Source of the DNA: Branchiostoma floridae
Taxonomy: Eukaryota; Chordata; Leptocardii; Amphioxiformes; Branchiostomatidae
Direction of reading: 5' to 3'
Length of the DNA stretch: 64,000 bases
Assembly (NCBI RefSeq): GCF_000003815.2
Contig: NC_049989.1
Coordinates: 11,916,422 to 11,980,421 of the forward strand
Both the position numbers and the translations under genes were made by a program. Shown one piece after another: positions 1 to 64,000 of the stretch. Within the stretch, counting starts at the first letter, position 1. Every line of letters starts with the position of its first letter. The notes beneath the pieces are model-generated. The model was not told the origin of the DNA. It did not search any database and saw nothing but the letters and a program-made list of their open reading frames with translations.

Positions 1-104
1 CCGTTGTGATGTTGTGATGTTGTGATGTTGAGATGAACGGACCTGTTCAATCCATGCCAAACATTTGTATACCTGTTAAAACAGGCATTTTTCAACATGT
101 TCGC

Positions 105-176
105 ACTAGCGCAGTGGTAAAGTTTACGCATTCTAAACCAATGCACCCGGTTCGAATCCGGGGAGGTAGATTTTTT
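105..176 (+). repeat. tRNA-like relic or SINE head
   Basis: The stretch has a good A box (TAGCGCAGTGG) and a perfect B box (GGTTCGAATCC). The T arm pairs (CCCGG/CCGGG) and a 5-bp anticodon stem (GCATT/AATGC) closes a 7-base loop. The two sides of the acceptor stem do not pair and the D stem is poor, and a long T run follows. It is therefore a decayed tRNA or the head of a tRNA-derived SINE rather than a working tRNA. Confidence 0.5.
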
Positions 177-663
177 TCAATTTTTTTTTCTTTTTTACAT
201 CCATTAAAATACTAATTTTTACATCCATTTGGCCACACCAATTTATTTCTTTGGTTAACGGATTCGCCGCTTCGTTTTTTCGCCGAATAGAAATAAAAAT
301 TAAAAAAAAAAACTTAAAAATGCCCCGCAACAGAGCTCACTCAAAAACAGGCAATGTGTAGTGAAATTTGCTGCAGTTCACGCAAATTTTAACAGGTGGC
401 GTCTAGATCTGCTGCAGTTCAAGCACATATGTGAATCTCTCCATGCGCCAATATCAGGTTTAGTTACTCTGTTCTATTTATATGACATTCTAATAACTAG
501 AAAAAAACGTTCACACACGCAAACATTGGCAAAATGCCAGCTTTTTTGAAAGCACCTGTTTTTCTCTATTCCAATTGCTATTCATGCTTGTTTGTCTAAT
601 ATGGCCTTTGTAAAGTCAAGACATACAAGTAATTTGTACTTGAACAATAGAACTTTGCCTCAC

Positions 664-922
664 CAAAAGTTACCCCCGCGACCAGATTTTGATTGGACTG
701 CGACAGTTTATCTACGGCGAACAGCATGGCCTCCACGGTCTCGCCGCCTTTCAGGGAGATGTCCCCGCACTTCTCGTCTCCCGTCCCCGGGTCGTGCACG
801 CGGAACAGCCCGCCGAGTCTGGCGGTGGTCCCCGCTGACTCTGCGAATACGGCCGTGCAGTCCTGGGCCGCCGCACTCGCAAGAACCATCAACAGCACGG
901 CTAGAGACACTCTGTATCTCAT
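664..922 (-). CDS. Metabotropic glutamate receptor-like class C GPCR, first coding exon
   Basis: This is the first coding exon of a receptor whose remaining exons lie outside the window. From the ATG it encodes a hydrophobic signal peptide (about residues 1-19, ending SAAAQ), then a conserved start of the extracellular ligand-binding domain: GGLF.VH, CGDI, EAMLFAVD and a LVAGVTFG turn. That order matches the amino-terminal lobe of metabotropic glutamate receptors. The exon ends in phase 1 at a TTTG|GTGAGG donor after 86 codons plus one base. No second exon is visible between the donor and the window edge. The upstream side carries degenerate tandem copies of the start-codon end of this same exon. 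Assignment to the class C family is firm; the exact subtype and ligand are not, because the binding residues lie mainly in later exons. Confidence 0.75.
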
Positions 923-1400
923 CTGAAAAAAAATATAACAAAAATTCTCATTATTTCAATAATTTCTTCTATGATATAACACATCCTCACTCAAAAACCG
1001 TAAACAGCCCGGCTAAAGACAATCTGTATCTCGTCTGAAGAAAAATATAAGAAAAATTCTCATTATTTCAATCTTTCATTCTTGTATTAACACATCCCTA
1101 CCCCAAGAACCGTCAACAGCACGGCTAGAGACAAACTGTATATATATAATCTGAGGAAAAATATAACAAAAAAGTCTCATTATTTCAATCAGTCATTCTA
1201 TAATAAAATTTCTACCGTAAACTACCAAAAACACATCCCTACTACAAGAAACGTCAACAACACGGCTTGCGACACTTTGTATATCATCTGATGAAAAATA
1301 TACCATAATTTTTCGTTATTCAATATTTATTCCTCTAATATCATTTATATCGTAAACTACCAAGAACCGTCAACAATACTAGTTGCAATGAGTTTTACAA
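880..1400. repeat. Tandem copies of the GPCR exon start
   Basis: A unit beginning in the signal-peptide part of the exon (AACAGCACGGCTAGAGACAC on the plus strand) and running upstream of the ATG recurs with anchors at 891, 1003, 1115, 1255 and 1372. Spacing is 112, 112, 140 and 117 bases. Later copies are increasingly decayed. The first copy is the true exon edge; the others lie in what should be promoter or 5' UTR. Confidence 0.75.
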
Positions 1401-1643
1401 ACCTATAAGAAACTGGTTATGCGAAATGACCAAGTACCAAAACGAAAAAAAAAAAAAACTTTCATGCAAATGTATCTACATATGGTTTTGGTGATTCAGA
1501 CACTTTGGAGTTCGCTTAGTGGTCATGATGAGCAATTTTCTCTCCTTTTGTTCGTGGACTGGAGAGGGTGCGTCTGCAAAACAGCGTGATTCACCTTAGG
1601 ACCGCTGACAAAAGAAGAGACACTCTATTATTCATGACTATCA

Positions 1644-1775
1644 TTAGAGAGTCAGAAAGGGAGGTTCCACACAGTTACAACTCATTCATGAACGAAATTT
1701 TTAGAGAGTCAAAAGGGGAGGTTCCACACAATTACATGTCTTTCGTGAACGAAATAGTTTCGCTAATTTAGAGAA
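1644..1775. repeat. 57-bp tandem repeat
   Basis: TTAGAGAGTCA followed by GGGAGGTTCCACACA and a CATGAACGAAAT-like end occurs at 1644 and again at 1701, with a fragment of a third unit near 1768. No gene is visible between 1401 and 2280 apart from this. Confidence 0.6.
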
Positions 1776-2280
1776 TGATATGGCAGTGAGGTCAGAGAGA
1801 TTTTGTTTTCTAAAAACACATTATTCCATAAGCTACTGGAAAAGCAATATAACAACGAAATGATATTATTGATGTCATACCCTTTGGTACATTTATGAAA
1901 TAGCTTTAATGGCAATAATTTACGTCCTTTTGTATATCCGACCACCAAGTGAATGACAAATTCAGACCCCGTTTAATTATTGATTGTTATTATGAATATA
2001 TATCAAATTGTCTTCTAAGGGAAAGGTAGAAATCTTGTTTAATGTGAACGGTCACTTAGCAGTAAACTTTAGCGAAAAGTGCCGTAGGAGATAATTCTAA
2101 CTGTGTAAATCTTGTGATACAATACAGAAGGCAAACGTTCTGGTCTAGGCTTCAGGTATCTCAAAATGTATTTTGCCTGTGTATCTGTATAGCCGATAGA
2201 ACTAACCTTCAGCGTAACACATCAGATTCTGTATCTGTATCTGTACAACCGGCATAACTGAACGACCTGACACAAGTAAG

Positions 2281-2738
2281 GGGCCGCGTAGCACAGTGGT
2301 AGTGTATTCGGCCCGTGACCGAGAGGTCGCCGGTTCGAATCCGCCTGCCGTGTTGCCGGTCGTGTGCCCTTGGGAAAGGCACTTTACACGACTTTCCTCA
2401 CTTTACTCAAGTGAAAATGAGTCGTCCCTCGGATAGGACGTTAAATGGAGGTCCCGTGTTTGGGGAGAGCCACACCCCGGGCACGTAAAAGAACCCGCCA
2501 CATGTGCGATGGTGCGATGTGAGCGGATCAAACCATTCCGGCCAAAATGGGGTAGGGAATTTCCCGAGCAGCCTCGTAACCCCTGCTTCGCCTATTGAGT
2601 CAGTGAAGTCCAGCTTGCTTAAGCTTGATGTTTCTGACTTAGGGAGAAGAGATGCTGCTACAGTTATAGCTATGGGCCGCTCTTCATCAACATGATGGTA
2701 ACATCAGGCCCTACGAACCTGATTTAGAAAAAAAAAAG
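2281..2738 (+). mobile_element. tRNA-derived SINE
   Basis: A tRNA-like head carries an A box (TAGCACAGTGG) and a B box (GGTTCGAATCC). The body contains CTTGGGAAAGGCACTTTACAC and CACGTAAAAGAACCC, motifs I associate with SINE bodies in marine invertebrates. It ends in an A-rich tail (TTTAGAAAAAAAAAA). The whole unit is about 460 bases with no coding potential. The 3' limit is set by the A tail; no target duplication was confirmed. Confidence 0.75.
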
Positions 2739-3056
2739 TAGCATTTGCACATCTAGCTGTAAGCGTTGTTCAAGGTTTTAGGATGCTCATACAGTACTTT
2801 ATGGAAACGAGTTCCACTGTATCGATAGTTAAGCTATGGGAAAAAAAAGGACGAATCCTGGGTTCATAAAAATATGAGGCTACACTAAACGTGACATTCC
2901 CCCCGAATCTTGTCAATTCATAAATTTAAAAACAATCGTGAAAACAGTACCTCCAGGGATACTCTCTATTTCCTTCGCTATTACCAAGGAGGTTATGTGG
3001 AGACTATGTGTATATCTTGAATTGTTCGCGATGGGCTTTTTCGCGAAATCATGACA

Positions 3057-3436
3057 CCAAGGATATACGTTCTACTGTGCTACAGAATTGTTTCTAATAC
3101 CGTCAACATTGAACAAAGCGAAAACCTCCCTACCCCTTTCATGCCGCAAAAATAAGTCCCCGCGAAACTAAAATCATACACGATATATCAAACGTTAGCA
3201 TCTAACAGAATGATACTGTACCTTATTATTTTCTAACAGAAAAAAACCAAGGATATACGTTCTACTGTGCTACAGAATTGTTTCTAATACCGCCAACATT
3301 GAACAAAGCGAAAACCTCCCTACCCCTTTCATGCCGCAAAAATAAGTCCCCGCGAAACTAAAATCATACACGATATATCAAACGTTAGCATCTAACAGAA
3401 TGATACTGTACCTTATTATTTTCTAACAGAAAAAAA
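3057..3436. repeat. 190-bp tandem duplication
   Basis: Bases 3057-3246 are repeated at 3247-3436 with one substitution that I can see (ACCGTCAAC versus ACCGCCAAC). The near-identity indicates a very recent duplication or an assembly duplication. The unit includes CCGCGAAACTAAAATCATAC, which resembles the CGCGAA-rich MITE family found elsewhere in this window. Confidence 0.85.
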
Positions 3437-4565
3437 CACGCCTTTTTGTGGTAAGAGACGCAAAAAAAGTCGGCCAGGTGTGTATTTGAAAGCCGGATCT
3501 TGGATACAAAAACAGACGAACAAAGATGTCATTTGTTGTGCACAATGGACTGCGACACCTTTGAATTATTAATATCAATATGACAGTATAGGAATCCTCA
3601 TGTGACATTTCGCAGACCTCTCCTATTCCGTACCATAATTCTAGGTCAACTATGCCAACAGTATGGTATCATTATTTTTCAAAAACATATTTTATACATA
3701 GGAATAAACAACTGTAACAAAACATCACCTTGAAGCCGATGAGTTTTCTTGATTTTGTAGACTTAGATAAGGCCTTCGACTCGTCTTGGAGGTCCACTGA
3801 CACAAATTTGAACCGACGTTTGCGTAATGACCAACTGTCACCTTAGCCTTCGTCAAGAAAGGAAATAGGCAAAACCTGGAAATAAAATGTAAATGATGGT
3901 AATTTTTCTACATATAAAAAGAAAGCTTTTCTGTATATCGGTGATTGAAAGCGACATAGTGATAATGACGATGATACTTCCCCGGGGACAGTTTATACCA
4001 AGTGCTTAGCGTAGCAACCACATAGATACGTCACCATTTTCGCAGCAATTCTCCAATAAGATAAATTTGAAGAGAAAACATTCTGTATCAATTTCACAAA
4101 ATCGTTTCATACGAAGTCTATTTTTCTAAGACATCTTTACGCACAAATTGTTGACTGTTCTTACCTTCGACGGCACGCATACAACGTCTGGCGTATATGT
4201 AGGTTACGGTCGTTGCACAATGCTAGCAGCACCTTAAGACATCACGTAACGTCTCATAAACATCTGATAACGAACAATAACTTACGAAATATTTTTGAAG
4301 CATCTTTAGACTGGCATGTTTAAGAGAGAGAGAGAGAGTACTTGGCAGGTAAATATTGTATTCTGTGTCTTACTGTGACGACCTGCGTATTGCGCAGCCC
4401 CCCAGGGAGTTGGAAATTGTCAGGGTGGGGTCGCTCACGCCCTGACGCCGACTCATAGAGGTCACGTAAGGCGGATTGTTGTCATGGCGACGCTAGGTAC
4501 GTGGGAGCGAGACACCAGTGACAATATTGTGTCATACATTTTACTCATTACAGTCTTGCCTTGGC
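3437..4565. other. No gene seen
   Basis: AT-rich sequence with a short GA run at 4325-4338. No exon with coding character or flanking splice sites was found. Confidence 0.5.
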
Positions 4566-4760
4566 TTAGGTCACATTTCCAAACCGGGGCCCGGCCGGGC
4601 AGCTTTCGGACGCGAAAAGAATGACATAAAATACATTAAGATACACAAAATGTCGAAAGAAGATTCATGGGTATGATTTGTGTATTTTTCTAGGTATACA
4701 TTTTGATTTCTCGTTTCTTAAAACATCCCGGCCGGGCCCCGGTTTGGAAATGTGACCCAA
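4566..4760. mobile_element. Palindromic MITE, family A
   Basis: The 34-base ends (4566-4599 and 4727-4760) are inverted copies with one mismatch, reading TTAGGTCACATTTCCAAACC then a GC-rich GGGGCCCGGCCGGG block. The 127-base centre has no open frame. A second copy is at 40232-40429. The size and long terminal inverted repeats fit a non-autonomous DNA transposon of unknown superfamily. Confidence 0.75.
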
Positions 4761-4764
4761 GCTT

Positions 4765-5088
4765 AAGCTAAGGGCACAACCCGCCGTACGTGCAATTTGT
4801 CCGTACGTTTTTGTGGGAGGACACGTCCGCCACATATTTCTGAAAACGTTCAGGCTGTACATGGCAGGCGCGTCGCCCGTACTGGCATGTACGGAGAGCG
4901 AATCCGCAGCCCGATGGCACACAAAGTTGTGCCTGCACGTACTTTTTCCACGGCGTGTCTGTGTGCTCCAAAATCCGTCGGATTCCCTACGAGTTCGTAC
5001 GGAGGTGGTACTTACCACTTGCGAATCTAAAATGATTGCCCACGTTTTGGCACGTATTTGCACGAATAACGGGTTGTGCCCTTAGCTT
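4765..5088. mobile_element. Inverted-repeat MITE, family B
   Basis: A perfect 19-bp terminal inverted repeat (AAGCTAAGGGCACAACCCG) bounds a 324-base unit that starts four bases after element A. The interior is rich in GTACG and GCACGTA motifs and gives several long but unconvincing open frames. A diverged partner lies at about 39705-40165. Confidence 0.75.
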
Positions 5089-6045
5089 TAGAACAGTCCT
5101 AGTCATTGTAATGCAAACTCCGCCGTCCCGGGCCCTCATATATTTGGCGGCGGTTGTTGTAACGTTATATAACCATAACTATGTCTACTGTTGACTTTTC
5201 AACTACACGTACCAACAAAAATTGTTTGGCAACGATAGGGCTGCGGCCTGTAGTTTAAGGCTGGGTAAGCTGAATTTGCGAGTCAGATGGGGCACTGACT
5301 GATATAGATTATATCATAGAATCATAGATTTTTGTTATGTTGCAAAGGTGTCTCCAACATGACTAATTAAAAACTATCATTATGTGTAAGCACACCCATA
5401 CATACATATATTATGTACTTCTTGTTTGCAGTGCACATAATTCATCGAGATGCGTATCTCTAGCCATCAATCTTGACATGCAAGAATGATTTCTTTGTTG
5501 AGTTCAGAGGTAGTATCATCTCAGTGCCAAAATGGCTATTAACCTACAAAACACCATTACATTAGTCTCCACCAGACTGTCTGTTGGCTTTTTTATAGGG
5601 ATAATAATTTGCCAGTGGAGTTTTCCTACCATAGGAGTTAGCTGGCCTCAAAAGGGGAACATGAACCTTAGCGTGGACTGACTACGTACCCTGGCCAATT
5701 TCCAAATTCTACGATTCCGACACCCCTGTATGTAGGAAGGCCTGGTGTAGGCTACCATTCATAAGCAACAAGCGATGCATACACTCTCCATACTGACCAT
5801 AGGACAAGATGTAGATGCACGTGGAGAAAACATTAACCACCAAGGAACAAGTTTAATATTCACAGATTCTTCATCTGTATATAATCAGCCTTAATTTTTT
5901 TTCTAAACAGTTGCCTATGGTGCTAACACACTATACTATATAATATTCTCTTTCTGAATCACATTCCTTGTTTCTTACAAAAGTGTAATTACTATAATAT
6001 ACCTAGGCTTTACCTTTCTGTATACCAGTGAACCGAGGGTCTTCT
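5089..6045. other. No gene seen
   Basis: AT-rich non-coding sequence. A TTTATT at 6046 (AATAAA on the minus strand) is a candidate polyadenylation signal for TUFM, about 400 bases past its stop codon. Confidence 0.4.
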
Positions 6046-6449
6046 TTATTGAAACCCTTTACTTTAGTAATAAAGTCAATACTACACCAAAGTGTACATT
6101 TTTTGCATGATCTGAAAAGCCTTGTGACTAGAGTTTGAAATTTCAAGTCAACAAAATCAATGTTATACTATATTCTGTTATAGTCTGAAGCAAAATGACT
6201 CCATATAGAATATAGAAATGACTTACTCACATTGACTACACATGTCAATGAGATTTTGCATCATTTTTGTTGCAAAGCTACAACTGGACAAAATAGTGGG
6301 GTTTGCCTGCATTATCTTAACACTGTATGTAATGCTGTATTCGTTTATGCGTGTGATTTGTAAAAACAAAAGAAAACTTGACATACTTCATATGTACACT
6401 ATGTGGCTACAGAAAATATCTGATCACGACTAAGGGAAATTTCGTCGCG

Positions 6450-9400
6450 TTAGTTCCCCGTGAATTTCTCTTCTGGTTTTGGAGGCGGCAGGATCTTGGT
6501 GACGACCCCGGTGCCGATGGTGTGGTTCCCGTCGCGTAACGTGAATCTCTGTCCCGGCTCCATCACCATGGGGGTTCTCAGCACCAGGGACAGGGTGGTG
6601 TCCTCTCCGGGCATCACCATTTCCTATGGAAAAAAACAATATGGGGATGAGTTATTTATCTACTGAGATTTACAGGGTTGTAGCCAGCCTGTAATCAATT
6701 TCTGTCCCCTCGATTCTATCGAGTGCCCAACAAGCAAGACGTCATACTTCGATGTGACATTTCTAGGAGGGTGCAGGGGCATGCTCCCTCTGAAGACTTT
6801 GAAATCCAGATGCTCTTGCATTTTGAGGTGTAGGTTTTGCTGGTTTGGTGAAAAATTACACAAGGGAGACAGTTTTATCATATCTTTACCTATCAATTTT
6901 TGCCAGGTGCAGAGGACAGAATGGGCAATTTTTTTTTCTGGCCCCAGCTGCAAAATTCTGTCAAAGGACGGAGGGACAGATGCTGGCTAAAACCCTGATT
7001 GGCAGTATTTACAGGTGACTATCACCTTTACACAATGTCAACCTGGAGACCAGATTGTAAGGCTTGATCCACTCACACCCAAATAGACCCATGGTGTTTT
7101 TGATAAAGTGTGGTTTGATCTCTACTGTACTGGAGATGTAACTCTCCTCAAACATGTGACTACGTGTACCAGAATTACACCCATCCCAAGGGATAGCCCT
7201 AACCCTAGCTAGGTACTCTTTTTCACTTGCATCAAATCCTTGTTTCAAGGACTCCAACCCTTTTAAGTAGCTACAAAAAGGGACATAAACTCTACATCAT
7301 GAGGAAGGTTGAAATGGGGTCGAGCAATGCAAGACATTCTTATCCTTTCGTTGAAGAGGTTAATCAGTCACGTATGCAAACAGTTACAACAATTTTCTTC
7401 AATCAATGACTGTTTTGTAAAGTTACAGTACATACCTCCCAAATTTTCGATGTCTACCAGCACATCTTCGTTATGGGGAATGACCTAGTCTCAGACGAAA
7501 ATGTACTGGTGGACATCGAAAATTTGGGAGGTATGTACTGTACCTTTACAAAACAGTCATTGATTGAAGAAAATTGTTGCAATTCTTATCCTTACCTTTC
7601 CCTCGGGCAGGGAGACTCGACACGCCATGTTCCACGTGTGGGAGAACATGACGGGAGTGTAGGTGTTGGTGAACGGTGTGCGACGGCCGCCTTCCTCTTT
7701 AGTCAGGATGTAAACCTGCAGGATGGTAAGTAATCATAAGAAACTAAAAAGGTAACATTTGCAAGTAAATACAAAATGTCTTGCCTTCACATGGTCTATC
7801 CTAACAAAAATTGCTGTTTATTCTTGGCCAATCATATTCATATATGTATATGGTGACCAGCCCCTCCAGCTCTGCCCTGCCACTTGCTACACAATGTAAT
7901 AGAACACCACCTGGTGTCTACTACTTTACCAGTAACCATGGTGACAGCCATTTGTTCCAGTCATTGATCATATTTGTTTGCAAGGAAGGAGGAGTAAAAG
8001 AACCAGAGATATATGTTTCCCTTCATGAGGAGAGTGACTGAAATTCATTGTCATTGAGAGCATTGAAAGGTCATTGGAAGGCCATAGTGATCCATGACAA
8101 ACCATAGAGATCATTGTCAAATTTCTGGTCTTGTATTTGTAAGCAAGCACAATGTGTGGATCATTTCCCAGTACCTGAGCCTGAACCTTCTCCTGTGGTG
8201 CGACCGACCCAGGTTTACACAGTATGGTTCCCACTCCCCTCACCAACACACCCATGCTGGGAGCTAACTGATACAATAACAGATCCCTACCTGAGCCTGA
8301 ACCTTCTCCTGTGGTGCGACTGACCCAGGTTTACACAGCATGGTTCCCAATCCCCTCACCAACACACCCATGCTGGGAGCTAACTGATACAATAACAGGT
8401 TCCTACCTGAGCCTGAACCTTCTCCTGTGGTGCGACTGACCCAGGTTTACACAGCATGGTTCCCAATCCCCTCACCAACACACCCATGCTGGGAGCTAAC
8501 TGATACAATAACAGGTTCCTACCTGAGCCTGAACCTTCTCCTGTGGTGCGACAGACCCAGGTTTACACAGCATGGTTCACACTCCCCTCACCAACAAACC
8601 CATGCTGGGAGCTAACTGATACAATAACAGGTCCCTACCTGAGCCTGAACCTTCTCCTGTGGTGCGACCGACCCAGGTTTACACAGCATGGTTCCCCTGC
8701 GCACGTCACCCTTCTTTACACCCCTGACCAGTGCACCCAGACTGTCCCCTGCCTCTGCCCTGTCCAGCTGCTGGTGGAACATTTCAATACCTGCAAGAGG
8801 GGGTATACAAGTCTCACTGAATAAGGGTTTACGATCTAAGACTCCTAGGTAGTTCTAACGGTAAGACAGGTAAAATGTTTAATGTGTACCCGAAATGACA
8901 TTTTTTCTATCATATAATATGTAAAAATTTGATCTTTTCTGAAAATATCTTAGGTACCTGTATGTAATCTTTAAATCAATTTAAATTCAAGTAACTGAAT
9001 CATCGCACTAAATATGTTTCATTTCAATCACAAGGAAAAGATCCTCAAGCATTGCTACAAAATCATATCAACAGTATTTCACTCCGGTATGGTGGAGTGA
9101 AATAATAACAACAGTCAAACATTCTAACCTCATTTAAGTGTACAAGAGTAAGACCATACCTGTGATCACAGTCTTTACATTGACACCATATCCAATGATG
9201 AGGGCGGGGTCTCCTTTGTGGATGGTTCCACGGATCATCGTACCCGTCACAACTGTACCACGGCCTGGGGACACAGATGGGATGAACAATCAACGACATC
9301 GCCGATGAAGATTAAATATCCAGGGAATAAGATACGCTAAATAGTTGTTACCCAAGAAACCGGATGTGACTTTGAAAAATGTCAGAAGACGTTTCAGATA

Positions 9401-12400
9401 GGATCCACTATCGTTTGTAAGTGACACTGAGGAGATTTTTTTTTTGAAAGCAGATTTTATACACTTTGACTTCATGTGTAAAGGATAAGAAAATTTCTAG
9501 ATAATCCAATTGGAAACAAAACTTTTCTTTCCTATTGGACTGTCTGAATTCTGTTCATACTTGGGATCTAACACCTGCTCAGTGTCATTGACAAAAGGTA
9601 TGCTACCTGAAATGTCTGACAGTTTACAAAATGATGTCCAGTTGCTTTAGTAACTTCTATTTGGCAAATCAACTACATCAATTCATGAGATTTCTGCAGC
9701 CATACCATAGAAATCTGCTATCACCAAACTTCTTCATTTTGGTCATAATACCAATCATTAACCTTTCAACTGCAACTTTTGAGCTGGAAACAGACAAAGA
9801 ATACAGAATCATTTGAGCAAAAGTTACGACTTTCTTAATGTTATGGTTTCCTTGATGCTGCCCATATGCTGAGTGTTTTAGCCTAGTTAGAGGAAGAAAA
9901 AGAAGAACTTTATTTCAAAGGATACAATGTGTGGTTACCTGTACATGAGTTCAAACAATTCTAATTCTATTTTATATAAAGTAATAGTGTAAACAATCAA
10001 GCTAGCGTTATGTGTGCTATATTCTGAAACATTATGACAGTGTACTGCTTGAGAAAAGTGTGGTATCGTCTTGTTTTCTAAAGGAGTTGTCTACGAATTG
10101 ACATGTACCTGAGATGGAGTGTACCATCTCCACTGGCATCATGAAGGGCTTGTCCAGATCACGTTGGGGGAGGGGCAGGTAGCTGTCCACTGCTTCTAGC
10201 AGTTTATGGATGGACGCCTCTCCTAGTTCTGAGTCCTTACCCTGTAGACAAACAGTAACATTGATACCATAATCAAAATGGGTTATGGCAATGTTGTGTT
10301 TCCTATTAGTCCCAAAAAAATTTTAGTAGGCAATCTCTCTTCTTCTTTTTTTTTTGTACATATTACTGTAAATGCAGAAATGTTCGCGGTGGTTTTATGC
10401 TCACGTTTTTCACAGTGGCCACTTCATCGCGAACATCGCGAACTTAAAACCACCGCGAAAATTTTTCCATGGCAGTCCATGGTGCTACCGCAAACTTAAA
10501 ACCACTGCAAAAAGTCCTTTTTCCCGCTCACGCGAAATCAAATCCCCGCGAACTTGAATGCATTTATAATAATTTGTAATTCTTAGTCTACAAAGCAGGG
10601 TGTCAACATAAAGGGAACCTAATGCTCTGTGGGTATGTCAACAAATTTTTCTATGATAACAAAAATGAGGAGCACATGTTGAAATGCTGAAAATGATTCT
10701 GCAGAGTCTTAATCACTTAGAATTAGATGTCTTAAAAATGTCATGCCAGCGGTCAAACAAAATAAAAAAAACTAGGGTCTGTTTGAATTACTTTTTCTGT
10801 TGCAACAGAAATAAAGAGTGCGAATTACTTACATGTCTTAAATGTCATCTCCTCAACCAAAATAAACACTAAAACAGCTTGGGTCTGACGGGAAACCGAA
10901 AACACAAGCAAATTGAATTTTCAAATGACGAAGATTCTTGCGCACATAACTTGAGACACAGCTCAGAATAAGATGTTCCTCACCTCGAGAGCGTACAGAG
11001 CAGACCCGACGATCAGGGGAACGTCATCACCGGGGTAACCAAACTCTGTCAGCAGCTCCCTCATCTCCATCTCCACCAGCTCCAGGGTGTCGCTGTCAAC
11101 AACATCCGCCTTGTTTACGTAAACAACGATGTGGGAGATACCAATCTGTAGGAAGGGAGAGGGACAGTTTTATTAGTACAATACTTCTGTCTATAACATC
11201 AGCCTTGTTAACATACACAACAATGTGCGTGATACCAATATGGGGGAGGGGAGAGAGTTTTGTTAGACAGTACAATATTTCTGTCCACAACATTTGCCTT
11301 GATCATGATATGGAAAATACCAATCTGGAAGAAGGGGAGGAACAAATGTCCTTAGCAAACATGTTCTGCATTGGAAGTTATACAATTCAAGGATTATGAT
11401 GTATCCAGCACCATACCCATTTTTACTTTATCAAACAGACATGAACTTTATTGCCATGTGAAACTTACTCCTTCCTTTAGTGAAGGATTCCCCCACAAAA
11501 GCAGTTTGGGGGTGAAAAATTGCTTGTAAAGGACTTTTAAAAATAAATTTCAAAAATAATGTTATGTGTCAACATAAAATATTGACTAAGTCTGTCAGTC
11601 TGTGGAAAGCCACCAGAAATATCAAATTGTCCAGAAAATGATGTTTGGAGAAGCACATACTCCTTTCTGAGAAAGAATCATAAAAAAAATCATTTGAAAA
11701 AAAATACCTCAGAATAAAGACCTTAGGCAGTTTGTACTTGGCTGCTGTTATGTAATAGTCTACCAATAATGCAGTACAGACCCAGATACCTGTTTAGCTA
11801 GTAGTAAGTGTTCCCTTGTCTGAGGCATGCACCCGTCTGTAGCAGCCACCACCAGGATGGCTCCGTCCATCTGTGCTGTACCTGTGATCATGTTCTGTAA
11901 CAGAAATATCATGAGTTAAGGATGTATAAAAACTCTAAGTGTTTTTCTTGAAGACCATACAAGAAAGACATGTTAAAAATAAAAAGAGGGTACTTGATGT
12001 CTGTTTCAATACAAATATAAAGAATCTAAAGAACACTTTGCGTTTGGGGATAGAGATGTCTGGAAGGAGAGGATGGCACTGGTGATGATGAAATTCAAAA
12101 AATATTTTGACCACTCAAAATACACTACAATAGTGCATTTCTTCTCATTCCGAAACAAATTTGATCCTCATTTTACTATCTTATGACCATTTTCAATTTT
12201 TCTGTAGCTAATACCTGTAGTCTTCTTGTTTTTACTATCTTAGAATTAGTGGTCCTAATGGCACAAACTAAATGAAAAAAATCTTCTACCTTGGACCAAC
12301 ACACTGTAACTGGCATTGTGATAATAATGTCTTTTTGGTTAATCAAACAATGTTTCTCTGTACTTTCTCCTTGCACTTTCTCTTTTAGACATGGGAATAC

Positions 12401-14808
12401 TTTACAGACATTGCATTTTCTCAGTGTTACACGTATGACGAGTCCCCACCTTGATATAATCAGCGTGCCCAGGACAGTCCACATGTCCGTAGTGCCGGTT
12501 ATCCGTGGTGTACTCCACGTGGGTCTGGTTAATGGTGATGCCGCGTGCCTTCTCCTCGGGAGCGCGGTCTATCTCATCGTACTTCCTGTACTCCGCTCCG
12601 CCCTGGGCAGACAGCACTGCAGGACAAAGAGCAACAATTGTCGTCTCTCTGTACGGAGGTTCTGTTTTAGGTGTGTCTGGATGTTTGTGTTCTTGTGCAG
12701 GGCTCGAAATTCATTTTTGGGATTAGGTGCACTGGGTGCACCAAAGATTTTTTGGGTGCACCGTATTATCTTTCTAACACTTAGATGTCAAGAATATGGT
12801 GTTTTATAGTATACTGATATCTTTACATACATAAACCTTGGAAAATATTTGGGTGCATAGCTCCACAGAAAAAATTGGGTGCATAGCTTAAATTTTGGGT
12901 GCACCTGGGTGCACAAACACTCAGTATTTCGAGCCCTGTTGTGCATTTGTAATTATTCCAAAACACTGTCAGTAGAGGGACAGGAAGTGAGTGGGAAGAT
13001 GACAGAAAGATGACTTGTTGGAGTGACAGAAAGTAGAATTCAGAGATGGTAGAACTACCAATTCATCAGACACTGCAGACATTCCAGGTCATGGGGTCAA
13101 TGGAAGAGTCTACTTATACACTGGGAGGTGTATTAGTAGCCTTACTGGTTGGTCAGGTTTTGGTAGTTTCATACTTTCAACATGCTAGTTGTTTTAATTT
13201 GTTACTAGTCATTTCATTTTTCCTTTTCTTCCAAACACACTTCAATATTATGACAATGATAAAAATGATGTCACTTCATTTAACCAATGTTGCAATAGTC
13301 AGATTTATCTTCCAAATTCCATGCTGACGTAATCTATAAAAGAATTACACGAAGACCTAAGAATGATGTTGCAATGTCCCCAAAAGGTTTTCTACTGCTC
13401 AATAAATATGCCCCTATTGGACATCTAAAATTGTCTTCATTCATACTTAGAGTATAAAAGACCTGTTTCTTCCAGATCACTTCAGCATCACTGACGAAAA
13501 CTGGTGGATGCCAGTTGCAACGTCTGACCATTTCAAAAATCATATCCAGTTGCCTGAGTAATTGCTTTTTGGCATATGCCCACATACCTTTAGTAATAGC
13601 GGCAGTCAGGGTGGTCTTGCCATGATCTACGTGGCCGATGGTTCCGATGTTGAGATGAGGCTTGTCTCGGACAAACTTCTTGGCCTCTGCAGCCATAGTT
13701 CTGGCGGAGAGCTGGGACAGTCTGCTCGGTAACAGCCATGCCTACAATGGACATAAGCGCACATTTTTCTCACTAACTTCGTGACTGAGACTGTAACTGT
13801 TTCTAACAATATATTTTTCATTTCTTACCGTGAAATTAAAGCTATTGGTAACAGAATATTACTTTAAGGATAGGTGTTTATTGTCTATTTTTAGTATTGA
13901 GGATCCTGTCAATACAATGTTTTTGGTACTATTGACAGGATGTTTCTGTCAATAACTTATATTTTTGGCATGTATGACAGGATGTTCATAATCATAATCA
14001 AGTAAACCCTAAGCTTTTCTCCTTTCAATAATTAGGTACCCAAGGCCCTAAACAATGAACCAATAACTTATTAACTAACTCAGCAACAAATGTTGGGTTA
14101 GTTAATAATAACTAACTGGGTTAGTTGCAGCACAAGGCTATGGGGGTTATTAACTAACCCAGCAACAAATGCTGGGTTAGCTAATAAGTTATCATCAATG
14201 TCAATGACTTACTGTTGCACGCTCTGTACAAAGTCTTGATAAGGAACTTTTCAGAGCTGAAAAAAAAAGAAAAACAGGGTTAGCAAAAGAACCATGGCTA
14301 GTGACAAGTAATTTTGCAATTTTAGTCTTCATAAGGTTCAACTGCAAGTCATATTATGACAATTTTCATTGTAACTAAGGTCACCGGTCAACTTGCTAGC
14401 TGCCTGACACACACAAAAGCCTTATATACGTGTGGCTCCGAATTTTTTCATTATCACAATGGGAAACGAGTACAGTTTGTTTTTTTTAATCAATTTTTTT
14501 AAACAGCATATGAACTGTTATAAACAACGACTTATAACGTTACAATACGTCACATAATTTTCATGACATGATGGGCCAGACCGTTCCTTGTAAAAAAATC
14601 TGGCCCGGCCACGCGGCCACGTGAGGTTGGAAATCACCGACCTTATTGTCAAAACAAACGATGTAGCTATTCTGACACTTTAATCTATAAATCGCCTTAA
14701 GTTTCTTTATTAGCTAGCAATATTATGAATTAAAATATTGCGTGAAATATCGAGAAAATCACCTGAATTTCTGCAAGCCAGCTTCCCAAACGTGACAAGA
14801 CCCGCCAT
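6450..14808 (-). CDS. TUFM: Mitochondrial elongation factor Tu, 11 exons
   Basis: This GTPase delivers aminoacyl-tRNA to the mitochondrial ribosome. Exons from the 5' end: 14808-14763, 14256-14213, 13741-13588, 12616-12450, 11894-11790, 11145-10984, 10241-10109, 9264-9160, 8790-8639, 7715-7596 and 6623-6450. All have AG/GT borders and compatible phases, and they sum to 453 codons plus stop, almost the length of human TUFM. The first 45 or so residues are basic and serine/leucine-rich, as in a mitochondrial targeting peptide. G1 is GHVDHGKT (residues 66-73), switch 1 RGITI (106-110), G3 DCPGH (128-132), G4 NKAD (183-186) and G5 SAL. Domains 2 and 3 follow through [13 protein letters not shown] and [11 protein letters not shown] later ATG at residue 46 begins just before the mature core, but the upstream exons are in frame and give the targeting peptide, so I choose 14808. 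Introns 5 and 9 contain decayed copies of neighbouring exon edges. Confidence 0.95.
6672..6992. mobile_element. hAT-like MITE in TUFM intron 10
   Basis: The ends read CAGGGTTGTAGCCAGC and GCTGGCTAAAACCCTG, an imperfect inverted repeat starting CAGGG as hAT ends often do. The interior has a GGACGGAGGGACAGATG block just inside the right end. Related blocks occur near 16585 and 56110, so this is one of a dispersed family. No target duplication could be confirmed. Confidence 0.6.
7387..7579. repeat. Near-perfect hairpin in TUFM intron 10
   Basis: Two 85-base arms (7387-7471 and 7495-7579) are inverted copies differing at about four sites, with a 23-base loop. The arm reads in one frame as [10 protein letters not shown] and is followed at once by GGTATGT, which resembles a splice donor; this holds on both strands. 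The hairpin ends 16 bases from TUFM exon 10. Confidence 0.85.
8165..8640 (-). repeat. 116-bp tandem array derived from TUFM exon 9
   Basis: The donor end of exon 9 recurs with anchors (GAGCCTGAAC on the plus strand) at 8641, 8525, 8409, 8293 and 8177, exactly 116 bases apart. Each copy has about 86 bases of exon-like sequence (MGVLVRG, then [15 protein letters not shown]) and a GT donor. Relative to the real exon the copies lack a short internal segment (about KKGDVRR). A TTAG acceptor before each copy would join exon 8 in frame. The copies at 8177, 8293 and 8409 stay open; the one at 8525 has a TGA stop. Confidence 0.85.
10365..10570. mobile_element. ACTGTAAATGCA-family MITE in TUFM intron 6
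   Basis: It begins ACTGTAAATGCAGAAATG and ends with a decayed inverted copy (TGCATTTATAAT). Inside are repeated TTCGCGGTGG, AAACTTAAAACCAC and CCCCGCGAACTT blocks in both orientations. Relatives are at 22270-22447, 23815-23940, 32026-32219 and 49977-50190. Confidence 0.7.
11093..11340 (-). repeat. 94-bp tandem copies of TUFM exon 6 acceptor end
   Basis: The exon 6 start (minus strand) together with its acceptor tract recurs with anchors at 11093, 11187 and 11281, exactly 94 bases apart. Copy 2 still reads [14 protein letters not shown] but has lost the acceptor AG. Copy 3 keeps CTTCTTCCAG, an acceptor, but its exon part is more diverged. The real exon is the first unit. Confidence 0.8.
12698..12938. 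mobile_element. hAT-like MITE in TUFM intron 3
   Basis: Perfect 13-bp terminal inverted repeats (CAGGGCTCGAAAT) are flanked by TTGTG on both sides (12693-12697 and 12939-12943), a likely short target duplication. The interior repeats GGGTGCA several times in both orientations. It has no coding capacity. Confidence 0.8.
13896..14194. repeat. Palindromic and tandem repeats in TUFM intron 2
   Basis: TGACAGGATGTT-like units repeat at 13905-13985. At about 14068-14194, ATAACTTATTAACTAAC and its inverted partner GTTAGCTAATAAGTTAT enclose two inner palindromes built from AACCCAGCAACAAATGCTGGGTT. The stretch could fold into linked hairpins. Confidence 0.6.
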
Positions 14809-14830
14809 CTTTTTCCCGATTTTTCCCAGA

Positions 14831-14892
14831 CCGCATGCGCAATAAGCTTTCCGGAAGTGTAGATGGGGTCACTAGAGGTGACCGGAAGTCAA
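14831..14892. promoter_or_regulatory. TUFM promoter with NRF-1-like and ETS sites
   Basis: Just upstream of the TUFM start codon are GCATGCGC at 14833 (core of an NRF-1 site) and CCGGAAGT at 14851 and 14882 (ETS/GABP, also called NRF-2, cores). In vertebrates these two factors control nuclear genes for mitochondrial proteins, which fits TUFM. A repeated GGTCACTAGAGGTGACC palindrome lies between the two ETS cores. Whether they also act on COQ7 is inference. Confidence 0.55.
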
Positions 14893-15999
14893 TAACGAAC
14901 GGTACAAATTGTTGAATAGGTATGAAACTAAAATTTTAGTTTTTAAACATGATATTTTGAGCTAATGCATTACATACTTAAGTATAATCATATTCATACA
15001 AATATATAAGTTCTGTAATTTGATACATTTTGGTAAAAAAAACGTCAAAACAATGAGTCCAAATCAAACATGTTAGATGCTTACATATTTCATCCCCATT
15101 TAAAAGTGTTATCTTCCAAACCAAATATCGTCCTTCAAACCAAAGTTGGTCACAGTAAAACAGCTGAATATCGAGCTTTTCTTCCATTGGTGAGTTCAGT
15201 TTTTGTTCCAACTTGTTCAAGAAAAAAGGCGGGCCTATAGGACTGACGAATTGTGCTCAAAATTCTTCTGACTGCTAACTGATGTTTGTTTTTTAAAATT
15301 AAATGTTGTGTAACAGTGGGTGGGGAGGGGGGCATGTTCATACGAATTTGGGTCACCGGTCAAGGTTTTTATGGCACCCCTAGTTCATGTATTTTCGTGT
15401 TTGAAAATTATATTCATAGTCACTGATTTGCATGTCATTGCGCCATCATATTGGATATGTTTGGGTGTGTTGTAGATTTATTGAAAACTGTAGTAGTGTA
15501 GTATGCTGTACGGTTCATGTTTGTAGCAGACGACGTTTTTGTTGTGTAAGTATCCTTTACCATAATTACATGGACCGATGGAAGGCAATAAGCCCTTTCA
15601 CGCATCCAACTTTGCATGTACAGTTCAAACGTAAACTTCAAGGCTCTTACACAGAAACAAAACATGTCTGGACATTGTTATACCAATCGACAGACAGATG
15701 GAACCATAGTATATCTGGACAATATACAAAACATGGTGGAGATGCTAACCAACTGATGGAGCCCATATATTCCTGGGCATATACATGAATAATACATGTT
15801 TGAGACATAACTGTATACAATATCACAAGTCAGGGCCTTCACATTTGCATTTGGATCTGTGAAGACATTTTGGCCTTGAGTTTCATAAGCTAATAGTTAC
15901 ATAACCAACAGTTACATATCATAAGGTTACATAATCTACAGTTACACAAGCTGTCTGCAAAGAATTCCTAATTCAAAAATATTCTTACTCTCCTCACAG
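14893..15999. other. TUFM-COQ7 intergenic region and possible COQ7 5' UTR exon
   Basis: No coding exon was seen. GTTGT|GTAAGT at 15545 is a good donor and TCTCCTCACAG at 15999 a good acceptor, so a non-coding COQ7 first exon ending at 15545 is possible. Three TTACATA(A/T)-type short repeats occur at 15895-15945. Confidence 0.4.
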
Positions 16000-16077
16000 G
16001 CTACCCTGTTGCTGCTACCTTGCCTTGGAACATACATGTACTAGTGCCCTGAGACACACGGGCAAATTCAGGACGTC

Positions 16078-17918
16078 ATGGCGGGTATTGGGAGCGTAGT
16101 TCTCCGGCGAGCCATGAGTACGGAGTCCAAGCGGATGGTGGATCGGTTCATCCGCGTGGATCACGCAGGGGAGGTTGGGGCAAACTATATCTACCGTGGA
16201 CAGATGGCAGTCCTGGGGAACACAGAGGTGGGGTGTTCTTTAACGGTTATTATTGTTTTTATTACACACAACCAGAACTTTTCCCAGCTTTAAATTTTTT
16301 CCGTTCGACTCATTGTTTGGGGGGACCATTTTTTTTTCTTATCAAACATACCATCTTAAGCTAATGAAAAACGACTTTAAGCAGTTACATGTCATAAAGT
16401 CCAGATTTTTGGGACAGTGAGGATGATAATTTTTTTTTCTATCCCAATGTTGCACAAGCAAATTTCCTAATCTCCAAGTAGATTCCTCCAGTGGCATAAA
16501 ACAGTAACATAAGCTGGGGAAGGACTTCAGCTGGCAGAGGGGTAAAATTGGCCACCGCTGATTACAAATTTCCATCCTGGGACGGAGGGACGGGTCCTTG
16601 ATACAGCCCTGCATACAACTGCGTTTCATGTGGTCAAATATTACTTAACAATCTCAATTCTTGAGTGCAGCACACTACTATCCAGAAGGGATGTCGGTCT
16701 GTGATGCTGCAGTACCTAAAGGTTTAGCTTGGGGGCTAGAATTTCCATGTTTATTTGGAATCATCTCAATAACAACCCGCATGTCAAAATTCATACAAAT
16801 CCATCAAAATGATCTCAAGTTATGTTTGCAAAAACCCAAATACAACCAAAAACAGTAACAACCATCACCTTGGAATCTCCCTCCTGAATGTAATGCAGGG
16901 CTCAAAATACTTTTTGCGCATACCTGCACTGGTGGGATAGAAAATTACCTGCACCATACAAATTTTACCTGCACCACGGATTTAGGAATTATGGATCATA
17001 TCAAATTTGTTCAGGAACCATTGCTTTATTTTTCTTTTATACTTTATACTGTAGATGGTAAAAACAATCCACATGCACCTACATCATTGGCCATTTATGT
17101 ATAAAACCCAGTACATAGACCAGTGCAGGTTAGGTGCTGGTAGATATTAGAAATACCTGCACAGCTCCAATTTTACCTGCACTAACCTATATATGCAGGT
17201 GGTATTTCGAGCCCTGTACTAGTAATGATATATGAATAAACCTGTGTCTTGTTCCTACCAGGTTGGCAGAGTAATCCAGCGTATGTGGGACCAGGAAAAG
17301 GAGCACATGGCCAAGTTTGAGGAGCTGATACCCCAGCACAGAGTCAGGCCCACTGTGTTGTTACCTATATGGAATGTAGCAGGCTTTGTACTAGGTACGA
17401 TACTAATGTAGTAGTACTGGTGTAGTAGTACTGTGGTACAAAAATGCAGATATCACATTAGACATAAATCATGCGAATCAGGGCATCATTTGCATAAATG
17501 GTGAGAAATTGCTGCAATGTAACAGTCTGGGTCAGAGAACTTTAGTAGAATATTTTGCCATGTCCACTAATTTTCCATTTTGTGATTGGAACACCTAAAT
17601 GCAGTTCCCTTCTCTTTGTGACATATTCCAGGTGCTGGCACTGCCCTATTGGGTAAGGAAGGAGCCATGGCATGTACTGTAGCTGTGGAGGACAGCATAG
17701 TGGAACACTACAACAGTCAGATCAGAGCTCTCATCGAGGACGACCCAGAAAAACACAAGGAACTCTTAGAAGTCATCAAGAAGTTTCGGGACGAGGAACT
17801 GGAGCACCATGATATGGGACTCGAGCATGACGCAGAAGCTGCGCCTGCGTATCAGACTTTGACTAATGTGATCAAAGGAGGGTGCAAGGCAGCCATCTGG
17901 CTATCAGAGAGGATTTAG
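16078..17918 (+). CDS. COQ7: 5-demethoxyubiquinone hydroxylase, 3 exons
   Basis: COQ7 (CLK-1) is a di-iron mono-oxygenase of the inner mitochondrial membrane that hydroxylates demethoxyubiquinone in ubiquinone synthesis. Exons are 16078-16227, 17262-17394 and 17632-17918, with AG/GT borders and matching phases (0, then 1), giving 189 codons plus stop. The six expected iron ligands are present at family spacing: E32 (VDHAGE), E62 and H65 (QEKEH), E114 (TVAVE), E150 and H153 (DEELEHH). The protein ends LSERI, close to the vertebrate end. An in-frame TAG precedes the ATG, so this start is the first available in the exon. The leader before VDHAGE is about 27 residues, shorter than in human, but basic enough for targeting. 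The gene is divergent from TUFM. Confidence 0.95.
16896..17216. mobile_element. hAT-like MITE in COQ7 intron 1
   Basis: The ends CAGGGCTCAAAAT and ATTTCGAGCCCTG match, with one change, those of the element at 12698-12938. The interior has repeated ACCTGCAC in both orientations instead of GGGTGCAC, so it is a different member sharing the same ends. No clean target duplication was found. Confidence 0.7.
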
Positions 17919-17931
17919 GAAGACTGTACAG

Positions 17932-18360
17932 TAGGGGTGGGTATGGTGTACCTGTACAAAACCATTTTTTTCCTTGTTGGATGGGTCCGGAAAAAACAGA
18001 CCTGAAAAAAACAACAGTGAACCGGATTTTTGACCGATTAGAAATTGAACAGATTATACTGGCAGGCGTTCATGTATTTTGGGGCTTATTGGTCCAAGAA
18101 AATAACAAGAACAAAGCAGAGGAGAAAATTCTCCTGGTCATTCTTACCAAGTTTGTACAGTCAAACTTGGTCTAAGTTAACAGAGGTGTTAGTGTTTACA
18201 TGAAAATAGGACTTCAAAACACCAGCAGAAGTCCGATACTCCATCCAACAGAATCCTTTGTAAATTGTAGTGACATGGACCATTGTTTTAAGTATCGCCC
18301 ATTCACAAGTTTTCACAGACAATTAGGACAAGGACCTGGACCTGATCCTCTGGACCTCTG
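17932..18360 (-). mobile_element. Inverted copy of the TAGGGCTGGGTA MITE in COQ7 3' region
   Basis: Starting 13 bases after the COQ7 stop, TAGGGGTGGGTATGG and the following GTACAAAACC, GGACCTGAAAAAAA and ACCGATT blocks match, in reverse, the right half of the element at 19368-19794. The left-half GGACCTGGACCTGATCCT block follows near 18330. The copy is diverged and its far end has lost the terminal repeat. It probably lies in the COQ7 3' UTR. Confidence 0.65.
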
Positions 18361-19359
18361 GTAGCTAAGCTGAGATAGTAATTAGTGAGTGTTGTATGCA
18401 GTTGTTGAAAGACTAGTGTTAAGAAGAGACTCATTGATAGACCAGAAATGGTCATGTCACATATTAAATGGCAAAGAAAAAAGAACATTGAAGTATTTAT
18501 TTCCTTCTTCATGTAAGTGATATTCAATTTTCTCACATAGGAAATTATTGTTATGATGTACCACTTTGTATTCCTGTTCATATAAGCATTCATGAGGTCA
18601 TATTAAAACATTTTTGGACTTATGTTTTGAGCCTTTATTGAAACCTAGGAAAGCATCAGACAAGGGTTATGTAAATATTCCCTCTGGTTAGCACAATACA
18701 GTAGATCTTTGGCTAGAACAATAAATCAGAAAGATATAAATCATATCTAACATGAATACATGTGGAATTTATAAATTCTCTTTCCCTTCATAAAATTATT
18801 TTGAACAATGAACATGTGGCGGAGCAGCATACATTTTGTCAATCCAAAATAAAAGAAAATGAACCTGATAAATTAAATCATAGAAGTCGACATATTAATT
18901 TTTCAAAATAGGTAACAGTAAAATACTGGATACTAATAGAAACAGACAGCATTAATTTTCTAATAATATTGTTAAATATGTGCCAGTGGGAGTCAATACA
19001 ACAAACAATGGAAGACTGTTTCTTTTTATTGCATCTTTTCATTTTGAAATTCAACTGATAAATTCAGAGACCATGTGATGAGTCCATTTCTCATCAAATC
19101 AATAAATACGGTCATCTTTTAGATTACTTGTTTCAAAAGACCTACTATCAACCATGCTGCATGTTATAAAGCCTAGGAAAGAAATGTTGTGTTCCACTGC
19201 CTTATACTGCCAAATGTATTATACATCTGGCAAAATTTTAACATGTTTTGTACAGCATGTCAGCTCATCTGATATCTCAGGAACATTTATGAATATGAAA
19301 ACAAAATGCACTAAATTTGCAACTTTGTCCAACTAGTGTTCCCATGAAGTCACATAGAA
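18361..19359. other. No gene seen; possible COQ7 poly(A) signals
   Basis: AT-rich sequence. AATAAA at about 18720 and further AATAAA-like sites near 18846 and 19100 could end COQ7 transcripts. No coding exon was found. Confidence 0.35.
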
Positions 19360-19367
19360 GTAATTAT

Positions 19368-19794
19368 TAGGGCTGGGTACAGGTACAGAAAATTCAGGTC
19401 CAGGTCCGGTCCAAAGGATTAGGTCCAGGTCCGGACCTGAACCTGGACCTGATGCAGTATGACTCATACCGATGGTCCATTTTACTACAAAGAAATCTGT
19501 TTGGTAGAGTATTAGACTTACACTGCCGTTTTAAAACCATACAACGCTAACTGCACCTGTACGATTGGCTGTAAAACTTGGTAGAAATTACTATAAATTC
19601 TACTCTACTTCACTCTTGTTATTTTCTTCCATCTGCAAGCGCTAAAATGTGTGAATGCCTGATAAAATAATCTGTTAATTTTCGAATCGGTCCACATCCG
19701 GTCCACCTAATTTTTTTCAGGTCCGGTTTTTCTGGACCGGTCCAATAAGAAAAAACGGTTTTGTACCGGTACGCAGTACCGATACCCAGCCCTA
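19368..19794 (+). mobile_element. Complete hAT-type MITE with 8-bp target duplication
   Basis: This 427-base element starts TAGGGCTGGGTA and ends TACCCAGCCCTA. It is flanked on both sides by GTAATTAT (19360-19367 and 19795-19802). An 8-bp target duplication is the hallmark of hAT transposition. The interior is dominated by GGTCCAGGTCCGGACC-type palindromes near both ends and has no open frame, so it must be moved by a transposase encoded elsewhere. Diverged copies are at 17932-18360 and 50636-51090. Confidence 0.88.
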
Positions 19795-19802
19795 GTAATT
19801 AT

Positions 19803-21640
19803 GTATAAGGCGATTGCAATGGTAAGAAGTTACCTTGTACAATACATTTCTGAGGCACGATGAAGGCATACAGTTCACAATAGCAATAGTTCAAGTTATT
19901 GAGGACCACTTTTTGCTTTTCCACAAGGGTTCAAAATTGTTATTATTAAAGAGCAACTGACCATTCCTGGGTAATAAGCAAAAATTCATTGTTGAAATCT
20001 CTTTCAAAATCGTTGAAAATGTATTCTGAGTTGACCAATCATTTAACACAAAAAATTATTCTTTGCTTCTATACACTATATAAAAATTCAATTTTTCTTT
20101 CTGGCTTTGTCAAATATTGTGAGCACTTGCTATAAAAATTCAACACACTGTACCAGCATGTATATTCTGAATTTCATAATTGTAAAATTTCTTCTCTATA
20201 AAATCCAACTAAATGAAATAAAATTTAAACTTTGTATCACATTTTATAGGAATAATTATTTTCATAGATATGAAACAAACTTTTCATATATTCATATTTC
20301 GTGCACTAGTACAAGGTTCATAGTTGCAACAAGTCCGTTCTTTTATGAACACTACTAGTGCACAACCAGCCTAGCTATATGCAATCACCATATCTAGTAC
20401 ATATACCATGTCCTCAATTCTAAATCTGCAACACATTTTTCATTACCACTAAGAGGACTTTATTTCAGTATTTGTTTGTTTCTTAAATGCAGAGGTAATG
20501 CAATGGAAATGCATGGCTGAAATGGGACAACTTTGAAATTAAAAAAAAACAAAATTTCAAAACAGTCTAAAAGCTGGTGTAGTGGCATTGACAAGCCTAC
20601 ATATTACCTATTATACTGGCCAACACATACTTGCACATATACTTGTAAATGATAAGGGTAAAGGTAGTCCCATGGCATTTTATTGAGTGGGTTGCTATCA
20701 AATGTGTTGAACATGGTAGTAGAAGGAGGAGCGCTAGCCCATTCCTCTTTTTCCACCACCTTTTAGTTTTACCTCTTCAACCAAACCCTTCTCAAACTCC
20801 ATATCTGTGCCACACTGGTGCGGCACGTTCCGGGCATTAGCTTGGCACTTTGTGTACCTGTGCGGCACCAATTTACTTCCCTGTGGACCTTTGTATTGGT
20901 GCCGCACCAGTCCTCCCACAATTAATCATCATTTATCATGCAGGCTAGCAGGACTGCATGTCCCTGCCTGGGTTACATGTCAACTTCTTCGCTGGACAGG
21001 GGGTTAGCAGGGGGTGGTCACACCTTATTAAGGTCTGCCCTGCTGCCTGGGGCTGCCCCAGCCACATGTGCCACTGGCTTGAGTTACAGTACATGTATCA
21101 AGGCAGTTTTGAAATTCTAGTATTTCTTGTTGTCCAAAAAGAAGGAAATTAGAAACTATGTAGATGGATGTTCTTCTTTGTTATGGTTTTGTTTTGTTTT
21201 GTCAATGAGAGTATAGAATGTAGGGAGAAAATACATCCTTGGCATATGCTACATGTACATGTATGCTATGACTGTGAGTCTTTGACTAGGGTAGATATGT
21301 ATATTTGTTGTAACCAGGCAGTACAGTAATGGGTAAATATTCAGTTACATTTTGAATCCATGCAGTACAAACCTTGATTGCAATTGTGCTGGTTCAGTGA
21401 CATCAAGGTGACTTTATTTTTGACTTAACTATTACACAAGAATCCCTGAAAGACTTTGACATAACTTTTTTTGATAGTTCACGATTCTTGGCTCTGAAAT
21501 ACTATGACAACAAATGGCAATTAAATTGAGCAAACTTCAGTACTTATATACACCTGCCCAGGCACACCCTTGAAAGTGATCTTTCCACATGTAATTGAGG
21601 TCATCAGTGTCATATATACAAATGTATGCTGGGCCCCCAC
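19803..21640. other. No gene seen; small hairpin
   Basis: Mostly AT-rich. A perfect 13-bp stem (GTGCGGCACCAAT at 20860 with ATTGGTGCCGCAC at 20895) and a related CACTGGTGCGGCACG at 20813 lie in a GC-richer patch. No exon was found. Confidence 0.4.
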
Positions 21641-23010
21641 TAGTAGAAGCAAGATCTAGAGCATGCCAGTCTGTAGCCAGCCTGACATCATTCATTAACT
21701 ATCAATGGCTAATGTCTCCAAATTCATGGAAATTTTTTGTTGTGTGTTGAACTTATGTTGGTAAACGTACCGTAAAGGTAACAGTTTTCAACAGATGTGC
21801 AGGCGCAAAAGGATATAATTTATATTTCCAAGATACATGTATCTTCGACTTCCATCTTTACAGTACAGATGACAGCGGGGGGATATGATCCAGGTCTACA
21901 AGTTTTTAACAGGCAAAGAGAGAGTTCAGGCAGACACCTTTTTTTGAGAGGGTGGAAAACACAACAAGAGGACACAGTCTAAAGTTGAAGATCCCCCTGG
22001 CTAAGTCGAGGTTGAGAGCCCAGGCTTTTAGCACAAGAGTAGTAAAGAACTGGAACTCCCTGCCAGAGAAAGTGGTAAATAGTATCAAGGTGAACCAATT
22101 CAAAAACCAACTAGACAAACACTGAGCCATCTGATGTATGAGCGTGCCTAGCCGATGACCTGAAGTGACAAGATCAGTCCACTACAGGAGTCCACTCCTC
22201 CCTCGACTGAAGATGGTATGCATGGTATGCATTTGTGCTGTAAAATTTAATGTACATGTATTTACTATGATTTAGTTTGCAGGGATTTAATTTCAGGGAA
22301 GCAGGGAAAACAGGATGTTCGTGGTGGCTTTGAGTTTGCAGTAGCGCCATATATACTGGAGTCAAATACTGTAAAAATATATGGGAAATGTTCACAGTGG
22401 TCTTGCAAAAACTAAACATAAAACCATCATGAACTTTCTGCATTCATAATATCTCAAGGCAAGCTACATGTATAAGGACATAATATCATTGGCAAAGCTT
22501 TTTTTTTTTTCAAAGCAGCCTCCAGCCAGTCAAGGAAACTTTTGAAGGTTTGTAAATTATTGTAACCTGCTCACTAGCCACAGAGAGAGTGGGTCTAATA
22601 AGAAGCAACAGCATGAAATTTTCTAACAGCCATTACTGATATCTATTTTGCCCAGGCATGTCATTTATCATAACCAGTCAAGTTATTTCCTATAAAGCAC
22701 TACATATAGAGGAAACCCTTGTCTTATAAAGGATAAACAATGTGCCATTTTTGCTGAATTTCAATTCCTGAAAAAGAAATTGGGACCCCTATGATGTAAA
22801 TCCAATCGATGATGATAACTTTCAAATAGATTTTAAAGTGTTCATGTGAAATACAAAGATATCTAGTATTTCCGAATCAAAAGAACAAAACCTGTTAGAA
22901 AAACTTTCAAAACTATTAGTATTACAATTTTTTCAAGACATGTGCATGACTAAGGGCATGTTACAAATGTAGAGTCCAACTCATGTTTGTATTGTTTTAT
23001 ATTTCATAAT
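21641..23010. repeat. Old segmental duplication, unit 1
   Basis: Blocks in this stretch recur in the same order at 23510-25290: TAGAAGCAAGAT, TGTCTCCAAATT, GGTTTTGAGTT-like MITE debris, ATCTCAAGGCAAGCT, TGGCAAAGCTT, TTTTCTAACAGCCATTACTG and ATGTTACAAATG.AGAGTC. The offset is about 1.9-2.3 kb. Unit 1 contains a LINE fragment that unit 2 lacks. Confidence 0.6.
21870..22126 (+). pseudogene. LINE reverse-transcriptase C-terminal fragment
   Basis: With frameshifts the plus strand reads GDMIQVYKFLTGKE, then TTRGHSLKLKIP, FSTRVVKNWNSLPEKVV and FKNQLDKH before a stop. This order is the usual tail of CR1/Jockey-type LINE polyproteins. A T run breaks the frame near 21945. It is a dead 5'-truncated insertion inside segmental-duplication unit 1. 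Confidence 0.75.
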
Positions 23011-23509
23011 ATATTGCTACTGTGAGTGAGCTTTAATGCTATTATCATTGCCACTATTTTATTCTCGGTCCAACTTGAACTGGGCCACTGATTGTCTGGC
23101 AAGAAATACCTTTTTGTACCAGTGGTACTGTGCAACTGTACCTACCCCTAGCTACTCTGCTGATCCAAGCTATTTTGGGAGTCGACCGCTGGGACGGGAC
23201 ATAACATTTCCAAGATGATAAACAGAACTTCAGAAGTCCTGTATTTCACACTCTGATATCTGCTTATTTGAAGTCTTCAATCCCTAATTGAGCTGTTCAC
23301 ATTCAGAACACTAGATTATTTCAGCCTGCTTGGTCCAGAAGCAAAGAGATGTCTCTTGAAGTTATGTTTTGTCTTTGATTACACACTAGATTACACAGAG
23401 CATACCATCATCTGCAAAGATGGAAGAATGCCTACAGTACACACTAGATGACTAGATTAGCTATCTCATCTATTTAACCTAGCATTAAGAGCAAAAAAAA
23501 GGTGGAACC

Positions 23510-25290
23510 TACCATGGAGGCTAGGTGGGCCTCTATGAGATGGACTATAGTATAGAAGCAAGATTTAGTCAGTCTAGAACAAGTGTGTGTCAGTAGCTAG
23601 TCTGACAACATTCCTGAGCTATCGTAGAATGCAAACTCCACTCGTCTCCAAATTTATAGAAAATCAGCTCTTCTTCAAGTTCGTGTGTTCTGAAGTTTTT
23701 CTGGTAACTGAAGCCAACAGTTTCAAAAGATATGCAGGGGCAATGTCTCCAAGATACTAGTACTTTAAAACTGTATTCATTTATTTTAATAAGTGATCAG
23801 GGTTTTTATTTTGTGATTACCGTAGCAGGAAAATAGAATGTTTGTGGTGGTTTTGAGTTACATGTAACAGTGAATGCGCAGTCTTGCACATTTCTTAAAT
23901 AAACATAACTCCACTGTGAACTTTCTATATTTACAATTATATCTCAAGGCAAGCTGTATAAGCATGCAGAGAGAATATTGGCAAAGCTTGAATTTTTCAA
24001 AGCTCATGGAAATTATTGAAGGTTTGTTATGCCCCATGCTTGATCACCCCACCCCCTCCCCACCACCAAAACAACAACAACAACAAAGCAGCAGGTTTTT
24101 CTAACAGCCATTACTGGAATCTACCCTACACTATAAGCAACATGCCATTTTTCAATTAATTCCAGTTATTGAAAAGAAACTGTGACTTTTACAGTGAAAA
24201 CTAAATTACTGATAACGGGGGCCGCCCTAAGATGGTTCCTGTCCTAAGATGGCACGGATTTTTTTCTGATCTCATTATCCATAATTAAATAAAATAAGTT
24301 GTTTGTTGCAAGTGACTATGCTGATTACAAAGGTAAATAAACAAAGTCCAAGCACACATTCAAAATATACCGGTATTTTAACATATTTACTTACTTTTTT
24401 TAAAAATAATTCTATCAGTAAGGTTGGCAGAGTGCTGAATCACTGCGGTCACAAGTCTCTGCGTATTGGCGGTTCGTGTCGCTAACTCTACCAGTCACAC
24501 AACTGCCATACACATAAGAAAGAAAGCTCCATAAAACACTATGAATATGGGTCTTTAAATGTTTGTTGAGTAGAAAGGCTTTACCATGTGTAAGCGATAT
24601 AAACATCGCCACCATTGTAATTTCACAAGGGAGTGTGGCCGTGAAGGTGAATAGAGAGTGCTCCAAAGATTTATTTTGACTGTAACAAATGATTCGTGCT
24701 GTCTATGAAAATAAAACTTGATAGAGAGATGTAGATGATATTTTCTGATAATTAGACAGAGTTTTGTTGATGTTGGCAGTGTCGCTTTTTCGTAATGCAT
24801 TCACAATCAGTGCATTCAGCCCATTGCCCGTCAAAATATCAGCTGGATTGTTCTTGGTGTCCTCATTAAAATAAGAAGTACATACACTAACAGTCAGGAT
24901 TTTACTGTCAAAAGAATTGTCTCACAGTGTTTGCCGCTTGTAACACGCAGCGCGAAAGTTTCTTGGCGACATGAATGCATTTCCTATTCAAGTATATGCA
25001 TGTTGTTCCATCCATGTGTCAAAATTTCAGTCATCAAATGACCATTCTCTGAGGCAACGAGCGCTGAGGGCCATGAGTTTGAGTGTATGAAAAGTGTGCC
25101 ATGTGTTAATAACAAACAATACCATGGACGGAATAAGGTTTCAATATGAAATACGAATTGATACTTATTTCCTAATAAAAAGAACCTGTCAGAAAAGAAG
25201 TAATTTTTCAAGATGTTTATTACTACGGATATGTTACAAATGGAGAGTCGAACAATGTTACATTTATGGACTTGGGAGGAAAATATTTGG
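23510..25290. repeat. Old segmental duplication, unit 2
   Basis: This is the second copy of the 21641-23010 unit. Its homology breaks at about 24208 and resumes at about 25115, and the gap is filled by an inverted-repeat transposon, which therefore arrived after the duplication. Confidence 0.55.
24209..25112 (-). mobile_element. ATAACGGGGGCCGCCC-family transposon relic, copy 1
   Basis: It starts with ATAACGGGGGCCGCCCTAAG, which is the inverse of the end at 49432-49453. Interior blocks (ACAAATGATTCGTGCTGTCTATGAAAAT, CAGTGCATTCAGCCCA, GTGTTTGCCGCTTGTAAC) match the copies at 27115-27795 and 48150-49453. The coding content is destroyed here and the right end is decayed. Confidence 0.6.
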
Positions 25291-25299
25291 AAGAAACCT

Positions 25300-26602
25300 A
25301 CAATCTATTGGAACTGTAACAGTGATATAATGCTGCTGTCAGTTGAACAGGGAGTTTTCCCACTAGCTATACAATGTACATTGATATGCAAGCACAGTTG
25401 ATAAGATACTGGCTTAGATTTAATTAACTTAGTCTAACAAATGACAGGCCTTTTAAAGATCTAGAGAGCATACTTCTGTTTAGCTACAATAAGGCTGGGC
25501 TGTCCAAGTGACATACATGTATTAGAATAGATTATATAGATTATATAGAATAGGATAGTTAATATATATTTTGTAGATACCTGGCAGTCTGAGGGTGAAT
25601 CACATTTCTAGTACAAACATCCTCTTTAAAAAGACCTACAGCTTATCACCCTATGATAGCATTAACATTAAAACACATTAAGGTCAACAAGTAAGCACTA
25701 GTATTACACAATGATTAAGATTGTCAAAAAACACAAAAACAAATTGTTTAAAGTCTGTACTGATTCTATTCTATTATAACAGTGCATTTTGTAGAATTTA
25801 TATGTAGTACTACTCATGGTCCTGCGAGACCGACGAGTGCCTTTACTTACTTTCCTTATAACAGTTGTGAGCCAAGAGCAAAAAATTGGATGTTACTTAC
25901 ATGAAAATGTTGAAAGAAAGGTATATAATGTTTCATGGAGAGACTGTGTAACCAACAAGCAACTACATGTATACGGCCCACTCCCAACCATTTCACCTGT
26001 GGCGTGACAGCGCATGTGGTTCGAGGTGACAAACCGGCAGGGAAACTGATTGGCTCCATGTTAAGAATTGACTCCAGATTAGGAAGGTGCAGACTCAGTA
26101 CATAACATTAAAGACAATGCTCGAAAGAAACTGCTTTAATGTCTATTGTGAATGACAGCTCATTCTGAAAAAGATCACCGATGTAAAACCAAATGCATAT
26201 CAGACATGGCTTCCAAAATTTTTGGCTTAACCCTGCTGTTAATTTGGAATATATTCAAGAACTGCATGAAAGATGTGTTTCTTTCTGAGACAAGAATTGA
26301 AGAAATACATTTGTACAAAAGGGTTAATTAACTAGCAACTTAGTGCAAAATAAAAAAAACAACTTGAAAACTGTATACATACTTTATAGAACTAAAGCAA
26401 ACATTTGCCAAATTGAAAACTGTGCCAACATCAAGCTAGTAACACACCTTAGCCAATGAGACATGTCCAACATCATGTCCCCCCAAAACCCTGCCCAGCA
26501 TGAGGGTGATACAGAGTACAGAATAGGGTCAGTTCCAAGTTTTACAGGGACAGAGGTTGTACTTATAGCAACAGCTATTGTTTTACAGGGGGTGAATGTA
26601 AG
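25300..26602. other. No gene seen; downstream flank of the transposase gene
   Basis: AT-rich sequence, presumably with the 3' UTR of the gene ending at 26603. No exon with coding character was found. Confidence 0.4.
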
Positions 26603-29600
26603 TCAGTCTTTTTCAACCCTATTTGGAAATGTTGCTACATAGCTGTTGCCCTTGATGTACATGCTCACCACCTTACCAGATATGTTACTCAACTTTACAG
26701 CAGCACATGCTTCTGTCTTTCTACATTTGAAAATGTGGGGAACGGAATACAAAGGATGTGAATTTTCCAAATCCCCTTGGGCAGGACCAACAGGCTGAAA
26801 GCACTGCACAATTGCATAATGACGGGATTCGACTAAGTCACACTGACAGTTTGCTGTAGCACTGCAGCTGCATGTTCGAACAGATGCCTGTAGAAAGTAC
26901 AGCACTTCCCCAAAACAGGTGATACCATTTGACACAAAAGCAATTGTGTATGAATTGTGCCTGACAGCTCTAGTGTATAAGCGAGAGTGTATCATCTCGC
27001 CTTCCTTCATCAGTCTGAAAAAGAAGAAGAAAAATGCCCATTACTTCATCTTAATATATATTATAGAATTCTTATCATTTGGCTCTGAAATATTTGAATT
27101 TTTCCTTAGCATCATTCAGCAATTGCAAATCCCACTACCAACAACAAGCCGAACATCATAAAATTCAGTCATTAGCCTTATCGAGCTAAATTTGTATCCC
27201 TTTTCAAGGTCTGTAAGATAACAACTTGAAGAGAATTGATGCTGACCATCCCTCACCCCCCAACACAAACCATTCTCATGCACATGCACACAAATGTTGT
27301 CCTTTTTCGTGATGATTTTGTTAGTCGTGCCACCGCATTGAGTGCATTTTGCCCATTTCCCATGACAACACGACCTGGATTGTGATAGATTCAGCCCTCC
27401 TCGTGGGAGACAAGAAGCACACACAATTACAATTCTACTGTCAAAAAAAAGCTATATCATAAAATTAGAATTTTTATTTGTTTATCTAAATTGGTTATCA
27501 GCTTCCGAAGAGAGCAAATTCCAAAAGCGTGTCAAGTTAGGGTGCACTGTCTAAGGCAGCTCAAAATCGGAAGTTATATTCACGATAACGTCCTCAGTGT
27601 TTGCCAGTTGTAACGCGGAGGGTGAAGGGTTCATGAACCATATGAATGTATTCCTTATCACAATATGGTCTTTATATGAATGTGTTAAAAATTCATTGAT
27701 CAAAACTTGACCTCATTTTGGCAACTAGTGATGGAACACCGTGAGTTCGAGCGCGTAAAAAAGCGTAACATCTTAGGGCTGCCCCATTATATGTATAAAG
27801 ATGGAATCAATAGAAGGAAGGACACATTTTTCCTTGTTATCATATCAAATACAATATACAACATCAATGTAGTAAGTAGCAGTAAGATGGCTTAATAATA
27901 TAACTGACCTCTGGTACACCATGAATCGTTCTGGCACAAATTCTACATTGGCCAGCACCACATCGACATGACATTTCTTCAAACTGCCATACGTTCCATT
28001 TGCCCTTCGCAACTCCTCCTTTAAGGAGCCGACCATGTAGTAGCCTCTGGCAATTTGTTCGAAATTTGACCTAACAGGAAAAACATGTTCATCATCAGTT
28101 ACTGCTTCTTCACCAAGAAAGAACTCATCATTTTTGTAGAATAATTTCTATAAGAATGTCAACATCATAATACATTGTATGTCACTGTCTGATTTAATAC
28201 ATGTAGGTGGTTTCTCTACCTTTTCTCCTTCCTTTCCTTGCTATGGAGTTTGTACCAAGCAGTCATCTAGAAAAGGCGCCATGCTTTTATCTCATTAGCC
28301 TAAATCTAAATTAAATGAATTTAATGTTTCTGAAGAAATTTGTTTTATATGTCCTCATGTTTGCCATACGGACCATAGTTTGAGACTTATAATGCTGCTA
28401 GCCATAAATGCAAATCAAAAGGTTGTGGTCACACAATAAACATGTTCTTGTTGGAACAGCATATTGTTGTAAAAAATGTCATGACATTTAAAGTTACTTC
28501 ACACCTGTACTTACGCAAAATAATGACTGTCAAGAGGACATACCTTTCCTCCGGTGATTGAACGACACTGTTCAGCTTGTCCCACAGCTTCTTTGCGGGT
28601 GTTCCCGGCTCAAAGCACTGGTCACCCATCTCTGCAAACCTCTGCAGGATTGCAACAGCTCTTAAGACCTTGTAAATGGAACAAAAGAATTGATATTCTT
28701 AGATGATAACCTAAGGCGTATGTTTCATTTGAACACATTAAATACTTCTTGGTATTGTGGTATCAGTATACTCATGCTTGTTTTGCATGTCCTCAAGGGT
28801 AACTTAATTCTTAGATAGGAATACTCCTGGTTCTAGTAATTATAAACTGTAAATCTTCAGTAGAGCATCATAAAATACACACAAAAAAATGAAATGATTG
28901 ACAAAACGATTAAGAATGCGCTTCAACTTGAGTGTTAAAAAAATTAATCAGCTGATGTACATGTATGGAGTGAACCAGCAAGCCAAGGATGACTGACATA
29001 TATATAATGAGATACTCTTTTGTAAGGGCAAGACATTTTTGAGAGATTACATGTAGGGAACATGAAATGTATTGTGCCAGCTTCTAGCATCTATGATATG
29101 ACCCTTGAGTCCAGCCTTGTTAGCTTTGGTCCGTTCCAAGTTGCTGCCCTGCCGTGAGGGTATATTCATTGATTCAAGGATAGGGATTTGTTGTTACTGT
29201 AACAGTGGTTCAAGTACCGCCTACCATCCTTGCCAAGGAGCTCAGAGCTCTTTTGGTGACAGCGGTTGCGTTCTTACTTTGTAATCTGCTGACCCGAGTT
29301 TGATCTCAGTTGTCGGCATGTTTGTTTCTGTATCTGTTCTTACTCGCCCCTCTAATTTCTCCATAACATCAAATGGTTGCACATAAATGTTTCATAAAAC
29401 TAACAGGTGTAAACAACTCAAATGCTGAAACCAACCTGCTCTTCCACTGCCTGCGTACCATGGATCAGTCGCAGCACTTGGCCGTTAACATCTTCGAAGA
29501 AAAAGCAGGAATGGGCCCATAATGGCCCCAGTTCCCTCACTGTGTCCGCATAGTGAAGCAGTGAATGCACATTGAGGGATACTCGAGAGGTTCCTGTAGG

Positions 29601-32600
29601 ATTTAGTACAGACATGTAGTTAGGGAACATTCTAGTGCATACTATTTTTCAATGGTATTCAAATTGTGCATATTTGTAAATTTTAAATTCGAATGAGTTC
29701 AGGACCATACAATCATTACAATGTCATGTACATTTATTTTCCTTTGAGGTGTATAATTAGCCCTTTTGTTTTATCATACTTATTGTAGAAATTCTTTCTT
29801 AGTAAATGTTACCTAAGGTGCAGCAGCATTAAACAAGTAGCATGCTATTACTTCACAATCAATCTTGATTGTCTTTAGGTTCATCATTTTTAAAATTCAT
29901 TCTAAGGAATGGGGACGTACCATACAGCTTTTCAAACCCATTGACAAACTGCTTCAGGTGGTCATCTGCTGACTGCAGCTCTGCTTCAGTTATGGTGTCT
30001 TTGAGAAGGATGTGAAGCCCAGTGACCAGCAGGGTGTAGTTTTCATAGTAGTCGGGTGGCAGGAAATGCTGCATGATGGGGAGGCTGTAGAATAATAACC
30101 AGGCCCTGTACTCCGATGCTAAAAACAGATACAGAACACCTTAATTAACAAGTGGAGATGATGTAAAAATTACTTTTTCATTAATCAAAGTGGATGGGTC
30201 ATGATTTATGGTTGGATGGATGGATGGATGGATGGTTTGCAAACCACATGCATATATTACCACATGTACATGAAAAATGCCCTATATTTGAAAAAAAATA
30301 ATAATTCAATGTGTACATTTTCCCTCTGTGTGAATTTTTTTAACGTACTCAATTCTTTTACTTATGTTGACAATTGAAAATATTGAGATAGATCAAAATT
30401 TACTTGCAAAGCTCAAGAATAGGGGACTGGGTTCGCAAAAACTTGAAGTGTTCATGGGCAAACCAGCATTAGTTATTGGAGGTTCTTCTTCTATGCATTA
30501 TAAATCCAGCTGGTACCAGTCTCATAGCACAATTTTATTCCAGTCATTTGCTGCATAAACCACCTCTGGTTTGCCTTCAAGGTGTCTCTGTTACCTTACT
30601 GTCATTTGCCAAGTACCTGCATATACTAAGTAGACTATAGTTAACTGGTTAAAGTGCACATACATTTGCATTTTTGTTCCCCGCTAAGTGTGTTGGTCTT
30701 TCCATACCCTCTTAATTTTTGTTGATTAGTTGAGTTCAATCACTGGGCAACCTGGCTACAAAAAGTTATTTGAACCCTGTAATAGGCTTAACACCTACCT
30801 GTGAGAAATGTGGTTCAGCAAAGAAACATTTGTAGATCTAATATTGACTCCATTATATAACTTTGAAAAGAATTTGAAGTAAGTGTGAAGAGGCACCCAC
30901 CTTTCCAGTGCTGCATGTGGTCTTGTATTGCTCTCGGAGTTCGGTGAATATCAAGAGGTGGCCTCATCGCTAGCATCATCTCATCAATTTCCTGCAAATG
31001 GTGCCCACAGTAGTACCTTTGTGTTTTGGCAGACTTGAACCAAAGGCTCATGAGAGCCTTTGTTATTCCCAGAAGGCTACCGTGCATGTAATCGATCGTC
31101 ATCCCACTTATGAGATTGAACCTTGGAGCAAGGTTCAGCCAGGACGGTCCCTTGATTCCATACACCTGATTGGACAGATACCATGATAGTGTACATGAGG
31201 GATATCATATTTGCAATGTACATGCACACACAGTAGTACAAAAGAATTTCAAGTCATTTGGACCTATATACCGGTATTCACGATTTTAACACCTGGCTCC
31301 AAGCAAGAAAATTTCAAGATAGATTTCTTTCTACTACCAAAGGAAAAGTCTCTGTTTCCTACCATTTATGTACCATTATCTTCATGTCTTGTCTTCATGT
31401 CAACTTAACAGATCCAATGCATAGAGTGTGAGTCACATGTCCCAATGGGTTTTACAGCTTTTTAGATAATCATCCAGCTCTATAGCTTATACATGTTAAG
31501 AATAAGACTTTTAATGCCTCAGTAGTTAGCGGTCCTGCATAGTCATAACTGTTATGCCTTATGTATAGCCACATGCATAACTACATGTATAAGTATCACA
31601 CCATATCGCAATGCATTTCTCATCAAATAGATAAGGAAAAGGGCACTTTTTAGGCCTGGGCATTGAGCCATAGCAGACAGTGTTGTTAAAATACCCATAG
31701 ACTTGCAGTACAACACAAGTGTACCTTACTATCTTTGTAATCTAATTCCCCTTAAATAGTGTTAAATCTGTGATACAACAAAAATTGATGGGTTATGCTC
31801 GGCTCTTAAAAAAATCTATATCCAGTTTAAACTTCTGCTTTTTGGTAAGACCAAAGTGAAAATTGTGTAGAATTGTTTTCCATTATGGTATTTTGAAAAC
31901 TGAAATTGATTAATGCATTTGCATTTGGGACCATAGGAAAATATACTGACAAAAACCATCACAAGTATCCTAACAAAATTCAGAATTTTGACAGTCCTGC
32001 TTTGATTTTATCTATAGAATCTAGTACTGTAAATGCATTTAAGTTCGCAGAGCGGAAAATAGACTTTTTGCGGTTGTTTTAATTTCGCTGTAGCACAATG
32101 CACCGCAATCTCTTACTGTTATGGAAAAATGTTTGCGGTGGTTTTAAATTCGCTGTAAAGCGGCCGCCGCAAAAACCGCAAAAACATTACTCCACCGCGA
32201 ACATTTCTGCATTTACAGTTACTGTTTCTCTAAGATGCCAAGACAATGCCATACCGTAGTCTGTTGTATGTGTGCCTCCCTGGCATGGGCAAGGGTTTCT
32301 TCATGTGTTCTCAGGGGGTCTTGTGCACCTTCAGCACCACATGGATACTGGTGCCGACGATCATTATGTGTGCCTTTCTGTAGACATTTTGGACAGCCAT
32401 AATATCCATTGTGTGCCACCATGTCCATCACAAGAGCCTTCGCCTGCAGATCGCATGAACAGGCCAAGAGAAATGCCTTGCACTCAAAGGGAGTCGTGTC
32501 AGGTGGTCTCACTTGAAATCCTAAATGAAACAAAATGAAGGTTCTGCATGTTAAGAATTGTTATTGTTTAACTCGACATGATCCTATTTCAGTATCATTT

Positions 32601-35600
32601 AGAGTGTATACTTCTGACATGGTACATAATGTATGGCTTGTGCTTTGCCTGGTTGTTCTTGTGCTTTGGTCTCGGCAATAGACAAACATCTGGCGCATGT
32701 AGGGTGGGAGTTTACTGTTCAGAGCTTTGTAGAAGAGTATATGGCGTTATAGTATTGATGTGTTGCCTTAATGTCCTTCCAGCCCAGCCTAGAGTGTACT
32801 TCAGTTGATGGTGTCCTGTGTGGGGCCTTCAGGATTAGTTTTCCCGCCCGATTTTGCATGGTTTGTAGCTTCTGTAGGTCCTGATCTGGAGCAGTGTCCC
32901 ATGCCGTGCAGGCATATGTTATGTGTGGTAGAAAAATGGCGTTGTACAAGGTGTGGAATGCTGATGTTGTGATGAAGGGGCTGACGTGTTTCATCATAGA
33001 TAGTGATTGCTCCCAGATTTTTTCCAACCTATCAACGATTAACCCCGAAACTGTACACAAATCTCTGCTCAATCCCAAGCAAAATGACTATTACTAGCTA
33101 GGATGTAGCCGAATCACCCAAAAACTTCACACAACCGTCATCGAGCCAAAATAAAAACAAACAAACCATAAATGCGATTTGGAGTTATCTGTGATCCAAA
33201 TGTTTACAAAATGAGGAAAGGATAATTTTGATTAGAAATGAAAATGACCACTTTTTTGAAAATTGCTATTAATGTCCATTTCAGATAGCAATCAGGACAC
33301 TTTCACTTTATTTATTTTACCAGGAAATGACTCAGGTCAGAGTAGACCTGCTTTACAGGCAACCCTGGGCACATAAGACACAACACAATAACAATAAAAA
33401 CATATTACAGTAAGAGCATTTGAAATAACAGTCTGGAGTAAGACCCCGTTCACACTCAGAAAAACGATTCAAATAAAACTTTTATTCGAATAAAATTTGT
33501 TCTATCCGATCCAAAATTGTCTCCACTGGTTGAGGACTCCATGCTCTGCCATTTCTTTGGATGTAATACATTGTAATAATAATCTTCATAAATGTCCCTG
33601 TTTTTATGGACCTTCCCGAGCTTAAAGATAGACGTGGTCGAAACTACTTAAGGGTCGGCTAGTGTTCGGGGGCCAAATACAGCTATGTGTAAGCTAGGCT
33701 TTGAGTTAAAAACAACATGTCCACACCCTCACACTCAGGGTTGACAATTGCGGCAAAGCCTAATGATATCACCCCTAGGCCCTGACAACTCAGCCACAGA
33801 ATTCGGTTATTAGGGGTGCCTTGCTTATAATATTAATGAGCTTGCCTGATTTGTCGCAGGCCAATCAGCGACCGGATTGCAAGTTTCGAGCAAACAGCGT
33901 ACGCATGGTACGGCACGGCGTGCACAAAGATCTGTTTATCTTTGCGTGACGGTAATGTTTTTTTTTTTTCATATGCTAGGTCGGTATACGTTGATGCAGT
34001 GGTTACCTATACCCACAGAACTGACAACTGTTAAATTTGGTACCTAACTAAAGACGGCTGGACGCTGAAAGTACTGTGAAACGTTATGCCGGTACTGTTA
34101 TCTTGCTCTTGAATATTAATGAGTCGCCTTATATGGCGCCTTTCCGAGCTTTCGACAACAAAAAGCCATCTCTCCGATGGGCTGACAGTTGGTTAGAAGC
34201 CACGCCCATAATAACCGAATTCTGTGGCTGAGTTGTCAGGGGTGATATCGTTAGGCTTTGCCGCGATTGTTGTCAACCCAGAGTGTGAGGGTGCATGTCC
34301 GGTGCCCAAGGCGTGAACCTAATGTCCTTCAAAGTTTTAAAATCAGGACTGATCTCTTCAGCATTTTCAGGGGTTCACAATTTTCTCACTTGGCAGACTA
34401 CCGAGATTTCATGAAATTTCCATCATGGAAAAAATACACAAGGGATCCAGCTTGATATTTTCGGGGGCACACCCCCTTGACCCCTTACCACCCCCACCCC
34501 CTGTGCCACCAACATTGCATATAGTCAATGACAATCAGTAAGCCTACTTTTGCAAAGTATAATTGAAAACAAATTCAGTTACTTACCATCTGCAAGAGCC
34601 TTGATGCTTTTTGCCAGAGGAGGGAGGAAGATCCTCATCTTTGGTTTATATTCACCAAACCAAAGGCCAGCAAATACCATGTTCTCACGGCGTGTTCTGC
34701 AACATTCAACAAGGGAATGATTATAATACGTAAGTTGTCTTTTCCAAACTTTATTTCTGAAAAAGAAGGTTTTATATTAACTAAAAAAAATTTAAGAAAA
34801 TATATATAAAAGGCCCCGTTCATGACGCAAAAAATGAAATGGTCCCATTGATTTGGCAAGCTGAAATGGATTATCATAAATTTGTCATCATGAACACTTT
34901 GTTTTGATATAAAGCGGATAATTTCCGAACCTCCACACAAGATGGATCTAAAACATTTTTTCGTTTTTAGTCATAAAATTCATTTTTATTATCGGGCCGC
35001 CTCCTGGTTGACTTAAGGGAACCAACAGTCCTGATATAGGAGGGGGGATGTGTCAGGAGATCCAGAGGAAACTTACAGCATGTTGGGAACTAAATGCCTT
35101 TCCAAGGACATGAAAAAATGCAGCTATAGCAATTAAGACATTGGCTCAGTTGCAATCAAAGACCAATAATATTATGCAGTCACAAGATCGTGCAGAATCA
35201 CAACAATCTCAGAGGGTCAGAGGTCACATGACTATGCATTGTCATGCCAAGGAACTTAAACAAGGAACTGCCATCAGATTTGCAGGCCAAACGGATAGAA
35301 CAGTTTTTTTGCATCATGAATGCATGGGGCCTTGTCATTTGCACTACCAAAACTGTACGTACATGTATGCATGACATTATTCATAGGGACTTATATGTAG
35401 GTGAAGGCTTTCATGGCTCAAGTACTATTACCCTGTCATACTGGTACCTTTTCAGTCTACCTTTTTATACTACGAGACACTGTTGGTGCTTAATTTCTTA
35501 CATGCTGAAACATGCAAGGTTTGGTTTAATTGTTAACAATCAGTGCGTATGTTGAGTGCCGGAAAACTATTGAAATGTATTTCTGTTAATTTTACCAAAA

Positions 35601-36646
35601 AGTTCAAACGATGTGCACTTACCGCATTCTAAAAGGCAGTTCATTGATTGCCAGATATACTGGCCACAGGCCGTAGTTCGATGAACGGAAGACTTTTATC
35701 CCATCCGTGTTCATCAGGAAAGAAATGTTATGCTTGTCCTGGAGTTGTTGATTACTGGTGTAGATGGAACCATCTGTGATGTCTTCAATGGCTGATTGAT
35801 TCTTCTTCTTTCGCTGCCTCTGTTTGATGATCTCTTGGTAGAAGCCTTTCCCTACAAAAACAATTAAAAAAATTGGGCAAATTGCAAAATTGAACAAAAA
35901 TACCTACATGTAAAAATACCTAAAGCGAATTTGCACTGTGTTGTACTGTAGAAGTGTTTCACCAGTTATAGACTTCTAATCATAGGCTTAATGTTGTATT
36001 TCTACGCTTATCATTTGAAAGAAATGAAGAGTTCATAATTGGGCTACTGTATAAGACTTAAATCAGTTATCAAGGAGCTGCTAGGGTTTAAACAAGTTAA
36101 TGTATTAATGGACTTACTTTGAAACATTGCTTGGAGTTGCGACAAAATGCTCATCTCCAGGAAGTAAAATGTGGACTTTGGTGATTGTAGGTTGCTATTA
36201 CACCTGTTGCAGACTGCGTCTTCCTCGGATACACTGGTCAAGCAGGCTGAACAAAAGTAATGTCTTTGGACAGGAAATGTCAAGTTTTTCAGACTGAAAA
36301 ACTTGTCGAAAAGGTACTTGGAAGTACAGAACAGGCTTTGGTACTGGGTATGTAATCCAATCAATTCAAGGAGGTCTACCGTTGTACTTGAACTGAGGTG
36401 GTGAGATAGGATGAACGCCATAACCAGCAGCATACTTTCTCCATAGCTCAGCTGACATCCAGGATAGAGTGGCAACTGTTCTAGCCTGTCCACTAATGTT
36501 GGGGCCTTGCTGTCCTCAGATCGAAACCAGGAAATTGCCTCTGTGCAGGTTTCACGATTTTCCTCTAACTCGTCCCAGTCTTCACCACATTCATCTGAGA
36601 AATCATTCCGCTCCAAATCATCCAAATTACTTTCCAGGACCTCCAT
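26603..36646 (-). CDS. tnp2-type (CACTA/EnSpm-like) transposase, 10 exons, intact
   Basis: Exons from the 5' end: 36646-36118, 35851-35623, 34696-34587, 32520-32255, 31165-30901, 30118-29921, 29593-29436, 28668-28544, 28070-27909 and 27014-26603. Every junction has AG/GT borders and matching phase, giving 817 codons plus stop with no break. An in-frame TAA lies just before the ATG. An acidic head and a zinc ribbon (CSAC...CNRC, about residues 134-150) precede a catalytic region with NTDG (D about 226), a C..C..G block in exon 4, DYMHGSLLG (D about 403), NVHSLLHY and FFFED (E about 566). NTDG, D.MH and the FE element are the core of the tnp2 transposase family. The C-terminal exon is cysteine-rich (CSCSATANCQC) and its function is unknown. 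It could be the transposase of a large mobile element or a domesticated gene. Introns hold a LINE fragment, two DNA elements and a MITE. Confidence 0.85.
27115..27795 (-). mobile_element. ATAACGGGGGCCGCCC-family relic in transposase intron 9
   Basis: On the minus strand it reads CASCLPRGGLNLSQSRSC, then KCTQCGGTTNKIITKKDN, a cysteine-paired zinc-finger-like segment shared with the copy at 48150. It ends ATCTTAGGGCTGCCCCATTAT, a decayed form of the family's terminal repeat. It is inserted in the intron between the last two exons of the tnp2-type gene. Confidence 0.65.
32026..32219. mobile_element. ACTGTAAATGCA-family MITE in transposase intron 4
   Basis: Perfect 12-bp ends (ACTGTAAATGCA and TGCATTTACAGT) enclose GCGGTTGTTTTAATTTCGC and GCGGTGGTTTTAAATTCGC in one orientation and CCACCGCGAACATTT in the other. 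It is the best-preserved copy in the window. It lies only 36 bases past the exon 4 donor. Confidence 0.8.
32719..33078 (-). pseudogene. LINE reverse-transcriptase fragment in transposase intron 3
   Basis: The frame reads FHTLYNAIFLPHITYACTAW, then LQKLQTMQNRAGKLIL and RTPSTEVHSRLGWKDI. This is the thumb region typical of CR1-like LINEs. It is about 120 codons, with no reverse-transcriptase active site, and ends at a stop, so it is a dead fragment. It lies in the same orientation as the host gene. Confidence 0.8.
33724..34293. mobile_element. hAT-like element with long inverted ends, transposase intron 3
   Basis: The ends CACCCTCACACTC and GAGTGTGAGGGTG start inverted repeats of about 90 bases that run through TTGACAA, CGGCAAAGCCTAA, GATATCACCCCT and ACAGAATTCGGTTATTA. 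Flanks are CATGTCCA (33716-33723) and CATGTCCG (34294-34301), an 8-bp target duplication with one change. The left arm has a short insertion (AGGCCC) relative to the right. The 570-base element has no open frame. Confidence 0.82.
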
Positions 36647-37480
36647 GATGTTGAGTTACAAGTAGACATTTCACTGAGGTCACTACTTCTGAATCCTCAG
36701 GACAAATGGGCTCAGTACTGAGATCTGTGCATGTGCTCATGAAATCTATCCCACTAGATTAGACATGGTTGTCCCCTTTGACATATTACTCACATTCACC
36801 AGGCATGACTCACTGGCCTTCGTCCTGCAGGAGCTGGAGATTGGTTGGTTTTACATCATGCAAATACACATGTGGCCCACATTAGCTTCAACAAAAAAGC
36901 GGGAAATTTGTGTGTGTATTTGCTGCAACAGTGCAGACCTGCCATTTTGAAGTCTCTGGGAGATCACACTTTTCTCGTTTTTTTTTTTGGAGTTCCACTT
37001 CAACTATGTCAACTAGACTTCATTACAAGGGTAAGTTTTTGTTCTTTTACTTGTCTTGAAAGTTGAGATGCTTGATTTCAGTGTACCATGTACCATGTGT
37101 GTCCAACATTTAGATTTAGAAACATGGGCTCTGATCTCTTTTAATTACTGTTCTTGAGTCTGTTCAAGTGGTTTCAAGCCCTATGTTCCAAAATCCCTAT
37201 GTTCCGAAATCCCTCATAATGTTCTGACAAACTATATCAAATCATGTACATGCATTGGATGGCGTTTACAAGTTGTGATATATAGCCACTACGATGATAC
37301 ATAATACCGCCAGAAGGAAACAAAGCACAATCAACTGTCGCTATGTACCTTCATACAAAAACCTGCATGAGCATACAGAAAGTCAAGAGAAAACGGACGT
37401 ATACTGTCAAAAACTTTCATTTAACTTTGGTCCGTCACAACCACTAAATAAATCTTTACGGCTAGTGTAGTGATAAAAAA
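36647..37480. promoter_or_regulatory. Shared upstream region of the transposase and BEN genes
   Basis: The two genes start back to back across about 830 bases, so this stretch should hold both promoters. No clear TATA box or known factor site was picked out. A GTTCCAAAATCCCTAT / GTTCCGAAATCCCTCA direct repeat lies at about 37187 and 37202. Confidence 0.35.
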
Positions 37481-40400
37481 ATGGCGGGCAAATGGTGGCG
37501 TACGTTCAATTTTGTCCGTAACAACCGTAGGCCTGGGCTATGTAAAGGTTCCTCACACTTTTACACCAGCTGTACAAAATGTAGGTCACCAACCTAAATT
37601 CAAGATTGCTGTTGAATCATACTCGTCTTGTGCCGTGAGCACATGTACATGTGATTATTGTCTACAAATATGGTGATGAATGTAACCGCTATTGAAGCCT
37701 TTTTAAAAATGTGCTGAACACGTGGATGTCTGAAGTGTGCATACCGCGGAAATTTCAGCTGCACTATTAAATCTCCTTAAATTCATCGATAATTTATTTG
37801 GCGGTATTATGATTAGTGGCGGTATTATGGTAATTGATGATAGTTTGTGGGCCAAAAATATTACACAGTGCTTACCTTTACTTTCAAATCTAACAAACAC
37901 GTCTTTTTGCATGTAGTTAAACTGATGTGTACTGTTTATTTAATCACCAGATCCAAAATGGTTGTATCTCCTCTTTAAGACAAGAGAGGATGGCAAGCCA
38001 AAAGGCTTGGTATGCGATGCCAAGAGAGTGGTTGTCCCAAAAGGGAAGACCAGGAGAGAGGTTGCCAAAGTTGGCAACCGGGTCACAGTAGTTGACAAGG
38101 ATGGGGAGCATGAGGGAACTGTGCTCTTCAGCACTACAGGTTTGTGCTTACAAATTGTAGTATGCATTTACATTTTTATTCATTGCTATTTATTGTAATG
38201 TCCGTAATTATATAATGATGCACATAGCTCTGAATGTAGCATCAACTACAAAGAAACCTACCTGTACCTCATTTACAATTGCCTGATTAGAAACAGATTG
38301 AGATAAGCCGATGACGTCAACACCTGAGTGCAATTGTTCATAAATAAGTATACAGAACTCCTTTGGCAACTGATGTAATCATACATTTAAATGTTTTTAT
38401 TAAAATTATTAAAAAGGCCATGCTATATGTATTAGTGTTTGATGGGGTGGGGTGGGGGCTCCATCATTAAGTCATCTCAGTTCATTTTCTTTTTCATTTA
38501 AACTTATTTTATTCGTGTATTACAGCCCTGTACATGTCTAAGAAACCTGAACCATGTAGACATAAAGTTTGACTAAAAAGCTGAACATAAAACTGAGCTC
38601 GAGCTTCTTTTGTTTGCCAAATATATATTTTCAGCAGTTTCATCACATTAATATTTTGGGATGGATGGGATGAATATTTTTCAAGGCTGGATAGAAAGGT
38701 TTGTATCAACTGTTAATAAAGTTTTTTTATTTTTCAGGGGATCACTCCGAGGCATCTTCCTTTGGTCTAAGTCTTGACAAGAAACTTGATCATGATGGCA
38801 AGGACAAAGCTAAGGGGGTAAGTCTCATACCAGGCCACATTCCTAAATAGTGAATGGCTTTAAATCATGTATATGAAAATTGTATGATGTTATTTTGTTT
38901 CTGATGTTTTTCATTAAGAGAAAGAATGTAGATAAAAGTTTGCATTGTGCCCTGACTGCTTAATCATACAAGCATGTATTGCTTTCCTGGCATGTAGGTG
39001 TTCTTGACTGAAAAACACCTGTTGAGTACAGTCAGTTGTCCATGTGTAATGGCTCTCAGATCAATCTAGTGGGGGATTGGGATTTTGGGAATACTGTACA
39101 TTGTATGTGCGGATGAAAAAATGCTGTTTCCACCTTGGAAGTGGTCAGGTGGCCTTGTCCATGAGTTGAACTGACCCGTCACAAAAATTTAAGAAGGCAA
39201 AAACAGTAGTGTAAATTGAATGTTACATTCTCCTACTATACCACTTTACAGAAAGCTGCAGAGAGAACTCAAAGTAAAAAAGGAGCAAAACGGACGTCAA
39301 CTAAGGCCAATGATGAGGTATGTAGTCATATATTTGTCCTTGTCATATCTGACAACATTGATGACACTGGTACATTTTGTCCATCAGTCTGTCCATGAAT
39401 ATTGAAAGATCACTAATCAGTTTCTTCCAACTTTAATGGGTACAAGTGATTTGTTTTTAATGCTTGCATTACAGACTGGTCAAGCTAGGTTGATAAATTG
39501 ACTAATAGATTTTTTTTCTTGCTTCAGGCCACCAAAAAGACCAAAGACCAAAGTACAAAGAAGAAGAAGAAGGTACTACTATGTGGTCATGCAAATTGAA
39601 CAAAGTGGCATGATTACTATTGTAGCTTAAGTAAGCCTAGGTCAATTTTTTTGGGATGCCACGGCTAAACATGGGGAAGGACAGGCAAAAGGATGGAGTA
39701 CATGTATATAATTGCGTGGTACTTGCAAGGTTGGGCTATGTGTAGGTATGTGCATGCCAATTTGCCTGACAGGAGTTGCTTGCAACATTTGTTGTGCAAG
39801 TCGTGAGTTTATGTGCTTACAACGTACAATCTCCGTGCGATTGCCATGTTACCGTATGCAGGCCGAACTTGCACGTGGTGCTTACATATGGTTTCCTTAC
39901 TCACTCTCAATGGCATCTAATGAGAGTACGCGTGTTGTCTGTACTGGTTCTTACGGGGTGTGAATCCACAACCAGAAAGCAGAGAGAGTTCAGCATGTAC
40001 TTAGGAAATGCTACAGTGTGTCTGCGTGCTCCCCAATCCATTGGATTTCGTAGAATTTCTTACGGAGATGGCACTTACCACTTATAGATCCCAAACTATG
40101 CGAACGTTTTTGCTTGAAGACAGACAGCATGAAACTTGCATGTACGGTGGGTTGTGACAAGTAACCTGCTTTAGCAAACTTTTTCTTCTACAATGGACCT
40201 ATAGACTTCAAGTTGATGCTTGACTAATGGGCCTACGTCACATTTCCAACGCAGGCCGGGCAGCTTTCGGGAACGAAAAGTATGATATAAAAGACAACAA
40301 ACTACACAAGACGTCGTCAACATAAGATTCGTGGGCATAATTTATGTATATTTCTAGACATATCTTTAAATTTTCCGTTCCTTAAAGCATTCCGGCCGGG

Positions 40401-43043
40401 CCCCGGTTTGGAAATGTGACCTAAGCCTTACCGGTTTAAAAGTAACGACTAGTTTTTTGAGTCAGTAAATGTTATTTGATATTCATATCAAGTTCTGGTA
40501 AGCAACAAAGTTCCTTTTTCGCAATCAATCAACCATAGACTGGGGCCTTGGGACACAATGTCATAGTTACAAATAAAGAATAGAAAACTACATGCAATCA
40601 TAGCTGTATAATGATCAAACTTGTTAACCACGTACAGGCACCGACACCTCACGACATTGCCCTTGCCAAGCATAGACAAGCTGCCATGAATGGTTCTGCC
40701 GATGAGCTGTTGCAGTTGATGGTAAGTTCTCTTAACACGCATGTACGGTGCATGTAGACAAGGGACACAGCAAAAAGGAAAATCAATACACACCAAACAT
40801 CAAATTGAGAATTTACACAATTCTACCTTATTTTGTACCTTAGGTACTATCAGTAAATGTATTGTGTTTTATAATGTTTGTCCATCTAAAATGACAAAAA
40901 CTATTGCTCAAATAAGATGAAACTGAAAGACTGACCATATGTGGTTAGCATGAAAATGACCACAGTGATGATATCTTTAGACATTCATTCTACCACAATT
41001 CTACAATATTGACTCCATTTGTTTGTTACCAATCTACAGAATGTTGCTGGAGAAGAGCCCACAGAGCAGGAGAATGGAGAGCCCACAGAGCAGGAGAATG
41101 GAGAGCCCACAGAGCAGGAGAATGGGGAGCCCACAGAGCAGGAGAATGGGGAGCCCACAGAGCAGGAGAATGGAGAGCCCACGGAGCAGGAGAATGGAGA
41201 GCCCACGGAGCAGGAGAATGGAGAGCCCACGGAGCAGGAGAATGGAGAGCCCACGGAGCAGGAGAATGGAGAGCCCACGGAGCAGGAGAATGGAGAGCCC
41301 ACGGAGCAGGAGAATGGAGAGCCCACGGAGCAGGAGAATGGGGAACCCACGGTGCAGGAGAATGGAGAGCCCACGGAGCAGGAGAATGGAGAGCCCACAG
41401 GCCTGGGTCTTGTACAGCCCATGGAGCAGGAGAATGGAGAGCCCACAGGCCTGGGTCTTGTACAGCCCATAGAGCAGGAGAATGGAGAGGCCACGGAGCA
41501 GGAGAATGGAGAGCCCACGGAGCAGGAGAATGGGGAGCCCACGGAACAGGAGAATGGAGAGGCCACGGAGCAGGAGAATGGAGAGCCCACAGGCCCGGGT
41601 CGTGTACAGCCCACAGGCCCGGGTCGTGTACAGCCCACAGGCCCGGGTCGTGTACAGCCCACAGGCCCGGGTCGTGTACAGCCCACAGGCCCGGGACGTG
41701 TACAGCCCACAGGCCCGGGTCGTGTACAGCACACAGGCCCGGGTCGTGTACAGCCCACAGGCCCGGGTCGTGTACAGCCCACAGGCCCAGGTCGTGTACA
41801 GCACACAGGCCCGGGTCGTGTACAGCACACAGTTTGGGGTCCTGTACAGCCCACGTGGTATGGAGAAGAACAGTTGCCCCCACGTCAACCTGGTCTTGAT
41901 TATTCCCCCATCTCAACTGATCCTTCCTTCAACACTACTCCCGTCCATCGCCCTTTGCAGTTCTCTTCACCAGCCACATCCACCCCTCAGTTTAACAGCA
42001 GTCTCCGATCACCCCTTCACCAAATCAACAATCTGACGACTAATGCAGAAACCACCAGGCGTTTCAAGTACCCACTGCAGACCCCTCTGGTAATTAAAAT
42101 TTTCACCTTGAAAATCTTGTGTTCTAAAATAATGTACTTTCTACTTTCTTTCTGATTACACTAAGATAAGACCACAGAAAGAAACACTTGAATGGATAAC
42201 ATCCGCTGCGACTGCAAATAAATGAGATAGGCCAAAAAAAAACAATGTGCATTATGAGACCTGGTATTACATCAAAACTGCTTCTTGTGATGTTAGAAAA
42301 TGAATGTACAAACCAAGTACATAATTTTTATGTAGAAGTTTCATTTCTTTTTTCAGAACACAGTGCAGTCACCCGTCCCACTGGGGTCAGGGAACTATGG
42401 AGTTGTCATTTTTCCCAGTCAGTTGCTCAATGCAGAACTGACTGGGAGAAATAGTCCTAAGGCCTACATGAAGAAGTTGATGGATTTTTATTTCACGAGG
42501 GAGGTGCTGGCTGTGTCTAATTATAAAGGAGGAGGATCCAACGGATATGCAGCTTTAGACCAGGACATCATGGGAGCCATTGTTTGTGAGTAGTATCTGA
42601 TAATTCAAAGAAGGCAATGCTATAACTTCAATGAAACACACTCAGATAACACACAAATGTTTATGTAAAATTACAAGTTTATTGTCCAATGTCATGTTGA
42701 ATTTTTCACTCTCCTTTTGGGTTGTATATGTACTTTGCATGTGATAACAATGTTAACGGCATACAAATAAATGCTGCTTTTCAAGGTATATATTTTTTTT
42801 CTTTCACATTGAGCATTGTCCAATACATCTGTAGTTTCTTATCAGTAAAATATTAGTTTATCAGCACCAAATTAAAACGTAATGCTAACAAGTCCTTTTT
42901 TTTCAGCCGCAACCCTCACCAAGTACCCGAACTGCACGGAAATGAGTATCAGCAGTGAAGTAGGCAACAAATGTGTTAAGGCGAGAAAATATTTCAAAAA
43001 TAAAAGGGATGGGCCTAGGTGCTTCATGGATAGCTCATTGTAA
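37481..43043 (+). CDS. BEN-domain protein with long coding minisatellites
   Basis: Exons are 37951-38139, 38738-38817, 39252-39317, 39528-39572, 40638-40721, 41040-42089, 42357-42585 and 42907-43043, all with AG/GT borders and matching phase. The first coding exon is less sure: ATG at 37481 with a T|GTAGGT donor at 37580 gives the needed phase 1 and would make 659 residues. The N-terminal part (KWLYLLFKTRED) is followed by a lysine-rich, probably nuclear tract (ATKKTKDQ, KKKKK). Then come about 20 EPTEQENG units and 10 GPGRVQPT units. The C-terminal 100 residues match a BEN domain: YMKKLMDFYFTREVLAVSN, LDQDIMGAIV, TKYP and NKCVKARKYFKNK. BEN domains bind DNA or chromatin proteins and also occur in viral and transposon-linked proteins. 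The gene is divergent from the tnp2-type gene. Confidence 0.8.
39705..40165. mobile_element. Diverged family B element in BEN-gene intron
   Basis: GTGTGTCTGCGTGCTCCCC, ATTGGATTTCGTAGAATTTC and TTACGGAGATGGCACTTACC match the interior of the element at 4765-5088 in the same orientation. The ends are decayed (TTGCAAGGTTGGGC on the left, GGGTTGTGACAAG on the right). Family A follows within about 70 bases. Confidence 0.55.
40232..40429. mobile_element. Family A palindromic MITE, second copy
   Basis: It opens with CCTACGTCACATTTCCAAC, keeps GGCCGGGCAGCTTTCGGGA, and ends with CCGGCCGGGCCCCGGTTTGG and AAATGTGACCTAAG. This is the same unit as at 4566-4760 at about the same length. It lies in the intron before exon 40638-40721 of the BEN gene. 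Confidence 0.75.
41050..41845 (+). repeat. Two fused 24-bp coding minisatellites
   Basis: GAGCCCACGGAGCAGGAGAA plus TGGA repeats about 20 times, then CCCACAGGCCCGGGTCGTGT plus ACAG about 10 times. Two hybrid units (GGCCTGGGTCTTGTACAG) sit between blocks of the first type. Both units are 24 bases, so the reading frame is kept whatever the copy number, and no stop appears in five of six frames. Confidence 0.95.
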
Positions 43044-43832
43044 AGCAGAATTTGGTACAATGTATTTCCTACCTTTAGCCTAGTACTAGATTTTTAGCAA
43101 TGTTTGTGGTTACAGTAGGTTCTAAAAACTAAAAGTCTATAAGTGTTTTGATGTCACCCCATATGTTATGATACAGTTTTAACGTGATTATGCCATGATT
43201 TTTTTTCTTTTTTGGCCTGCTCTGGTGTTTCTTGTGTTTATCATAGGCATATATTGTAATTTAACAGGAAGTCATTCAATGCTGTGTCAACTTTCAACTT
43301 AAAGCTGATGTGTAAAACAAGAAAGTATGCTACAATAATATGAATTGTAGGTAAAATTGCAGGCCAACAACTGCTCTGTGTATATAGACAACAGATAGAA
43401 TTGTGTAACACTGATTTTGTTGACTTTTGTCATGTCAAAAGTGGTGGGCTGGAATATATACTGCCCCTTATCTGTTAGCTTCTACAGCAAGCATGTACCG
43501 GTATGATGCAGGCCAAAAAAGTAGGAACTGATTCAGAAATTATCCAGAGAAGTCATGACCTTTTTGTGAACTCCTTTTTTTTTTATCAATATCAGATGTG
43601 ACTCAGCTCTGAGAAAGTTAAGCTTGCAGCCTGGGTTACAGTGCCCTGTGTAATATACCGTGAAATAGGGGTTAAACCTGACAGAGCTGCCTGCACTCAA
43701 CTTACTTAATTTACACTTACAGAGGAATTTCTTTGGATGTTTCCTCATTGTGACTTTGAGACCCTGGGAAATGAACAGACAAGTGAAAATCAGTGCACTT
43801 TGCTGGTTGGCAGAATGCCCTTAACAAACTAT
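43044..43832. other. BEN-gene 3' flank
   Basis: AT-rich sequence that should contain the 3' UTR. No gene and no clear AATAAA was found. Confidence 0.35.
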
Positions 43833-45005
43833 CAGGCCTGGAATGGCACTGTCAGTGACTGTCAGACAGCACTGTTTTGCCTCTGATCAGGGCCTGTCAG
43901 TGCACTGTATCAGCCACTAATTATTCACAAAATATGCAAATTTTCAGTCGTAGAAACAGTCGTTAAATCATGACTGACAGTCATAGATTCCCAGTGGCTG
44001 ACAGTCGTAGAACAGTCGTAAAACAGTCGTTGAATCATGACTGACAGTCGTGGATTCCCAGAGGCTGACAGACGTAAAACAGTCGCTGACAGTCGTAGAT
44101 CTGCTCTTACATAACAAAACACTTCTGCTCATGTACTAGATTTTGGAGGTAAAAATTATACAAAAACTGAACAATAGAAAGATTTTGGCTAACTAGATTC
44201 TATCTACATAGAGTACAGAAATTTATGCAACTGCAAAATGCTTCAAAAAGTAACTGAAGCAGAAAGACCATTATAGACAAGAATGGGGCATCGTCAATTC
44301 TCTGTCATTGATTTGACAAGTTTAAAATGCTTATAATATGAAGTTCTGAAACCACAACCAAATAAGTCTCTTAAAGAACAAGACAACAACTGACGGTACA
44401 CAAATGTACATGATTGTTAATTCTGTACCTATTTGTTTAAGGCACCCAGTCTATAGCACAGTCTGCCATGCCCCCCTCCCAACAATTGTCAAAATTCAAA
44501 ATGTGGCCATTTGTCACTAATATCTTACCTCAGAAACATGATGTACACTTCCCCCCACATCCACAGTACTTCCAAACAATAGTTATGGCAATCAATCTCC
44601 TTTCCAAGCTGCAAAGTCTGAGAGATGAAGGCCTGGATACAGAGTAAATATCCCTGCTGTCCTTCTCTAGCTGAGCTCAAAACCTAACTGTCTCAATTCA
44701 AACTTCCCTGGGCCTGCAGCCAATTAAAAGAGCTGGCATCTGATTCGCTAAATGCCTAATTAATACAAGATTTTGATTTGCCATGGCTGACAGTGGTGGG
44801 ACTGTCATCAACAGTCGTATTTCAGGCCTGTCAAGACAGTCCTAAGCGCTTTCAGGCCTGTCAAGACAGTCCCAGATCAGTGCAGAGCCCGATTTGTACT
44901 TGCCAGACGTATTGCAGGCCTGTCAGTGGAGGTCTTCTGCTGATTTGCGTCTGAAATGCCTCTGTCAGTGCCTATCCAGCCACTGACAGTGGCATTCCAG
45001 GACTG
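43833..45005. mobile_element. 1.17-kb inverted-repeat transposon with subterminal ACAGTCGT motifs
   Basis: The 25-base ends are inverted copies with two mismatches (CAGGCCTGGAATGGCACTGT on the left, CAGTCCTGGAATGCCACTGT read from the right). Just inside both ends CTGACAGTCGT, AACAGTCGT and AGGCCTGTCA occur many times in both orientations. Such arrays are typical transposase-binding subterminal repeats of hAT and related elements. No long open frame is present, and no target duplication was confirmed. Confidence 0.75.
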
Positions 45006-45455
45006 ATGGTTTGCTACGGGTGAGCTTGTAAAGCAGGTTATGTAATTATTTTATTAAGAGAGGGGACTCTGCACTAACTATAGTTGGCATACAATTATTA
45101 ACTACTTATAATTAGCAGGAAATTGTCTGAAGAATTCCATCCTTATTTCATACAGGTCCCTTCAGTCTATATGAAAACCAAAAGGTCTGCATACTTACTC
45201 AATCACATTATTATTCTAATTTGGGAGAGAAATGTGTAAGTTGGGCCTTAAAAACAGGGCCTAATTTGTCATGCAAGGGGGTGGGATGAATTTAAGGGGA
45301 ATGCCATTTCTGAGGGTTGAATTATCAGCATTATTCTAAGGTTCTACCACCCTACTTTAATAGTGACCTTAAATTGAGTCATTCCTTTTTCAACACATAA
45401 CTTGACTGGAAAAATAATATTATCCAGTTGGTAAATCATACTAGGACATAAGATT

Positions 45456-45671
45456 ATTCTTTTATACAACCAGTTTTTCTTACTTGCTGACGTTTAGATG
45501 TCTGTCAGACTTCTTCATCAGAGCTTCTAACTAGATACTGCTTCCTACATCGGCTACATATAGCGACAAGAAGCAGAACTCCAGTTCGAAGCTCTGTCTG
45601 AGGAAGATGTCTGACAGACAATATTAGAAAGGTCAGCAGGTGAGAAAAACTGGTTGTGTAAATTAAAGAAT
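45456..45671. repeat. Inverted repeat
   Basis: ATTCTTTTATACAACCAGTT running to GATGTCTGTCAGACTTCTTC pairs with GAAGATGTCTGACAGAC through AAAAACTGGTTGTGTAAATT, with several mismatches and a centre of about 70 bases. Its origin is unknown. Confidence 0.55.
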
Positions 45672-46734
45672 ACTCTGATGTCACATAACTTCCTTGCATG
45701 CCAGCATTCATGTTTCCATATATAATGTACCATGAACTGGGGGTGTGTGACTGTTATCTGAACTCCCCATCTGGACATGCTTCATGAACTACTCAGGGGG
45801 CCTGCTGTACAGAACTTCCTTGGGGCATGTTGGTCCTAGATCTAGAGCCCAGGGAGTTGGGCTGGAGTTTGGCTGTATCGGCTCTAGAAACAGTCTGAGC
45901 ATCTAATAACTGCCGACAGGGGTAAAGTTGAGTAGAGTTACTTTCAAAGTTTCATGCTATACAATCTAATACAATTTACACTATTTGAAGTATCCTTATA
46001 ATCAGGTGACTTTGAATGTATAAAGTCAATTTTTACAGCATCATATTGTGACTTAAATACTGACTACATTTAGATTGCAGACAATGCAATACATGCACGT
46101 ACATCATGGCAAACGCAGGCAGCTTAATAGCTGTGATATAGAGATTATAAAGTGCCAACACATTCATGTACATACATTTTACACTACTCATTGAATACAA
46201 TCATACTTCAAATGAAACTGTTACAACAATATTTAATGAGTAGAACATAAGTTAAACTTGATAGGTTTGGAATATTACAGATAACAGAACATAAATGTAC
46301 AGGTAACAGATGCGATGCTACAGTATAGATTGGTGACTGAGTGGTTTAACTGGAGAACCGTTTTGTGGAGGAAATGTAGGATTCAAGGGCAGCAAGTACA
46401 TGTACTTGTAACTTTACTTGTACCATTGTCACATCCTAGTAGCCCCTGTTATATTACTTATGAAACAAACTTAGATGATCTGGAGTGACTAAATTAAAAC
46501 TATAGAATTTCATGCCTACATTAAAATCATAACCCCCTTCTGTTGTTGGATGTCCATCGCTCTGCTTTCCCTTCAACCATCCTTATAAATAGGTCACCGT
46601 CACAATACTGAAGAGACGGAAAGAGTAAAGGCCACACCACTTTTAACTTTGTTTTTAGAATAATTCACATCTAAGTCTGAACTCTTAGTGTTATGGTTAA
46701 AGATAGTTAAATAGAGACGTATTTGAAGGCTTTC
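45672..46734. other. No gene seen
   Basis: AT-rich sequence, probably including the 3' UTR of the minus-strand gene that ends at 46735. Confidence 0.35.
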
Positions 46735-47844
46735 CTAGTCAAATTCAAGTCTCCTAATGGGGCTTAGGTCAGCAACATCGATCACAGGTACATTTTTCTC
46801 CCTCAGTTTGTCCATAAGGTCATCAACTGTCTCACCCAGCATCAAGCCTTTACTTAGTGCCAATTTGTCAATTATGATGCATGTTGTTGTGTTGTCAAAG
46901 AATGTCTGTACTTGACCATGCAATACGCGAACTTTTCTTTGGAGGTTTCTCATTCTCAAAGTACTCATGCCATAGTCTGGTATATAGCATTTTTGACCCT
47001 CCAAAGTTGTTGTAGTGTTTCTTGTGCTGGGTATTCCCGCTGACCTCACTGATTCAGGGCTGTCGGCAAATGGGGGTAAATAGCTGTGAGGACTGCTTTC
47101 CATGTTTGCTGAAGATCCACATGATGCTGCACTCGTTGACTTTCTGTCTTCTACACAATGATTGTCATGGTTCTGAGATTGCTCCATCATGATGCTTCCT
47201 TCTGCAACTGTGTTCTCTGTTTCTTCCACATGTGGATCTTGAGGAACAGCAGAATGTGCAGCAAACTCCATCCACTGTATGCCACAGTAGAAGTACTTTT
47301 GTTTCCCTCCAACTCTAATTCTCTTGTGCCTGACATCTGGAAAAGCGTCCTTGATGGAATGACCTAGTTCTGGGTCACTAGTGTAACCAAAAGCTTGATG
47401 AAGCTGTTGTTTTATTTCAGCACATTCAATCCGAGTACCATTTGCAAGTTGAAGGTGTTCTTTCAACCTGGTATTTTGAGAGAAACATGAAGTTTTTTTA
47501 ATAAATGTTTCAAATATTTCAGGGCAACTGTATTTATGCAGGTCCATCTCTATTTCAAGACTGATTCCAGGGCTTAGAACCTCAGTAAATTTGAGACACA
47601 TGAATTAGTTTCGTACATCATAATATATTTGTAGACAGAATATTAAGCATCTGTGTTGCATTATAAGAATCATGACTATCATATTTATATATAACATCTG
47701 ATTCAGTACATTTTGATTCCTTGGGCTCATCAACCAAAATAGAGTTACATAAACAACTTACCACTCAACACGACACTGTCTGAAGTCAGATTCTAAACAA
47801 ACTCTTGCGTGTTGGCAGCTTTCAGAGCATGAATCCATTTCCAT
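46735..47844 (-). CDS. Small protein with RFX-like winged helix
   Basis: The main exon is one long open frame to a stop at 46735. A likely first exon, 47844-47762, starts MEMDSCSESCQ and ends in phase 2 at TG|GTAAGT. The phase-matching acceptor is CTAAG at 47573, so exon 2 would be 47572-46735 and the protein 306 residues. The open frame's own ATG at 47601 has an in-frame TAA just before it and would give 288 residues. Residues about 95-128 (LGHSIKDAFPDV, KRIRVGGKQKYFYCGI) resemble the core of the RFX winged helix, whose usual form includes FP, RRLG.RG and SKYHYYGI. The middle is serine/threonine-rich and the C-terminal 70 residues (LQRKVRVLHGQVQ, MLGETVDDLMDKL) look helical. It probably binds DNA. 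I do not recognise the full-length protein. Confidence 0.6.
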
Positions 47845-48149
47845 AATGGCAACCTCAAGACATTGAAGGAAAGTCGCGCAACAAAATCAGCTTCTGTCTG
47901 CAAGTGACTACAGTACCTGGTACTGTAATGACCTGGGCACATGTGGGGGACCTCTGGTGTGGGAGGAAAGACAAGGTGGTCTGTGACAGGACCAGGATGA
48001 ATGAGGCATGGAAACTCATGTTAGGGTAGAGTTTCCTGTGTATCAGTGACTCATCAAAGGAAAAACATTGAATTACATCAAGGATACAATGTAGCTAGCT
48101 CCCTTGCTTGTGCTTAGTCAGTCATACTTTTACATGTTACTGATTACTA

Positions 48150-49453
48150 TTTTCGAAAGACTATTACTTATGGCATGACAATAATTAGAAAATTGTTGAG
48201 ACTCATATGACCACAAATGTAGGCCCATGGGAAACAAATAGCGGTTACCCCACCCAAGGTAAAACCTGCTGGCATGGCCCCGCAGGTGGCAGACGAGCAA
48301 ACGCCCAAAAGAATTGTTACTATAACAAATGATTCGTACTGTCTATAAAAATGAAATTTCACAGAGTGATGTCGAATATGTTTACGTGCACAGATTTTGG
48401 CGTTGTCGTTTTTCGTAATGATTTTGTTAGTCAGGCCGCCGCATTCAGTGCATTTCACCAATTTCCCGTGAAAACACGACCTAGATTGTGAAAGATTTAG
48501 CCCTCCTCATGCCCGTAGCCAGGGGGGGTTCGGGGGGTTCGGAAGAACCCCCCCACATGCTCAAAGGTCCGCTTTTTCACACTTAAAGGTCCACTTTTTC
48601 ATGCTCAAAGGTCCACTTTTTCATGTCCAAGATTTTTTTCAAAGGCATGACTGATTTGCATTATTCACCAATAGACATTTCATTCAATGCTAGTGAGTCT
48701 ATCAGCAAAATTTGCCCCCAGAAAGTGCAGGAAATGGCTTTTCAGAGGGTCCAGATTTCAAAATTTCCCCGGACTCCATTGCAACGCCTCCCGCCTTTGG
48801 TATCGGACATGGTGAAAATATGTCGGGGGAGTCGGCCTCAAAGACTTATGCCAAAAACCTTGTGTATTTTAAGAGAAATTCCATTAAACTTAGCCAGCGA
48901 ATTTAGCCCCTCAAAATGCAGGAAATGGCGTTTCAGAGGGTTAAGATTTCAATTTTTCCCGGGGGAGCATGCCCCCGGACCCCCCTAGGCAGCTCACGCG
49001 GCGCTCGATGGTCCCACAAGTACTAAAAAGAACCCCCCCAACCAAAATCCTAGCTACGGCTCCTCGCGGGAGACAAGAAGCACACACAATCACAATTCTA
49101 CTGTCAAAAGAAAGGTAATATATCATAAAATCAGAATTTTTGTCTAAATTGGTCACCAGCTTCTGAAGAGAGCAAATTTCAAAAGCGGGGCAAATTAGGA
49201 CGCACTGTCCAATGCAGCTCAAAATCGGAATTTATATTCACGATAACGTCCTCGGTGTTTGCCACTTGTAACGCGGAGGGTGAAGGGTTCATGGACAGTA
49301 TGGATGCCTTCCTTATTCAAGTATGGTCTCTAGATGAATGTGTTAAAAATTCATTGATCAAAACTTGACCACTCTTTGGCAACTATAGCTAGTGATGGAG
49401 CGCCGTGAGTTCGTAAAAAAGCAGGAATCTTAGGGCGGCCCCCGTTATGTTTC
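48150..49453 (-). mobile_element. ATAACGGGGGCCGCCC-family relic, copy 3
   Basis: Read on the minus strand it starts ATAACGGGGGCCGCCCTAAG (49453 inward). After the inserted element it continues GLNLSQSRSC, KCTECGGLTNKIITKNDN and YRQYESFVIV. Paired C..C motifs suggest a zinc finger of a transposon protein. The other end near 48150 is not preserved. The sequence matches 27115-27795 over much of its length. Confidence 0.65.
48512..49063. mobile_element. Nested DNA element inside the copy at 48150-49453
   Basis: It interrupts the host exactly between GCCCTCCTC and GCGGGAGACAAGAAG, which are joined in the copy at 27.4 kb. The ends CCCGTAGCCAGGG and CCTAGCTACGG are weakly inverted and CTCCTC occurs on both sides. 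The interior repeats AAAGGTCCACTTTTTCATG three times and has GGAAATGGC.TTTCAGAGGG twice. Confidence 0.7.
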
Positions 49454-49799
49454 TTAATAACATTGCACTGAGCTGAACCATGTTGAATTTTATATAACAT
49501 ACCAACTCGTGTGAGCCTTCTCCTTTTTTCAATCAGTTGAAGGTTTGCGTGATTTCCTTTTCTATGGTATCAAACTTATCATGATTGTCAACTGATGAAA
49601 CAACTGCCAAGCCAGCTTGTGGGTCTCAAAAAAAATGCCCAAATCTTCCCTGTTTGTGTTCAATACTGTATTGTTCTGTTGGTTTTGGTGCGTGTGTCAG
49701 CACAGATTCAATAAAAACTTCTTTCATGTCACATTTGGCATACAGAATATACAAATTTGTTTTAGCACATTTGAGTACAGTATATCTGCAGTTTTGACA

Positions 49800-49976
49800 G
49801 TTGGATGGCCGAATCAAAACGTGGAAGTGGCAAGATGAACCACACTCTGACACGGCAAGAGTAACTTTCATCGTTTGGTGGTGGAGGCAGCGTCATGGTG
49901 TGGGGCAGTGTAACCGCAATAGGACAAACAAGACTCATGATCATTCCAGGCAACTTCAATGTGGTGAGAATATTAT
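49800..49976 (+). pseudogene. Tc1/mariner transposase fragment
   Basis: Across two frames it reads SVMVWGSVTAIGQTRLMIIPGN after a GRIKTWKWQDE-like segment. GG.SVMVWG is a hallmark of Tc1-type transposases, just before the second catalytic residue region. The frame is broken by a small indel near 49890, and the sequence is cut off by the MITE starting at 49977. Confidence 0.75.
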
Positions 49977-50190
49977 ACTGCAAATGCAGAAACGTTCGCG
50001 CTGGTTTGATGTTCGCGGTTTTGTGGTGGCAACTTCATCGCAAACTTAAAACCACCGCGAACATTTATCCATGGCTGTATGTAAGAGACTACAGTGCATG
50101 GTGCTACCGTAAATTGAAAACCACAGTGAAAAGTCCTTTTTTCCCACTACCGTGAAATTAAATCCCTGCGAACTTAAATACATTTATGTA
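49977..50190. mobile_element. ACTGTAAATGCA-family MITE inserted in Tc1 relic
   Basis: It starts ACTGCAAATGCAGAAACG and ends AAATACATTTATGTA. The interior closely follows the copy at 10365-10570 (CCATGG, ACAGTGCATGGTGCTACCGT, GTCCTTTTTTCCC). Its entry into the Tc1 fragment dates it as younger than that insertion. Confidence 0.75.
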
Positions 50191-50381
50191 ACTACAATGT
50201 ATAAGGACACCAATCCTCCATCCAACCTCTTTAATATTGGACCAAATGCCATTCTGTAACTACATAATAAATATTACAACACCCGTCCACCCATAGCAAG
50301 GACTATTGTAGAATACCTCCCGGATGCTATACTCAGGAGTACAGTCACAGTCTAAGAATGGAATAGCCTTGTTATTACAAC

Positions 50382-51259
50382 TTAGGCTATGTTGATTTGA
50401 TTATATGGATGACATCCGCGCTCGCACCAATTTTCGGCCATTTCCAAAAAAAAAAAAGTTTTGGACCACACAGTAAATTGTGCAAAGCAGCTGTAAAATG
50501 AGCACAAATATTCCGTAGATTGAAAAAAAAGTATCAGAAAACAGATAACTGATGCCATAGAATGCCAAAATAAATCAAAAGTCAAAGAATAAGATGTGAA
50601 AGGACAGAAAGAAAGAAAAAAGTATTATTGGTAGGGGTTTGTACCAGTAAATTCAGGATAGTAAGTTCAGGTCCAGAGGATCATTTCCAGGTGAACCTGA
50701 ACCTGGACCTGATTGTCTTTTGAGACTTGAGAACTGGCAAAACAATGGTAATTGGTCAATTTTGCTACAAAGGAATCTCTTGGTGGATTATTGGACTACC
50801 ACTGGCATTCTAAAATCCCATCTTCATGTAATAAAGGCTAACTGTCTCTGTATCTTTGACTGTAGAAACTTGGTACAAGTGACTATAACCTCTACTCATT
50901 TCGCTTTTGTTGTCTTCTTGGCCCGGTATGACCCCAAACACGTGCCGACATACTAGTAGTGTGTCCATTTTGTAATTGGTGAAACCCGTTCATCTGATTT
51001 TCTTTTCAGGTCTATTTTTTTTTAAATTTTTCCAAGACGAAAAAAAATGTTTTACACACGTATGATGTACTGGTCGCAACATCTAACTGTTGGTATACCA
51101 TACTATGTGTTTGTAGTCGTATGTTCAACCTTCCTGGCCACATTGATTTCATACTGAAGCCAACTTTTTTTTGGCCAAACTTTTTTTTATTGGCTCGCTC
51201 GCATCAATTTTGGAGATCCCAGAGGATGTCATCCATATAATCAAATCAACATGGCCTTA
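50382..51259. mobile_element. Large inverted-repeat element with nested MITE
   Basis: TTAGGCTATGTTGATTTGAT, continuing to GACATCC (50382-50417), is matched in reverse at 51224-51259 with two mismatches. Inner CGCTCGCA.CAATTTT blocks also pair. A diverged copy of the TAGGGCTGGGTA hAT MITE (about 50636-51090, with CAGGTCCAG and AACCTGGACCTGAT) lies inside. Confidence 0.65.
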
Positions 51260-52522
51260 TGGCTTAAGCACTTGATTGAACACCAATTTTGCTCTCTTCA
51301 GAAGTTAGTCTAATTCAAGGAGACAGAAACGAGAATTCAATTCTATAATATATTGGCTTCCTTTTGACAATAAAATTGTGACTGTGTGTACTTCTTGTCT
51401 CATGTGAGTCTGTATCTAGCACAATCTAGCTGATGTTTTCACGGGGAAAGGGACTGAATGCACTGTTTGCGATGGTCCGACTAAGAAAATCATTACGAAA
51501 AAAACAACACCGCCAACATCAACAAATCTCTGCCTTCCCTTTTGGGAAATATCTTCGACAACTTAATTTTTATAGACGGCCAGCCTACATTTGGTGCAGC
51601 ATGCCTGACACCGGTAGATTTGGTCCATGTTTTATAATCAATTAATTAAAGAATCAAAAGCAAACCTATTTGTCACCTTTCATGTAGCGCCACGCCCCCA
51701 TACAGAACGCAAGCATGTGAGGTCCGATCGGCTTACCGGAGACTATTTTGAAAGTACCTTACACATTTAAATTCACATATTTTTTTATTTACCTTACTTC
51801 TATGGTAGCAATAACTGACAGTCGGGGCTGAGAAAATGACAACAAAAACATCAACGCTAGCACAATGCGACTGACCAGAACAGTAGGGGGAGGGGCGCAA
51901 CTGGGTTCGACCAGTTGCTTCTCTCTCGCCGCCGGCGGGCGTTAGGAATTATCATCTAAGTCAGCACCATCTGCAAACATCCGCTGATGTTCTACAGATT
52001 TTTGCAAAATTTGCCTATACTTACGCGCAGAGTTTGTCTGTCAATAATGACGAATAGCACAAAATTTAACTTATTCTTATGTTATCAACTGAACTTCACG
52101 GCGTGCCTCCTGCACCAAGTCAGATATAATGTATTTCCCGAGTGATTCAAAGCTTTATTTTTTAACATTTGAATACATATTGTTGAAGGAAACCAGTTTT
52201 TTTCCATGGCTCTCTGTCCGCAAGCCAAGAAATTTCTCCCTGGCCCTCCCTCAAGCCGAAAAAAATTCCTAGGCTATGACCCTCCACGCTAAATTTCGTC
52301 GAGTAAACCATGCTGACGACCGTCAGAAACCTTTGTGGACAGACTGCCCCTGTGGCTTGTAGCTATGGGACTGAGATGAGATGATGATGAGAAACCCTGT
52401 TTGGAACAATATTGAACGTTGGATTCATTATTCAAGATGCACAACGTTACACATCAAAAATTATCAACATTTATTTGTACCTTCTTGACTTATCCTGTGT
52501 CAACATCTTCAACTAAATCAGT
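51260..52522. other. No gene seen
   Basis: Mixed AT-rich sequence, with transposon-like debris near 52195-52290 (CCCTGGCCCTCCCTCAAGCC). No convincing exon was found. Confidence 0.35.
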
Positions 52523-52899
52523 TTACCCTTCCAGGTAGAAATGCTTGGCTAGACCATGTGAAGGTAACATTCTGTATTTGCTTGCAAATGTTACCTTTCT
52601 AGTTAACATATTCAATCTGATATCTGGGTGGTGAAATTTAGAACAGAATTCCTCGCACAGGTCCTTTGTGGTGAGGGCACATTCCTCCTTGCTAACCTTA
52701 GCCCTTTGGTCAACTCCATGGCTCTGCTTTGAGTCTCGTTTTGAGTTTCTTGAGGGAACGGAAGACTCTGTCCGCCAAGCTGCGCTTGTCTGAGCCATTG
52801 TCGGTGTCTAGCGAAAGACCAACGGTACACTATCCCCATCTGTGCATACCGTCCCCTGACCGGCAATGCACACACAGAGCAAACCTTCGGCTTCGCCAT
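52523..52899 (-). CDS. Unrecognised overlapping minus-strand open frames
   Basis: An ATG at 52899 opens a 95-codon frame starting MAKPKVCSVCALPVRG. A second frame from about 52798 reads CALTTKDLCEEFCSKFHHPD and ends LAKHFYLEG at 52523. The sequence is GC-richer than its surroundings and the second frame has an exon-like composition. One frame may be a real small exon or a gene with a frameshift. I do not recognise either product. Confidence 0.25.
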
Positions 52900-53017
52900 C
52901 GCAGAAAACAGAAATACTTGAAAAGCGAGAACACAATTGACATCGCTCCCCGCGGACAAGAAGCAGAATGAAGAACTGAGTGCCAGGCGGAAATAGGGGT
53001 GGGTACGAGGTTACCAC

Positions 53018-54838
53018 GTGTCTAGAGGCACAGGCTGCAAGCTGGGCCTGGGTTGTTGTAAACTAATAAAACTGACAACAAGTGATATTTTCCCTAAATT
53101 CCTGTATTTCACACTCTGATATCTGCTTATTTGAAGTCTTCAATCCCTAATTGAGCTGTTCACATTCAGGACAGTAGCCAGCTTTATGTAATAGTCCAGC
53201 AAATAGATTTCTCTACGGAGTGAAAGTACTGTAACAGTTGCCCATGTCCAACACACTACTCAAATTGACTAACTTGTTCAGACATGTATGCCTAACTAGT
53301 GGCTGTTCTAGGCCAGTCACATGACTCAGCCCTAGGTATGTCACATGATACAGTCTCAGCTTCTAGGCCAAGCTGTTTACAATAGAAGTAGCAGAGCAGA
53401 GGGCCTGGGCTAGGTGCCTGTACCAACTTGGACAAGGAATCAGCCTGAACAAGGGCTATTCTTAGCTACAGCTATTGAGTACATGTATGTAGAAAACATG
53501 AAAAGACAAAGGCATCATTGAATTAGCACTTCCCAGTACACTTCTGCCAACAAAAAGGGTAAGATTACATAAACTGGGTACTGCATACATATACTGCATA
53601 GTCCTCCATCCAGTATTGTAGAAGTTTTCAATTGTCCTATGGGGCAAGTACATAACAAAACTTCCTTGCCCAAACCAAGTCTTCTAGCTATGGATAGCAC
53701 AATTTCAAGCAATTATGACCTCAAGCTTTTAGGACAGGAATTAATGATAAGCTTATACCCCTGCCAACTACATTGATTGGAAACCATTGGAAATGGTATA
53801 CCGTCATGTGACAATTCGCTACGGTGACAGTTTGTCTTTAGACACGCAGGCGGAAGCGTGGTAGGCCGCCGGAGCAGGTTACTAATATTGCGTGTGAAAC
53901 AAAGTGGCGCATATTTTCGCCTTGGAACAGTTTATACCTGAAAAATGTTTATGTTTTTAATGTTTACTACCCACATTTTCCTTTGTATGAGACGCAACAG
54001 AGAATAGGGCACATGAACAGGACGGACGGACAATACCCAGGCTTGAACTAGGCTTCTGTCCTCGCCGCACTGGTACATGGTAGCGCAAGCCGGGCATGTT
54101 GATAGGGTCATAGAAGAACACAAAACAAGCAGTCACTACTGAGGAATGAGGAAAAACATGTTTCCATTGCTACGGGCTTGTTAGCATATCATTAGCATAT
54201 GATCCACAACCTCCTATTACCGTCAATGGTGACGGTTTGTCTTTAGACACGAAAGAAACCATCACGGGTCCCCCGCTGAACCGACCCAGGACCAGTACCC
54301 AAGTCTCTTCTCTCCTCTTCAGGAGCTATATTACGGCTGGATACCAGGCTAGGCCCTCCCCCATCCATAAATGTCCTACAGTCCTTAGTATAGGCACATG
54401 GTGGGCTCTCATGTACAACTCATTTGTCACGCCTTGTTACCATCAAATACAGGGCCCATCGCTCTTCAAACAACTAGGTCTTATAGCTACTGATGATTGC
54501 CACCTGTGATCACTGGGTGCTATCTACAGAGGGAAGGATTAGACAGCTAACCTACTGTGTAATTAAAGACAAAACATAACATCAAGAGACATCTTCCTTT
54601 TCATGGATGGAACAAAATCACTGTCTGCCTGGGAACCAAAGTAAAATCATTGTAACTGGTGTTCACGTCCAATCCTCTCTTTCATATGGGAAAAAAACTG
54701 TCTGCATGCCGGACTGTATTTACTGTCTATAATTATAATCTTTCTTCCACTTTGTAACGTCTTGAATTCTGCAGACTTGAACAGCTAACTTAAAATTTCA
54801 AAAACATGCTTGGTAACCCCCATTTCCTAACCAGTTTC
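53018..54838. other. No firm gene; repeats
   Basis: Bases 53101-53169 are identical to 23238-23306. GTTTGTCTTTAGACACG occurs at 53831 and 54236. No coding exon could be supported. Confidence 0.4.
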
Positions 54839-54983
54839 TACTCTCCAAGCAGAGGTATGTTGAGTCGTGAAGATATAGTAGTACCAGTAGTCTGGAATTT
54901 TACTTGTGCGCATGAGAAGAGCGCACCAGTAAAATTCGTTACTACTATAATATCTTCGAGACTTAAAGTCTGCTTGGAGAGTA
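54839..54983. repeat. Foldback element
   Basis: TACTCTCCAAGCAGA and GAAGATATAGTAGTA through GAATTTTACT.GTGCGC pair with the inverted right half, which ends TCTGCTTGGAGAGTA. Almost the whole 145 bases can form one imperfect hairpin. Confidence 0.7.
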
Positions 54984-55260
54984 CCCAGTTTCTAGTCATC
55001 TACAATAGTTGTAAGACTCTAACTTAGTCTAACTCTAAGACTAGTAAGAGCTACATGTATGTTCTCTTGCACATGCCAGGACATCTACATTGTATTGTGA
55101 TGTACACGCACAAGACCTGAGTTATTTACTAGTACTGTACAGTCTAAACTTATCACAGCCTTATATCCCACACGGGATGAAGAGGATAAGTAAGTAAGTA
55201 AGTAAAGGAGCCATGAATGCATAGTCATATAACATGTTCTTAAATGATGAAATACCTTAC

Positions 55261-55333
55261 CTTGTAGATGGAACTGGGATATGCAGTCCTCAAGAACTTT
55301 GTGAAGTTCATTCAGATAATTATCAACATGCAT
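55261..55333 (-). CDS. Candidate small exon
   Basis: An ATG at 55333 starts MHVDNYLNELHKVLEDCISQ and runs 24 codons plus one base to a strong CAAG|GTAAGG donor. The peptide is amphipathic and exon-like. No partner exon could be chained to it, so it may be the start of a gene on this strand or chance. Confidence 0.3.
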
Positions 55334-55639
55334 AATGAACCAGGAAAACTTAAGAAAACTTAAGAAAAAGAAGATAGTTTCTTCAAAACAATGGTTCTAT
55401 TTCAACTGAGAAGACATCTGTGCCTCAAAGGGCACAGGGTTAATCTAATGTTGGAGCATGACCACTGGTTAATCGGCGTGACAGGAAATGGCACCATCGG
55501 AGCACCATCCAAGCACCAACCCCTCTAATTGCTTCAAGGCTTTCCTCCTTGACAGCTTTGGGGAGGGAAACTTGGACAGCCTATAATTACCGTCAAATTA
55601 GCGTGAAGGAGGGCACCTATGCCACACCAAGGCAGCTCT

Positions 55640-56150
55640 AAAGCTTTCGGCACCTGTGCTGCACTGACCATTACTTTGAGCAGGGTAGTCAGGTACTCAA
55701 TGTTTACACAACATTTAGCTAGAAATGCCAGAAGTCTTGCCACCTGTGTTTTAGCTAGCCTGACTAAAATCACGCCCCTAGCGGCCGGCCCTCTCGGGGG
55801 GAGGGGGTCATTAAGCCCAGCCGGCGAGAGCTTGTGTAAACACAGGCTATGTTTTAGCCAGCCTGAATTTTTTTCTGTCCCAAGAATTTTGAATGGAATT
55901 CCCGTTGAAGGCGAGACGATCCTGGGGGGTCCAAAAAATTTTGAAATCTAGACCCTCTGAAATGATGTGTTCTTTATTTTTCCCCAAAAATTTTTATGGT
56001 AGACTCAGCTTGGTTCAATTAGAATTTTTAACGCCAATTTTTGTCCGCAACAGGGAACAGAATAGGCAAAATTTTTGTCCTTCCCAGCAGCAAAATTACA
56101 TCAAAGGACAAAAGGACGGACACTAGCTAGCACCTTGCTTGCCACTCAAT
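55640..56150. other. DEF8 3' flank with transposon debris
   Basis: TTTATT at 55971 (AATAAA on the minus strand) is a candidate DEF8 polyadenylation signal. GGACAAAAGGACGGACACTAGCTAG near 56107 resembles the right end of the 6672-6992 element, and TTAGCCAGCCTGA at 55854 its left end. Confidence 0.4.
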
Positions 56151-56172
56151 GTGACACCATCAGTAAAAACTA

Positions 56173-59495
<3,323 letters not shown>

Positions 59496-62470
59496 CTGTA
59501 AAAACATCAACCCACAGAAATTGCAGATGACAATTTGTTCTGCACTTATTCCTATAGGATGAAACAGGAAGAAATATCATCTGAAAGGATAAGGCTAGGA
59601 AAACTCATGCTGTATTTCTGACTACAGCCCTGAAAGAAATTAGGGTGAGTAGCAGGTTACAGGGATTCTGCTTTTTTTTCATTTGGGCACATTGAGTAAT
59701 CTAACAAAACAATTTTAAACTGCATCTGGACACTGCTATTTTCCATACCATGTTCTACTTGTAATTATATGGATATACATTGTACAAGTACAAGAATATT
59801 GCCACACTGAACAAAGAATTACTACAGTAACATAATGCATAATGCATATGATTTTTTTTTTGGTTATCACTTAGAATCAGATGTCAAATAAAAAAGCAAC
59901 AGATTAACAGTATATATCCTTCAGAAAGGCAATTACTTGGGTCAGAAGGCTTTAGCTAGGGTCAGTTATGTAACCAGAACATAATATTCTTCTTCCTAAG
60001 CCTGATAAATAAAAAAAGGACTAAACAGACATGGAAATACTATGATAAACATGGAATATATGTTACGGCAAGATATTTATCCATACTGAGGGTTTCTAAG
60101 ATCTAAGCAGATGTTTGGCTTTTTTTACTTCTTTTCCAAGTGCATTTCTTCAAACAGTAAATACTTCATTGTTTGTATCATTTAAAGATAACAAAAATCA
60201 ACAACACATGCAAAGCCATACATGTGTGAATTGATTAAGGGTTTATCTCCCCATTGGTAAATAGAATTCATGAGATTGTCTGATAGTAGGGCTGATAAAG
60301 GAGCTTTTTAACAGCTTTTTGGACTGATTAATTGAGTTGCCATATATTCAACAACATTTACAATATCTGTATTAAAGAATAATTAAAAAATAATTTTCTA
60401 CACAAAAAATACAGCCATTTTCCATAACAATATCTGTTAGAAAATGGGTCTTTAAATTCATCATTTTACAATACAGAAGGTCATGATACAATACAATACA
60501 ATGTACTTTGGACGGTATTGTGAAATGAACAATGAATAATTCATCACGGGATCCCAGGCATACTTGTGTATTTACATGTATGTATCTATGGGTGGGCCTT
60601 TGACGACTTCACACCCGATCGGGAACTATCTAAACAAACCAGTGACGAACAATGGGCATAATTTGTTTCCCACCCAAATGGCTGACACGCCCCAACTATG
60701 AGTGTGACACAACAATCAACCATAAATTCGATCAAGGAATTTATCGAAGAACTAGCTGATTCGATCAAAAATGGCCACAATGAAATCTATGGCGAATAAC
60801 TGACGTTGAAAGAATTAAGGCCAAATTTGACATGAAGCTTTCACATAGCGGTATACGGTAACAGTATCATACTAGAGTAAAATATTAGCTGTTCCAGCAA
60901 ATATATATACAGGTTTGCGTGTGAGTAATTTATGCGGGATGAATTAACATAAATATTAAAATTGACGTTAAAAACACTTCTGGTTAAAAATGGACTATGC
61001 ATGAGTTACCAAAGAAGTTCCTTATGCATTATCATCAAATTCGTTGATTGAATCTTTAAAAAGAGAATGGACTTTTCTTGTGACATGTGTCGACAACTAC
61101 AATGTAGTGGACAAGTTCAATAACCCTTCTGCCCAAAAATTAACTTAGTCTGTGCAAGGAGCTTTTATCAGTGAAGCTCCTTGGTCTGTGCAACGCAAAC
61201 TCCGCTGTCCAGGGCTGTAACTGGCCCCTCCTCTAGGGGGCCGGCGGATGTTGGGCGAGCTGCTATACAGCGAGATTTAATCAGATTAAGCGAGATTTAT
61301 TCAGGCTAAAAATTAACTGTGCGAGAATGGACTCTTCCATTGGCCAGCACCCACATGTGAAATGCACTGGTTTAGAAAGACTTTCTCTAAAATAAAATGG
61401 ACTTTGCCTAAGCACTCCAGTCCAAAATTAAATTTAGCAAAATGACTCTCTCGCAGGGTAATGGAGTATTGTAGCGCTATCTTCATGTAAACTGGACCCG
61501 TTCAATTACAGCTCCTCTCATCAAAGAACGGACTTCGCATAATCACCCTGTCCAGAATTGCATTTAAACGATTGCCCCTCCCTGTGTGAGGATGGAATCT
61601 TCTATAGGCACGTGCATCAAAAACACTTCTGCTAAAAAAAGATAAACATATCAACGTATCTGTAATTTAACTGGGAGGGGGGGTCTGTTGTAGAATTTCT
61701 TTAGTCAGAGCATGCTGGCTAGACGACACCTTCCTACGTGGGTCCAGGGATCGTGAAATTCGGCAATAAAATCGGGAAATTGCCCAGGGGAATCAGTACA
61801 CGCTATTAGGTTAAATCAGGTTGGGATTACGCGGCCGACCAAAGCCTCTGGTAGCAAAACTTCCCAGGCAAAGTATTCTCCCTGTAACAGCCAGCGTAGT
61901 CAGTCTGGTGGAGACTACATGTTAGCCCTTGAGCCGAGAAGTTGGAAGCCGTCTGACATCCAGGCTAATCTTTGTCTAGCTGTTGCAAGTTCTGCTGTCA
62001 ACATCTCAAAATATAGCGTAAAATTGTCGCCTTCATACTTTTACGTATTACGCAATATCTAAATTATGAAATATCGGAGAAAATAGCAAAACAGTAACGC
62101 AGTGAACAAACCCCGCAGTGACGCAAGTGCAGGGAGAGGGCACCTTTAGATAAGCACACCGGGGATTTGTCATGCCGCCAGAGTTTGAAGCTCCTTGGTA
62201 CAAGCGTCACTGCTCACCCGTAAATTTTCTATTCGAAACAATCATTTCTCAATGTCTTTGTCAACCAACATACACGCTAGTCATCATCGGTGCCAGATTC
62301 CGGTAGACTACTGGTAGCTGCGATCAAAATAATGACCGGAAAAACAAATCATTCTCTTGCATGTCCATTTTATGTTCAGTTCAATTACGGTCCTGACTAT
62401 ACTGTGTGGACTCATTGGGGTGCTGCTATAATTACATATGTACTAGCATTTCTTTCCCACGTGTCTTCAT
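59496..62470. other. DEF8 upstream region; no firm gene
   Basis: AT-rich to 60.5 kb. From about 60970 to 61640 phrases such as AACACTTCTG.TAAAAA, AATGGACT and AAAATTAA recur irregularly about every 100-130 bases, possibly an old degenerate tandem repeat. A DEF8 first exon or promoter may lie near 60.6-60.9 kb, but nothing proves it. Confidence 0.35.
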
Positions 62471-62845
62471 CATTCACCATCGTCATCATTTGTAACAAAT
62501 CCCACACTTCTTTAAATCAAGGTCGTCGTAATTGCATCCGTACAGAATCCCGTATTTCTTTCACTAACAATCGTCAGATTTGAATTTGTAAGAAATCACA
62601 CATTTTTCAATCGCAATCGTCATAATTGCATTTGTAAACAATCCCCCATTTCTTTTATTCGCAATCGTCATAATCGCATTCGTAAAAATCCCGCATTTCT
62701 TTCATACGCAGTCATCATATTGGCATTCGAAAAAAAACACCGCATGTCTTTCATTCACTGTCGTCATATCTGCAATTATAAAAAAAACCACATTTCTTTA
62801 ATTCACAATCGTCATAAATTCATTTTTGTAAAAATAAAATCGCGC
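62471..62845. repeat. Degenerate satellite, about 52-bp unit
   Basis: About seven units built on CAATCGTCATAATTGCATT, then CGTAAAAAATC and CGCATTTCTTTCATTC, repeat with substitutions and small indels. There is no coding potential. Confidence 0.75.
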
Positions 62846-62859
62846 ATTTACGATCATGT

Positions 62860-63009
62860 ATGGAGGCGTGGGGTTTTTTGGCCGTCATCTCGTCAGGGAA
62901 TTTCCCATGACTCATGATCATGCAGCTGCATGTTCAGACACGACACCACTGTCGCCGTAGAGGCGTGGGGGTTTTGGGCCGTCACCTCGTCAGGGAATTT
63001 CCCATGATG
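62860..63009. repeat. Direct repeat of about 50 bp
   Basis: GGAGGCGTGGGGTTTTTTGG plus GTCAGGGAATTTCCCATGA occurs at about 62862 and again at about 62960, roughly 98 bases apart, directly before the assembly gap. Confidence 0.75.
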
Positions 63010-63025
63010 TTCAGCTACTCCAACG

Positions 63026-63125
63026 NNNNNNNNNNNNNNNNNNNNNNNNNNNNNNNNNNNNNNNNNNNNNNNNNNNNNNNNNNNNNNNNNNNNNNNNNNN
63101 NNNNNNNNNNNNNNNNNNNNNNNNN
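63026..63125. other. Assembly gap of 100 N
   Basis: Exactly 100 N, a conventional placeholder length. The true distance and even the join are unknown. Confidence 1.

Positions 63126-64000
<875 letters not shown>

Follow-up and report, generated by a model that had tools for sequence, protein, structure and literature searches.

The window analysed here is a stretch of 64,000 nucleotides of the Branchiostoma floridae genome (C11:11916422-11980421; the genome searched comprises 513 Mb on 431 contigs). It contains, in this order, a tnp2-type transposase gene on the reverse strand (26603-36646), a BEN-type gene on the forward strand (37481-43043), and an RFX-like open reading frame on the reverse strand (46735-47601). 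A reading made from the sequence only had described the first two genes as back to back, and their start codons do face outward, with 834 bp between them. The gap between them (36647-37480, from the gene coordinates) is a possible bidirectional promoter. The same reading had stated that no host housekeeping gene interrupts the cluster, which agrees with our scan: among the frames scanned, nothing between the three was identified as a host gene. The closest host genes that could be identified are represented by EF-Tu-like exons at 12.4-13.7 kb of the window on one side and, on the other, by Rubicon-homology exons at 56.2-59.6 kb with a sub-threshold C1 match. The outer coordinate of the cluster, 47844, lies 243 bp beyond the RFX-like frame.

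The tnp2-type (CACTA/EnSpm) gene, which was modelled from stop-to-stop translation and splice-site reading, consists of ten exons on the reverse strand (exons 1-5: 36118-36646, 35623-35851, 34587-34696, 32255-32520, and 30901-31165; exons 6-10: 29921-30118, 29436-29593, 28544-28668, 27909-28070, and 26603-27014). Its nine introns are all GT-AG, and the exons join into one open frame of 817 aa. The spliced protein matches the Pfam families Transposase_21 (tnp2; 40.3 bits, E 2.6e-10, cut-off 28.6) and DUF1258 (E 1.7e-12, over the curated cut-off). The assignment needs the spliced model, as 7 of the 10 exons show no tnp2 match when scanned one by one. In an alignment that includes three intact transposases of this genome, the window protein retains a CPKC knuckle as well as the D, D, and E residues that we take to be the catalytic triad. 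Intron 3 harbours a MITE-like insertion of about 570 bp with long inverted ends (33724-34293; inverted repeats I7, I12, and I19).

The BEN-type gene exhibits nine exons on the forward strand (exons 1-5: 37481-37499, 37951-38139, 38738-38817, 39252-39317, and 39528-39572; exons 6-9: 40638-40721, 41040-42089, 42357-42585, and 42907-43043) and encodes about 632 aa. This model is based on splice reading, on a match to BANP, and on paralogous exons on contigs C7, C5, and C6; the 19-nt first exon was inferred and the exon-8 donor (GTGAGT at 42586) was set by hand. The Pfam BEN match of the window protein is under the cut-off (16.3 bits, E 0.011, cut-off 23.2), whereas that of its C7 paralogue is over it (32.7 bits, E 8.8e-8). 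Among PDB entries, the window domain matches the BEN domain of BANP (E 3.2e-4), followed by BEND6 (E 0.034) and NACC1 (E 0.082). The gene resembles these chromatin factors in its BEN-type domain, by sequence match, but differs from them in being paired with a transposase gene and in its linker, which contains a coding minisatellite. The latter occupies 41054-41854 (+) in exon 7, where it is detected by TRF in an open frame, and is composed of 24-bp units of the PTEQENGE and PTGPGRVQ types.

The third gene is a single open reading frame of 288 aa (46735-47601, -), recognised by PF02257, by a weak BRCT match, and by tblastn. As in the RFX winged-helix factors, an RFX_DNA_binding match is present, but it covers half the profile (positions 41-76 of 79), lies at the cut-off (PF02257, 27.4 bits versus 27), and is fused to a BRCT-like region (Pfam BRCT E 0.013, below cut-off). 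The structure predicted from the single sequence (pLDDT 40) is too poor to judge whether this region is a BRCT-like motif N. An NCBIfam scan of three proteins returned no family, and pattern searches of viral contigs gave 1 and 19 matches, of which none was confirmed.

Divergent tnp2 and BEN genes elsewhere in the genome

The genome search with the spliced tnp2 protein listed 55 matches (55 of 124 candidates scored). Among these, the sole places besides the window that match most tnp2 exons are C7:19255642-19288332 (+, 8 of 10 exons), C6:816304-833624 (-, 7 of 10), and C5:5658886-5680850 (-, 7 of 10). The BEN query, from which the 350-aa minisatellite exon was omitted, gave 28 matches, and at each of the three places a BEN exon match lies upstream of tnp2 and opposite to it, at C7:19234258 (-), C6:849452 (+), and C5:5695165 (+). 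The C6 and C5 matches are of one exon each, both at 41% identity, that on C6 having one internal stop. On C7, BEN exon 2 (41%, E 5e-5 with that exon as query), exon 8 (58-62%, E 1.6e-24 and 2.4e-26), and exon 9 (39-47%, E 1.6e-5 and 1.6e-4) are matched, the E-values of the last two being against the fetched loci only, and the intron between exons 8 and 9 is apparently at the same place as in the window. With the window included, head-to-head BEN exons are found at all four of the closest multi-exon tnp2 genes among the matches listed, the other paired regions being C7:19234258-19288332, C5:5658886-5695392, and C6:816304-849679. Near the more distant multi-exon tnp2 relatives at C148:242-245 kb and C19:147.6-149.4 kb, the BEN search gave no match, which may reflect divergence or absence.

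Merging of the matches yielded at least 54 tnp2 loci, 17 BEN loci, and 13 RFX/DBF loci; for the neighbour counts, the BEN position C7:19246361 was added by hand. Among the matches listed, 9 of the 17 BEN loci, window included, are located within 20 kb of a tnp2 locus, and 8 are not. The interval C6:19.5-28.1 Mb was counted apart because it is dense in fragments, with many of tnp2 and BEN, some of which contain stops. Outside this interval, 4 of 5 BEN loci have tnp2 within 20 kb (chance about 0.003 each); inside it, 5 of 12 do, versus 1.1 expected.

The pairs on C7, C6, and C5 are divergent and none is near-identical to the window; nor did the genome search reveal a near-identical second copy of the window tnp2, BEN, or RFX-like gene among the matches listed. 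The nearest tnp2 relatives in that set are the C7 exons (48-75% identical) and a C6 fragment (86% over 35 aa), and the nearest BEN relative is an exon on C6 (83% over 69 aa). In the window, C7, C6, and C5 pairs, the tnp2 exon matches are mostly stop-free, except for some on C6 and some at the edges of exons. Between the window and C7, simple pairwise counts gave for tnp2 a dN of 0.26 and a dS of about 2.5, which is saturated (483 codons, 4 of 10 exons), and for BEN a dN of 0.31 in exon 8 and 0.57 in exon 9, with dS beyond measure in both. The dN of tnp2 set against its saturated dS points to long constraint on the exons compared, as would be expected both of host genes passed on vertically and of survivors of element families with a long history of activity. 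The tnp2 and BEN genes form a unit of two genes that recurs in the genome and is of CACTA descent.

DBF4-like genes beside tnp2

The genome search with the window RFX-like protein gave 12 matches, itself included; the most similar are a piece on C6 (67% over 64 aa) and shorter ones (67-70% over 27 aa). Six of the matches, to RFX/DBF4-like genes, are located 3.2-5.0 kb from a tnp2 gene and all are convergent with it, on C17, C235, C9 (0.89 Mb), C9 (16.2 Mb), C323, and C15 (2.97 Mb). Long aligned pieces of C235 versus C17 and of C323 versus C9 are 98.4-99.96% identical, which suggests that C235 is probably a haplotig of C17, and C323 one of C9, so that four of the six loci are independent.

The proteins encoded beside tnp2 at these loci exhibit an RFX-homologous N-terminus, a BRCT-like stretch, the DBF4 motif M, and a DBF zinc finger. 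The finger was detected in four of them scanned singly (E 9.7e-14 to 8.7e-16). A genome search for zf-DBF gave nine matches, six of which fall at the six tnp2-linked loci, one each; the remainder are an orphan on C15 and two halves 1.7 kb apart at C10:10.43 Mb, which are probably the host DBF4. In the region of motif M and the finger, the match of the C17 protein to human DBF4 (4f99_B) has an E-value of 5.5e-9, and a four-sequence profile reaches 5.6e-16; 15 of the 18 rows given by this profile were set aside as chance (14 bacterial protective-antigen chains and one antiterminator, E 0.025-0.12). The Pfam family Dfp1_Him1_M is matched below its cut-off (E 0.026-0.043), and PF02257 gave no match at E up to 1 in three tnp2-linked proteins scanned with their N-terminus. 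The proteins beside tnp2 are like DBF4, the regulatory subunit of the CDC7 kinase, in motif M and the zinc finger, but unlike it in their RFX-homologous N-terminus and in adjoining a transposase gene.

The window RFX-like protein aligns with the DBF4-like ones over the RFX-like and BRCT-like parts, with 24-27% identity. The C17 protein finds the window gene by tblastn, both in the window (E 5.3e-13) and in the whole genome (E 1.6e-7). The window protein stops short of motif M and has neither this motif nor the DBF zinc finger, in which it differs from DBF4 itself; tblastn and a short-motif list over 20-56 kb revealed neither elsewhere in the window. Additional exons encoding motif M or the finger were considered, and they were rejected on the same tblastn and short-motif results. 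Judged by these alignments, the window gene is related, in shortened form, to the CACTA-linked DBF4-like gene. The earlier description of a third gene with an RFX-like winged helix, acting as a DNA-binding helper, thus stands as to the partial PF02257 match, but the gene is not simply an RFX-type helper.

Among the matches listed, 7 of the 13 RFX/DBF loci, window included, are within 20 kb of tnp2, the six others being one on C16, four on C6, and the C15 orphan; a random point falls within 20 kb of a listed tnp2 locus with a probability of about 0.004. The explanation that we consider rather likely overall is that tnp2 and BEN form the two-gene core of an old, intron-rich CACTA lineage and that the RFX-like gene probably belonged to the same element. 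It is also conceivable, though we would not expect it, that only tnp2 and BEN form a unit and that the RFX-like gene was left by a separate DBF4-type CACTA element which landed 10 kb away by chance. Genome searches, with 3 kb read past the end of the C7 BEN gene, found no RFX gene near the C7, C5, and C6 pairs, as a separate landing could explain. The arrangement could be explained likewise: the window gene lies beyond BEN and on the strand of tnp2, an order and orientation unlike the convergent one of the six DBF4-type loci. On the other hand, chance would rarely place a gene within 20 kb of tnp2, yet here a relative of a tnp2-linked gene does lie there, and no other DBF4-type remnant, such as motif M or the finger, was detected in the window. 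This alternative overlaps the explanation that we prefer.

Ends of related CACTA elements

The three genes had been proposed to be the cargo of a single mobile unit of at least 21 kb, whose copies would share terminal inverted repeats and target duplications. No such ends were found for the window: no CACTR terminal pair enclosing the genes exceeded the shuffled control, and none of the five best candidate pairs showed a target duplication of 2-3 bp. The pairs 45072/49394, 12964/44991, and 25361/49394 were rejected as termini, since the genes were not properly enclosed or the pairs did no better than chance. We also discarded the inverted repeats that span the flanks (25 of 116 pairs listed), as they resemble interspersed repeats. 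With only diverged or short relatives among the matches listed, the single mobile unit is not supported.

The co-occurrence of the genes elsewhere, which the same proposal implied, holds two by two: BEN occurs with tnp2 on C7, C6, and C5, and RFX/DBF4-like genes with tnp2 at the six loci, but among the matches listed all three are never found within 20 kb at a second place. Fragments of all three do occur over 57 kb at C6:21.58-21.64 Mb (BEN at 21578977, RFX at 21614835, tnp2 at 21635516); we give this co-location little weight because the stretch is dense in tnp2 fragments.

In contrast to the window, a CACTA terminus could be read for related elements. The similarity between the DBF4-type copies at C9:16.2 Mb and C15:2.97 Mb ends at TCTAGTG (reverse CACTAGACG), this being the one end read for the family. 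A genome search located this terminus of 20 bases at 37 places (30 exact and 7 with one mismatch) spread over 18 of the contigs C1-C19, versus none for the reversed control. The tnp2 genes of C323 and C15 differ little (dN 0.012, dS 0.018, 600 codons), which suggests that this family moved fairly recently. No CACTA end was found at the C17 and C9:0.89 Mb loci. Separate tnp2 elements at three sites, on C5, C13, and C19, begin with CACTGCACCAAATCGG (CACTGCACC) and have different flanking DNA at each place; no DBF4-like or BEN partner was observed in the DNA read at these elements. By these termini, the tnp2 elements related to the window unit are CACTA transposons.

The missing ends also bear on whether the genes are still those of an element. 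If the tnp2 and BEN genes had been captured long ago from a CACTA transposon, the pairs on C11, C7, C6, and C5 would be host paralogues acting on chromatin or transcription. Terminal repeats and near-identical copies (among the matches listed) would then be absent at the window, as they are, and the matched tnp2 exons would stay mostly stop-free despite saturated synonymous sites between the window and C7. We nevertheless regard this reading as unlikely: the many tnp2 and BEN fragments at C6:19.5-28.1 Mb, some with stops, are as expected of a mobile family, and retention of the catalytic residues is not needed for domestication.

Origin and possible roles of the three genes

That three unrelated host genes simply lie side by side is very improbable; the cluster is flanked by host genes and shows no element ends, but the neighbour counts, in which both BEN and RFX/DBF4-like genes repeatedly lie close to tnp2, already largely refute it. 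We thus retain the old CACTA lineage with a tnp2 and BEN core. The idea of one element with three genes is partly supported, the tnp2 and BEN pair being recurrent and the RFX-like gene a probable third member.

CACTA/En-Spm elements comprise a gene for the catalytic protein TNPD, of the tnp2 type, and a gene for the end-binding protein TNPA. The window resembles them in its tnp2 gene with an aligned triad and introns and in a second gene with a domain of DNA-binding type, and related elements of the same genome exhibit CACTR ends. It differs in that its partner is BEN-type and divergent, in that no ends were found, and in the ten exons of its tnp2 gene, plant CACTA transposases having one to six exons (PMC4158355). 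In the CACTA lineage that we propose, an old tnp2/EnSpm element would have had the tnp2 protein as its catalytic subunit for cut-and-paste transposition. Its partner, the BEN protein, whose gene is transcribed away from tnp2 out of a shared upstream region, would bind DNA and recognise the element ends, by analogy with TNPA of maize En/Spm. The RFX-like/BRCT-like gene would be a shortened derivative of the tnp2-linked DBF4-like helper with the RFX-homologous N-terminus; it was probably once part of the same element as tnp2 and BEN, as a third helper that has probably decayed or been repurposed. The window copy has open genes, but neither ends nor, among the matches listed, a close sister copy could be recognised; it is therefore probably immobile today, and is probably either an old insertion that selection has maintained or a cluster that has been domesticated.

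The larger novelty is that of CACTA elements with a DBF4-like gene, an association with tnp2 that we did not find described in the open-access literature searched. As a tentative and rather doubtful extension, CACTA elements of this genome may carry a DBF4-like subunit, tethered by its RFX part, which would recruit or activate CDC7 at the element ends, the window being a derived three-gene version. Excision would then be timed to S phase, and copies would be gained when an element left replicated DNA for DNA not yet replicated. The window version would have lost the putative CDC7-binding part, and its BEN protein would have taken over end recognition.

It is an open question how elements that transpose by cut and paste couple this movement to DNA replication. 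A direct, testable link to replication would be provided by a transposon family with its own gene for a relative of DBF4, the activator of the S-phase kinase. With regard to the BEN gene, the recurrent tnp2 and BEN pair suggests that transposon helper genes are one possible source of the BEN-domain chromatin proteins of animals.

Repeats in and around the gene cluster

The BEN gene contains a coding minisatellite of 24-bp units (window positions 41054-41854), which comprises two in-frame unit types, PTEQENGE and PTGPGRVQ, and across which several frames are open. A MITE-like insertion of 570 bp, bounded by long inverted ends, sits in intron 3 of the tnp2 gene (33724-34293). Interspersed-repeat copies are observed around and within the gene cluster in both orientations (24.2-25.1, 27.3-27.7, 48.3-49.4, and 51.3-51.5 kb). 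Tandem repeats occupy 3056-3437 (190-bp unit, 2 copies, 99% matches) and 8172-8696 (116-bp unit, 4.5 copies, 97% matches). A near-identical repeat at 57082-57546 and 63593-64000, 6.5 kb apart, overlaps a Rubicon-homology exon; this could be a tandem or an assembly duplication, and an assembly gap (63026-63125) lies close to it.

DBF4-like and RFX-like relatives

At four tnp2 loci, on contigs C17 (local positions 2959-4092 of piece L021), C9 (L025:7725-8906 and L028:6850-7998), and C15 (piece L031), the tnp2 gene is convergent with a gene for a DBF4-like protein. These proteins exhibit motif M and a DBF zinc finger, and their N-terminus is RFX-homologous. The RFX-like relative at C16:6.23 Mb is 48-50% identical and carries stops. 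It adjoins a 512-aa ORF (L040:2009-3544) for which a Pfam scan returned no match.

Possible old and recent copies

The long stretch C6:19.5-28.1 Mb is rich in pieces of all three gene types, some of which contain stops, and is possibly a transposon graveyard. Three closely alike tnp2 elements, at C5:21353424, C13:1223407, and C19:6373362, exhibit CACTG at their start and measure about 10 kb or more, as the DNA read ends before their right edge; no DBF4-like or BEN match was found within this DNA. They apparently represent a family that was active rather recently.
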